Below are positions 1-64,000 of a stretch of DNA of 64,000 nt, piece after piece. The stretch's first letter is position 1. Each line of letters starts with the position of its first letter. Origin of the DNA: Archivesica marissinica (Eukaryota > Mollusca > Bivalvia > Venerida > Vesicomyidae); the NCBI GenBank assembly GCA_014843695.1, contig JABXNX010000068.1, positions 100,557 through 164,556 of the forward strand. Direction: 5' to 3'. Below the pieces are notes generated by a model. The model had not been told where the DNA came from. It did not search any database and saw only the letters and a list, made by a program, of their open reading frames with translations. The translations under genes and the position numbers were made by a program.

Positions 1-3000
1 TTGGTGGAGGAAGACTCCGGGTGCTCTCCGGCTATTATTGGTGGAGGAAGACTCCGGGTGCTCTCTGGCTATTGGTGGAGGAAGACGCCGGGTACTCTCC
101 AGCTATTATTGGTGGAGGAAGGTTCCGGGTGCTCTCCGGCTATTATTGATGGAGGAAGACCCCAGGTGCTCTCTGGCTATTATTGCTGGAGGAAGACTCC
201 GGGTGCTCTCCGACTATTATTGATGGAGGAAGACTCCGGGTGCTCTCCGGCTATTATTGGTGGAGGACGACTTCGGCTACTCTCCAGCTATTATTGGTGA
301 AGGAAGACCTCGGCTACTCTCCGGCTATTATTGGTGGAGGAAGACCCCGGTTGCTCAACGGCTATTGGTGGAGGAAGACTCCGGGTGCTCTCTGGCTATT
401 ATTGGTGGAGGAAGACCCCGGGTGCTCTCCAGCTATTATTGGTGGAGGAAGACCCCGGATGCTCTCCGGCTATTATTGGTGGAGGAAGACCCCGGTTGCT
501 CAACGGCTATTGGTGGAGGAAGACTCCGGGTGCTCTCTGGCTATTATTGGTGGAGGAAGACCCCGGGTGCTCTCCAGCTATTATTGGTGGAGGAAGACCC
601 CGGATGCTCTCCGGCTATTATTGCTGGAGGAAGACTCCGGGTGCTCTCCAGCTATTATTGGTGGAGGAAGACTCCGGGTGCTCACCAGCTACTATTGGTG
701 GAGGAAGACCTCGGCTACTCTCCAGCTATTATTGGTGGAGGAAGACCCCGGGTGCTCTCCAGCTATTATTGGTGGAGGAAGACGCCGGGTGCTCTACGGT
801 TATTGGTGGAGGAAGACGCCGGGTGCTATACGGCTATTGCTGGAGGAAGACCCCAGGTGCTATCCAGCTATTATTGGTGGAGGAATACTCCGGGTGCTCT
901 CCGACTATTATTGATGGAGGAAGACCCCAGGTGCTCTCCGGCTATTATTGATGGAGGAAGACCCCGGGTGCTCTCCAGCTATTATTGGTGGAGGAAGACC
1001 CCGGGTGCTCTCCGGCTATTATTGGTGGAGGAAGACTCCAGGTGCTCTCCGACTATTATTGATGGAGGAAGACTCCAGGTGCTCTCCGGCTATTATTGCT
1101 GGAGGAAGACTCCGGGTGCTCTCCAGCTATTATTGGTGGAGGAAGACCTCGGCTACTCTCCAGCTATTATTGGTGGAGGAAGACCCCGGGTGCTCTCCAG
1201 CTATTATTGGTGGAGGAAGACTCCGGGTGCTCTCCGGCTATTATTGGTGTAGGAAGACCTCGGCTACTCTCCAGCTATTATTGGTGGAGGAAGACCTCGG
1301 CTACTCTCCGGCTATTATTGGTGGAGGAAGACCCCGGGTGCTCAACGGCTATTGGTGGAGGAAGACTCCGGGTGCTCTCCGGCTATTATTGGTGGAGGAG
1401 GACTCCGGGTGCTCTCCGGCTATTATTGGTGGAGGAAGACCCCGGGTGCTCTCCAGCTATTATTGATGGAGGAAGACTCCGGCTACTCTCCAGCTATTAT
1501 TGGTGGAGGAAGACTCCGGGTGCTCTCCGGCTATTATTGGGTGGAGGAATACCCCGGATTCTCTACAGCTATTATTGATGGAGGAAGACTCCGGCTACTC
1601 TCCAGCTATTATTGGTGGAGGAAGACTCCGGGTGCTCTCCAGCTGTTATTGGTGGAGGAAGACCCCGGGTGCTCTCCGGCTATTATTGGTGGAGGAAGAC
1701 CCCGGGTACTCTCCGGATATTATTGGTGGAGGAAGACTCCGGGTGCTCTCCGGCTATTATTGGTGGAGGAAGACTCCGGGTGCTCTCTGGCTATTGGTGG
1801 AGGAAGACGCCGGGTACTCTCCAGCTATTATTGGTGGAGGAAGGTTCCGGGTGCTCTCTGGCTATTATTGATGGAGGAAGACCCCAGGTGCTCTCTGGCT
1901 ATTATTGCTGGAGGAAGACTCCGGGTGCTCTCCGACTATTATTGATGGAGGAAGACTCCGGGTGCTCTCCGGCTATTATAGATGGAGGAAGACTCCGGGT
2001 GCTCTCCGGCTATTATTGGTGGAGGAAGACTTCGGCTACTCTCCAGCTATTATTGGTGAAGGAAGACCTCAGCTACTCTCCGGCTATTATTGGTGGAGGA
2101 AGACCCCGGGTGCTCAACGGCTATTGGTGGAGGAAGACTCCGGGTGCTCTCTGGCTATTATTGGTGGAGGAAGACCCCGGGTGCTCTCCAGCTATTATTG
2201 GTGGAGGAAGACCCCGGGTGCTCTCCGGCTATTATTGCTGGAGGAAGACTCCGGGTGCTCTCCGGCTATTATTGGTGGAGGAAGACTCCGGGTGCTCTCC
2301 AGCTATTATTGGTGGAGGAAGACCTCGGCTACTCTCCAGCTATTATTGGTGGAGGAAGACTCCGGGTGCTCTCCGGCTATTATTGGTGGAGGAAGACTCC
2401 GGGTGCTCTCCGGCTATTATTGGTGGAGGAAGACCTCGGCTACTCTCCGGCTATTATTGGTGGAGGAAGACCCCGGGTGCTCTCCAGCTATTATTGGTGG
2501 AGGAAGACGCCGGGTGCTCTACGGTTATTGGTGGAGGAAGACGCCGGGTGCTATACGGCTATTGCTGGAGGAAGACCCCAGGTGCTATCCAGCTATTATT
2601 GGTGGAGGAATACTCCGGGTGCTCTCCGACTATTATTGATGGAGGAAGACCCCAGGTGCTCTCCGGCTATTATTGATGGAGGAAGACCCCGGGTGCTCTC
2701 CAGCTATTATTGGTGGAGGAAGACCCCGGGTGCTCTCCGGCTATTATTGGTGGAGGAAGACTCCAGGTGCTCTCCGACTATTATTGATGGAGGAAGACTC
2801 CAGGTGCTCTCCGGCTATTATTGCTGGAGGAAGACTCCGGGTGCTCTCCAGCTATTATTGGTGGAGGAAGACCTCGGCTACTCTCCAGCTATTATTGGTG
2901 GAGGAAGACCCGGGTGCTCTCCAGCTATTATTGGTGGAGGAAGACTCCGGGTGCTCTCCGGCTATTATTGGTGGAGGAAGACCTCGGCTACTCTCCAGCT

Positions 3001-6000
3001 ATTATTGGTGGAGGAAGACCTCGGCTACTCTCCAGCTATTATTGGTGGAGGAAGACTCCGGGTGCTCTCCGGCTATTATTGGTGGAGGAAGACTCCGGGT
3101 GCTCTCCAGCTATTATTGGTGGAGGAAGACGCCGGGTGCTCTACGGCTATTGGTGGAGGAAGACGCCGGGTGCTATACGGCTATTGCTGGAGGAAGACCC
3201 CAGGTGCTCTCCAGCTATTATTGATGGAGGAAGACCCCGGGTGCTCTCCGGCTATTATTGATGGAGGAAGACCCCGGGTGCTCTCCAGCTATTATTGGTG
3301 GAGGAAGACCCCGGGTGCTCTCCGGCTATTATTGGTGGAGGAAGACTCCAGGTGCTCTCCGACTATTATTGATGGAGGAAGACTCCGGGTGCTCTCCGAC
3401 TATTATTGATGGAGGAAGACTCCGGGTGCTCTCCGGCTATTATTGATGGAGGAAGACTCCGGGTGCTCTCCGGCTATTATTGGTGGAGGAAGACTTCGGC
3501 TACTCTCCAGCTATTATTGGTGAAGGAAGACCTCGGCTACTCTCCGGCTATTATTGGTGGAGGAAGACCCCGGGTGCTCAATGGCTATTGGTGGAGGAAG
3601 ACTCCGGGTGCTCTCTGGCTATTATTGGTGGAGGAAGACCCCGGGTGCTCTCCAGCTATTATTGGTGGAGGAAGACCCCGGGTGCTCTCCGGCTATTATT
3701 GCTGGAGGAAGACTCCGGGTGCTCTCCAGCTATTATTGGTGGAGGAAGACTCCGGGTGCTCTCCAGCTACTATTGGTGGAGGAAGACCTCGGCTACTCTC
3801 CCGCTATTATTGGTGGAGGAAGACTCCGGGTGCTCTCCGGCTATTATTGGTGGAGGAAGACCTCGGCTACTCTCCGGCTATTATTGGTGGAGGACGACCC
3901 CGGGTGCTCTCCGGCTATTATTGGTGGAGGAAGACCCCGGGTGCTCTCCAGCTATTATTGGTGGAGGAAGACCCCGGGTGCTCTCCGGCTATTATTGCTG
4001 GAGGAAGACTCCGGGTGCTCTCCAGCTATTATTGGTGGAGGAAGACTCCGGGTGCTCTCCAGCTAGTATTGGTGGAGGAAGACCTCGGCTACTCTCCAGC
4101 TATTATTGGTGGAGGAAGACTCCGGGTGCTCTCCGGCTATTATTGGTGGAGGAAGACTCCGGGTGCTCTCCGGCTATTATTGGTGGAGGAAGACCTCGGC
4201 TACTCTCCGGCTATTATTGGTGGAGGAAGACCCCGGGTGCTCTCCAGCTATTATTGGTGGAGGAAGACGCCGGGTGCTCTACGGCTATTGGTGGAGGAAG
4301 ACGCCGGGTGCTATATGGCTATTGCTGGAGGAAGACCCCAGGTGCTCTCCAGCTATTATTGGTGGAGGAAGACTCCGGGTGCTCTCCGACTATTATTGAT
4401 GGAGGAAGACCCCGGTGCTCTCCGGCTATTATTGGTGGAGGAAGACCCGGGTGCTCTCCAGCTATTATTGGTGGAGGAAGATGTCGGGTGCTCTACGGCT
4501 ATTGGTGGAGGAAGAAGCCGGGTGCTATACGGCTATTGCTGGAGGAAGACCCCAGGTGCTCTCCAGCAATTATTGGTGGAGGAAAACTCCGGGTGCTCTC
4601 CGACTATTATTGCTGGAGGAAGACTCCGGGTGCTCTCCAGCTATTATTGGTGGAGGAAGACTCCGGGTGCTCTCCAGCTACTATTGGTGGAGGAAGACCT
4701 CGGCTACTCTCCAGCTATTATTGGTGGAGGAAGACTCCGGGTGCTCTCCGGCTATTATTGGTGGAGGAAGAATCCGGGTGCTCTCCAGCTATTATTGGTG
4801 GAGGAAGACGCCGGGGGTTATTGGTGGAGGAAGACGCCGGGTGCTATACGGCTATTGCTGGAGGAAGACCCCAGGTGCTCTCCAGCTATTATTGATGGAG
4901 GAAGACCCCGGGTGCTCTCCGGCTATTATTGATGGAGGAAGACCCCGGGTGCTCTCCAGCTATTATTGGTGGAGGAAGACCCCGGGTGCTCTCCGGCTAT
5001 TATTGGTGGAGGAAGACTCCAGGTGCTCTCCGACTATTATTGATGGAGGAAGACTCCGGGTGCTCTCCGGCTATTATTGATGGAGGAAGACCCCAGGTGC
5101 TCTCCGGCTATTATTGCTGGAGGAAGACTGGGTGCTCTCCAGCTAGTATTGGTGGAGGAAGACCCGGGTACTCTCCAGCTATTATTGGTGGAGGAAGACT
5201 CCGGGTGCTCTCCGGCTATTATTGGTGGAGGAGGACTCCGGGTGCTCTCCGGCTATTATTGGTGGAGGAAGACCTCGGCTACTCTCCGGCTATTATTGGT
5301 GGAGGAAGATCCGGGTGCTCTCCAGCTATTATTGGTGGAGGAAGATGTCGGGTGCTCTACGGCTATTGGTGGAGGAAGAAGCCGGGTGCTATACGGCTAT
5401 TGCTGGAGGAAGACCCCAGGTGCTCTCCAGCTATTATTGGTGGAGGACGACTCCGGGTGCTCTCCGACTATTATTGATGGAGGAAGACCCCGGGTGCTCT
5501 CCGGCTATTATTGGTGGAGGAAGATGTCGGGTGCTCTACGGCTATTGGTGGAGGAAGAAGCCGGGTGCTATACGGCTATTGCTGGAGGAAGACCCCAGGT
5601 GCTCTCCAGCTATTATTGGTGGAGGACGACTCCGGGTGCTCTCCGACTATTATTGATGGAGGAAGACCCCGGGTGCTCTCCGGCTATTATTGATGGAGGA
5701 AGACCCCGGGTGCTCTACGGCTATTGGTGGAGGAAGACCCCGGGTGCCCTCCGGCTATTATTGGTGGAGGAAGACTCCAGGTGCTCTCCGACTATTATTG
5801 GTGGAGGAAGACCCCAGGTGCTCTCCGGCTATTATTGATGGAGGAAGACTCCGGGTGCTCTCTGGCTATTATTGATGGAGGAAGACTCTGGGTGCTCTCT
5901 GACTATTATTGATGGAGGAAGACTCCGGGTGCTCTCTGGCTATTATTGATGGAGGAAGACTCCGGGTGCTCTCCGACTATTATTGATGGAGGAAGACTCC

Positions 6001-9000
6001 GGGTGCTCTCTGGCTATTATTGATGGAGGAAGACTCTGGGTGCTCTCCGACTATTATTGATGGAGGAAGACTCTGGGTGCTCTCCGGCTATTATTGATGG
6101 AGGAAGACCCCGGGTGCTCTCCGGCTATTATTGGTGGAGGAAAACCCCGGGTACTCTCCGGATATTGGTGGAGGAAGACTCCGGGTGCTCTCCGACTATT
6201 ATTGATGGAGGAAGACTCCGGGTGCTCTCCGACTATTATTGATGGACGTAGACCCCGGGTGCTCTCCGGCTATTATTGATGGAGGAAGACTCCGGGTGCT
6301 CTCCGGCTATTATTGATGGAGGAAGACCCCGGGTGCTCTCCGGCTATTATTGATGGAGGAAGACTCAGGGTGCTCTCTGGCTATTATTGATGGAGGAAGA
6401 CCCCAGGTGCTCTCCGACTATTATTGATGGAGGAAGACCCCCAGGTGCTCTCCGACTATTAGTGATGGAGGAAGACCCCCAGGTGCTCTCCGGCTATTAT
6501 TGATGGAGGAAGACCCCGGGTACTCTCCGGCTATTATTGATGGAGGAAGAATCCGGGTGCTCTCCGGCTATTATTGATGGAGGAAGACCCCGGGTGCTCT
6601 CCGGCTATTATTGGTTGAGGAAAACGCCGAGTATTCTCCGGATATTGGTGGAGGAAGATGCCGGGTGCTCTACGGCTATTGGTGGAGGAAGACGCCGGGT
6701 GCTCTACAGCTATTGGTGGAGGAAGACTCCGGGTGCTCTCCGACTATTATTGGTGGAGGAAGACTCCGGGTGCTCTCCAGCTAGTATTGGTGGAGGAAGA
6801 CCTCGGCTACTCTCCAGCTATTATTGGTGGAGGAAGACTCCGGGTGCTCTCCGGCTATTATTGGTGGAGGAAGACTCCGGGTGCTCTCCGGCTATTATTG
6901 GTGGAGGAAGACCTCGGCTACTCTCCGGCTATTATTGGTGGAGGAAGACCCCGGGTGCTCTCCAGCTATTATTGGTGGAGGAAGACGCCGGGTGCTCTAC
7001 GGCTATTGGTGGAGGAAGAAGCCGGGTGCTATACGGCTATTGCTGGAGGAAGACCCCAGGTGCTCTCCAGCTATTATTGGTGGAGGACGACTCCGGGTGC
7101 TCTCCGACTATTATTGATGGAGGAAGACCCCGGGTGCTCTCCGGCTATTATTGATGGAGGAAGACCCCGGGTGCTCTACGGCTATTGGTGGAGGAAGACC
7201 CCGGGTGCTCTCCGGCTATTATTGGTGGAGGAAGACTCCAGGTGCTCTCCGACTATTATTGATGGAGGAAGACCCCAGGTGCTCTCCGGCTATTATTGAT
7301 GGAGGAAGACTCCGGGTGCTCTCCGGCTATTATTGATGGAGGAAGACCCGGGTGCTCTCCGGCTATTATTGGTGGAGGAAGACCCCGGGTGCTCTCCAGC
7401 TATTATTGGTGGAGGAAGATGTCGGGTGCTCTACGGCTATTGGTGGAGGAAGAAGCCGGGTGCTATACGGCTATTGCTGGAGGAAGACCCCAGGTGCTCT
7501 CCAGCTATTATTGGTGGAGGAAGACTCCGGGTGCTCTCCGACTATTATTGCTGGAGGAAGACTCCGGGTGCTCTCCAGCTATTATTGGTGGAGGAAGACT
7601 CCGGGTGCTCTCCAGCTACTATTGGTGGAGGAAGACCTCGGCTACTCTCCAGCTATTATTGGTGGAGGAAGACTCCGGGTGCTCTCCGGCTATTATTGGT
7701 GGAGGAAGACTCCGGGTGCTCTCCAGCTATTATTGGTGGTGGAAGACGCCGGGTGCTCTACGGCTATTGGTGGAGGAAGACGCCGGGTGCTATACGGCTA
7801 TTGCTGGAGGAAGACCCCAGGTGCTCTCCAGCTATTATTGATGGAGGAAGACCCCGGGTGCTCTCCGGCTATTATTGATGGAGGAAGACCCCGGGTGCTC
7901 TCCAGCTATTATTGGTGGAGGAAGACCCCGGGTGCTCTCCGGCTATTATTGGTGGAGGAAGACTCCAGGTGCTCTCCGACTATTATTGATGGAGGAAGAC
8001 TCCGGGTGCTCTCCGGCTATTATTGATGGAGGAAGACCCCATGTGCTCTCCGGCTATTATTGCTGGAGGAAGACCTCGGCTACTCTCCAGCTATTATTGG
8101 TGGAGGAGGACTCCGGGTGCTCTCCGGCTATTATTGGTGGAGGAAGACCTCGGCTACTCTCCGGCTATTATTGGTGGAGGAAGACCCCGGGTGCTCTCCA
8201 GCTATTATTGGTGGAGGAAGACGCCGGGTGCTCTACGGCTATTGGTGGAGGAAGAAGCCGGGTGCTATACGGCTATTGCTGGAGGAAGACCCCAGGTGCT
8301 CTCCAGCTATTATTGGTGGAGGACGACTCCGGGTGCTCTCCGACTATTATTGATGGAGGAAGACCCCGGGTGCTCTCCGGCTATTATTGGTGGAGGAAGA
8401 TGTCGGGTGCTCTACGGCTATTGGTGGAGGAAGAAGCCGGGTGCTATACGGCTATTGCTGGAGGAAGACCCCAGGTGCTCTCCAGCTATTATTGGTGGAG
8501 GACGACTCCGGGTGCTCTCCGACTATTATTGATGGAGGAAGACCCCGGGTGCTCTCCGGCTATTATTGGTGGAGGAAGATGTCGGGTGCTCTACGGCTAT
8601 TGGTGGAGGAAGAAGCCGGGTGCTATACGGCTATTGCTGGAGGAAGACCCCAGGTGCTCTCCAGCTATTATTGGTGGAGGACGACTCCGGGTGCTCTCCG
8701 ACTATTATTGATGGAGGAAGACCCCGGGTGCTCTCCGGCTATTATTGATGGAGGAAGATCTCGGGTGCTCTACGGCTATTGGTGGAGGAAGAAGCCGGGT
8801 GCTATACGGCTATTGCTGGAGGAAGACCCCAGGTGCTCTCCAGCTATTATTGGTGGAGGAAGACTCCGGGTGCTCTCCGACTATTATTGATGGAGGAAGA
8901 CCCCGGGTGCTCTCCGGCTATTATTGATGGAGGAAGACCCCGGGTGCTCTACGGCTATTATTGATGGAGGAAGACCCGGGTGCTCTCCGGCTATTATTGG

Positions 9001-9482
9001 TGGAGGAAACCCCGGGTACTCTCCGGATATTGGTGGAGGAAGATTCGGGTGCTCTAGAAATATTGATGGAGGAAGACTCTGGGTGCTCTCCGACTATTAT
9101 TGATGGACGTAGACCCCGGGTGCTCTCCGGCTATTATTGATGGAGGAAGACTCCGGGTGCTCTCCGGCTATTATTGATGGAGGAAGACCCCGGGTGCTCT
9201 CCGGCTATTATTGATGGAGGAAGACTCCGGGTGCTCTCTGGCTATTATTGATGGAGGAAGACCCCAGGTGCTCTCCGACTATTATTGATGGAGGAAGACC
9301 CCCAGGTGCTCTCCGACTATTAGTGATGGAGGAAGACCCCCAGGTGCTCTCCGGCTATTATTGCTGGAGGAAGACTCCGGGTGCTCTCCAGCTATTATTG
9401 GTGGAGGAAGACTCCGGGTGCTCTCCAGCTACTATTGGTGGAGGAAGACCTCGGCTACTCTCCAGCTATTATTGGTGGAGGA

Positions 9483-10482
9483 NNNNNNNNNNNNNNNNNN
9501 NNNNNNNNNNNNNNNNNNNNNNNNNNNNNNNNNNNNNNNNNNNNNNNNNNNNNNNNNNNNNNNNNNNNNNNNNNNNNNNNNNNNNNNNNNNNNNNNNNNN
9601 NNNNNNNNNNNNNNNNNNNNNNNNNNNNNNNNNNNNNNNNNNNNNNNNNNNNNNNNNNNNNNNNNNNNNNNNNNNNNNNNNNNNNNNNNNNNNNNNNNNN
9701 NNNNNNNNNNNNNNNNNNNNNNNNNNNNNNNNNNNNNNNNNNNNNNNNNNNNNNNNNNNNNNNNNNNNNNNNNNNNNNNNNNNNNNNNNNNNNNNNNNNN
9801 NNNNNNNNNNNNNNNNNNNNNNNNNNNNNNNNNNNNNNNNNNNNNNNNNNNNNNNNNNNNNNNNNNNNNNNNNNNNNNNNNNNNNNNNNNNNNNNNNNNN
9901 NNNNNNNNNNNNNNNNNNNNNNNNNNNNNNNNNNNNNNNNNNNNNNNNNNNNNNNNNNNNNNNNNNNNNNNNNNNNNNNNNNNNNNNNNNNNNNNNNNNN
10001 NNNNNNNNNNNNNNNNNNNNNNNNNNNNNNNNNNNNNNNNNNNNNNNNNNNNNNNNNNNNNNNNNNNNNNNNNNNNNNNNNNNNNNNNNNNNNNNNNNNN
10101 NNNNNNNNNNNNNNNNNNNNNNNNNNNNNNNNNNNNNNNNNNNNNNNNNNNNNNNNNNNNNNNNNNNNNNNNNNNNNNNNNNNNNNNNNNNNNNNNNNNN
10201 NNNNNNNNNNNNNNNNNNNNNNNNNNNNNNNNNNNNNNNNNNNNNNNNNNNNNNNNNNNNNNNNNNNNNNNNNNNNNNNNNNNNNNNNNNNNNNNNNNNN
10301 NNNNNNNNNNNNNNNNNNNNNNNNNNNNNNNNNNNNNNNNNNNNNNNNNNNNNNNNNNNNNNNNNNNNNNNNNNNNNNNNNNNNNNNNNNNNNNNNNNNN
10401 NNNNNNNNNNNNNNNNNNNNNNNNNNNNNNNNNNNNNNNNNNNNNNNNNNNNNNNNNNNNNNNNNNNNNNNNNNNNNNNNNN
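9483..10482. other. Assembly gap of exactly 1,000 N
   Basis: A run of exactly 1,000 N inside the 37-bp array. The round size indicates a placeholder rather than a measured gap, so the true array length is unknown. Confidence 0.99.
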
Positions 10483-12281
10483 CTATTATTGGTGGAGGAA
10501 GACTCCGGGTGCTCTCTGGCTATTGGTGGAGGAAGACGCCGGGTACTCTCCAGCTATTATTGGTGGAGGAAGGTTCCGGGTGCTCTCTGGCTATTATTGA
10601 TGGAGGAAGACCCCAGGTGCTCTCTGGCTATTATTGCTGGAGGAAGACTCCGGGTGCTCTCCGACTATTATTGATGGAGGAAGACTCCGGGTGCTCTCCG
10701 GCTATTATAGATGGAGGAAGACTCCGGGTGCTCTCCGGCTATTATTGGTGGAGGAAGACTTCGGCTACTCTCCAGCTATTATTGGTGAAGGAAGACCTCA
10801 GCTACTCTCCGGCTATTATTGGTGGAGGAAGGTTCCGGGTGCTCTCCGGCTATTATTGATGGAGGAAGACCCCAGGTGCTCTCTGGCTATTATTGCTGGA
10901 GGAAGACTCCGGGTGCTCTCCGACTATTATTGATGGAGGAAGACTCCGGGTGCTCTCCGGCTATTATTGATGGAGGAAGACTCCGGGTGCTCTCCGGCTA
11001 TTATTGGTGGAGGAAGACTTCGGCTACTCTCCAGCTATTATTGGTGAAGGAAGACCTCGGCTACTCTCCGGCTATTATTGGTGGAGGAAGACCCCGGTTG
11101 CTCAATGGCTATTGGTGGAGGAAGACTCCGGGTGCTCTCTGGCTATTATTGGTGGAGGAAGACCCCGGGTGCTCTCCAGCTATTATTGGTGGAGGAAGAC
11201 CCCGGATGCTCTCCGGCTATTATTGCTGGAGGAAGACTCCGGGTGCTCTCCAGCTATTATTGGTGGAGGAAGACTCCGGGTGCTCTCCAGCTACTATTGG
11301 TGGAGGAAGACCTCGGCTACTCTCCAGCTATTATTGGTGGAGGAAGACCCCGGGTGCTCTCCAGCTATTATTGGTGGAGGAAGACGCCGGGTGCTCTACG
11401 GTTATTGGTGGAGGAAGACGCCGGGTGCTATACGGCTATTGCTGGAGGAAGACCCCAGGTGCTATCCAGCTATTATTGGTGGAGGAAGACTCCGGGTGCT
11501 CTCCGACTATTATTGATGGAGGAAGACCCCAGGTGCTCTCCGCTATTATTGGTGGAGGAAGACCGGGTGCTCTCTGGCTATTTTGGTGGAGGAAGACGCC
11601 GGTATTGCTATCCAGCTTTATGGTGGAGGAAGGTCCGGGTGCTCTCAGCTATTATTGATGGAGGAAGACTCCCATGTGCTCTCTGGTATTATTGATGGAG
11701 GAAGACTCCGGGTGCTCTCCGGCTATATTGGTGGAGGAAGACTCGGGTGCTCTCCGGCTATTATTGATGGAGGAAGACTCCGGCTACTCTCCAGCTATTA
11801 TTGGTGGAGGAAGACTCCGGGTGCTCTCCAGCTGTTATTGGTGGAGGAAGACCCCGGGTGCTCTCCGGCTATTATTGGTGGAGGACGACCCAGGGTACTC
11901 TCCGGATATTATTGGTGGAGGAAGACTCCGGATTCTCTACAGCTATTATTGATGGAGGAAGACTCCGGCTACTCTCCAGCTATTATTGGTGGAGGAAGAC
12001 TCCGGGTGCTCTCCAGCTGTTATTGGTGGAGGAAGACCCCGGGTGCTCTCCGGCTATTATTGGTGGAGGACGACCCAGGGTACTCTCCGGATATTATTGG
12101 TGGAGGAAGACTCCGGATTCTCTACAGCTATTATTGATGGAGGAAGACTCCGGCTACTCTCCAGCTATTATTGGTGGAGGAAGACTCCGGGTGCTCTCCA
12201 GCTGTTATTGGTGGAGGAAGACCCCGGGTGCTCTCCGGCTATTATTGGTGGAGGAAGACCCCGGGTACTCTCCGGATATTA

Positions 12282-15200
12282 TTGGTGGAGGAAGACTCCG
12301 GGTGCTCTCCGGCTATTATTGGTGGAGGAAGACTCCGGGTGCTCTCTGGCTATTGGTGGAGGAAGACGCCGGGTACTCTCCAGCTATTATTGGTGGAGGA
12401 AGGTTCCGGGTGCTCTCCGGCTATTATTGATGGAGGAAGACCCCAGGTGCTCTCTGGCTATTATTGCTGGAGGAAGACTCCGGGTGCTCTCCGACTATTA
12501 TTGATGGAGGAAGACTCCGGGTGCTCTCCGGCTATTATTGGTGGAGGACGACTTCGGCTACTCTCCAGCTATTATTGGTGAAGGAAGACCTCGGCTACTC
12601 TCCGGCTATTATTGGTGGAGGAAGACCCCGGTTGCTCAACGGCTATTGGTGGAGGAAGACTCCGGGTGCTCTCTGGCTATTATTGGTGGAGGAAGACCCC
12701 GGGTGCTCTCCAGCTATTATTGGTGGAGGAAGACCCCGGATGCTCTCCGGCTATTATTGGTGGAGGAAGACCCCGGTTGCTCAACGGCTATTGGTGGAGG
12801 AAGACTCCGGGTGCTCTCTGGCTATTATTGGTGGAGGAAGACCCCGGGTGCTCTCCAGCTATTATTGGTGGAGGAAGACCCCGGATGCTCTCCGGCTATT
12901 ATTGCTGGAGGAAGACTCCGGGTGCTCTCCAGCTATTATTGGTGGAGGAAGACTCCGGGTGCTCTCCAGCTACTATTGGTGGAGGAAGACCTCGGCTACT
13001 CTCCAGCTATTATTGGTGGAGGAAGACCCCGGGTGCTCTCCAGCTATTATTGGTGGAGGAAGACGCCGGGTGCTCTACGGTTATTGGTGGAGGAAGACGC
13101 CGGGTGCTATACGGCTATTGCTGGAGGAAGACCCCAGGTGCTATCCAGCTATTATTGGTGGAGGAATACTCCGGGTGCTCTCCGACTATTATTGATGGAG
13201 GAAGACCCCAGGTGCTCTCCGGCTATTATTGATGGAGGAAGACCCCGGGTGCTCTCCAGCTATTATTGGTGGAGGAAGACCCCGGGTGCTCTCCGGCTAT
13301 TATTGGTGGAGGAAGACTCCAGGTGCTCTCCGACTATTATTGATGGAGGAAGACTCCAGGTGCTCTCCGGCTATTATTGCTGGAGGAAGACTCCGGGTGC
13401 TCTCCAGCTATTATTGGTGGAGGAAGACCTCGGCTACTCTCCAGCTATTATTGGTGGAGGAAGACCCCGGGTGCTCTCCAGCTATTATTGGTGGAGGAAG
13501 ACTCCGGGTGCTCTCCGGCTATTATTGGTGTAGGAAGACCTCGGCTACTCTCCAGCTATTATTGGTGGAGGAAGACCTCGGCTACTCTCCGGCTATTATT
13601 GGTGGAGGAAGACCCCGGGTGCTCAACGGCTATTGGTGGAGGAAGACTCCGGGTGCTCTCCGGCTATTATTGGTGGAGGAGGACTCCGGGTGCTCTCCGG
13701 CTATTATTGGTGGAGGAAGACCCCGGGTGCTCTCCAGCTATTATTGATGGAGGAAGACTCCGGCTACTCTCCAGCTATTATTGGTGGAGGAAGACTCCGG
13801 GTGCTCTCCGGCTATTATTGGGTGGAGGAATACCCCGGATTCTCTACAGCTATTATTGATGGAGGAAGACTCCGGCTACTCTCCAGCTATTATTGGTGGA
13901 GGAAGACTCCGGGTGCTCTCCAGCTGTTATTGGTGGAGGAAGACCCCGGGTGCTCTCCGGCTATTATTGGTGGAGGAAGACCCCGGGTACTCTCCGGATA
14001 TTATTGGTGGAGGAAGACTCCGGGTGCTCTCCGGCTATTATTGGTGGAGGAAGACTCCGGGTGCTCTCTGGCTATTGGTGGAGGAAGACGCCGGGTACTC
14101 TCCAGCTATTATTGGTGGAGGAAGGTTCCGGGTGCTCTCTGGCTATTATTGATGGAGGAAGACCCCAGGTGCTCTCTGGCTATTATTGCTGGAGGAAGAC
14201 TCCGGGTGCTCTCCGACTATTATTGATGGAGGAAGACTCCGGGTGCTCTCCGGCTATTATAGATGGAGGAAGACTCCGGGTGCTCTCCGGCTATTATTGG
14301 TGGAGGAAGACTTCGGCTACTCTCCAGCTATTATTGGTGAAGGAAGACCTCGGCTACTCTCCGGCTATTATTGGTGGAGGAAGACCCCGGGTGCTCTACG
14401 GCTATTGGTGGAGGAAGACCCCGGGTGCTCTCTGGCTATTATTGGTGGAGGAAGACCCCGGGTGCTCTCCGGCTATTATTGGTGGAGGAAGACCCCGGGT
14501 GCTCTCCGGCTATTATTGCTGGAGGAAGACTCCGGGTGCTCTCCGGCTATTATTGGTGGAGGAAGACTCCGGGTGCTCTCCAGCTATTATTGGTGGAGGA
14601 AGACCTCGGCTACTCTCCAGCTATTATTGGTGGAGGAAGACTCCGGGTGCTCTCCGGCTATTATTGGTGGAGGAAGACTCCGGGTGCTCTCCGGCTATTA
14701 TTGGTGGAGGAAGACCTCGGCTACTCTCCGGCTATTATTGGTGGAGGAAGACCCCGGGTGCTCTCCAGCTATTATTGGTGGAGGAAGACGCCGGGTGCTC
14801 TACGGTTATTGGTGGAGGAAGACGCCGGGTGCTATACGGCTATTGCTGGAGGAAGACCCCAGGTGCTCTCCAGCTATTATTGGTGGAGGAATACTCCGGG
14901 TGCTCTCCGACTATTATTGATGGAGGAAGACCCCGGGTGCTCTCCGGCTATTATTGATGGAGGAAGACCCCGGGTGCTCTCCAGCTATTATTGGTGGAGG
15001 AAGACCCCGGGTGCTCTCCGGCTATTATTGGTGGAGGAAGACTCCAGGTGCTCTCCGACTATTATTGATGGAGGAAGACTCCAGGTGCTCTCCGGCTATT
15101 ATTGATGGAGGAAGACTCCGGGTGCTCTCCAGCTATTATTGGTGGAGGAAGACCTCGGCTACTCTCCAGCTATTATTGGTGGAGGAAGACCCCGGGTGCT

Positions 15201-15760
15201 CTCAGCTATTATTGGTGGAGGAAGACTCGGGTGCTCTCCGGCTATTATTGGTGGAGGAAGACCTCGGCTACTCTCCAGCTATTATTGGTGGAGGAAGACC
15301 TCGGCTACTCTCCAGCTATTATTGGTGGAGGAAGACTCCGGGTGCTCTCCGGCTATTATTGGTGGAGGAAGACTCCGGGTGCTCTCCAGCTATTATTGGT
15401 GGAGGAAGACGCCGGGTGCTCTACGGCTATTGGTGGAGGAAGACGCCGGGTGCTATACGGCTATTGCTGGAGGAAGACCCCAGGTGCTCTCCAGCTATTA
15501 TTGATGGAGGAAGACTCCGGGTGCTCTCCGGCTATTATTGATGGAGGAAGACCCCGGGTGCTCTCCGGCTATTATTGGTGGAGGAAGACCCCGGGTGCTC
15601 TCCGGCTATTATTGGTGGAGGAAGACTCCGGGTGCTCTCCGACTATTATTGATGGAGGAAGACTCCGGGTGCTCTCCGACTATTATTGATGGAGGAAGAC
15701 TCCGGGTGCTCTCCGGCTATTATTGATGGAGGAAGACTCCGGGTGCTCTCCGGCTATTAT
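12282..15760. repeat. Large within-array duplication of window start
   Basis: The unit-variant order of 1 to about 3480 recurs here nearly base for base at an offset of 12,281. The match includes rare variants, such as the GGTGT unit at 1246 and 13527 and the GGGTGG junction at 1538 and 13819. Further blocks match at other offsets: about 5500-6780 with 17576-18860 (offset 12,076), and 7420-8060 with 16556-17196 (offset 9,136). This is either a real higher-order repeat or an assembly duplication around the gap. Confidence 0.8.
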
Positions 15761-18700
15761 GTGGAGGGACCGGTCTCTCCGCTATTATTGTGAGGAAGAC
15801 GGGGGTGTGTTTGGTGGAGGAAGACTCCGGGTGCTCTCTGGCTATTATTGGTGGAGGAAGACCCCGGGTGCTCTCCGGCTATTATTGGTGGAGGAAGACC
15901 CCGGGTGCTCTCCGGCTATTATTGATGGAGGAAGACTCCGGGTGCTCTCCGGCTATTATTGATGGAGGAAGACTCCGGGTGCTCTCCAGCTATTATTGGT
16001 GGAGGAAGACCTCGGGTGCTCTCCGGCTATTATTGGTGGAGGAAGACTCCGGGTGCTCTCCGGCTATTATTGGTGGAGGAAGACTCGGGTACTCTCCGGC
16101 TATTATTGGTGGAGGAAGACTCCGGGTGCTCTCCGGCTATTATTGATGGAGGAAGACCCCGGGTGCTCTCCGGCTATTATTGGTGGAGGAAGACCCCGGG
16201 TGCTCTCCGGCTATTATTGATGGAGGAAGACTCCGGGTGCTCTCCGGCTATTATTGATGGAGGAAGACTCCGGGTGCCTCCCTATATTGGTGGAGGAAGA
16301 CTCGTCTCTCCGCTATTATTGTGGAGGAAGACTCCGGGTGCTCTCCGGCTATATTGGTGGAGGAAGACCCGGGTGCTCTCCGGCTATTATTGGTGGAGGA
16401 AGACTCGGGTGCTCTCGGCTATTATTGGTGGAGGAAGACCCCGGGTGCTCTCCAGCTATTATTGGTGGAGGATATTGTGGAGGAAGACCCGGTGCTCTCC
16501 GCTATTATTGTGGAGGAAGACCCGGGTGCTCTCCGCTATTATTGGTGGAGGAAGATGTCGGGTGCTCTACGGCTATTGGTGGAGGAAGAAGCCGGGTGCT
16601 ATACGGCTATTGCTGGAGGAAGACCCCAGGTGCTCTCCAGCTATTATTGGTGGAGGAAGACTCCGGGTGCTCTCCGACTATTATTGCTGGAGGAAGACTC
16701 CGGGTGCTCTCCAGCTATTATTGGTGGAGGAAGACTCCGGGTGCTCTCCAGCTACTATTGGTGGAGGAAGACCTCGGCTACTCTCCAGCTATTATTGGTG
16801 GAGGAAGACTCCGGGTGCTCTCCGGCTATTATTGGTGGAGGAAGACTCCGGGTGCTCTCCAGCTATTATTGGTGGTGGAAGACGCCGGGTGCTCTACGGC
16901 TATTGGTGGAGGAAGACGCCGGGTGCTATACGGCTATTGCTGGAGGAAGACCCCAGGTGCTCTCCAGCTATTATTGATGGAGGAAGACCCCGGGTGCTCT
17001 CCGGCTATTATTGATGGAGGAAGACCCCGGGTGCTCTCCAGCTATTATTGGTGGAGGAAGACCCCGGGTGCTCTCCGGCTATTATTGGTGGAGGAAGACT
17101 CCAGGTGCTCTCCGACTATTATTGATGGAGGAAGACTCCGGGTGCTCTCCGGCTATTATTGATGGAGGAAGACCCCAGGTGCTCTCCGGCTATTATTGCT
17201 GGAGGAAGACTCCGGGTGCTCTCCAGCTATTGGTGGAGGAAGACCCGGTCTCTCCAGCTATTATTGGTGGAGGAAGACTCCGGGTGCTCTCCGGCTATTA
17301 TTGGTGGAGGAAGACTCCGGGTGCTCTCCGGCTATTATTGGTGGAGGAAGACCTCGGCTACTCTCCGGCTATTATTGGTGGAGAAGACCCCGGGTGCTCT
17401 CCAGCTATTATTGGTGGAGGAAGACGCGGGTGCTCTACGGCTATTGGTGGAGGAAGAAGCCGGGTGCTATACGGCTATTGTGGAGGAAGACCCAGGTGCT
17501 CTCCAGCTATTATTGGTGGAGGACGACTCCGGGTGCTCTCCGACTATTATTGATGGAGGAAGACCCCGGGTGCTCTCCGGCTATTATTGGTGGAGGAAGA
17601 TGTCGGGTGCTCTACGGCTATTGGTGGAGGAAGAAGCCGGGTGCTATACGGCTATTGCTGGAGGAAGACCCCAGGTGCTCTCCAGCTATTATTGGTGGAG
17701 GACGACTCCGGGTGCTCTCCGACTATTATTGATGGAGGAAGACCCCGGGTGCTCTCCGGCTATTATTGATGGAGGAAGACCCCGGGTGCTCTACGGCTAT
17801 TGGTGGAGGAAGACCCCGGGTGCCCTCCGGCTATTATTGGTGGAGGAAGACTTCAGGTGCTCTCCGACTATTATTGGTGGAGGAAGACCCCAGGTGCTCT
17901 CCGGCTATTATTGATGGAGGAAGACTCCGTGTGCTCTCTGGCTATTATTGATGGAGCAAGACTCTGGGTGCTCTCTGACTATTATTGATGGAGGAAGACT
18001 CCGGGTGCTCTCTGGCTATTATTGATGGAGGAAGACTCCGGGTGCTCTCCGACTATTATTGATGGAGGAAGACTCCGGGTGCTCTCTGGCTATTATTGAT
18101 GGAGGAAGACTCTGGGTGCTCTCCGACTATTATTGCTGGAGGAAGACTCTGGGTGCTCTCCGGCTATTATTGATGGAGGAAGACCCCGGGTGCTCTCCGG
18201 CTATTATTGGTGGAGGAAAACCCCGGGTACTCTCCGGATATTGGTGGAGGAAGACTCCGGGTGCTCTCCGACTATTATTGATGGAGGAAGACTCCGGGTG
18301 CTCTCCGACTATTATTGATGGACGTAGACCCCGGGTGCTCTCCGGCTATTATTGATGGAGGAAGACTCCGGGTGCTCTCCGGCTATTATTGATGGAGGAA
18401 GACCCCGGGTGCTCTCCGGCTATTATTGATGGAGGAAGACTCCGGGTGCTCTCTGGCTATTATTGATGGAGGAAGACCCCAGGTGCTCTCCGACTATTAT
18501 TGATGGAGGAAGACCCCCAGGTGCTCTCCGACTATTAGTGATGGAGGAAGACCCCCAGGTGCTCTCCGGCTATTATTGATGGAGGAAGACCCCGGGTACT
18601 CTCCGGCTATTATTGATGGAGGAAGAATCCGGGTGCTCTCCGGCTATTATTGATGGAGGAAGACCCCGGGTGCTCTCCGGCTATTATTGGTTGAGGAAAA

Positions 18701-21700
18701 CGCCGAGTACTCTCCGGATATTGGTGGAGGAAGATGCCGGGTGCTCTACGGCTATTGGTGGAGGAAGACGCCGGGTGCTCTACAGCTATTGGTGGAGGAA
18801 GACTCCGGGTGCTCTCCGACTATTATTGATGGAGGAAGACTCCGGGTGCTCTCCGGCTATTATTGATGAAGGAAGACTCCGGGTGCTCTCCGACTATTAT
18901 TGATGGAGGAAGACTCTGGGTGCTCTCCGGCTATTATTGATGGAGGAAGACCCCGGGTGCTCTCCGGCTATTATTGGTGGAGGAAAACCCCGGGTACTCT
19001 CCGGATATTGGTGGAGGAAGACTCCGGGTGCTCTCCGACTATTATTGATGGAGGAAGACCCCAGGTGCTCTCCGACTATTATTGATGGAGGAAGACCCCA
19101 GGTGCTCTCCGACTATTAGTGATGGAGGAAGACCCCAGGTGCTCTCCGGCTATTATTGATGGAGGAAGACCCCGGGTGCTCTCCGGCTATTATTGGTGGA
19201 GGAAAACCACGGGTACTCTCCAGATATTGGTGGAGGATGACTCCGGGTGCTCTCTGACTATTATTGATGGAGGAAGACTCCGGGTGCTCTCCAGCTATTA
19301 TTGATGGACGAAGATCCCGGGTGCTCTCCAGCTATTATTGATGGAGGAAGACTCCGGGTGCTCTCCGGCTATTATTGATGGAGGAAGACTCCGGGTGCTC
19401 TCTGGCTATTATTGATGGAGGAAGACCCCAGGTGCTCTCCGACTATTAGTGATGGAGGAAGACCACAGGTGCTCTCCGGCTATTATTGATGGAGGAAGAC
19501 TCCGGCTGCTCTCCGGCTATTATTGATGGAGGAAGACCCCGGGTGCTCTCCGGCTATTATTGGTGGAGGAAAACCCCAGGTACTCTCCGGATATTGGTGG
19601 AGCAAGACGCCGGGTGCTCTACGGCTATTGGTGGAGGAAGACGCCGGGTGCTCTACGGCTATTGGTGGAGGAAGACCCCAGGTGCTCTCCGGCTATTATT
19701 GATGGAGGAAGACTCCGGGTGCTCTCCGGCTATTATTGATGGAGGAAGACCCCGGGTGCTCTCTGGCTATTATTGGTGGAGGAAAACCCCGGGTACTCTC
19801 CGGATATTGGTGGAGGAAGACTCCGGGTGCTCTCCGACTATTATTGATGGAGGAAGACTCCGGGTGCTCTCCGGCTATTATTGGTGGAGGAAGACTCCGG
19901 GTGCTCTCCGACTATTATTGATGGAGGAAGACTCCGGGTGCTCTCCGGCTATTATTGATGGACGAAGACCCCGGGTGCTCTCCGGCTATTATTGAAGGAG
20001 GAAGACTCCGGGTGCTCTCCGGCTATTATTGATGGAGGAAGACCCCGGGTGCTCTCCAGCTATTATTGATGGAGGAAGACTCCGGGTGCTCTCTGGCTAT
20101 TATTGATGGAGGAAGACCCCAGGTGCTCTCCGACTATTATTGATGGAGGAAGACCCCAGGTGCTCTCCAGCTATTATTGGTGGAGGAAGACTCCGGGTGC
20201 TCTCCGGCTATTATTGGTGGAGGAGGACTCCGGGTGCTCTCCGGCTATTATTGGTGGAGGAAGACCTTGGCTACTCTCCGGCTATTATTGGTGGAGGAAG
20301 ACCCCGGGTACTCTCCGGATATTGGTGGAGGAAGACTCCGGGTGCTCTCCGGCTATTATTGGTGGAGGTAGACGCCGGGTGCTCTACGGCTATTATTGGT
20401 GGAGGAAAACCCTGGGTACTCTCCGGATATTGGTGGAGGAAGACTCCGGGTGCTCTACGACTATTATTGATGGAGGAAGACTCCAGGTGCTCTCCGGCTA
20501 TTATTGATGGAGGAAGACCCCGGGTGCTCTCCGCCTATTATTGATGGAGGAAGACTCCGGGTACTCTCCAGCTATTATTGATGGAGGAAGACCCCGGGTG
20601 CACTCCGGCTATTATTGATGGAGGAAGACTCCGGGTGCTCTCCAGCTATTATTGATGGAGGAAGACCCCGGGTGCTCTCCGACTATTATTGATGGAGGAA
20701 GACCCAGGTGCTCTCCGGCTATTATTGATGGAGGAAGACCCGGGTGCTCTCCGCTATTATTGGTGGAGGAGGACTCGGGTGCTCTCCGGCTATTATTGGT
20801 GGAGAAGACTCCGGGTGCTCTCCGGCTATTATTGATGGAGGAAGACTCCGGGTGCTCTCCGGCTATTATGATGGAGGAAGACTCCGGGTGCTCTCCGGCT
20901 ATTATTGGTGGAGGAAGACTCCGGGTGCTCTCCGCTATTATTGTGGAGGAAGACCCAGTCTCTCGGCTATTATTGATGGAGGAAGACGTTCCGGGTGCTC
21001 TCTGGCTATTATTGATGGAGGAAGACTCCGGGTGCTCTCCGACTATTATTGATGGAGGAAGACTCCGGGTGCTCTCCGGCTATTATTGGTGGAGGAAGAC
21101 TCCGGGTGCTCTCCGGCTATTATTGATGGAGGAAGACTCCGGGTGCTCTCCGGCTATTATTGATGGAGGAAGACCTCGGGTGCTCTCCGGCTATTATTGG
21201 TGGAGGAAGACTCCGGGTGCTCTCCGGCTATTATTGATGGAGGAAGACCCCGGGTGCTCTCCGGCTATTATTGGTGGAGGAAAACCCCGGGTACTCTCCG
21301 GATATTGGTGGAGGAAGACGCCGGGTGCTCTACGGCTATTGGTGGAGGAAGACGCCGGGTGCTCTCCGGCTATTATTGGTGGAGGAAGACGCCGGGTGCT
21401 CTACGGCTGTTGGTGGAGGAAGACTCCGGGTGCTCTCCGGCTATTATTGGTGGAGGAAGACGCCGGGTGCTCTACGGCTATTATTGGTGGAGGAAAACCC
21501 CGGGTACTCTCCGGATATTGGTGGAGGAATACTCTGGGTGCTCTCCGACTATTATTGATGGAGGAAGACTCCGGGTGCTCTCCGGCTATTATTGGTGGAG
21601 GTAGACGCCGGGTGCTCTACGGCTATTATTGGTGGAGGAAAACCCTGGGTACTCTCCGGATATTGGTGGAGGAAGACTCCGGGTGCTCTCCGACTATTAT

Positions 21701-23205
21701 TGATGGAGGAAGACTCCGGGTGCTCTCCGGCTATTATTGATGGAGGAAGACCCCGGGTGCTCTCCGGCTATTATTGATGGAGGAAGACTCCGGGTACTAA
21801 CCGGCTATTATTGATGGAGGAAGACCCCGGGTGCACTCCGGCTATTATTGATGGAGGAAGACTCCGGGTGCTCTCCAGCTATTATTGATGGAGGAAGACC
21901 CCGGGTGCTCTCCGACTATTATTGATGGAGGAAGACCCCAGGTGCTCTCCGGCTATTATTGATGGAGGAAGACCCCGGGTGCTCTCCCGCTATTATTGGT
22001 GGAGGAGGACTCTGGGTGCTCTCCAGCTATTATTGGTGGAGAAGACTCCGGGTGCTCTCCGGCTATTATTGATGGAGGAAGACTCCGGGTGCTCTCCGAC
22101 TATTATTGGTGGAGGAAAACCCCAGGTACTCTCCGGATATTGGTGGAGGAAGACGCCGGGTGCTCTACGGCTATTGGTGGAGGAAGACTCCGGGTGCTCT
22201 CCAGCTATTATTGATGGAGGAAGACTCCGGGTGCTCTCCGGCTATTATTGGTGGACGAAGACTCCGGGTGCTCTAAGGCTATTATTGGTGGAGGAAGACG
22301 CCGGGTGCTCTACGGCTATTATTGGTGGAGGAAAACCCTGGGTACTCTCCGGATATTGGTGGAGGAAGACTCCGGGTGCTCTCCAACTATTATTGGTGGA
22401 GGAAAACCCCGGGTACTCTCCGGATATTGGTGGAGGAAGACGCCGGGTGCTCTACGGCTATTGGTGGAGGAAGACCCCGGGTGCTCTCCGGCTATTATTG
22501 GTGGAGGAAAACCCCGGGTACTCTCCGGATATTGGTGGAGGAAGACGCCGGGTGCTCTACGGCTATTGGTGGAGGAAGACTCCGGGTGCTCTCCGACTAT
22601 TATTGGTGGAGGAAGACGCCGGGTGCTCTCCGGCTATTATTGGTGGAGGAAGATGCCGGGTGCTCTACGGCTGTTGGTGGAGGAAGACTCCGGGTGCTCT
22701 CCGGCTATTATTGGTGGAGGAAGACGCCGGGTGCTCTACGGCTATTATTGGTGGAGGAAAACCCCGGGTACTCTCCGGATATTGGTGGAGGAAGACTCCG
22801 GGTGCTCTCCGACTATTATTGATGGAGGAAGACTCCAGGTGCTCTCCGGGCTATTATTGGTGGAGGTTGACGCCGGGTGCTCTACGGCTATTATTGGTGG
22901 AGGAAAACCCTGGGTACTCTCCGGATATTGGTGGAGGAAGACTCCGGGTGCTCTCCGACTATTATTGATGGAGGAAGACTCCAGGTGCTCTCCGGCTATT
23001 ATTGGTGGAGGAAGACGCCGTGTGCTCTCCGGCTATTATTGGTGGAGGAAGACGCCGGGTGCTCTACGGCTATTGGTGGAGGAAGACTCCGGGTGCTCTC
23101 CGGCTATTATTGGTGGAGGAAGACTCTGGGTGCTCTCCGGCTATTATTGATGGAGGAAGACCCCGGGTGCTCTCCGGCTATTATTGATGGAGGAAGACCC
23201 CGGGT

Positions 23206-23366
23206 CTAAGAGCTGCATTGCAGACATGGACTGGTATCCCGAGTAGACCACCGATCTACCCGCACGCCAGCAGGATAACTTCCTCACATGAAATAATTTG
23301 ACATCCCCAGTAGGATTCGAACATACAGTGGTGAGATGCAAATGATTTGTTGTCAACGACCTTACA
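23206..23366 (-). mobile_element. tRNA-derived SINE, family A (copy bordering the array)
   Basis: In minus orientation this shows a degenerate tRNA-like head with a B-box-like stretch (reverse complement of GGATTCGAACATAC near 23312), then a body shared with other copies (ATGAAATAATTTGACA and CGCCAGCAGGATAA). The 37-bp array begins directly at the body end, with GGAGGAAGACCCC at the boundary. Other family-A copies lie at 23869, 24251, 45778 and 60936. Confidence 0.7.
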
Positions 23367-23708
23367 TATCTTTACTGCAAAGTCGAGCAGTTAAGAACTA
23401 TCGTTTTATTTGTTACCACAAATGTATTATCCTGGATTCAGTATGGTTATGTTGGTGTAAGTACATCATCGTACAATGAGCCCCTTCAGTGCCCCTTCAG
23501 TAAAGGCCCCTTCAGTTGTGGAATATAGCGCAGAACCTTTCTAAATTGGCAGTTGTTTGTTCGGATATTACGGCTTCATCAGCACTATTTAAGGCTATAT
23601 CGACGGCGGGAAGTTTACCTAATAACACATTTCCTGGGCAGGCTTCAGCGGTTAACAAGTACTTGGTGCACCAACCTCAGTAAGAAACTGACAACTTTTT
23701 CATATTAA
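23367..23708. other. No gene recognised
   Basis: About 340 bases without a supported gene. A 53-codon minus-strand frame ends at 23512, but it has no start, no splice logic with NOL11 and no family I recognise. GGCCCCTTCAGT-like sequence is locally triplicated near 23480-23512. Confidence 0.5.
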
Positions 23709-23805
23709 TAGACACGGCCTGAGTGGGGCTGGAACCCGTGACCATCAGTGTTGATAGGTTACAGTGATATACAAGTCAGCGACCGTAACAACTCGACCAC
23801 GGAGA
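23709..23805 (-). mobile_element. SINE head fragment, family A-like
   Basis: The reverse complement has an A-box-like TGGTCGAGTTGTTACGG and a B-box-like GGTTCCAGCCCC at tRNA spacing. This is a truncated tRNA-derived SINE, not a tRNA gene: there is no acceptor-stem pairing. Confidence 0.55.
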
Positions 23806-23868
23806 CGGACAGGGAAACACACATTTTATTTTTCTGAATGGGAAAGAGTGTTGTCCATTGGAAGACTA

Positions 23869-24035
23869 TCCCTGGCACTCGTGCATTACTTCAGACATGG
23901 ATGGGTTTCCAGGTTGAACAAACCAACCACAAGCCACCCAGACAGTTTCCTCACCATCAAAGATATATACCCCATTAGTGGGATTTGAACCGGAGTGCAT
24001 GCAATTTGAAGTAAACAACAAAAACTACTCAATCA
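23869..24035 (-). mobile_element. SINE family A, diverged copy
   Basis: The minus strand carries GGTTCAAATCCCAC (B box), followed by a body that matches the copy at 23206 (GCATTRCAGACATGGA and AACTTCCTCAC-like segments). It lies next to the end of NOL11 exon 7, in intron 7. Confidence 0.6.
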
Positions 24036-24054
24036 CAGATGTCTCACAGCTTAC

Positions 24055-24137
24055 CTTTGGTTTGCACTGACATTTATCCGGAAAGGGCTGCCACGACTTC
24101 ACAAGACCAAACTTTGTGTCAAATATACCTAGGCCAT
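24055..24137 (-). CDS. NOL11: NOL11 exon 7 (83 bp)
   Basis: The minus-strand exon runs from acceptor TTGCAG (next to 24137) to donor GTAAGC (below 24055). It enters in phase 1, completing the codon left by exon 6, and ends in phase 0. It reads GLGIFDTKFG...CKPK, which lines up with the vertebrate NOL11 segment of the type CLSVWNIKF, a propeller blade strand. It is the last NOL11 exon I can find; the next must lie left of the window or be unrecognisable here, so intron 7 appears to hold the 23-kb array. Confidence 0.8.
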
Positions 24138-24250
24138 CTGCAATGTATTGCCATGGACGTACAATGCAACACAATATTTAGTGGTTAGCTTATAAATATA
24201 AATTTATTTTAACTCAATTACGAAACAAGTTTTTAAAACATCTGTTTAAT

Positions 24251-24446
24251 GTCACACAAACATCTTCATACAGCGACATTCCAGCTATTAATGACAGAGG
24301 AAGACCAACTGGTAGAACCACTGACCTTCCGCATGCCAGCTGGATAGTCTCCTCACATGAAAGAATTTGACACCCCAGTGGGATTCAAACCTACAGCGGT
24401 GAGGGGCCAGTGATTTGAAGACAACGACCGTAGGCCCTCTGCCACT
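24251..24446 (-). mobile_element. SINE family A inserted in SINE family B
   Basis: The element is flanked by ACATCTGTTTAAT (24238-24250) and ACATCTGCTTAAT (24447-24459), a 13-bp target-site duplication with one mismatch. The body holds one copy of a sequence matching the 37-bp minisatellite unit (24290-24316, CCAGCTATTAATGACAGAGG then AAGACC). The B box is the reverse complement of GGGATTCAAACCTAC. Confidence 0.75.
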
Positions 24447-24687
24447 ACATCTGCTTAATCAACGACCGTAGGCCCTCTGCCACTACATCTGCTTAATCAA
24501 CGACCGTAAGCCCTCTGCCACTACATCTGCTTAATCAACGACCGTAGGCCCTCTGCCACTACATCTGCTTAATCAACGACCATAGGCCCTCTGCCACTAC
24601 ATCTGCTTAATCAACGACCGTAAGCCCTCTGCCACTACATCTGCTTAATCAACGACCGTAGGCCTTCTGCCACTACATCTGCTTAAT
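24422..24687. repeat. 38-bp minisatellite, 7 copies
   Basis: Seven copies of a 38-bp unit beginning CAACGACCGTAGGCCCTCTG and ending ACATCTGCTTAAT. The unit is the terminal part of the SINE family-A head joined to its 13-bp target-site duplication, so it arose after the insertion, by repeated duplication across the junction. Confidence 0.95.
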
Positions 24688-24770
24688 CGCTATGGAGACC
24701 TCATTCCTGATAGAATTCATCACAATGAGGGAAAGAGAAGAGGCAATGTGGATGTAGGTATATTAATCAT

Positions 24771-25072
24771 TTTATTTTTCTAAATGTATCCTGTCTTAAG
24801 CACTCAGCCAAGGGAATCACAGAAAGTGACTGCTTAGCACAGGTGGCTGCTTAATAGAGGTCAAATGTATAATAAAATAACATATTGGGAAACTGGCTGC
24901 TTAATGCATGTTGGCTGCTTAATGGAGGTGACCACTAACACAGGTTTGACTGTATTAATACAGATTGCCTGTTTAATGGAGGTGACCACGAACACAGGCT
25001 TGACTGTATATCAAACCCAGGACCACTCTATCTCAAAATACTAAATGTATTTATGTATTTCTTTATTAATGC
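24771..25072. other. Interspersed repeat remnants, no gene
   Basis: Contains several copies of GGCTGCTTAATGGAGGTGAC and ACACAGGTTTGACTGTA, resembling a degenerate DNA-transposon end. No coding content is seen. Confidence 0.4.
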
Positions 25073-25335
25073 AACCCTCGTTACAACAAAGTATCTTCAC
25101 AGTCGAGACAACCCTCGTTACAACAAAGTATCGTCACAGTCGAGACAACCCTCGTTACAACAAAGTATCGTCACAGTCGAGACAACCCTCGTTACAACAA
25201 AGTATCTTCACAGTCGAGACAACCCTCGTTACAACAAAGTATCGTCACAGTCGAGACAACCCTCATTACAACAAAGTATTGTCACAGTCGAGACAACCCT
25301 CGTTACAACAAAGTATCGTCACAGTCGAGACAACC
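25073..25335. repeat. 37-bp minisatellite, 7 copies (unrelated to the large array)
   Basis: Seven copies of exactly 37 bp, starting AACCCTCGTTACAACAAAGT and ending CAGTCGAGAC, in NOL11 intron 6. The sequence is unrelated to the array at 1-23205 despite the equal length. Open frames of about 100 codons here are repeat by-products. Confidence 0.95.
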
Positions 25336-25454
25336 GAACACAAATATTCGACATAATTAACCAGTAACCTGAAGTTGCTTTTGCAAACAGTAGAGAGGCA
25401 GATCAGCCGGCACAAAACGTGCACCAAATGTGCCATCTCATCAGGCTCTATGCT

Positions 25455-25813
25455 GTTTGCTATTCAGATAGCGGAGCTAAAACACTAGGCTGAATAGCAA
25501 ACAATATATATCCTTCTCAGACTTGGCATTACACCGAGGCCAACAAGGATCTATACTGAAGGAATGTGCAAACAATATATATCCTTCTCAGACGTGGCAT
25601 TACACCGAGGCCAACAAGGATCTATACTGAAGGAATGTGCAAACAATATAGATCCTTAGGGTTAAGTTAACCCTTAAAATGCGTAATCAATTAGAAGGTA
25701 TTTGCAAACAATATAGATCCTTGTCGGCCACGGTGTAATGCCATCCATGTCTAATCAGGATCCATGTTGTTTGGTATTCAGCCAAGTGTTTTAGCTTCAC
25801 TATCTGAATAGCA
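25455..25813. mobile_element. Foldback (MITE-like) element with inner tandem duplication
   Basis: Two arms of roughly 100 bp are inverted copies. The left arm begins GTTTGCTATTCAGATAGCGG (25455) and the right arm ends CACTATCTGAATAGCA (25813). Each arm has its own short inverted repeat; in the left arm GTTTGCTATTCAG (25455-25467) pairs perfectly with CTGAATAGCAAAC (25490-25502). The loop holds a 71-bp unit duplicated in tandem (25498-25639). There is no coding capacity, and it lies in NOL11 intron 6. Confidence 0.75.
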
Positions 25814-25938
25814 CTTAACTGATATGAGGCACAATTTCAGTGGTTTCTATCGTTTTTAACGTTCCATTCAATCATAGTTTCACTGTGAAGACAATGTTCT
25901 GTATAAGGTTGAATAGCACATCGCATGTGCTTCAAACC

Positions 25939-26079
25939 TGATGCTCGTCGATGGCTAGGGCAGCCAATCGTTCCTATACTGTACCACTAGTTTGTATATA
26001 GCAAGTTAGCAACTGATGTTCCTCAATGGCTTTGGCAGACAGTCGTTCCTATACTATACCACTAGTTTGTATATAGCAT
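25939..26079. repeat. Two-copy tandem repeat, about 73 bp
   Basis: CTGATGCTCGTCGATGGCTA at 25939 and CTGATGTTCCTCAATGGCTT at 26012 start two diverged copies that share TCGTTCCTATACTRTACCAC and TAGTTTGTATATAGCA. This is in NOL11 intron 6. Confidence 0.7.
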
Positions 26080-26148
26080 AGGCCACAGTGACATATTACA
26101 AAACAGAAACCATCTGTCATCATCTCTAAAGGAAACCCAAACACAAAC

Positions 26149-26301
26149 CTTCTGTGTCACGCTTGACACCTGCTACGGCAAGGTGAAGATCATCTAGGGC
26201 CAGTATAGAAGTGTTGCTGGTAGATCCTGGTACAGTGTGACATGGTCCGGGAGAGCTTGTGTCCTGTTTAACTGTCATACAGCTCAATCGTCCATCTGTC
26301 C
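26149..26301 (-). CDS. NOL11: NOL11 exon 6 (153 bp)
   Basis: The minus-strand exon has acceptor CTTTTAG next to 26301, a branch-point-like TTACTGAAC just upstream, and a rather weak donor GTTTGT below 26149. It enters and leaves in phase 1. It encodes TDGRLSCMTV...ILALDDLHLAVAGVKRDTE, matching the vertebrate NOL11 region SSDGCIYETL...LTALDQDHVAVLG. An ATG upstream in the same frame (at 26341) makes a longer open frame look possible, but the phase of exon 5 supports the acceptor at 26301. Confidence 0.82.
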
Positions 26302-26764
26302 CTAAAAGTCCACGGTTCATGTTCAGTAATTTTATCCCCATTTTGGAAATACAGTAGAAACTTTATTTATTTTACAATGATTTCGAGCTGTAACAACTTA
26401 TACTTACATTAGTTATTATGCTCACCATGTTGACCACCATCAAGTGACCTTCGGTAAACGCAACCCCCCCCCCCGAGACGTTGCTGATTAGGTAATGTTG
26501 TTGGTTGATGTCACAGATAGCATGCGTTTCAATACCTTTGTCAATATTACAGAGCGGTGAATTAGTTAAGTTATTGTTCCATAAATCACGTCAACACATT
26601 TTTTCTCCAATTAAATTTAGGTCGTAAAATGTACCAAATAAGAGTCCACATGTGTAGAGTAATACATTAAATTACATATATACTGATTACAATATGATCA
26701 TTATGCACTGGGCGCAGCGTTATTTTATTTATACACTAGGTCAGAATTTTTGGGAGAAGTGAGA
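26302..26764. other. Intron 5, AT-rich, no feature recognised
   Basis: No coding or repeat structure is seen apart from a C homopolymer near 26466. Confidence 0.5.
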
Positions 26765-27022
26765 AAGCACGCGATCGCGTCCTTAAATGATGTTATTTAA
26801 TAAATGTCAACAAAATATGGTTAAAATGCACAGTATCACCATTAAATACAACATTTGAGTAGAAGGGAGTGCTTTATAATGGGCCAGGGTATGTATCTTA
26901 CTGGCCAAAATTTGGAAAATTGTATATAAAAAAATTCAAGGAGAAGTGGGGCCCAGATGGCAATGTCAGAGTCCCTAGGGCGACTATTTCGCCCACATTT
27001 CCTTCTAAAATGATCCGTGCAC
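26765..27022 (+). mobile_element. Truncated copy of the 343-bp TIR element
   Basis: Matches the interior and right terminal repeat of the element at 51785-52127: GCGATCGCGTCCTTAAATG, GAGTGCTTTATAATGGGCCA and CCCTAGGGCGACTATTTCGC. The left terminal repeat is missing. Confidence 0.7.
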
Positions 27023-27114
27023 TTGTCGGAACATCCTTTTATCCGAATGGGAATTAATCGATCATCTCAATGCGGGTATCTCTTTTGGTAGGGAATGGTA
27101 CCATATATTATAAC

Positions 27115-27522
27115 AATTACACGGGTAGAAGGCCTGCTCAGACTTGTACTACAATTACACGGGTAATGCTGAAGGCCTGCTCAGACTTGTACTACAATTA
27201 CACGGGTAGCTGAAGGCCTGCTCAGACTTGTACTACAATTACACGGGTAGCTGAAGGCCTGCTCAGACTTGTACTACAATTACACGGGTAGCTGAAGGCC
27301 TGCTCAGACTTGTACTACAATTACACGGGTAGCTGAAGGCCTGCTCAGACTTGTACTACAATTACACGGGTAGCTGAAGGCCTGCTCAGACTTGTACTAC
27401 AATTACACGGGTAGCTGAAGGCCTGCTCAGACTTGTACTACAATTACACGGGTAGCTGAAGGCCTGCTCAGACTTGTACTACAATTACACGGGTAATGCT
27501 GAAGGCCTGCTCAGACTTGTAC
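27115..27522. repeat. 41-bp minisatellite, 10 copies
   Basis: The unit starts AATTACACGGGTAGCTGAAG and ends TCAGACTTGTACTAC. The first and some other copies vary at GGGTA(ATGCTG)AAGG. NOL11 intron 5. Confidence 0.95.
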
Positions 27523-27818
27523 TGCCTATATTTAACATAAAATAACATTACCTGACATGTGTAGAAAACTATGCATGGAATAGAGCAGCAGACTTGTACT
27601 GCCTATATTTAACATAAAATAACATTACCTGACATGTGTAGAAAACTATGCATGGAATAGAGCAGCAGACTTGTACTGCCTATATTTAACATAAAATAAC
27701 ATTACCTGACATGTGTAGAAAACTATGCATGGAATAGAGCAGCAGACTTGTACTGCCTATATTTAACATAAAATAACATTACCTGACATGTGTAGAAAAC
27801 TATGCATCGAATAGAGCA
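27513..27818. repeat. 77-bp minisatellite, 4 copies
   Basis: Four copies of 77 bp starting AGACTTGTACTGCCTATATT. The first 11 bases are the end of the neighbouring 41-bp unit, so this array was seeded at that array's edge. Confidence 0.95.
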
Positions 27819-27959
27819 TAAAGCTTCAAAATCAATTGTCCAAATTTTTTTTGTACTCACATATAATTTTCCGTGGACCGTTCAATTATCACAGTTGATA
27901 AATTACATGATATCACCGCCTATGGGCATTGATCACAACTTACAGACGCTCCATGAAGC

Positions 27960-28648
27960 AAGAAGACATTGACTGAGTAACTCACAGAGAAAGAACACAT
28001 TGACTGAGTAACTCACAGAGAAAGAAGACATTGACTGAGTAACTCACAGAGAAAGAAGACATTGACTGAGTAACTCACAGAGAAAGAAGACATTGACTGA
28101 GTAACTCACAGAAAGAAGACATTGACTGAGTAACTCACAGAGAAAGAAGACATTGACTGTGTAACTCACACAGAAAGAAGACATTGACTGAGTAACTCAC
28201 AAAGAAAGAAGACATTGACTGAGTAACTCACAGAAAGAAGACATTGACTGAGTAACTCACAGAGAAAGAAGACATTGACTGAGTAACTCACACAGAAAGA
28301 AGACATTGACTGAGTAACTCACACAGAAAGAAGACATTGACTGAATAACTCACACAGAAAGAAGACATTGACTGAGTAACTCACACAGAAAGAAGACATT
28401 GACTGAATAACTCACACAGAAAGAAGACATTGACTGCATAACTCATAGAGAATGAAGACATTGACAGTAACTTACACAGAAAGAAGACATTGACTATGTA
28501 ACTCACACAGAAAGAAGACATTGACTGAGTAGCTCACAGAGAAAGAAGACATTGACTGCATAACTCACAGAGAAAGAAGACATTGACAGTAACTGACACA
28601 GAAAGAAGACATTGACAGTAACTTACACAGAAAGAAGACATTGACTGA
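27960..28648. repeat. 31-bp minisatellite carrying copies of the NOL11 exon 5 donor site
   Basis: About 23 copies. On the NOL11 strand the unit reads GTCAATGTCTTCTTTCTGT followed by GTGAGTTACTCA: the last bases of exon 5, then a 5' splice site, then intron. The copy inside exon 5 is the rightmost (28627-28648). The two donors nearest the exon read GTAAGT; most others read GTGAGT. Some units have CTCT in place of CTGT before the donor. Confidence 0.93.
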
Positions 28649-28777
28649 ATGAGACTGTATAGCAGCATCACACGAGCAGAGTTTGCCGGGTCTGCCAGGC
28701 TGAGGTACATCTACAACGGTATGCTTCCAAACATCTTTGTCCGAGTTGTACTTGTTGACATGAAGCTCAGTACCTTT
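28627..28777 (-). CDS. NOL11: NOL11 exon 5 (151 bp)
   Basis: The minus-strand exon has acceptor TTTATAG next to 28777 and a strong donor GTAAGT at 28626-28621. It begins in phase 0 with KGTELHVNKYNSDKDVWKHT and ends SHSVNVFFL plus one base, so it leaves in phase 1, as exon 6 requires. It fits the vertebrate NOL11 region between VLIFITEK and SSDGCIY. Its last 20 or so bases are part of the adjoining minisatellite unit. Confidence 0.82.
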
Positions 28778-28972
28778 CTATAAATAAAAGTTTATATTAT
28801 CTTTCCTAAGTCTGAAAACACAAGTTTAGATTTCAATAAATAACAAGAGATGTCTGCAGACAGAGCTAGGGAGTAAAGTCATTTATGTGTACATAATGTT
28901 GTAAGAACAATCAAGCTAAAATAAATGTGTATAAACTTGTATCCATATAAAACAGGAAGCTCAAATAACTCA

Positions 28973-29823
28973 ATACTTTTCTAACTTTGTGGTTTAAAGT
29001 CAATATTTTTCTTATTTTGTGGTTTAAAGTCAATACTTTTCTTATTTTGTGGTTTAAAGTCAATGTTTTTCTTATTTTGTGGTTTAAAGTCAATATTTTT
29101 CTTACTTTGTGGTTTAAAGTCAATATTTTTCTTACTTTGTGGTTTAAAGTCAATATTTTTCTTATTTTGTGGTTTAAAGTCAATATTTTTCTTACTTTGT
29201 GGTTTAAAGTCAATAATTTTCTTACTTTGTGGTTTAAAGAAAATATTTTTCTTATTTTGTGGTTTAAAGTCAATACTTTTCTTATTTTGGGGTTTAAAGT
29301 CAATACTTTTCTTATTTTGTGGTTTAAAGTCAATGTTTTTCTTATTTTGTGGTTTAAAGTCAATATTTTTCTTACTTTGTGGTTTAAAGTCAATATTTTT
29401 CTTACTTTGTGGTTTAAAGTCAATATTTTTCTTATTCTGTGGTTTAAAGTCAATATTTTTCTTACTTTGTGGTTTAAAGTCAATAATTTTCTTACTTTGT
29501 GGTTTAAAGAAAATATTTTTCTTATTTTGTGGTTTAAAGTCAATACTTTTCTTATTTTGGGGTTTAAAGTCAATATTTTTCTTATTTTGTGGTTTAAAGT
29601 CAATACTTTTCTTAGTTTGTGGTTTAAAGTCAATATTTTTCTTAGTTTGTGGTTTAAAGTCAATATTTTTCTTAGTTTGTGGTTTAAAGTCAATATTTTT
29701 CTTATTTTGTGGTTTAAAGTCAATACTTTTCTTATTTTGTGGTTTAAAGTCAATATTTTTCTTCTTTTCTTATTTTGTGGTTTAAAGTCAATATTTTTCT
29801 TATTTTGTGGTTTAAAGTCAATA
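28973..29823. repeat. 30-bp minisatellite, about 28 copies
   Basis: The unit is TTTTCTTATTTTGTGGTTTA plus AAGTCAATAT. A nine-unit (270-bp) block is duplicated: TTTAAAGAAAATATTT occurs at 29232 and 29502, and TTTTGGGGTTTAAAG at 29285 and 29555. Since 30 is a multiple of 3, open frames of 240-300 codons with 10-residue periods arise on both strands; I treat them as non-coding. NOL11 intron 4. Confidence 0.95.
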
Positions 29824-29826
29824 TAT

Positions 29827-30110
29827 GGTTGTTCTTATTGTAATATATCGTGGTACATTATCTGCAGCAATATATGGTTGTTCTTATTGTAATATATCGT
29901 GGTACATTATCTGTAGGTTGTTCTTATTGTAATATATTGTGGTACATTATCTGTAGGTTGTTCTTATTGTAATATATTGTGGTACATTATCTGTAGGTTG
30001 TTCTTATTGTAATATATCGTGGTACATTATCTGTAGGTTGTTCTTATTGTAATATATCGTGGTACATTATCTGCAGGTTGTTCTTATTGTAATATATTGT
30101 GGTACATTAT
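29827..30110. repeat. 40-bp minisatellite, about 7 copies
   Basis: The unit is GGTTGTTCTTATTGTAATAT plus ATCGTGGTACATTATCTGTA. It abuts the 30-bp array, and the first interval is longer (about 50 bp) through an extra CAATATAT. It ends about 50 bases from the donor of NOL11 exon 4 and does not include it. Confidence 0.93.
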
Positions 30111-30162
30111 CAGTACATTTCAGGAGTATCATGTCACTAAGTGTGTCGTGTAAGTATGTTAC

Positions 30163-30363
30163 CTTTGTAACGACAGCAAACAGCACCATCAGGGTGGATC
30201 GCACTTGCGCTGTCTTGCACCAAAATATCTCCTGTTTATTAGACAACGGTCCGCTACTGTGATTGTCCTTGATTTTGCTCAGTAAATCCACTGCACCATT
30301 ACTGTACAACATCACAGGTTCATGACCGTTACTATGCATGACTTCATGAACTTTATCATTCGA
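30163..30363 (-). CDS. NOL11: NOL11 exon 4 (201 bp)
   Basis: The minus-strand exon has acceptor ATTTTCAG next to 30363 and donor GTAACA below 30163. It is 67 codons, phase 0 at both ends. It encodes KVHEVMHSNGHEPVMLYSNG, then AVDLL..., and ends MVLFAVVTK. This fits vertebrate NOL11 VYRIL..GTEPLVLF..GAV..L and the VLIFITEK strand that follows, and is among the clearest homologous blocks. Confidence 0.87.
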
Positions 30364-30683
30364 CTGAAAATATAACAAATAACTGATACAAGCACATCTT
30401 AATATATATTTATGAAGCAGGATGTAAATTTGTTTGAAATACATGTGATTTATATCTAAACAAAAATAAAACTTAATGAAAGATGTGTTGATATACCCAC
30501 CATTACCGAAGTGAGAAAATATAATCGACATGTACAAAGTGAAGATCTTGAGTGTTTTGTTTTTTAAACCTTCATTCTTTTATAAAGATGCAAACTAGAA
30601 ATCACAATGGTGCATACATACATCTTCTTAAGCTCATGTGATTGAATGCATATCAGGTTTAATAATAAATGACAAAACAAGGT

Positions 30684-31771
30684 CAGTGACTGAACACGGT
30701 CACTGACTGAACAGTCTGTGGTGGAACTCGGTCTGTGACCAAACACGGACTGTGACTGAACACGGTCTATGACTGAACATGGTCTATGACGGAACATGGT
30801 CTATGACTGAACATGGTCTATGACTGAACATGGTCTATGACTGAACACGGTTTGTGACTGAACATGGTCTATGACAAACATGGTCTATGATTGAACAAGG
30901 TCTATGATGGAACATGGTCTATGACTGAACATGGTCTGTGATGGAACATGGTCTGTGACTAAACATGGTCTATGACTGAACATGGTCTGTGACTGAACAT
31001 GGTCTATGACGGAACATGGCCTGTGACTGAACATGGTCTATGACTGAACATGGTCTATGACTAAACATGGTCTGTGACTGAACATGGTCTATGACTGAAC
31101 ATGGTCTATGACGGAACATGGTCTATGACTGAACATGGTCTATGACAGAACATGGTCTATGACGGAACATGGTCTGTGACAGAACATGGTCTATGACTGA
31201 ACACGTTCTATGACTGAACATGGTCTATGATGGAACATGGTCTATGACTGAACATGGTCTATGACTGAACATGGTCTATGACTGAACATGGTCTGTGACG
31301 GAACATGGTCTATGACTGAACATGGTCAGTGACTGAACATGGTCTATGACTGAACATGGTCTATGACTGAACATGGTATATGACTGAACACAGTTTGTGA
31401 CTGAACATGGTCTATGACTGAACATGGTCTATGATTGAACAAGGTCTATGATGGAACATGGTCTATGACTGAACATGGTCTATGACTGAACATGGTCTAT
31501 GACTGAACATGGTCTATGACTGAACATGGTCTATGACTGAACATGGTCTGTGACTGAACATGGTCTATGACTGAACATGGTCTATGACTGAACATGGTCT
31601 ATGACGGAACATTATCTATGACGGAACATGGTCTGTGACTGAACATGGTCTATGACGGAACATGGTCTGTGACTGAACATGGTCTGTGACTGAACATGGT
31701 CTATGACGGAACATGGTCTGTGACGGAACATGGTCTATGACGGAACATGGTCTATGACGGAACATGGTCTG
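30684..31771. repeat. 17-bp minisatellite, left part
   Basis: The unit is CATGGTCTATGACTGAA with frequent TCTGTGA and GACGGAA variants. Units at the left end (30684-30790) are the most diverged. The array is cut at 31771 by an LTR retrotransposon and resumes at 35783. NOL11 intron 3. Confidence 0.95.
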
Positions 31772-31893
31772 TGTTGTAAACGAGGTTAGGTTTAGAGATT
31801 AGTCTTAGAGGTTTTATACATTTATTACTCGACTAAACTTGGAGTATACCTGTAACAAAAGAAAACAAAATAAACATTAGTGATTTCACCACA
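31772..31893 (-). repeat. 3' LTR, 122 bp
   Basis: TGTTGTAAACGAGGTTAGGT through GTGATTTCACCACA on the plus strand. It differs from the 5' LTR at four positions. In element orientation it has AATAAA near its middle. Confidence 0.95.
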
Positions 31894-31905
31894 TTCTCCC
31901 CCTCT
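31894..31905 (-). other. Polypurine tract
   Basis: In element orientation AGAGGGGGAGAA lies immediately before the 3' LTR, as expected for the plus-strand DNA primer. This fixes the LTR boundary and the orientation. Confidence 0.9.
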
Positions 31906-32052
31906 ATCGAAACTGTTAGTCAACAAATTGTTCTCCTTGAACATCACACAAATATTAATAAGCACATAAGTTGTTCTGCTTGAACATAACACATATTAAT
32001 CAACATATTGTTCACAATACAACATTTCTTCTGAAATACAACCAGTAATAGA

Positions 32053-34656
32053 TCAGTCACTGAAACCTAAACGATTAGGCCGTATGGATTGTCTGGCTGA
32101 TCGTCTAACCCAATGTTCTGAAACACCGGATTCTTGTGAATCATCTGAATCTGATTCTGGAGTTGCAATATCACCCACATTGGAAAGATCATTCGTATCT
32201 GTTGGTGCATTGTGATTAACTTGGTTTGTAGTAGAAGTGTCATTTACACCACAAGGAGCTAGATCTCTCTGGGATACGGTTGATTCGCGGCCGTCTGGAA
32301 GTCGAACATGTGCATAGGTGGGATTTGCCTCCAATAACTCTACTCTATCAACAAGCGGATCATACTTTCTGGTTCTCACATGTCTTTTGAACAGTACAGT
32401 ACCCGGTACCATAAGCCATGTGGGTATTGATTGACCAGTAGACGAACTGCGCTGGAATCCTAAGAATCGTTCATGAGGTGTGCAGTTAGTAGCAGTGCAT
32501 AGTAGGCTGCGAATAGAATGAAGGGCATCTTGCAAAACAGATTCCCACAGAGTGTCTTTCATTCCCTTAGTTTGCAGTGCCAAAGTGACTGCCTTCCATA
32601 TAATTCCATTATAACGTTCGCATTGTCCATTACATTGAGGGTTATATGGAGTTGTTCTACAGGTGCAACGCTATGTGCCTGCAAAAATGACTTCACCTCT
32701 GCACTCATGAATGAAGATCCACGATCTGAATGTATGTAAGAAGGCATTCCAAATAATGAAAACAATTGAGTGAGGCACTTTATCACAGTTTCTGATGTCG
32801 TATCAGAGCAGGGGAAGGCAAACAGAAATCTCGAAAATTCATCTACCACAGTCAACAGGTAACGGTTTCTTGATGATGAAGGTAAAGGTCCCTTAAAATC
32901 AATACTAAGTCTCTCAAATGGCTGTGTAGCTTTGATGAGTGAAGAAGTTGATTGGTAAAAATATTTGGGCTTAACCGTAGCACATACAGGACATTGCTTG
33001 ACAATACGCTTCACATCTTCAACTGAATATGGAAGATTCTTTGACCTGACAAAATGCATGAGACGAGTCACACCAGGGTGACACAATGAGTTGTGCAGCT
33101 CCTGTAGCATATCACATGTTGCTGATGAGTAGATTGTTCGGGACAAACAGTCAGCAGTGGCATTATCTTTCCCAGGTCTATATATAATATCATAGCTGTA
33201 GCAACTTAACTCAGAACGCCAGCGAGTTATTTTATCATTCTTGATTTTTCCCCTGTTTTTTATATCGAACATGAAGAACACAGCTTCCTGATCTGTGACT
33301 AGGGTAAAGCGACTTCCAGTCAGCAGATGCCTCCATTTCCCAACAGATTCTATTACAGCGCAAGCCTCCTTTTCGACTGGAGAATGACTCAGCTCATGTG
33401 AATGTAGCGTGTGTGAAAAGAAAGCTACAGGACGTCCACCTTGATTCAGACTTCCGGCAATAGCTACATCTGAAGCATCCGTTTCCACGACGAATGTTTG
33501 AGATTCATCAACTACTTTAACGCTTGAATTTTCCACTTCCTCTTTAAGTGGATTAAATGCAGCTACTGCGTCTTTGTCCAAAGGAAAGTTAGTTACACTG
33601 ACTAGTGGACGTATCTTATCGGAGAATCATGGTATCCATTGACTGTAATAGGAAAACAAACCCATCACTCTCTTGAACGACTTTACGTTTTGAGGCAACA
33701 GCAGATCTCGTAGTAGTTTCATTCGCTCTGGATCCGGCTTCAGATAGCCGTGGCTGATTGAGTATCCCAGAAGGTTTATGGTTCGAACAGAATATGTACA
33801 TTTGTCCTCATTGAATGTTAAATAATATCGTGTTGAATCGTCCATGAATATTCTCAGATTTTCATCATGCTCTTCTTGATCCATCCCTCCATCGTGAAAA
33901 ACTCCCTTTAGATTGTTGTCCAGAACAATTTTGTCAATAACTCTCTGGAAACATGAAACTCCATTAGTTACTCCGAACGGAACTCTACGGAACTGGTATA
34001 GACTGCCATTTGCTTCAAATGCTGTATACTGCTTCTCATCTTCTTGCAACGGTATTTGGTGGTAAGCACTTTTGAGGTCTAGAGTATTGAACACGCAGTT
34101 CATCGATCTTTGGAAATGGATAAGCATCTAGTTCTGTGAATTTATTGATTGTCTGCGAATAATCGATTACAAGACGCTTTTGTGTCGTTCGTTGGTGGTC
34201 ACAAGTACTTGAGCCCGCCAAGCAGAAGTACAGGGCTCAATTATTCCTTCACTGAGTAAGCGCCTTGTTTCATTCTCTATGAACTTCTTATCATCTGCGC
34301 TGTATCGACGAGATTTAGTTGCAATCGGGTGACAGTCATTAGCAAAAAGTCGAGGTGGTTCAATGTTAGCAGAAGCCAAGCTACAAACAGTGTTCCTGAT
34401 ATCGATGGGTTGGCCTGTACCTCCAAAACTGAGTACAACTTTTATGTCGATCCATAAAATCATGACCGAGAATGATGTCACAGCATAGAGTATCTAGCAC
34501 AGACAAGCGAACATTCTTGTATTCTTGATTATCATAGTTCAATGATGCATCACAAATACCATATATTGGACTGGTTAGCGAACTTGAGGCCATTGAGACA
34601 AGCCCTGATGCTGGTATGATGGTCAGATTCAACAATTTAGCCAATTTCATGTCCAT
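32053..34656 (-). pseudogene. Broken pol: protease end, RT, RNase H, integrase
   Basis: Fragments in order (falling coordinates): protease end with ILGHDF near 34440; RT with CTSAWRA, KRLVIDYSQ, then LDLKSAYHQIPL and VPFGVTNG (33627-34127); RNase H with ETDASD and ADCLSR; integrase with a zinc-binding H..H..CPVC motif, LSIDFKGPLP and HSDRGSS; and a C-terminal tail ending at 32053. Frame changes fall near 34650, 34440, 34190, 34100 and 32640, the last separating the third acidic residue of the integrase DDE triad from the first two. A TGA interrupts the RT end at 33627-33629. Where YxDD is expected (after GVF, near 33900) the frame is open but about six residues are missing. The copy cannot make a working polymerase. 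Confidence 0.9.
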
Positions 34657-35623
34657 GAAACTTTTGAGAACTTCCAGTGTCAGCCAATGCTTTACACTTC
34701 CTGTTGTTTATTGATACGTCAATAACTGCTTTAGCCAAACATTGTGGAGCAGCAGCTGTCACTACTGCGAGTACAGGTGTACATGATGCGGAGGTTCCTT
34801 TTGAATTTACAGTTGGAGAACGGCAAACCTTGGCAAAATGTCCCTGTTTTTGACAGTTCGAACAAGTCGCTTCCCTTGCTGGACAGAATCTACGCTGGTG
34901 GAAACCATTTCCGCCACAAAAGAAACATCTCTGTTGATTTGTGTTCGAGCGCCAGGGGTTGTTGTTTCGGCGAGTTAATGCAGCGACAGTTGTGTAAGAC
35001 GTATGTGTATTAAGGTCGGCATTGTCGGGTTGAGATTGTTTATTATCCACAGGAACACTAGCTGCTGCATTGACAGAAGAGACAGGCTTAGTGTATAATT
35101 CATTGCTTTTCTCAGCAGATTCCATAGTCCTAGCTTGATCGAACATTGTCTGTAGATCTAATGTTTTGTTTTCAAGCAGTCGCTGACGAATAATGTGGGA
35201 AGATAGCCCATTGATGAAAGCATCGCGAATACTTTCTTCTCTATGAACTTCAGCTGTCACCGACTTAAAGTTACACTCCTTTCCTAGTTGGCGTAATTCC
35301 TGCAGATATTGATCAAGTGTTTCACCCAGCTGTTGTCGACGAGTTGCGAGTAAATGACGAGCGAGAATTTCATTTTTCGGTCGAACATATGTGGCTTCAA
35401 GGACATCTATTGCTTCATCGAATGTTCTGCACTCCGCAATGTATTCAAATACCGAAGCTGATACGAAGTTAATAAGAGTCTTTAGCTCATCAGGAGTTAT
35501 ATCGCCGCCACTGAACGAGTCTAAGAAATTGGTAAACGTCCTTTTCCAATGTAACCATTCTTTAGCTGCAGTCGGACTGTTTGGATTTGTGTCAAATTTA
35601 TTTGGCTTGAGAAACCGATCCAT
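34637..35623 (-). pseudogene. Gag with zinc knuckles and protease start (328 codons, frame then lost)
   Basis: The ATG at 35623 begins MDRFLKPNKF, only 37 bases inside the 5' LTR. A capsid-like helical region (residues about 20-170) is followed by two zinc knuckles at residues 233-247 (spacing CX2CX5HX4C, one residue longer than usual) and 254-267 (CX2CX4HX4C), then the protease active site ALADTGSS at residues 312-319. So gag and pro share one frame. The frame is lost just after the active site at a run of A, and the reading ends at 34637. Confidence 0.88.
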
Positions 35624-35643
35624 AGCTGATGAGTCTATAGAAT

Positions 35644-35660
35644 AGTATAGTCGAGTAAAC
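35644..35660 (-). other. Primer-binding-site position, complementary to the LTR
   Basis: The bases directly inside the 5' LTR read GTTTACTCGACTATACT in element orientation. They do not begin with TGG, so an ordinary tRNA 3' end does not fit. AGTATAGTCGAGTAA (plus strand, 35644-35658) is complementary to LTR sequence at 35714-35728 (13 of 15 plus one wobble) and at 31825-31839 (14 of 15), suggesting self-priming. Confidence 0.5.
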
Positions 35661-35782
35661 TGTTGTAAACGAGGTTAGGTTTAGAGATTAGTCCTTGAGG
35701 TTTTATACATTTATTACTTGACTACACTTGGAGTATACCTGTAACAAAAGAAAACAAAATAAACATTAGTGATTTCACCACA
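35661..35782 (-). repeat. 5' LTR, 122 bp
   Basis: Direct copy of 31772-31893. In element orientation it has an AT-rich TTTATTTT near nt 20-27, the self-complementary motif at nt 55-69 and AATAAA at nt 68-73. That order would suit a transcript start near nt 54. Confidence 0.95.
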
Positions 35783-36989
35783 GTCTATGACTGAACATGG
35801 TCTATGACTGAACATGGTCTATGATGGAACATGGTCTATGATGGAACATGGTCTATGACGGAACATGGTCTATGACGGAACATGGTCTATGATGGAACAT
35901 GGTCTATGATGGAACATGGTCTATGACTGAACATGGTCTATGATGGAACATGGTCTATGATGGAACATGGTCTATGACGGAACATGGTCTATGATGGAAC
36001 ATGGTATATGATGGAACATGGTCTATGATGGAACATGGTCTATGATGGAACATGGTCTATGATGGAACATGGTCTATGACTGAACATGGTCTATGACTGA
36101 ACATGGTCTATGATGGAACATGGTCTATGACTGAACATGGTCTATGATGGAACATGGTCTATGATGGAACATGGTCTATGACTGAACATGGTCTATGATG
36201 GAACATGGTCTATGATGGAACATGGTCTATGATGGAACATGGTCTATGACGGAACATGGTCTATGACGGAACATGGTCTATGACTGAACATGGTCTATGA
36301 CGGAACATGGTCTATGATGGAACATGGTCTATGATGGAACATGGTCTATGACTGAACATGGTCTATGACTGAACATGGTCTATGATGGAACATGGTCTAT
36401 GATGGAACATGGTCTATGACGGAACATGGTCTATGATGGAACATGGTATATGATGGAACATGGTCTATGACGGAACATGGTCTATGATGGAACATGGTCT
36501 ATGACGGAACATGGTCTATGATGGAACATGGTCTATGACGGAACATGGTCTATGACGGAACATGGTCTATGATGGAACATGGTCTATGACGGAACATGGT
36601 CTATGATGGAACATGGTCTATGATGGAACATGGTCTATGATGGAACATGGTCTATGATGGAACATGGTCTATGACGGAACATGGTCTATGATGGAACATG
36701 GTCTATGATGGAACATGGTCTATGATGGAACATGGTCTATGACGGAACATGGTCTATGATGGAACATGGTCTATGATGGAACATGGTCTATGACGGAACA
36801 TGGTCTATGACGGAACATGGTCTATGATGGAACATGGTCTATGACGGAACATGGTCTATGATGGAACATGGTCTATGATGGAACATGGTCTATGACGGAA
36901 CATGGTCTATGATGGAACATGGTCTATGATGGAACATGGTCTATGACGGAACATGGTCTATGATGGAACATGGTCTATGACGGAACATG
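35783..36989. repeat. 17-bp minisatellite, right part
   Basis: Continuation of the array cut by the retrotransposon. Here GATGGAA and GACGGAA units dominate and TCTGTGA variants are absent, unlike the left part. Confidence 0.95.
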
Positions 36990-37172
36990 TGCATGTACAA
37001 TCAAAAGTTTGCTCACATTAAATTAAAAACTTTGCTTAAACTTTCTTGCTATTGTTCTAACTTACATTTACTAGTACAAGTCTTGAACAAGAGTGTGTCT
37101 CATTGGTAAGTTGCAAGTCCAGCAATATTCTTATGACTTCAAATGATATTCTGGTGCTTGTAAGCTAATCCC

Positions 37173-37325
37173 TGGGCAATGTGTGGAAGACTGGGCAATG
37201 TGTGGAAGACTGGGCAATGTGTGGAAGACTGGGCAATGTGTGGAAGACTGGGCAATGTGTGGAAGACTGGGCAATGTGTGGAAGACTGGGCAATGTGTGG
37301 AAAACTGGGCAATGTGTGGAAGACT
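37173..37325. repeat. 19-bp minisatellite, 8 copies
   Basis: Unit TGGGCAATGTGTGGAAGAC, nearly invariant. NOL11 intron 3. Confidence 0.95.
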
Positions 37326-37420
37326 GTCACATTAAGCAGTGATTAAGCATGCTCTCTTCCCATCAAAGCACCCTGACTTTAATCCTTGTCTTGGGAACAT
37401 GTGATGGTGTGCATGATGCT

Positions 37421-37940
37421 GGGTTTTTCTCCGGGTACTTGGGGTTTGTTTTTCTCCGGGTACTCGGGTTTGTTTTTCTCCGGGTACTCGGGGTTCGTTT
37501 TTCTCCGGGTACTCGGGGTTTGTTTTTCTCCGGGTACTCGGGTTTGTTTTTCTCTGGGTACTCGGGGTTTGTTTTTCTCCGGGTACTCGGGGTTTGTTTT
37601 TCTCCGGGTACTCGGGTTTGTTTTTCTCCGGGTACTCGGGTTTGTTTTTCTCCGGGTACTCGGGTTTGTTTTTCTTCGGGTACTCGGGGTTTGTTTTTCT
37701 CCGGGTACTCGGGGTTTGTTTTTCTCCGGGTACTCGGGTTTGTTTTTCTTCGGGTACTCGGGTTTGTTTTTCTTCGGGTACTCGGGTTTGTTTTTCTCCG
37801 GGTACTCGGAGTTTGTTTTTCTCCGGGTACTCGGGGTTTGTTTTTCTCCGGGTACTCGGGTTTGTTTTTCTTCGGGTACTCCGTCCAGACTGGACCCGGA
37901 GAAAAACAAACCCTGAGTACCCGGAGAAAAACAAACCCCA
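37421..37940. repeat. 24/25-bp minisatellite ending in an inverted turn-around
   Basis: Forward units of TTTTTCTCCGGGTACTCGGG plus TTTG run to 37880. After the palindrome GTCCAG-A-CTGGAC (37883-37895), two units follow in inverted orientation (37894-37940). The structure could form a long hairpin. NOL11 intron 3. Confidence 0.95.
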
Positions 37941-38089
37941 GTTTGTGTCCACATGAAGGACCACACAGTCACTGAGAGTGATTAAAATAAATTGTTAAGA
38001 ACCAGTACAATCTGAAATAAGTGCAAAATTAGAAGAGAAGTGGGCCAAAATATCGCGTTCCCCGGCTGAGACAAGTATATACTGCTCAC

Positions 38090-38146
38090 GTGTTTCTTCT
38101 TGGATTTCTCAAAATCTGTCGCATCCTTGTCCCAGAGGCGCACATC
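38090..38146 (-). CDS. NOL11: NOL11 exon 3 (57 bp)
   Basis: The minus-strand exon has acceptor ATTTCAG next to 38146 and donor GTGAGC below 38090. It is 19 codons, phase 0, reading DVRLWDKDATDFEKSKKKH. This fits the vertebrate NOL11 strand KVLRIWNNEDVNLDKVFKA and continues directly from exon 2. Confidence 0.85.
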
Positions 38147-38295
38147 CTGAAATATAGACAAACCGGTACACGTTTTATTACACGGTTACATATGTGTCAG
38201 ATTGGAGAGCTAGGGGTCATGGTACTGGGTTATAGCATCTCGCTATGTAGTGCCATTGAGCAAGACAGCTTAGATACAGATTACAGTGTTTAATC

Positions 38296-38505
38296 AATTT
38301 TAGCTCGATTGAAAAACACGTTCATACAACATTAATTAAATCGCTCTTGAGACCTCATTCCAGATGAAATCCATCGCAATCAGGGAGAGAGAAGTGATAT
38401 GTGGAACTTAAGTGCCTTGCCCCTTGCCTAAAGGCACAATAGTAAAGGCTACTGCTGACTCGAACTCCGGACCTTTCACACCAGACACTTCCACTATACA
38501 TGTAA
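38296..38505 (-). mobile_element. SINE family B, diverged copy
   Basis: Shares TTTAGCTCGATTG, GAGACCTCATTCCAGATG and GAACTCCGGACCTTTC with other family-B copies. A tRNA-like B box is present (reverse complement of GACTCGAACTCC). The 48-bp array begins just beyond its head. Confidence 0.75.
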
Positions 38506-38526
38506 ACATTGCTTGTGTTGTTCAAT

Positions 38527-39093
38527 CAATCAATCATTCAAGTGGAACAACATCTATGAATCAATCATTCAAGTTTACATCTTCTACAAGTGGAACAACA
38601 TCTATGAATCAATCATTCAAGTTTACATCTTCTACAAGTGGAACAACATCTATGAATCAATCATTCAAGTTTACATCTACTACAAATGGAACAACATCTA
38701 TGAATCAATCATTCAAGTTTACATCTACTACAAGTGGAACAACATCTATGAATCAATCATTCAAGTTTACATCTACTACAAGTGGAACAACATCTATGAA
38801 TCAATCATTCAAGTTTACATTTACAAGTGGAACAACATCTATGAATCAATCATTCAAGTTTACATCTACTACTAGTGGAGCAACATCTATGAATCAATCA
38901 CTCAAGTTTACATCTACTACAAGTGGAGCAACATCTATGAATCAATCATTCAAGTTTACATCTACTACTAGTGGAGCAACATCTATGAATCAATCACTCA
39001 AGTTTACATCTACTACAAGTGGAGCAACATCTATGAATCAATCATTCAAGTTTACATCTACTACAAGTGGAGCAACATCTATGAATCAGTCAG
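38527..39093. repeat. 48-bp minisatellite, about 12 copies
   Basis: The unit starts ACATCTACTACAAGTGGAAC and contains ATCTATGAATCAATCATTCA. A 248-codon plus-strand frame with a 16-residue period results because 48 is a multiple of 3. It is antisense within NOL11 intron 2 and I treat it as non-coding. Confidence 0.95.
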
Positions 39094-39331
39094 TAGTCAA
39101 TGACAAGGAGGAATGTTCTAATTGTTTGCTACCATACACACCATGCATTCTCCGGTAATCTGTCAAATATTTCAAAAACAGTGAGATAAAAGTACATGTA
39201 TGCAGTTTATTTGGTTAAAATATTAGTATAAGGACGAGTGAAAGTTTAATGGAGTTGGTTTTTCAGGTCACCAGTTCTGGGCAAGTTATGCATAACCTCC
39301 TTGTATTAAATGTTCCTTGAAACAAGCTTAC

Positions 39332-39445
39332 CTGATTGTTTGTGACTGTGACAAACTTGTGTAGTTGAGGAACCCAGACCACAGGACTGGTCAGCGTCAT
39401 TCCATGTCTTACAGACCAACTCTTCACTGACTTTTGGTCTGAAAT
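39332..39445 (-). CDS. NOL11: NOL11 exon 2 (114 bp)
   Basis: The minus-strand exon has acceptor TTCTCAG next to 39445 and donor GTAAGC below 39332. It is 38 codons, phase 0, beginning ISDQKSVKSWSVRHG and ending HKFVTVTNNQ. The match to vertebrate NOL11 VSDQKPLGSWSVKQG is clear and is the best single anchor for the gene name. Confidence 0.9.
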
Positions 39446-40034
39446 CTGAGAATAAATGATTAACTACATGTTTACTTTGTTATTTACTACAGTGAAGCCG
39501 CTCGAAGCTGGAACCCCTATTAACTGGAATTCCCTCCAAACTGACCAAATGTCTTGGTCCCTACTTTGTTCATGGTCACCCCTCCATCATTTCTGAATAC
39601 CGAACAGATTTTTAAAATAAGTGTGCATTTTCAAGGGTAAAAATCAGGAAAGTGGTCTGCATAATGTCTGTTCCGCGATAGTGTGCAGACACAAGTGGGA
39701 CCATCTGTCACTGTCCCATACAGTAAACACCAATTGGTAAAGCTCTTCAGAATGTAGCTGCGAAAGAACATATGAAACTACTATTCAACTGTACTTACAA
39801 TGTACACTAATACGAGGTCACATCAATCGTTTCTTGAACTAATTTCACTATTTCATAACGCTTTCACATAGCATAATGAAATTTTGTATGTTCAAAGAAT
39901 ACTCGGGTAATGATTCTCCGATTCATGCAGCATGCACCAACATTGAATATGTCACAATTAACGACATCGTATCAATATTCTAACGTCACATCAAGAGCGT
40001 TCGTTGTAAAATAGCACAGTGTAAACAAGCAACA
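39446..40034. other. Intron 1 sequence, no gene recognised
   Basis: Contains a stretch at 39490-39560 (ACAGTGAAGCCGCTCGAAGC) resembling the end of a pogo/Tigger-type element, not confirmed. Otherwise nothing is seen. Confidence 0.4.
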
Positions 40035-40270
40035 GTAGATAACTACAAGCTGTTGCCGGCTATTAAAAGAAAGCACCCACAGCTTGAGAGGTCTGGGATT
40101 CTGCTGCACCATGATAACGTGCTAAGCCATAGCAGCCGAATTGTGGCATACACAATCAAGGAACTGGGTATACAACTGCGAATGAACCCATCATACACGT
40201 ACAAGATAGCATGCAGCACGTGTTGCGGACATGGGTCGAGCGGTGGAATAAATGCAAACAGACAGGCCCA
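40035..40270 (+). pseudogene. Mariner-family transposase remnant
   Basis: The plus frame from about 40053 contains LLHHDNVLSHSSRIV and YTIKELGIQL, the mariner catalytic-domain motif around the second Asp. It then loses frame, and a C-terminal segment of the type HVLRTWVERW follows in another frame (40211-40260). The N-terminal half is absent. It lies antisense to NOL11 in its intron 1. Confidence 0.8.
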
Positions 40271-40573
40271 GGGCTTGTCCCACACTGAAAATGGACAGGC
40301 CTCAATTTAAAATGGACAAGCACTGATTTAAAGTGGACAAGCCCTGATTAAAAGTGGACAGGACCATTCATTATATGCATGTTATATCAATATGGGCGAC
40401 TTTCTAGTATACAGTCCTGGTCTGTGAACTTATATCATCTTCCCGAGTGTCACAAGCTTTGTGTGAGCTGCTTGCCTGATGTGCCCTTATTGGATCTAAC
40501 CGGAACTGATCCATACCTGTAGTAAACACATTCTTGTCTGCCAGAATAGGAAATCACTCGCAGTAGATGCAAA

Positions 40574-41407
40574 AAACCGTTAACGATAGAGGCAGTAATC
40601 TTGGGACAATTGGCAGTAATCTTGATACTTAGGGTTAAATTTGATCTTCAATTGAAGAGTATTCTTTTCAGCTCTAGTTTAATGCCACCTGTTTTGTGGG
40701 ATTACTGCCTCTATCCCTAACCATACAAAACATATTGTGTATTATTTCATCAAACTGTAGCCAGTGGAATGTTTCTTTCCACGACGGCTGAACAACTCTT
40801 TTCCGTTACGAAGTGTTTTTACTGTCACGTTGTTCAATATTGTGTTTACATTTTCTACTTTCACTTTCATTTTGGACGACCCGTGAGAAATTTCAACATG
40901 TTTTTCCACTTCACATTTGTAGAAGTTCCATCTACTCAATTATGCTAATATATCCTATCATATCTCGCCACTAATCTGCTAATTAATCCATCTTTCATGC
41001 GTTGTGCTGACAAAGACCACGCAATTTATTTATGCATATTAATAAAGGTATATCCCTGATACAGCCAATCAGCGAGTCGTATGCTAATGTATCGGGGGTT
41101 TCTCAGCATGGTTGAGAAATTAGTGAAGTCATTGTTTATTGGGGGCTATAATTTAGGTGTTGCAGTAGCTAATGTTGTGCAAACAGAGGACAAAAGAGGT
41201 ATAATTGATTGATTTAGTCATCAGGCCAGAGAATGTTTAGGAGTGTCGTCTCCGAGATCGGAAATCATGCGACATTAAAACGCGACATCAAAATCTTTCT
41301 ACGGGCCCGCAATTTTTTTAGACACAGGCCCGCGGGCTTGTCAGATTTAAAGAGAGACAGGACTTGGATTTTGTGGGGCCCCGGGCTGTCCTATTTTTCG
41401 AGCACTG
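40574..41407 (-). mobile_element. About 830-bp dispersed repeat, copy 1, with small ORF
   Basis: An inverted copy lies at 50965-51788. On the minus strand a 65-codon frame (40939-40742) begins MSRWNFYKCEV and contains VEISHGSSKMKVKVENVNTI; the second copy has the same core. I do not recognise the family. A smaller inverted pair, GATAGAGGCAGTAATC near 40583 and GATTACTGCCTCTATC near 40700, suggests a nested MITE at one end. Confidence 0.75.
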
Positions 41408-41857
41408 CAAACAATGCAAGGGACGTTACTTTGAAAAGGAGTAGTGGTCAAGTGTATGTTAGATTACGTTACTCGTAGCATAGAATTAATTGACGAAATT
41501 AATGATGGGCCTTTGTAGTTTCCAAAACACATTGTTTAGTGATATGCCCATCCTGTCCATCTGTGTGTTCATCTTGTTAACAATTTTAATTTATAAAAAC
41601 GACTTTTTAGAATATAAAATATGCTACATGTAAGAGGTTTAGCGTTTAGACTTTGAAAAATGCCTGGATAGTAAAATGTCACATTTTTCAAGTCTAAATA
41701 TTTGGACTAGTGATAGCAATGATATGTGAGAAAGTTGTCAGTATCTTGCGGAGGCTCGAGATCTGATTAATGGTTTCTATGTGGGTGGTATTCTCCAACA
41801 CAACAGAATGACTTTATGGTACGACAATGCTCAAGTCATGGAGTGGTGGGGCCTGTA

Positions 41858-42585
41858 GAGTGGTGGAACCTATGCTCGGCGTAAATCCTACATATAAAAA
41901 AGTTAAATGCACTTGCCGTATATTATTATTTTCTTAAGTCGTGAACACAACTTTCATAAAATTGTTGTTGAAAATTTGAGCTTCATTACATAACCATGCG
42001 CCTAAATACAGCTATCGCAACGGCACCTGTTTGCATGGGGAACTAGATACTTTAGGGCACCAATGCACGGCGTACATTTTTTTATTTATGCATGGGTAAA
42101 TGTTGAATATATTATTTTGACTTAGTAACATCAATAACTAACAATATTACAACTCATAAGAAACTTTTTTCTGGTTATTTGTACATTTTTTTCCAATCCG
42201 GATAGCCACCTGAAATGCTCATAAACCGTAAAAATAATTCAATGACGCTACCGCGACACAACGGAATGTTATTGAACCATGCTTCACCTCTGTCAGCGAA
42301 AATAGGTTAAAACTATTTAAATGCGAAAGGTCCGGAGTTCGAGCCCCGCTGGAGCCGTTACGATTGTGCCCTTAGGCAAGGCATTTAATTTCCACATTGT
42401 CTCTTCTCTCTCCCTCGTGGCGATGGATTCCATCAGGAATGAGGTCTCGAGAGTGATTAACATAAGTTATAAGAACTTGTTTCGCAATCGAGCTAAAATA
42501 AATTTGTATAAACTATTTAAATACGGATGTAAATGGAAAAAATACGCCGAACATAGGAATACGCCGAGCATAGGTTCCACCACTC
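41858..42585. mobile_element. Tc1/mariner-type MITE, copy 1, with SINE inside
   Basis: Perfect 26-bp terminal inverted repeats (GAGTGGTGGAACCTATGCTC then GGCGTA), flanked by TA on both sides, which is the Tc1/mariner target duplication. There is no transposase. A family-B SINE is inserted at 42323-42509. The right end is 84 bases from NOL11 exon 1, within intron 1. Confidence 0.88.
42323..42509 (+). mobile_element. SINE family B with 13-bp target-site duplication
   Basis: AAACTATTTAAAT flanks the element on both sides (42310-42322 and 42510-42522). It is truncated at the tRNA end, keeping the B box (GAGTTCGAGCCCC) but not the A box. The body includes TGCCCTTAGGCAAGGCATTT, a candidate conserved central domain, and ends CGAGCTAAAATAAATTTGTA. 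Confidence 0.88.
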
Positions 42586-42668
42586 TATAATTTAGTATAA
42601 ATCAAACTTCAAAAGTAGAAAGTCCGATAATTAAAACACATCTCAAAAATATAAATACAGCAGCGTAC

Positions 42669-42797
42669 TTTGTATACATCACACAATTTCTTTCTGGAGG
42701 AAACAATCACGGTATCTTCAGTATATGCTTCTGAAACGCTTAGAAAGTCTGTTTCGTTGATATTACAAAAAGCAACGCTTTCCATGGGCGCAGCCAT
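42669..42797 (-). CDS. NOL11: NOL11 exon 1 (129 bp coding), start of the gene
   Basis: NOL11 is a nucleolar WD40-propeller protein of the t-UTP/SSU-processome group, needed for rDNA transcription and 18S rRNA maturation in animals. The exon starts with ATG (42797) reading MAAPMESVAFCNINETDF and ends RKKLCDVYK at donor GTACGC. The 43 codons end in phase 0 and join exon 2 to give VYK-ISDQK, as in vertebrate VLYK/ILYK-VSDQK. The residues before that are weakly conserved, as expected. The seven exons found here total 888 bases, about 296 of the roughly 700 residues usual for the family. Promoter elements were not identified. The neighbouring gene CEP20 starts 4.2 kb away in the opposite direction. 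Confidence 0.83.
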
Positions 42798-43820
42798 TTT
42801 TAGAAATGGGTCTATTTAATATACATATTATAGAATATGTTCTTACGGTTGCGCTATCTTTAACATGTTTTGGTAGTTGAAACAAAGTAGATACATGTAG
42901 TGTACAAAATTGTCCAATGAACACCTACTAACGGCAGTCGTCGGGTACGCCTATGGAAGGCGAGAACTATCTACGTATATAAGTTTATTTAAAGTCGCCA
43001 CCGCATAAATGCATTTGGGCGACTAAATTAGCTAAGATGATTAAAAGGTCTAAAAATAGTTAATAAACTATTAAAATTACAATACTATGATGTTTAGAGG
43101 GCTATGTGGGTTGCATCTATCTCAGAGTGTGTTCGGTTTTCATATCTCCCACTCCCGCTCGCACACGATTGCGTACCAACGGGGGTCGGAGGTAGACCGG
43201 GTGAATAAATTACCCGCAATTACTAAGTCTAAGGAGATTTAGACACACATGTTGTTTAGTACACCGTTTGTTAGTTTGTTCTATAGCCGATTTATACCGT
43301 ATGTCCTTGGTGTGTTAAAAACCGTGTAATTATTTGTTTCTAAGTAGCATTCAAACCAGTGTAGAAGATAACAAGGACACACACTAGATTTTTGAAATGT
43401 GTGTCCTAAACAAAATGACCAAGAAATTAGAAGGAGTGAACCAATGAGATGGATGCATGGAACTCTGATTCATCCAAAAAATAAAAAAATAACTAGTTTA
43501 ACCATAACAGCAGATACATACTATAGAGACAAGTTTGACCTTAATTAGTGATCTTGGGGTATATTTTTATAGCAGCATACCACATCACCAAAATGTATTT
43601 AGAGTAGGTGATTTATAATGGGTTGCATAAGGTAGAGAGATAGATTAAATCGAGAACTATCTTCGAAAGAAAGTTTCTTATATACTGCACTCCATCACAT
43701 AGTGTGACACTGAAACATTACCATCTCCTCATGTTCCATTGGCGTATTGTTCGGGATAAAACAGTATGTATTAGTATCTGTGTCTGTTTGACTATGAATA
43801 TACTGTGGTCCTAATAGCTG
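42798..43820. other. Upstream region of NOL11, no gene recognised
   Basis: About 1 kb 5' of NOL11. No CDS, tRNA or clear repeat is seen. The 5' UTR and promoter of NOL11 must lie in the right-hand neighbourhood of 42798, but no core element can be assigned with confidence. Confidence 0.4.
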
Positions 43821-43824
43821 AGCA

Positions 43825-43882
43825 CAAACACCGGGCATTTCATACCAGAGACGAACGCGCTACCACTGCGCTATCACGCCTT
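43825..43882 (-). mobile_element. SINE family B head fragment
   Basis: The reverse complement reads GGCGTGATAGCGCAGTGGTA then GCGCG, an A-box region like the family-B heads. The body is not present. Confidence 0.55.
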
Positions 43883-44062
43883 CCTCAGTGGGATACGCCA
43901 TGAGCTGCAAAGAAATTAAATCTGACTTTGAGAAAATCTGTGTGTGCCATGTATGCTGCTACAAAAAATGGACTAGCATACACGTGTAGTGCCATGTGCT
44001 GATTCCTGTGTATGGTTACGAATGCGTTTGGGCAGTAATACTCGCCGACATGATTAGTTATA

Positions 44063-44272
44063 CACATTTATTTAGCTCGATTGCGAAACAAGTTCTTACA
44101 ATTTATATTAATCACCCTCGAGACCTCATTCCTGATGGAATCCATCACCACGAGGGAGAAAGAAGAGGCAATGTTGAATTTAAATGCCTTGCTGCCTAAG
44201 GGCACAATCGTAAGGACGCCAGTGGGGCTCGCACCTGAAGCGAATGTGCTACCACTGCACTATCATGGTGTG
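44063..44272 (-). mobile_element. SINE family B
   Basis: Nearly complete minus-strand copy: GCTCGATTGCGAAACAAGTT, GAGACCTCATTCCTGATGGA, TGCCTAAGGGCACAATCGTA, and a head with CGCTACC-like sequence (TGTGCTACCACTGCACTATC). Confidence 0.85.
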
Positions 44273-44424
44273 ATTATTTTACGGAATAGGAATATCTACA
44301 AAAGGTAAATGATCCCTAAAATGGTTTTTCACTGTACAACTATATAGGCAGTTTAGCAAAATTATGCTCCTATTCCTCTCTAATAAATTGAGGCTAAAAT
44401 GTCTGGTAGTTGTGTTAGTTAATA

Positions 44425-44594
44425 CAAATTTAGTTTAGCTCGATTGCGATACAAATTCTTATAACTTATATTAATCACTCTCGAGACCTCATTCCTGATG
44501 GAATCCATCGCCATGAGGGAGGGAGAGGAGGCAATGTGGAATTTAAATGCCTTGCTTAAGGGCACAATCGTAACGGCTCCAGCGGGGCTCGAAC
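44425..44594 (-). mobile_element. SINE family B next to the 26-bp array
   Basis: Body matches the copy at 44063; the head is cut at GGGGCTCGAACT. One unit of the 26-bp minisatellite (ATGTCTGGTAGTTGTGTTAG, 44399) lies on its left and the array on its right, so the SINE probably inserted within the array. Confidence 0.8.
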
Positions 44595-44599
44595 TTGTG

Positions 44600-45573
44600 T
44601 TGTGGTAGCGACATATGTCTGGCAGTGGTGTTAGCGACATTTGTCTGGCAGTGGTGTTAGCGACATTTGTCTGGTAGTGGTGCTAGCGACATTTGTCTGG
44701 TAGTGGTGTTAGCGACATATGTCTGGTAGTGGTGTTAGCGACATATGTCTGGCAGTGGTGTTAGCGACATTTGTCTGGTAGTGGTGTTAGCGACATATAT
44801 CTGGTATTGGTGTTAGCGACATTTGTCTGGTAGTGGTGTTAGCGACATTTGTCTGGCAGTGGTGTTAGCGACATTTGTCTGGTAGTGGTGTTAGCGACAT
44901 TTGTCTGGTAGTGGTGTTAGCGACATTTGTCTGGTAGTGGTGCTAGCGACATTTGTCTGGTAGTGGTGTTAGCGACATATGTCTGGCAGTGGTGTTAGCG
45001 ACATTTGTCTGGTAGTGGTGTTAGCGACATTTGTCTGGTAGTTGTGTTAGCGACATTTGTCTGGTAGTGGTGTTAGCGACATTTGTCTGGTAGTTGTGCT
45101 AGCGACATTTGTCTGGTAGTGGTGTTAGCGACATTTGTCTGGTAGTGGTGTTAGCGACATTTGTATGGTAGTGATGTTAGCGACATTTTTCTGATAGTGG
45201 TGTTAACGACATTTGTCTGGTAGTGGTATTAGCGACATTTGTCTGGTAGTGATGTTAGCGACATTTGTCTGGTAGTTGTGTTAGCGACATTTGTCTGGTA
45301 GTGGTATTAGCGACATTTGTCTGGTAGTGATGTTAGCGAAATTTGTCTGGTAGTTGTGCTAGCGACATTTGTCTGGTAGTGGTGCTAGCGACATTTGTCT
45401 GGTAGTGGTGTTAGCTACATTTGTCTGGTAGTGGTGTTAGCGACATTTGTCTGGTAGTTGTGTTAGCGACATTTGTCTGGTAGTGGTGTCCACCAGACAA
45501 ATGCCGTTATAACACCACTACCAGACAAATGTCGCTAACACCACTACCAGACAAATGTCGCTAACACCACTAT
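44600..45573. repeat. 26-bp minisatellite ending in an inverted turn-around
   Basis: Forward units of GTTAGCGACATTTGTCTGGT plus AGTGGT run to 45488. The turn-around TGGTG-TC-CACCA follows, then three units in inverted orientation to 45573. It lies in the NOL11-CEP20 intergenic region. Confidence 0.95.
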
Positions 45574-45777
45574 CAAGGTATGCCTCGTGGAAGATCGTTA
45601 GTTTAGTTAGATTCCTAACATTTATATGTCTACATTTTAATCAGGGCATGCCGCGTGGAAGTACTTCTAAACACCATTTGCGATGCCGCATTCTTTGGAA
45701 TGTTATGTCACAGTTATGTGTGTGTTTAGTTTAGTTTAGTTTAAACATATTTTATTTTAATGTGTTTAATTTAATGT

Positions 45778-45927
45778 TGTATATGAACCACCGACCTACC
45801 ACAAGCTATCTGGAGAGCTTCCTCACTTGAAATAATTCGATACCACCATGTAGTATTCGAACTTACAGCGGTGGGTGGCAAGTGATTCGAAGCTAACGAC
45901 CGTAACCACTAGGCCATGGAACCCCCT
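45778..45927 (-). mobile_element. SINE family A
   Basis: The reverse complement begins with A box TGGCCTAGTGGTTACGG and has B box AAGTTCGAATACT, followed by ATCGAATTATTTCAAGTGAG, matching other family-A copies. It has the best preserved tRNA-like head of this family in the window. Confidence 0.8.
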
Positions 45928-46999
45928 CTAAAATTATTAATCAAAAGCGTTTCGGACAATGCATTATACCGATACCCCTTGTTGATGCATGTAAAAGAAT
46001 CACACCATTATCTGAAATGAGACTTGGTCGATATCATTCACTACCCTCCTTCGAACGAATAGATGCACGGTAGCTTTAAAAACGACCCATGTAGTTCATA
46101 CCCAGATGGAAACTATTAACCCACGATTCATACTTATATTGACATTAATTATTCTTTTTAATGACACAACGAAAATATAACATTGCATTTAAAATGTGTT
46201 TAGCTCAGATTTGCAACTTAACGTGTGCCTGAACAGGTAAATACACATCATTGGAACAGCGTAAACTGTAAGACACGCCTTTTCTCACGACGAACACTGC
46301 ACCGCACTTCGAATGCGCGTACCCGTAACGTGTGCGCATGTCAGCCGTATAGGCCTATGATCTGTTGGGAACCCTCGTTCGATTAGGTATGGTTGCAACA
46401 ACCTTATGTTAAAGACTACCTGTGTTTGGATTATAAATGAACAGACCGTATGTTTTTACTTTTAACTATATATTACATAGGCAATTTATTTGTTGTTTTA
46501 CAACCTTTTATGTGCAAAGCACCGTTACATCGGTTGAAAGTCCCAACTGAAAGACAATTAATATTAAAGTCAGATTGGGGATCGAACCTGCACTCACTTT
46601 GTTTCGCAGTCCGTGTATTAAAGCCTACTGTATAACACCATACTTCCTATGCTATCATAACCGTACCGGTTTTCCCACATCAAAGGTTTGTTCTTGTATT
46701 TAAGGCACTTATAGATTTATACTCAGATTGCTTTTACAATAAAAGTTAAAACTATAATTTCACTAGATCCTTTTATTTTTTTTAACTTGAACATAACTGT
46801 TAGATTAACTCACTGCGTCTGCCAATCATAATCGTGACTGATTGTTCGGCAATAACAAGCTGGAGTATCACACTCGGGTTGGCTCACCAGTGTTAACAGA
46901 AGTGATCGAACATAATATTCGAATTAACTTATTTACAACAAAAATCGAGCAAAGCAAACTACAAAAATGATGACGTTTTTCACATGCAGGTATTCCAAA
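45928..46999. other. Upstream region of CEP20; one SINE-like head
   Basis: Non-coding. Near 46566-46660 the minus strand has GGTTCGATCCCC with an upstream A-box-like region, probably a diverged SINE head. The CEP20 promoter must lie in the right part of this stretch; no TATA box or other element is assigned. Confidence 0.45.
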
Positions 47000-47027
47000 A
47001 TGTCTTCGACCCATGAACTAAAAGATG
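47000..47027 (+). CDS. CEP20: CEP20 exon 1 (28 bp coding), start of the gene
   Basis: CEP20 (FOPNL/FOR20) is a small LisH protein of centrosomes and centriolar satellites needed for ciliogenesis. The ATG at 47000 gives MSSTHELKD plus one base before donor GTAATT. Joined to exon 2 this reads HELKD-VIKDTLENRGVLG, closely matching vertebrate AELKA-VLKDTLEKKGVLG, with the same phase-1 intron. Recognition rests on this join: the exon is too short to call alone. Intron 1 is 9,024 bp and contains nested transposons and two minisatellites. Confidence 0.88.
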
Positions 47028-47779
47028 GTAATTTAATATTCTGATGTGTAATGTGAAACATATATCATCTAGCAAACAAAAGTTTGAAAACGTACATGTT
47101 AATGATATGTTCTGATTAGGTGAATTCGATTACGCATCAAAACATGTCTGTTAAACTGATAATGTTATTGTTCAGTAAAGTATCCGTGTGTTTTCAATTA
47201 TTTCAATACTCTTCGTATCGCGCATTTAAATTGGACTAGAAGTAAAATGATGACATTCATTGTTTATGTACGATATTCCCACAATGCATCATGTATGTAG
47301 AGTGGTGGAACCTATGCTCAGCTTAAATCCCACATATAATGGCCAGTAATGGCAGTATAAAATGTTAATAGCACTTGCTGTATATAATTATTTTCTTAAG
47401 TCGTGAAAACAACTTTCAAACCACTCTTGCTGACAGTTTTAGCTTCATCACGTGACCTTGCTACTCAATACAACTATCGCAATGGTGTCGGTAGGCACCT
47501 GTTTATATGGGGAACTGAAGACTTCAGGGCACCTATGCACGGCATACTTGTTATTTTTTTTATTTATCCACCATAACTTGTTGAATATCTTTATTTTGAT
47601 ATAGTACATCATTGAATAAAAACATTTATTGGTCTTAATCAGAAATGGTATAGAAACTATTTTTCGGCTTAGGTGTATATTTTTTAAATTCGGATAGCTA
47701 CCTGAATTGCTCATACAATCAGTTTCAGTGGAAATATTCTCCCAATGATTTGCTTGTTTATATTCGTCTGCTAGACCAG

Positions 47780-49267
47780 CAGGGCTGTACAAATCCTATC
47801 GCCCGACGCCCGGGACAAGTCGAAAATTACGGCGGACAAGTGGCTAATTTCAAAACGTTAGTCCCGGACAAGTGCCTTTTTCAAAAATCATAATCATCTT
47901 TTTTGACAGAAAATCTTAAAAAACCCAGAAAATCTATATAAAAAACCCCAGCTCTATTTACTTTTACCAAAAAACGGATGAATTACCATGGTAGAAATCT
48001 AATGAAACATCGTATTTATATACGCGTGTTGTGAGATCACGTGATCACACATATGCCGATTGCGAATGTAAACAATGCGATGAACTGTGACAACACTCGC
48101 TAATTTAAAGATTAAGAGTGGACATACATAATAAATAGATGAATGAGGCCTGATTGGGTTGATTTGTTATGATGGACGTGTGCTACAAACGTGGGCAATT
48201 AATGTTACAGACTGCAAACACTGATTGATATTCGCCGATACATGCGTCCATTCTGTCTTTTTTGCCGAGGTGCAGAAAACGTCACTATTTTTAAAGAGGT
48301 AAGTTGTGTTTTTTAATTTCATGATATAATTAGAGCAATTCAAGTTCAAGATTAGCCAACCGATATGATTTACTCAATTTTATATAGAAATATACTGTAA
48401 ATAATTATCGGACTCTGCACATTTCGTCCATATTAATTATTCTATTAAACTGCGCTGCCGTGTTAAGATCAATATGAGTTTACTTAAATTCTTTAGTTCT
48501 AAACGGAAAAGTGAAGGTGAAAGTGGGGAGGCTAAAAAGAACAGACTGAGTATTGAGTGAGTACACTCACTGATGATTCCATTTTGAATTCATAATTATG
48601 TAGTGATATGCATGTATATTTGCAGGTTCCAGACCTTCAACGAGAAACCACTGAAGTCCTTCCAGGCCCTGGACTACAGTACAGGTCCGTCCCAAGTGAG
48701 CGACATCAGCTGGCCAGCCACGGAAAAGAAGATCTACAGGACATCCTGAACCATATGATGGCTGTGTTCCCTGAGGCTAGTCACAGCCAGATTCAGACGG
48801 AGTATGTGCAGTTGAAGGTGCTTATGAGGCAACAGCAGCAGAGCAGTGAGGTGTACGCCAAACTATTAAGGACCAGCCCGAGTGCCATTAAGTGAACTGA
48901 AGAGAACTGGGCCTTCTCTGCAAGACTTTGATGCTGAGAAGGCCACCAGGCACTGGCTTGCCTGTGGCAAAGGTGGTCGTCATGTCCACGGGTATATGTG
49001 TTAAGAAACGTGTGTGACCGGTGTTGTAAATAATTATTATTAGTTTGTGTGTAATAATGATTCTTTATTTATTTAGATAATTTATGTAAATAAGAGTAAA
49101 AACTGAATTAAATCATCTTAATCATGATCTTGTCTCTGTCTCAATTAGCCTATACGTAAAGATACATATGATATCACATTTTTAATTGCTGTTTTGGCAA
49201 AATATTATTGGACAAGTGGCATCCTGGTCCTAGACAAGTGGCCTTGAAAAATATTTGTACAACCCTG
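47780..49267 (+). mobile_element. hAT-like DNA transposon, 1,488 bp
   Basis: Terminal inverted repeats CAGGGCTGTACAAAT (47780-47794) and ATTTGTACAACCCTG (49253-49267) have one mismatch and the CAGGG start typical of hAT. Subterminal GGACAAGTGGC motifs occur at both ends. GACCAG occurs beside both ends, but a clean 8-bp target duplication is not visible. There is no complete transposase; a short two-exon frame lies inside. Confidence 0.7.
48474..48749 (+). CDS. Two-exon 68-residue ORF inside the hAT element, unknown function
   Basis: ATG at 48474 reads MSLLKFFSSKRKSEGESGEA and runs to 48556, where GTGAGT begins a 69-base intron ending TTTGCAG at 48625. The phase is kept (phase 2), and the second exon reads FQTFNEKPLKSFQALDYSTG and stops at 48747-48749. 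Beyond the stop, plausible coding continues in the other two frames: DLQDILNHMMAVFPEA near 48740-48893, then LQDFDAEKATRHWLACGKGG to about 49002. This looks like a frameshifted longer gene rather than a designed 68-residue protein. An MSLLKFF-type start is common in hAT proteins, but I cannot name the family. It could also be a host gene fragment captured by the transposon. Confidence 0.5.
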
Positions 49268-49487
49268 ACCAGTCATGTGACATCTGACCATGCTTCAGCT
49301 CTGTCAGCGAAATTATACTATATAAATATTTTAAATACGGATGAAAATACGCCGAGCATAGGAATACGCCGAGCATAGGTTCCACCACTCTATGTATGTT
49401 CCATTAATGTCAAACCCCTTACGGGGACCTAGACATGTTTTCCTGGTCAGGCTTAACCTACCATAGTGGTTAACCAGTACTAAGAAG

Positions 49488-49590
49488 CAATGTGTGTGAG
49501 GTGCCTTGCTCAATGACACTACATACGTGACCTGACCGAGTATTGAACCCGGGACCGCTTGATTCCAAATCCGACGCTGGACCACGGACG
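49488..49590 (-). mobile_element. SINE, third family (C)
   Basis: The reverse complement has A box TGGTCCAGCGTCGGA and B box GGGTTCAATACTC, then TGTCATTGAGCAAGGCACC, a central motif also partly present at 38237-38260. It differs from families A and B. Confidence 0.6.
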
Positions 49591-49867
49591 TCACACATCA
49601 TGCACATGCCTGAGGTAGTTTTCCAATATGCGTTGTAAAATAAGTGAATAATCCTTCTTTTCATAACTGGTATAAAAAAGAATAGGTTTTGGCCAAATAT
49701 TTTTTTTGGCCTGTGAAATTCCCCCCCCCCCCATGTAATTTAATGTAATTTTTTCACTTGCACAGTTTATGGAATACCTTTATGAAAAACATCATTTCAG
49801 TGTGATTTTAGGAATAGATTAAAAAAATAGCATTATACACATATTTTCTACAAATGGGCATTTTAGT

Positions 49868-50095
49868 TTATACAAATTTATTTTAGCTTGATTGCGAAAC
49901 AAGTTCTTATAACTTATACTAATCACTCTCGAGACCTCATTACTGATGGAATCCATCGCCACGAGGGAGAGAGAAGAGGCATGTGGAATTTAAATGCCTT
50001 GCCTAAGGACACAATCGTAACGGCTCCAGCGGGGCTCGAACTCCAGGCCTTTCGCACGTGAAGCGAACGCGCTACCACTGAGGTATCACGACTTC
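49868..50095 (-). mobile_element. SINE family B, most complete copy
   Basis: Minus-strand copy with full tRNA-like head: A-box region GTGATACCTCAGTGGTAGCG and B box GAGTTCGAGCCCC in the reverse complement. Then the body GGCAAGGCATTTAAATTCCA and the conserved end GAACTTGTTTCGCAATC(A/G)AGC. Confidence 0.88.
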
Positions 50096-50964
50096 CACAA
50101 TGGGCACTTTACCGTGCAGCAGGCCTTTTGCTATTACTGTTCATCAGTTGCATAGCAAAGGACTGCATTTTTAAACACAGTGTACGAAGATGAGAATGTT
50201 TTCTAACAGAGTTCGTGAGTTTTATCTCAGCTGCTTCAGAAAGTCACATGATTATCACCTGACATTGATATTTCAGTATTGTACAGGGTGTCTCAAAAAA
50301 GGTCATACCTTATATATTTTTACTAATATTAAGAGAACTTGTCTGGAATATAAATATCCTCATTACCTTCTTTGGACATGTATGGGTTATTATTGTTACT
50401 AGTACAGACCAGACCAACGCCATGTGTCCCTTAGTACAGGATGTACTCATCTACTGCCATGCCAAATGTCTACCAGGCAGTTAGAGAGCTTAGTGAAAAT
50501 GCTTGTCTATGTTCAGACGCAATGATGAATTCATATGCCCCTACCATGGTTCTACACCGATATATAAACTGTCAAATTTGAATACAGTTCCAGAATGACC
50601 CCATAGTTATTTTATCATGTTATAGTTTTTTATTAACATGTGTTAGGTTACATTTGGACAGTACCTATATACAGGTCATACAAGGATACTCTTCATTTTA
50701 GAGGGTATCGATAATAGGTCAATATTTTAAATGGTGGCTGGCTGCTACCTATTGTGTTTAGTTGACTACAATTTGTTGTTTTGATAGTCATTATTTTATA
50801 TAATGATATGGATAAATGGAAATGATATAATTTAAAGGTAATGCATGTTTTGGATTACCTTCCATTACTTTTAATAGCAGAGCAACAGTGCTTATGGTAT
50901 CGAAAGCCGGTCAGTCAATGATACATGTCAAAACCACAGGCACAAGACACACATTTTTTTTTTC
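50096..50964. other. Intron 1 of CEP20, no gene recognised
   Basis: Non-coding, AT-rich. ACAGGGTGTCTCAAAAAAGG at 50282 resembles one mariner end, but no partner end is seen. Confidence 0.45.
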
Positions 50965-51784
50965 TATGGCAGTGCTCAAAAAATAGGACTGCCCGGGGCC
51001 CCTCAAAATCCAAGTCGCGCCTGTCTCTCTTTAAGGTGTCTAAAAAAATCTCGGGGCCCGGAGAAATTTTTTAATGTCTCTCGATTTCCGGTCTCGGAGA
51101 CGACACTCGTAAACATTCTCGGGCCTGATGACTAAATCAATCAATTATACCTCTTTTGTCCTCTGTTTACACAACATTAGCTACTGCAACACCTAAATAA
51201 TAGCCCCCAATAAACAATGACTTCACTAATTTCTCAATCATGCTGAGAAACCCCGATACATTAGCATACAACTCGCTGATTGGCTGTATCAGGGATATAC
51301 CTTCATTAATAGCATAAATAAATTGCGTGGTCTTTGTCTGTACAATGGATGAAAGATGGATTCATTAGCAGATTAGCGACGAGATATGATAGGATATATT
51401 AGCATAATTGAGAATTGAGTAGATGGAAACTTCTACAGATGTGAAATGGACAAATGTTGAAATTTCTCATGGGTCGTCCAAAATGAAAGTGAAAGTAGAA
51501 AATGTAAACACAATATTGAACAACTTGACAGTAAAAAAACATTTCAAAATGGAAAATAGTTTTTCAGCCGTTGTGGAAAGAAACTTTCTACTGGCTATGG
51601 TTTGATGAAATAACACACAAGATGTTTTGTATGGTTCGGGTGGCAGTAAACTAGAGCTGAAAAGAATACTCTTCTGCAATTGAAGATCAAATTTAACCTT
51701 CAGTTGAAGATCAAATTTCAGCCTAAGTATAATGTCAAGATTACTGCCAATTGTCCCAAGATTACTGCCTCTATCGTTAAGGTT
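50965..51784 (+). mobile_element. About 820-bp dispersed repeat, copy 2, inverted relative to copy 1
   Basis: Matches 40574-41407 in inverted orientation throughout, including ATTGGCTGTATCAGGGATAT and CTAATTTCTCAATCATGCTG. The frame from 51423 keeps VEISHGSSKMKVKVENVNTI but has a different, shorter C-terminal end. Confidence 0.75.
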
Positions 51785-52127
51785 GCAGGGATCAGTTTAG
51801 AGGGCGATGTGGGCGAAATTGTCGCCCTAGGGACCCTGACTTCGCCCTCTGGGATGTGAGAGTGCGCAATCGCGTCCTTAAATGGTGTTATTTAATATAC
51901 TAATGCAAAATAGGGTTAAAATGCACAGTACAACCATTAAACACAACATTTGAATAGAAGGAGTGCTTTATAATGGGCCAGTGTATCTTTACTAGACCAA
52001 ATTTTGTTTGAAAATCGTAAAAACCAAAAAATATTTTTTTTTAGGAAGAAGTGGGGCCCCCAGAGGGCGAAGTCAGGGTCCCTAGGGCGACAATTTCGCC
52101 CACATCGCCCTCTATAATGATCCCTGC
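51785..52127. mobile_element. 343-bp non-autonomous DNA transposon with 69-bp TIRs
   Basis: Terminal inverted repeats of 69 bp with two mismatches: GCAGGGATCAGTTTAGAGGG at 51785 and its complement ending at 52127. The interior of about 205 bp (GTCCTTAAATGGTGTTATTT) also occurs at 26765-27022. A 61-codon and an 87-codon frame cross it but have no family match. Confidence 0.85.
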
Positions 52128-52400
52128 TACTTCGTTAAATGCAATCATGCTGCCTGCAGCCTCAGCGTGCAGAGCAATACAGAAAACAAGTCCAAAACAA
52201 AAAGTAAAATCCAATAATGATTCCATTATGGATAAGATCTGCGGCGAATATACATCGCTATTTCATTGGCTGCTGTTTTCATATGGATTTACATGTTTCA
52301 TTTTTGACCAATGAGGCATTGTAATGGGTTTTTGACTGTAAAATTTGATAATAAAGGTTTCTTGTTGGTGTTGGGTTGTGGTGATCCACAGCAACTAGTC

Positions 52401-55327
52401 CATTTTAGTTTATAATAACGATACATTTTAGTTTATAATAACGATACATTTTAGTTTATGATAGATATATTTTAGTTTATAATAACGATACATTTTAGTT
52501 TATAATAACGATACAGTTTAGTTTATAATAACGATGCATTTTAGGTTATAACATTTTAGTTTATAATAACGATACATTTTAGTTTATAATAACGATACAT
52601 TTTAGTTTATAATAGATATATTTTAGTTTATAATAACGATACATTTTAGTTTATAATAACGATACATTTTAGTTTATAATAACGATACATTTTAGTTTAT
52701 AATAACGATACAGTTTAGTTTATAATAACGATGCATTTTAGGTTATAACATTTTAGTTTATAATAACGATACATTTTAGTTTATAATAACGATACATTTT
52801 AGTTTATAATAGATATATTTTAGTTTATAATAACGATACATTTTAGTTTATAATAACGATACATTTTAGTTTATGATAACGATGCATTTTAGTTTATAAT
52901 AACGATACTTTAGTTTATAATAACGATACATTTTAGTTTATAATAACGATACATTTTAGTTTATAATAGATACATTTTAGTTTATAATAACGATACATTT
53001 TAGTTTATAATAACGATACAGTTTAGTTTATAATAACGATGCATTTTAGGTTATAACATTTTAGTTTATAATAACGATACATTTTAGTTTATAATAACGA
53101 TACATTTTAGTTTATAATAGATACATTTTAGTTTATAATAGATACATTTTAGTTAGTTTATAATAGATACATTTTAGTTTATAATAACAATACATTTTAG
53201 TTTATAATAACGATACATTTTAGTTTATAATAGATACATTTTAGTTTATGATAACGATGCATTTTAGTTTATAATAGATACATTTTAGTTTATAATAACG
53301 ATGCATTTTAGTTTATAATAGATACATTTTAGTTTATAATAGATACATTTTAGTTTAAAATAACGATGCATTTTAGTTTATAATAGATACATTTTAGTTT
53401 ATAATAGATACATTTTAGTTTATAATAGATACATTTTAGTTTATAATAACGATACATTTTAGTTTATAATAACGATACATTTTAGTTTATAATAGATACA
53501 TTTTAGTTTATAATAACGATGCATTTTAGTTTATAATAGATACATTTTAGTTTATAATAGATACATTTTAGTTTATAATAACGATACATTTTAGTTTATA
53601 ATAGATACATTTTAGTTTATAATAGATACATTTTAGTTTATAATAACAATACATTTTAGTTTATAATAGATACATTTTAGTTTATAATAGATACATTTTA
53701 GTTTATAATAACGATACATTTTAGTTTATAATAGATACATTTTAGTTTATGATAACGATGCATTTTAGTTTATAATAGATACATTTTAGTTTATAATAAC
53801 GATGCATTTTAGTTTATAATAGATACATTTTAGTTTATAATAGATACATTTTAGTTTAAAATAACGATGCATTTTAGTTTATAATAGATACATTTTAGTT
53901 TATAATAGATACATTTTAGTTTATAATAGATACATTTTAGTTTATAATAGATACATTTTAGTTTATAATAGATACATTTTAGTTTATAATAATGATACAT
54001 TTTAGTTTATAATAGATACGTTTTAGTTTATAATAGATACATTTTAGTTTATAATAGATACATTTTAGTTTATAATAGATACATTTTAGTTTATAATAGA
54101 TACATTTTAGTTTATAATAGATACATATTAGTTTATAATAACGATGCATTTTAGTTTATAATAACGATACATTTTATTTTATAATAGATACATTTTAGTT
54201 TATAATAGATACATTTTAGTTTATAATAGATACATTTTAGTTTATAATAGATACATTTTAGTTTATAATAACGATACATTTTAGTTTATAATAGATACAT
54301 TTTAGTTTATATTAGTTTATAATAGATACATTTTAGTTTATAATAGATACATTTTAATTTATAATAACGATGCATTTTAGTTTATAATAACGATACATTT
54401 TAGTTTATAATAGATACATTTTAGTTTATAATAGATACATTTTAGTTTATAATAATGATACATTTTAGTTTATAATAGATACATTTTAGTTTATAATAGA
54501 TACATTTTAGTTTATAATAACAATACATTTTAGTTTATAATAGATACATTTTAGTTTATAATAACGATACATTTTAGTTTATAATAATGATACATTTTAG
54601 TTTATAATAACGATACATTTTAGTTTATAATAACGATGCATTTTAGTTTATAATAACGATACATTTTAGTTTATAATAACGATGCATTTTAGTTTATAAT
54701 AGATACATTTTAGTTTATAATAGATACATTTTAGTTTATAATAGATACATTTTAGTTTATAATAGATACATTTTAGTTTATAATAGATACATTTTAGTTT
54801 ATAATAGATACATTTTAGTTTATAGTAACGATGCATTTTAGTTTATAATAGATACATTTTAGTTTATAATAGATACATTTTAGTTTATAATAACGATACA
54901 TTTTAGTTTATAATAACGATACATTTTAGTTTATAATAACGATACATTTTAGTTTATAATAGATACATTTTAGTTTATAATAACGATACAGTTTAGTTTA
55001 TAATAACGATGCATTTTAGGTTATAACATTTTAGTTTATAATAACGATACACTTTAGTTTATAATAACGATACATTTTAGTTTATAATAACGATACATTT
55101 TAGTTTATAATAACGATACATTTTAGTTTATAATAGATACATTTTAGTTTATAATAACGATACATTTTAGTTTATAATAACGATACATTTTAGTTTATAA
55201 TAACGATACATTTTAGTTTATAATAACGATACATTTTAGTTTATAATAACGATACATTTTAGTTTCTAATAACGATACATTTTAGTTTCTAATAACGATA
55301 CATTTTAGTTTATAATAACGATACATT
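52401..55327. repeat. AT-rich 21/23-bp minisatellite, about 2.9 kb
   Basis: Alternating units ACATTTTAGTTTATAATAACGAT (23 bp) and ACATTTTAGTTTATAATAGAT (21 bp), about 130 copies. A rarer GCATTTTAGGTTATAACATT junction recurs at 52535, 52733, 53040 and 55010, marking higher-order duplication. CEP20 intron 1. Confidence 0.95.
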
Positions 55328-55360
55328 GTTTGTACAACGGAAGCTTAGAAGTTATGGCCC

Positions 55361-55924
55361 TTTGTTTCCTCCATTCATTGATGCATGTCTAATTAACTCC
55401 TACAGTTTTCCGTTACTTTGTTTCCTCCATTCATTGATGCATGTCTAATTAACTCCTACAGTTTTACTTTGTTTCCTCCATTCATTGATGCTTGTCTAAT
55501 TAACTCCTACAGTTTTACTTTGTTTCCTCCATTCATTGATGCTTGTCTAATTAACTCCTACAGTTTTACTTTGTTTCCTCCATTCATTGATGCTTGTCTA
55601 ATTAACTCCTACAGTTTTACTTTGTTTCCTCCATTCATTGATGCTTGTCTAATTAACTCCTACAGTTTTACTTTGTTTCCTCCATTCATTGATGCTTGTC
55701 TAATTAACTCCTACAGTTTTACTTTGTTTCCTCCATTCATTGATGCTTGTCTAATTAACTCCTACAGTTTTACTTTGTTTCCTCCATTCATTGATGCTTG
55801 TCTAATTAACTCCTACAGTTTTACTTTGTTTCCTCCATTCATTGATGCTTGTCTAATTAACTCCTACAGTTTTACTTTGTTTCCTCCATTCATTGATGCT
55901 TGTCTAATTAACTCCTACAGTTTT
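55361..55924. repeat. 51-bp minisatellite, 11 copies, with 3'-splice-site-like motif
   Basis: Units start TTTGTTTCCTCCATTCATTG and end CTAATTAACTCCTACAG(TTTTAC). The unit end resembles a branch point, pyrimidine stretch and CAG acceptor. A 202-codon plus-strand frame with a 17-residue period is a by-product of the 51-bp length. It lies 128 bases before the true acceptor of CEP20 exon 2. Confidence 0.95.
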
Positions 55925-56051
55925 CCTTACTCATCATTATATAGTGATAATGACTCATCTGTATTATTGATTTCAGTATTTATTTTGATATATATATATG
56001 GCATAACTAATTTAACAATTTCTTAACATTTTCATGATTTCACTTTTACAG

Positions 56052-56249
56052 TTATTAAAGACACATTGGAAAACCGAGGTGTGCTAGGCGAGATTAAAGC
56101 TCGGATAAGAGCTGAAGTGTTCAACTCACTGGACGACCATACTGATGCAAAACCACCACTAAGCAATGAGAATATGATAATAAATGAACTGTTCCGAGAA
56201 TATCTACAATTCAACAAATATAAATACACAGCCTCTGTCATGATTGCAG
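56052..56249 (+). CDS. CEP20: CEP20 exon 2 (198 bp), LisH region
   Basis: Acceptor CACTTTTACAG precedes 56052 and donor GTACAC starts at 56250; the exon is phase 1 at both ends. It encodes IKDTLENRGVLGEIKARIRA, then EVFNSLDD..., NELFREYLQFNKYKYTASVM and IA. This is the TOF/LisH dimerisation core of CEP20 and is very close to the vertebrate protein (KARIRAEVFNALDD, YLEFNKYKYTASVLIA). The donor AG-GTACAC lacks the G at +5 and so is weak. The last 24 bases of the exon and the donor form part of the 55-bp unit that then repeats through intron 2. Confidence 0.95.
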
Positions 56250-59200
56250 GTACACAAATATTATTAACCCCTCATATAATACACAGCCTCTGTCATGATT
56301 GCAGGTACACAACTATTATTAACCCCTCATATAATACACGGCCTCTGTCATGATTGCAGGTACACAAATATTATTAACCCCTCATATAATACATGGCCTC
56401 TGTCATGATTGCAGGTACACAAATATTATTAACCCCTCATATAATACACGGCCTCTGTCATGATTGCAGGTACACAAATATTATTAACCCCTCATATAAT
56501 ACATGGCCTCTGTCATGATTGCAGGTACACACATATTATTAACCCCTCATATAATACATGGCCTCTGTCATGATTGCAGGTACACACATATTATTAACCC
56601 CTCATATAATACATGGCCTCTGTCATGATTGCAGGTACACAAATATTATTAACCCCTCATATAATACACGGCCTCTGTCATGATTGCAGGTACACAAATA
56701 TTATTAACCCCTCATATAATACACGGCCTCTGTCATGATTGCAGGTACACAAATATTATTAACCCCTCATATAATACATGGCCTCTGTCATGATTGCAGG
56801 TACACAAATATTATTAACCCCTCATATAATACATGGCCTCTGTCATGATTGCAGGTACACAAATATTATTAACCCCTCATATAATACATGGCCTCTGTCA
56901 TGATTGCAGGTACACAAATATTATTAACCCCTCATATAATACACGGCCTCTGTCATGATTGCAGGTACACAAATATTATTAACCCCTCATATAATACACG
57001 GCCTCTGTCATGATTGCAGGTACACAAATATTATTAACCCCTCATATAATACACGGCCTCTGTCATGATTGCAGGTACACAAATATTATTAACCCCTCAT
57101 AATACATGGCCTCTGTCATGATTGCAGGTACACAAATATTATTAACCCCTCATATAATACACGGCCTCTGTCATGATTGCAGGTACACAAATATTATTAA
57201 CCCCTCATATAATACACGGCCTCTGTCATGATTGCAGGTACACAAATATTATTAACCCCTCATATAATACACGGCCTCTGTCATGATTGCAGGTACACAA
57301 ATATTATTAACCCCTCATATAATACATGGCCTCTGTCATGATTGCAGGTACACAAATATTATTAACCCCTCATATAATACACGGCCTCTGTCATGATTGC
57401 AGGTACACAAATATTATTAACCCCTCATATAATACATGGCCTCTGTCATGATTGCAGGTACACAAATATTATTAACCCCTCATATAATACACGGCCTCTG
57501 TCATGATTGCAGGTACACAAATATTATTAACCCCTCATATAATACACGGCCTCTGTCATGATTGCAGGTACACAAATATTATTAACCCCTCATATAATAC
57601 ACGGCCTCTGTCATGATTGCAGGTACACAAATATTATTAACCCCTCATATAATACACGGCCTCTGTCATGATTGCAGGTACACAAATATTATTAACCCCT
57701 CATATAATACATGGCCTCTGTCATGATTGCAGGTACACAAATATTATTAACCCCTCATATAATACACGGCCTCTGTCATGATTGCAGGTACACAAATATT
57801 ATTAACCCCTCATATAATACACGGCCTCTGTCATGATTGCAGGTACACAAATATTATTAACCCCTCATATAATACACGGCCTCTGTCATGATTGCAGGTA
57901 CACAAATATTATTAACCCCTCATATAATACATGGCCTCTGTCATGATTGCAGGTACACAAATATTATTAACCCCTCATATAATACATGGCCTCTGTCATG
58001 ATTGCAGGTACACAAATATTATTAACCCCTCATATAATACACGGCCTCTGTCATGATTGCAGGTACACAAATATTATTAACCCCTCATATAATACATGGC
58101 CTCTGTCATGATTGCAGGTACACAAATATTATTAACCCCTCATATAATACACGGCCTCTGTCATGATTGCAGGTACACAAATATTATTAACCCCTCATAT
58201 AATACATGGCCTCTGTCATGATTGCAGGTACACAAATATTATTAACCCCTCATATAATACACGGCCTCTGTCATGATTGCAGGTACACAAATATTATTAA
58301 CCCCTCATATAATACACGGCCTCTGTCATGATTGCAGGTACACAAATATTATTAACCCCTCATATAATACACGGCCTCTGTCATGATTGCAGGTACACAA
58401 ATATTATTAACCCCTCATATAATACACGGCCTCTGTCATGATTGCAGGTACACAAATATTATTAACCCCTCATATAATACATGGCCTCTGTCATGATTGC
58501 AGGTACACAAATATTATTAACCCCTCATATAATACACGGCCTCTGTCATGATTGCAGGTACACAAATATTATTAACCCTCATATAATACACGGCCTCTGT
58601 CATGATTGCAGGTACACAAATATTATTAACCCCTCATATAATACACGGCCTCTGTCATGATTGCAGGTACACAAATATTATTAACCCCTCATAATACATG
58701 GCCTCTGTCATGATTGCAGGTACACAAATATTATTAACCCCTCATATAATACACGGCCTCTGTCATGATTGCAGGTACACAAATATTATTAACCCCTCAT
58801 ATAATACACGGCCTCTGTCATGATTGCAGGTACACAAATATTATTAACCCCTCATATAATACATGGCCTCTGTCATGATTGCAGGTACACAAATATTATT
58901 AACCCCTCATATAATACACGGCCTCTGTCATGATTGCAGGTACACAAATATTATTAACCCCTCATATAATACACGGCCTCTGTCATGATTGCAGGTACAC
59001 AAATATTATTAACCCCTCATATAATACACGGCCTCTGTCATGATTGCAGGTACACAAATATTATTAACCCCTCATATAATACACGGCCTCTGTCATGATT
59101 GCAGGTACACAAATATTATTAACCCCTCATATAATACATGGCCTCTGTCATGATTGCAGGTACACAAATATTATTAACCCCTCATATAATACACGGCCTC

Positions 59201-60883
59201 TGTCATGATTGCAGGTACACAAATATTATTAACCCCTCATATAATACACGGCCTCTGTCATGATTGCAGGTACACAAATATTATTAACCCCTCATATAAT
59301 ACACGGCCTCTGTCATGATTGCAGGTACACAAATATTATTAACCCCTCATATAATACATGGCCTCTGTCATGATTGCAGGTACACAAATATTATTAACCC
59401 CTCATATAATACACGGCCTCTGTCATGATTGCAGGTACACAAATATTATTAACCCCTCATATAATACACGGCCTCTGTCATGATTGCAGGTACACAAATA
59501 TTATTAACCCCTCATATAATACACGGCCTCTGTCATGATTGCAGGTACACAAATATTATTAACCCCTCATATAATACATGGCCTCTGTCATGATTGCAGG
59601 TACACAAATATTATTAACCCCTCATATAATACATGGCCTCTGTCATGATTGCAGGTACACAAATATTATTAACCCCTCATATAATACATGGCCTCTGTCA
59701 TGATTGCAGGTACACAAATATTATTAACCCCTCATATAATACACGGCCTCTGTCATGATTGCAGGTACACAAATATTATTAACCCCTCATATAATACACG
59801 GCCTCTGTCATGATTGCAGGTACACAAATATTATTAACCCCTCATATAATACACGGCCTCTGTCATGATTGCAGGTACACAAATATTATTAACCCCTCAT
59901 ATAATACATGGCCTCTGTCATGATTGCAGGTACACAAATATTATTAACCCCTCATATAATACATGGCCTCTGTCATGATTGCAGGTACACAAATATTATT
60001 AACCCCTCATATAATACACGGCCTCTGTCATGATTGCAGGTACACAAATATTATTAACCCCTCATATAATACACGGCCTCTGTCATGATTGCAGGTACAC
60101 AAATATTATTAACCCCTCATATAATACACGGCCTCTGTCATGATTGCAGGTACACAAATATTATTAACCCCTCATATAATACACGGCCTCTGTCATGATT
60201 GCAGGTACACAAATATTATTAACCCCTCATAATACATGGCCTCTGTCATGATTGCAGGTACACAAATATTATTAACCCCTCATATAATACACGGCCTCTG
60301 TCATGATTGCAGGTACACAAATATTATTAACCCCTCATATAATACACGGCCTCTGTCATGATTGCAGGTACACAAATATTATTAACCCCTCATATAATAC
60401 ACGGCCTCTGTCATGATTGCAGGTACACAAATATTATTAACCCCTCATATAATACACGGCCTCTGTCATGATTGCAGGTACACAAATATTATTAACCCCT
60501 CATATAATACATGGCCTCTGTCATGATTGCAGGTACACAAATATTATTAACCCCTCATATAATACACGGCCTCTGTCATGATTGCAGGTACACAAATATT
60601 ATTAACCCCTCATATAATACACGGCCTCTGTCATGATTGCAGGTACATAAATATTATTAACCCCTCATATAATACACGGCCTCTGTCATGATTGCAGGTA
60701 CACAAATATTATTAACCCCTCATATAATACACGGCCTCTGTCATGATTGCATGTACATAAATATTATTAACCCCTCATAATATATGGCCTCTGTCATGAT
60801 TGCAGGTACACAAATATTATTAACCCCTCATATAATACACGGCCTCTGTCATGATTGCAGGTACACAAATATTATTAATACAT
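56226..60883 (+). repeat. 55-bp minisatellite made of the CEP20 exon 2/intron 2 boundary, about 84 extra copies
   Basis: Each 55-bp unit contains the exon 2 end GCCTCTGTCATGATTGCAG, the donor GTACAC, and the intron start AAATATTATTAACCCCTCAT. From the true donor (56250) to the last copy (60861) is 4,611 bases, equal to 84 units minus four 2-base deletions and one 1-base deletion. So 85 donor positions exist, of which one (near 60753) has lost the AG before GT. The first unit after the exon keeps the exon's ACACAGCC; later ones read ACACGGCC or ACATGGCC. Confidence 0.97.
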
Positions 60884-60935
60884 GGCCTCCTGAAAGTTTG
60901 TTTGTTTGTTTTGGTCGATTAAAGTTGAACCAACG

Positions 60936-61095
60936 GTGACTCTCCAGCTATTTTTGGTGGAGGAAGACCCTGTGTGCCCTCCAAATTGCAGGCAAAGAAC
61001 CACATGAAATAATTTGATACCCTCGGAGGGATTCGAACCTACAGCGGGGAGAAACAGGTGAAGTCAACAACCGTAACAACTTAGCCACGGAGTAT
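60936..61095 (-). mobile_element. SINE family A carrying one 37-bp-array-like unit
   Basis: The minus strand begins with an A-box-like TGGCTAAGTTGTTACGG and has B box GGTTCGAATCCC. Its body end (60940-60983) reads ACTCTCCAGCTATTTTTGGT then GGAGGAAGACCCTG, one copy of the unit that makes up 1-23205. In CEP20 intron 2. Confidence 0.82.
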
Positions 61096-61403
61096 ATTTT
61101 GTTTAATCTTCTGACTCATTCAGCTTTATTAACAGATTTAAAATTGTAATGAGCTTGTACTACATTCTCATTAAAATCAAATGAAACTCAGTACATATCA
61201 ATAATATGATGAACATGGAGTCGTCAAGCACAGCGTGTCTGCACTTTCATGTCTGGTCTAGTTCTTGTGTTACTTGAGCTATCCAACACATAGCAGTTCC
61301 AAGGAATTCCCCAACACAATACCACAAGACGGGTGCCTGAATTTTCCTCAGTATAGTTACGTGGATGTACATTCTAGGGTAATACATACAATGTATATTG
61401 TAG

Positions 61404-61488
61404 AATCTGGGCAGCCTAAACAGCCATTGGACAGAGGATTTCTGGCTGAGGAACTGAATGTGGAAGAAGATAAAAATAGCACCCAAGT
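61404..61488 (+). CDS. CEP20: CEP20 exon 3 (85 bp)
   Basis: Acceptor TATTGTAG precedes 61404. The first two bases complete a Glu codon with exon 2, giving [21 protein letters not shown], a direct match to vertebrate CEP20 ESGQPVVPLDRQFLIHEL. I place the end at 61488 because GTGAGT follows; GTGTGA two bases earlier (ending at 61486) is an alternative and would change the phase. The rest of the gene lies beyond the window. Confidence 0.92.
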
Positions 61489-61499
61489 GTGAGTCAAAT

Positions 61500-64000
61500 T
61501 ATCCTCACTATCATCAACCCAAGCCTCCATCCACCATACCTGTCCATCATACCCATCCACCATACCCATCTACCCAAGCCTCCATCCACCATACCCACCC
61601 ACCATACCCATCAACCCAAGCCCCCATCCACCATACCCATCCACCATACCCATGTACCCAAGCCTCCACCCACCATACCCATCTACCCAAGCCTCCATCC
61701 ACCATACCCATCTACCCAAGCCCCATCCACCATACCCATCCACCATACCATTACCCAAGCCTCCATCCACCATACCCATCTACCCAAGCCTCCATCCACC
61801 ATACCCATCTACCATACCCATCCACCCAAGCCCCCATCCACCATACCCATCCACCATACCCATCTACCCAAGCCTCCATCCACCATACCCATCTACTCAA
61901 GCCTCCACCCACCATACCCATCTACCATACTATCAACCCAAGCCCCATCCACCATCCCATCCACCATACCCATCTACCCAAGCCTCCATCCACCATACCC
62001 ATCTACCCATCAACCAAAGCCCCCATCCACCATACCCTCCACCCACCATACCCATCTACCCAAGCCTCCATCCACCATACCCATCTACCCAAGCCTCCAT
62101 CCACCATACCCATCTACCCAAGCCTCCACCCACCATACCCATCTACTCAAGCCTCCACCCACCATACCCATCTACTCAAGCCTCCACCCACCATACCCAT
62201 CTACCCAAGCCTCCATCCACCATACCCATCTACCCAAGCCTCCATCCACCATACCCATCTACCCAAGCCTCCACCACCATACCCATCTACCCAAGCCTCC
62301 ATCTACTCAAGCCTCCACCCACCATACCCATCTACTCAAGCCTCCATCCACCATACCCATCTACCCAAGCCTCCATCCACCATACCCATCTACCCAAGTC
62401 TCCATCCACCATACCCATCTACCCAAGCCTCCATCCACCATACCCATCTACTCAAGCCTCCACCCACCATACCCATCTACTCAAGCCTCCATCCACCATA
62501 CCCATCTACCCAAGCCTCCATCCACCATACCCATCTACCCAAGTCCCCATCCACCATACCCATCTACCCAAGCCTCCATCCACCATACCCATCTACCCAA
62601 GCCTCCATCCACATCTACCCAAGCCTCCATCCACCATACCCATCTACCCAAGCCTCCATCCACCATACCCATCTACTCAAGCCTCCATCCACCATACCCA
62701 TCTACCCAAGCCTCCATCCACCATACCCATCTACTCAAGCCTCCATCCACCATACCCATCTACTCAAGCCTCCATCCACCATACCCATCTACTCAAGCCT
62801 CCATCCACCATACCCATCTACTCAAGCCTCCACCCACCATACCCATCTACTCAAGCCTCCATCCACCATACCCATCTACTCAAGCCTCCATCCACCATAC
62901 CCATCTACTCAAGCCTCCATCCACCATACCCATCTACTCAAGCCTCCACCCACCATACCCATCTACTCAAGCCTCCATCCACCATACCCATCTACTCAAG
63001 CCTCCACCCACCATACCCATCTACTCAAGCCTCCATCCACCATACCCATCTACCCAAGCCTCCATCCACCATACCCATCTACCCAAGTCTCCATCCACCA
63101 TACCCATCTACCCAAGCCTCCATCCACCATACCCATCTACTCAAGCCTCCACCCACATCTACCCAAGCCTCCATCCACCATACCCATCTACCCAAGCCTC
63201 CATCCACCATACCCATCTACCAAGTCTCCATCCACCATACCCATCTACCCAAGCCTCCATCCACCATACCCATCTACCCAAGCCTCCACCCACCATACCC
63301 ATCTACTCAAGCCTCCATCCACCATACCCATCTACCCAAGCCTCCATCCACCATACCCATCTACCCAAGCCTCCATCCACCATACCCATCTACCCAAGCC
63401 TCCATCCACCATACCCATCTACCCAAGCCTCCATCTACTCAAGCCTCCACCCACCATACCCATCTACTCAAGCCTCCATCTACTCAAGCCTCCACCCACC
63501 ATACCCATCTACTCAAGCCTCCACCCACCATACCCATCTACTCAAGCCTCCATCCACCATACCCATCTACCCAAGCCTCCATCCACCATACCCATCTACC
63601 CAAGCCTCCATCCACCATACCCATCTACCCAAGCCTCCATCCACCATACCCATCTACCCAAGCCTCCATCCACCATACCCATCTACTCAAGCCTCCACCT
63701 CCACCATACCCATCTACTCAAGCCTCCATCCACCATACCCATCTACTCAAGCCTCCACCCACCATACCCATCTACCAAACCCATCCACCATACCCATCTA
63801 CCCAAGCCTCCATCCACCATACCCATCTACCCAAGCCTCCATCCACCATACCCATCTACCCAAGCCTCCATCCACCATACCCATCTACCCAAGCCTCCAT
63901 CCACCATACCCATCTACTCAAGCCTCCATCCACCATACCCATCTACTCAAGCCTCCATCCACCATACCCATCTACCCAAGCCTCCATCCACCATACCCAT
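61500..64000. repeat. 29-bp minisatellite running off the window
   Basis: The unit is CCATCCACCATACCCATCTA plus CCCAAGCCT, with many CCCACC and CTACTCAAG variants. About 85 copies. It begins about 10 bases after the donor of CEP20 exon 3 and fills the visible part of intron 3. Confidence 0.96.

Follow-up and report, generated by a model that had tools for sequence, protein, structure and literature searches.

A minisatellite in CEP20 repeats the end of exon 2 and its splice donor through most of intron 2

Introduction

The minisatellite of the human gene IFI6 (6-16, G1P3) has repeat units of 12 bp, so alternative donors within it would keep the reading frame. Multiple splice donors were reportedly described in this minisatellite by Turri et al. 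in 1995. According to PMC4526556, two downstream repeat units of IFI6 are used as donors. In the Rogers model of intron gain (PMC4974935), tandem copies of a segment containing AGGT supply both a GT and an AG, and excision after the duplication leaves the message unchanged. Examples of intron gain by tandem duplication come from ATP2A1/ATP2A2, from potato RdRp and from the 24-nt repeats of Schizosaccharomyces; fission yeast introns formed of 24-nt tandem copies are described in PMC3629103, the motif being AGGC there and AGGT in the potato paper. One minisatellite of C. elegans is over-represented close to regions of alternative splicing (PMC4039745).

Here we describe a 55-bp minisatellite that starts ~27-32 coding bases before the end of exon 2 of CEP20 and fills most of intron 2. 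Among the literature matches listed, no such donor array was found besides works citing the IFI6 paper, which does not imply its absence in print.

Results

The CEP20 gene

The window, the whole stretch of 64,000 nt that was analysed, contains the first part of CEP20 (FOPNL), which lies on the + strand (Table 1). Joining exons 1, 2 and 3 yields an open 103-residue CEP20 N-terminus, which gave 289 matches at E ≤ 1e-3 in a set of ~5.8 billion proteins. Identities were taken from the best 120 of these, which were listed, and among them the best named CEP20 matches are all from bivalves: Mercenaria (89% identity across 100% of the query), Dreissena (88%), Mactra (86%) and Mya (84%), a ranking that suggests a bivalve source for the DNA. 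Judged by this homology, the gene is probably an orthologue of CEP20 (FOPNL/FOR20), and an earlier note on this DNA had named it correctly. Exon 2 alone scores below the cut-off for both FOP_dimer (28.9 bits, cut-off 29.4) and LisH_2 (17, cut-off 27). From the coordinates, exon 2 is flanked by introns of 9.0 kb (intron 1) and 5.2 kb (intron 2). Skipping this exon of 198 nt keeps the frame, so such an error would be invisible to decay. Scans for RNA families at gathering score and for tRNAs (ARAGORN with the bacterial code) returned none.

Table 1. Coordinates of CEP20 exons, splice donors and tandem arrays in the window
Feature	Position	Strand	Basis
CEP20 exon 1, coding part	47000..47027	+	Donor ATG|GTAATT at 47028
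51-bp array in intron 1, 11.1 copies, acceptor-like ends (CTCCTACAG)	55360..55928	+	TRF
CEP20 exon 2, 198 nt	56052..56249	+	Ends from exon-joining / skip test
55-bp minisatellite copying exon 2 end, 5' splice site and intron 2 start	56218..60878	+	TRF
True exon 2 donor CAG|GTACAC, first of 85	56250..56255	+	Sole frame-open donor through exon 3
84 downstream donor copies, first 56305, last 60861	56305..60866	+	Unit spacing; U1 duplex
CEP20 exon 3	61404..61488	+	Acceptor TTGTAG; donor AGT|GTGAGT at 61489
29-bp array, intron 3 start, running off the window end	61512..64000	+	TRF; 24 bases after exon 3

Structure of the 55-bp array

TRF describes the array with a period of 55, 84.9 copies and 98% matches. 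The last 19 bases of exon 2 are identical to the array unit, and only one difference is found in the last 27. Cutting the array at the donor yielded 84 GT-to-GT units, of 55 bp (79 units), 53 bp (4) and 54 bp (1), and 85 donor sites, the first at 56250 and the last at 60861. The earlier note had described a unit that runs from the last coding bases of exon 2 across GTACAC and is repeated to 60861 in about 84 copies. TRF and the donor census confirm this layout, and the last donor does lie at 60861; the copy number stands for the array, the exact donor count being 85, that is, the true donor plus 84.

All units begin with GT and 83 of the 84 end in AG. AGGT is intact at 84 of the 85 sites, as the same note had claimed in saying that almost every AG-GT was preserved; the exception reads CAT|GTACA, and the core CAG|GTACA is common to all the others. 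The 84 units fall into 10 sequence types, two of which account for 73 units. TTAAC, which had been assigned to each unit, was indeed seen by eye in all 10 types.

The only CpG of the unit holds its sole frequently variable position (CG in 55, TG in 28 and CA in 1 of the 84 units). Besides this C-to-T change, eight rarer types of change occur in 1 to 4 units each, the single CA included. These rare variants are commonest near both edges of the array, a likeness to arrays homogenised from the middle. The pattern points to an array that is recent or actively homogenised. The state of the CpG is autocorrelated along the array at lags 5, 51 and 56 (single-lag p 0.0005 to 0.0035) and at lag 41 (0.04), with p 0.034 for the best lag and p 0.10 for the longest shared run. 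This is no more than suggestive of higher-order duplication within the array. Among at least 10 listed matches to the unit in the rest of the window, the best covers 16 bases at E 0.17.

Donor strength and consequences for the message

Donors were compared by pairing with the U1 5' end, and the values are rough ranks, not MaxEnt scores. The U1 duplex is -7.1 for 84 of the 85 array donors and -0.5 for the remaining one, versus -5.1 for the donor of exon 1 and -6.0 for that of exon 3. Among the other 120 GTs of intron 2, a single one is better than the array donors (CAGGTGAAG at 61058, -8.4). Since the donor cores are equal for U1, local donor strength cannot pick the right site. The earlier note was right to raise this problem of choice. 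RNA structure was also considered as the chooser and rejected, a dimer of the unit folding at -19.4 kcal/mol versus a mean of -17.2 (sd 4.2, z -0.5, p 0.28) for 400 shuffles that keep the repeat. RNA accessibility was rejected as well, the first donor ranking only 28th or 51st of 85 depending on window size.

Among the 85 donors, only the first (56250) leaves the frame open through exon 3. Splicing from it produces A-E-S-G-Q-P, and none of the 13 homologues compared by eye (two of them from Mya) has an insert at the exon 2/3 junction. All 84 downstream donors lead to a premature stop: for the second donor it comes after 98 residues, in exon 3 and out of frame, and for the remaining 83 it comes after 109 residues, within the array. 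The earlier note had stated that the use of any other donor shifts the frame. This applies to 56 of the 84 inserts and fails for the 28 whose length is a multiple of 3, yet none of these 28 escapes a stop. Nonsense-mediated decay clears premature-stop transcripts in other animals. If it acts in the same way here, it would clear the errors made at every downstream donor.

Candidate acceptors are repeated too. The 51-bp array of intron 1, unmentioned in the earlier note, has units that contain CTAATTAACTCCTACAG and presents 11 acceptor-like ends, which precede the true exon 2 acceptor by 131-646 bases. On a rough acceptor matrix, which gives ranks rather than MaxEnt scores, all 11 AGs score 3.1, the 95th percentile of 349 background AGs (a set without the AGs of the arrays, both true acceptors and the array at 52401-55327), and the true exon 2 acceptor scores 5.4. 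The matrix is a poor guide, because the true acceptor of exon 3 scores only -1.3 and reaches only the 74th percentile. Together, 12 acceptors and 85 donors make 1020 versions of exon 2, exactly one of which is open through exon 3.

Probable donor choice by exon definition

A probable account, which we favour, is that a minisatellite expanded neutrally within a gene rich in repeats and is tolerated through exon definition and the removal of mistakes by stop codons. A 55-bp stretch running from the end of exon 2 into intron 2 would have been duplicated in tandem and then expanded, as a minisatellite without dedicated function, to 84 further units. This copying of the donor end into the intron most likely arose by accident. 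The spliceosome would define exon 2 across the exon, so that the donor nearest to the exon's acceptor (56250) is paired and used, and the 84 near-equal donors standing in the intron at 55-nt steps would be mostly ignored. Transcripts that use a downstream donor would meet the premature stop and be removed by nonsense-mediated decay. Internal GT-to-AG excisions would be mostly harmless, since units start with GT and nearly all end in AG; they would shorten the array and restore the same junction.

With flanking introns of this length, exon definition would be the expected mode by analogy with other animals. In the minigenes of PMC9225289, two identical strong donors under exon definition led to exclusive use of the upstream donor. 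With both donors weakened, the smaller constructs still favoured the upstream one and skipping predominated for the larger exons; preference went to shorter exons. By this analogy, position can pick the donor where strength and predicted folding cannot. Exon definition had been offered in the earlier note as an alternative, and it is the reading that we favour on the strength of these two-donor minigenes, the mode itself being presumed for this animal. Several points count against it. GTACAC is a non-consensus donor, and in PMC9225289 weakened paired donors led to exon skipping in the larger constructs. The 84 competing copies go far beyond the two donors tested there. By the same source, ~60% of alternative-donor events across the human transcriptome favour the downstream site.

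Probable neutrality and the repeat-rich locus

The window holds 20 arrays of about three or more copies, which cover 41,384 of its 64,000 bases (65%); a single array contributes 23,205 of these arrayed bases. Four arrays make up 63% of the part of CEP20 that lies from 47000 onward. In a gene of this kind, it is no great surprise that an array should cross a splice junction. The four CEP20 arrays were placed at random, and at least one array edge came within 32 bp of one of five splice junctions in 14.5% of 20,000 and in 14.1% of 200,000 trials. Two such edges are observed: one lies 31 bp from where exon 2 ends, the other 24 bp from where exon 3 ends. At least two edges within this distance were found in 0.9% of random placements (P 0.009); when only the 11,408 placements with at most 32 bp of overlap on any exon are counted, the share is 2.9% (P 0.029). 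These probabilities are rough because the 32-bp limit was set after the first edge was seen. The two edges together hint that arrays here begin at exon borders at a rate above chance, which counts against the account favoured above.

Selection on AG|GT was undetected: two of the nine types of change fall in the nine donor positions of the 55, with 1.5 expected. This test is weak because changes are few (nine types), and homogenisation could be hiding selection. The confinement of frequent variation to the CpG (CG 55, TG 28) is the pattern expected of neutral deamination.

Alternative readings

The downstream donors might instead have a regulatory role, competing for U1 at a set rate so that stop-containing transcripts tune CEP20 output; array copy number would then set expression. 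We regard this as unlikely. It agrees with the stops that follow from all 84 alternative donors, with the equality of the copies and the true donor, whose U1 pairing exceeds that of the exon 1 and exon 3 donors, and with the use of two downstream repeat units as donors in IFI6 (PMC4526556). However, change is not depleted at the donor positions. Moreover, a search of the 5.8-billion set for proteins of 0.55-1.75 times the query length found none that has three 5-residue words in common with the read-through end, a weak test given that decayed RNAs leave no protein.

Alternatively, the array could splice recursively, with every AG|GT acting as a ratchet point and every 55-nt unit as a recursive exon followed by a donor. 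Hops of at least two units would remove the intron, nearly all of them restoring CAG|GTACAC, and every path that keeps donor 1 would give the same mRNA. A distance of 17 nt between donor and branch point is too short for splicing. A one-unit hop leaves only these 17 nt between the donor and the branch-like A, hence the requirement for at least two units. We judge this reading to be quite unlikely.

The layout itself speaks for it. AG and GT are juxtaposed and intact at 84 of the 85 sites, the AG before the donor is the only AG of the consensus unit, and TTAAC lies 37 nt before the unit end. In addition, 3406 of the 3570 internal GT-AG pairs restore the exact CAG|GTACAC junction (82 of the remaining pairs lack the AG and 82 give a changed junction). 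Such self-restoring excision follows for any tandem repeat with AGGT and is thus no evidence of function. Recursive exons known from Drosophila are ~50 nt long and have a downstream donor, the Ubx microexons being 51 nt (PMC8605326), and recursion is described in introns of median 3.4 kb and at the distal ends of exons (PMC10156609). In CEP20, every array donor except the last is followed by another 53-55 nt on, which supports recursion weakly because it follows from tandem repetition.

Several features argue against recursive splicing. None of the 85 sites matches the strict motif Y5+N0-4YAGGT of PMC10156609, which occurs at one place only within 47000-61600 (GT at 47673). The 20 bases before the AG of the tested unit are 60% pyrimidine, so the pyrimidine-rich stretches named in the earlier note are weak. 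The acceptor of the array unit scores 2.0 on the rough matrix, a poor guide, versus 5.4 for the true exon 2 acceptor, and stands at the 91st percentile of the 349 background AGs. A ratchet donor tends to exceed the donor of the recursive exon in strength (PMC8605326), whereas here ratchet donor and next donor are equal (-7.1 in 84 of 85). Finally, the donor positions show no depletion of change (two of nine types; 1.5 expected). Of the resemblance to recursive splice sites proposed earlier, the AG|GT layout stands; recursive splicing of the array is possible but weakly supported.

A further version, in which the array would erase itself by ~3,400 interchangeable excisions, through random recursive hops whose path leaves no trace in the mRNA, seems to us improbable. 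If it were true, the coding end of exon 2 would evolve in concert with a supply of spare donors in the intron.

That the true array is much shorter or longer and its present form an artefact of assembly is very unlikely. Near-identical units are hard to assemble and the exact unit number may be off, but rare variants among the 10 unit types occur both along the array and at its two edges, and the array passes into intact coding sequence at one end and into unique intron at the other.

Discussion

The CEP20 array is a natural test of how one splice site is chosen among many near-identical ones. Exon 2 has 84 rivals to its true donor, almost all of them identical in the nine core letters, together with 11 upstream acceptor-like copies, and a junction observed in CEP20 RNA would reflect position alone. 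Near-constant use of the correct donor would mean that exon definition is stronger than two-donor tests could show. Otherwise, the length of the array would be a dial of gene output or a source of recursive splicing.

Compared with known systems, the closest is IFI6. In both genes a minisatellite at an exon end repeats the donor, and in IFI6 downstream units are used as donors. The CEP20 array overlaps the exon end (array from 56218, exon to 56249) and its units carry an intact donor (AGGT in 84 of 85). Unlike the 12-bp, frame-keeping units of IFI6, those of CEP20 measure 55 bp, all alternatives meet a stop, and an AG directly precedes the donor. Given the published precedent of IFI6, we see the CEP20 array as an extreme variant and not as a new kind.

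Introns gained by tandem duplication share with this array the copying of AGGT, and most internal pairs here regenerate the original junction (3406 of 3570). They differ in that the CEP20 segment straddles an exon-intron border and its copies, 84 units, lie inside an intron. Recursive ratchet points resemble the array in the juxtaposed AG|GT and in a further donor ~50 nt on, but the CEP20 acceptor is weak, the strict motif is absent, the donors are equal and the sites form a tandem array, a comparison made on sequence alone. The competing-donor minigenes (PMC9225289; Reed and Maniatis as cited there) likewise present equal donors, and there position decides, but they set two donors in a construct against the 85 of this natural gene. 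CEP20 thus joins the donor-bearing minisatellites as a case with many copies, an AG before nearly every donor and alternatives that all end in a stop.

Tandem arrays beside CEP20 exons

Besides the 55-bp minisatellite that copies the end of exon 2 and its 5′ splice site, other repeats occupy the CEP20 introns and the rest of the window (table). The acceptor-like 51-bp units lie 131–646 bases upstream of the true acceptor of exon 2, and none of the exon 2 versions beginning at these units kept an open reading frame through exon 3. The intron 3 array begins 24 bases past exon 3, bringing to two the CEP20 arrays whose first units lie at the end of an exon or close to it. Intron 1 also contains an open frame of 99 codons (48596–48895), with weak matches to HTH_70 and Sin3_corepress, both below cut-off; it is possibly a fragment of a gene or mobile element.

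Repeat features of the window
Feature	Position	Strand	Remarks
Satellite, 23 kb	1–23205		37-bp unit
Retroelement	31772–35786	-	RNase H and integrase domains
51-bp array	55360–55928		CEP20 intron 1; 11 acceptor-like units (CTAATTAACTCCTACAG)
SINE-like sequence	60939–61051		CEP20 intron 2; after 55-bp array
29-bp array	61512–64000		CEP20 intron 3

Possible origins of other repeats

Part of the SINE-like sequence matches the 37-bp satellite unit (45 bases, 91%), and a further piece of it lies at 24354–24403 (51 columns, 86%), 1.1 kb beyond the satellite end. Because of these two resemblances, the satellite may have expanded out of this SINE-like element. The retroelement, with termini of 126 bp each (96% alike) and a gag match slightly below cut-off, seems to have inserted into a 17-bp minisatellite array, since closely similar stretches of this minisatellite flank it on both sides (30676–31770 and 35783–36989). 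A 26-bp array (44602–45572) reverses orientation near 45490, forming an inverted pair of arms.

Read-through of exon 3

When the exon 3 donor is read through (61480–61494), the protein terminates in ...NSTQV. A 104-aa CEP20 record of Mya (P0005) has the same end point, and is perhaps an intron-retaining model.
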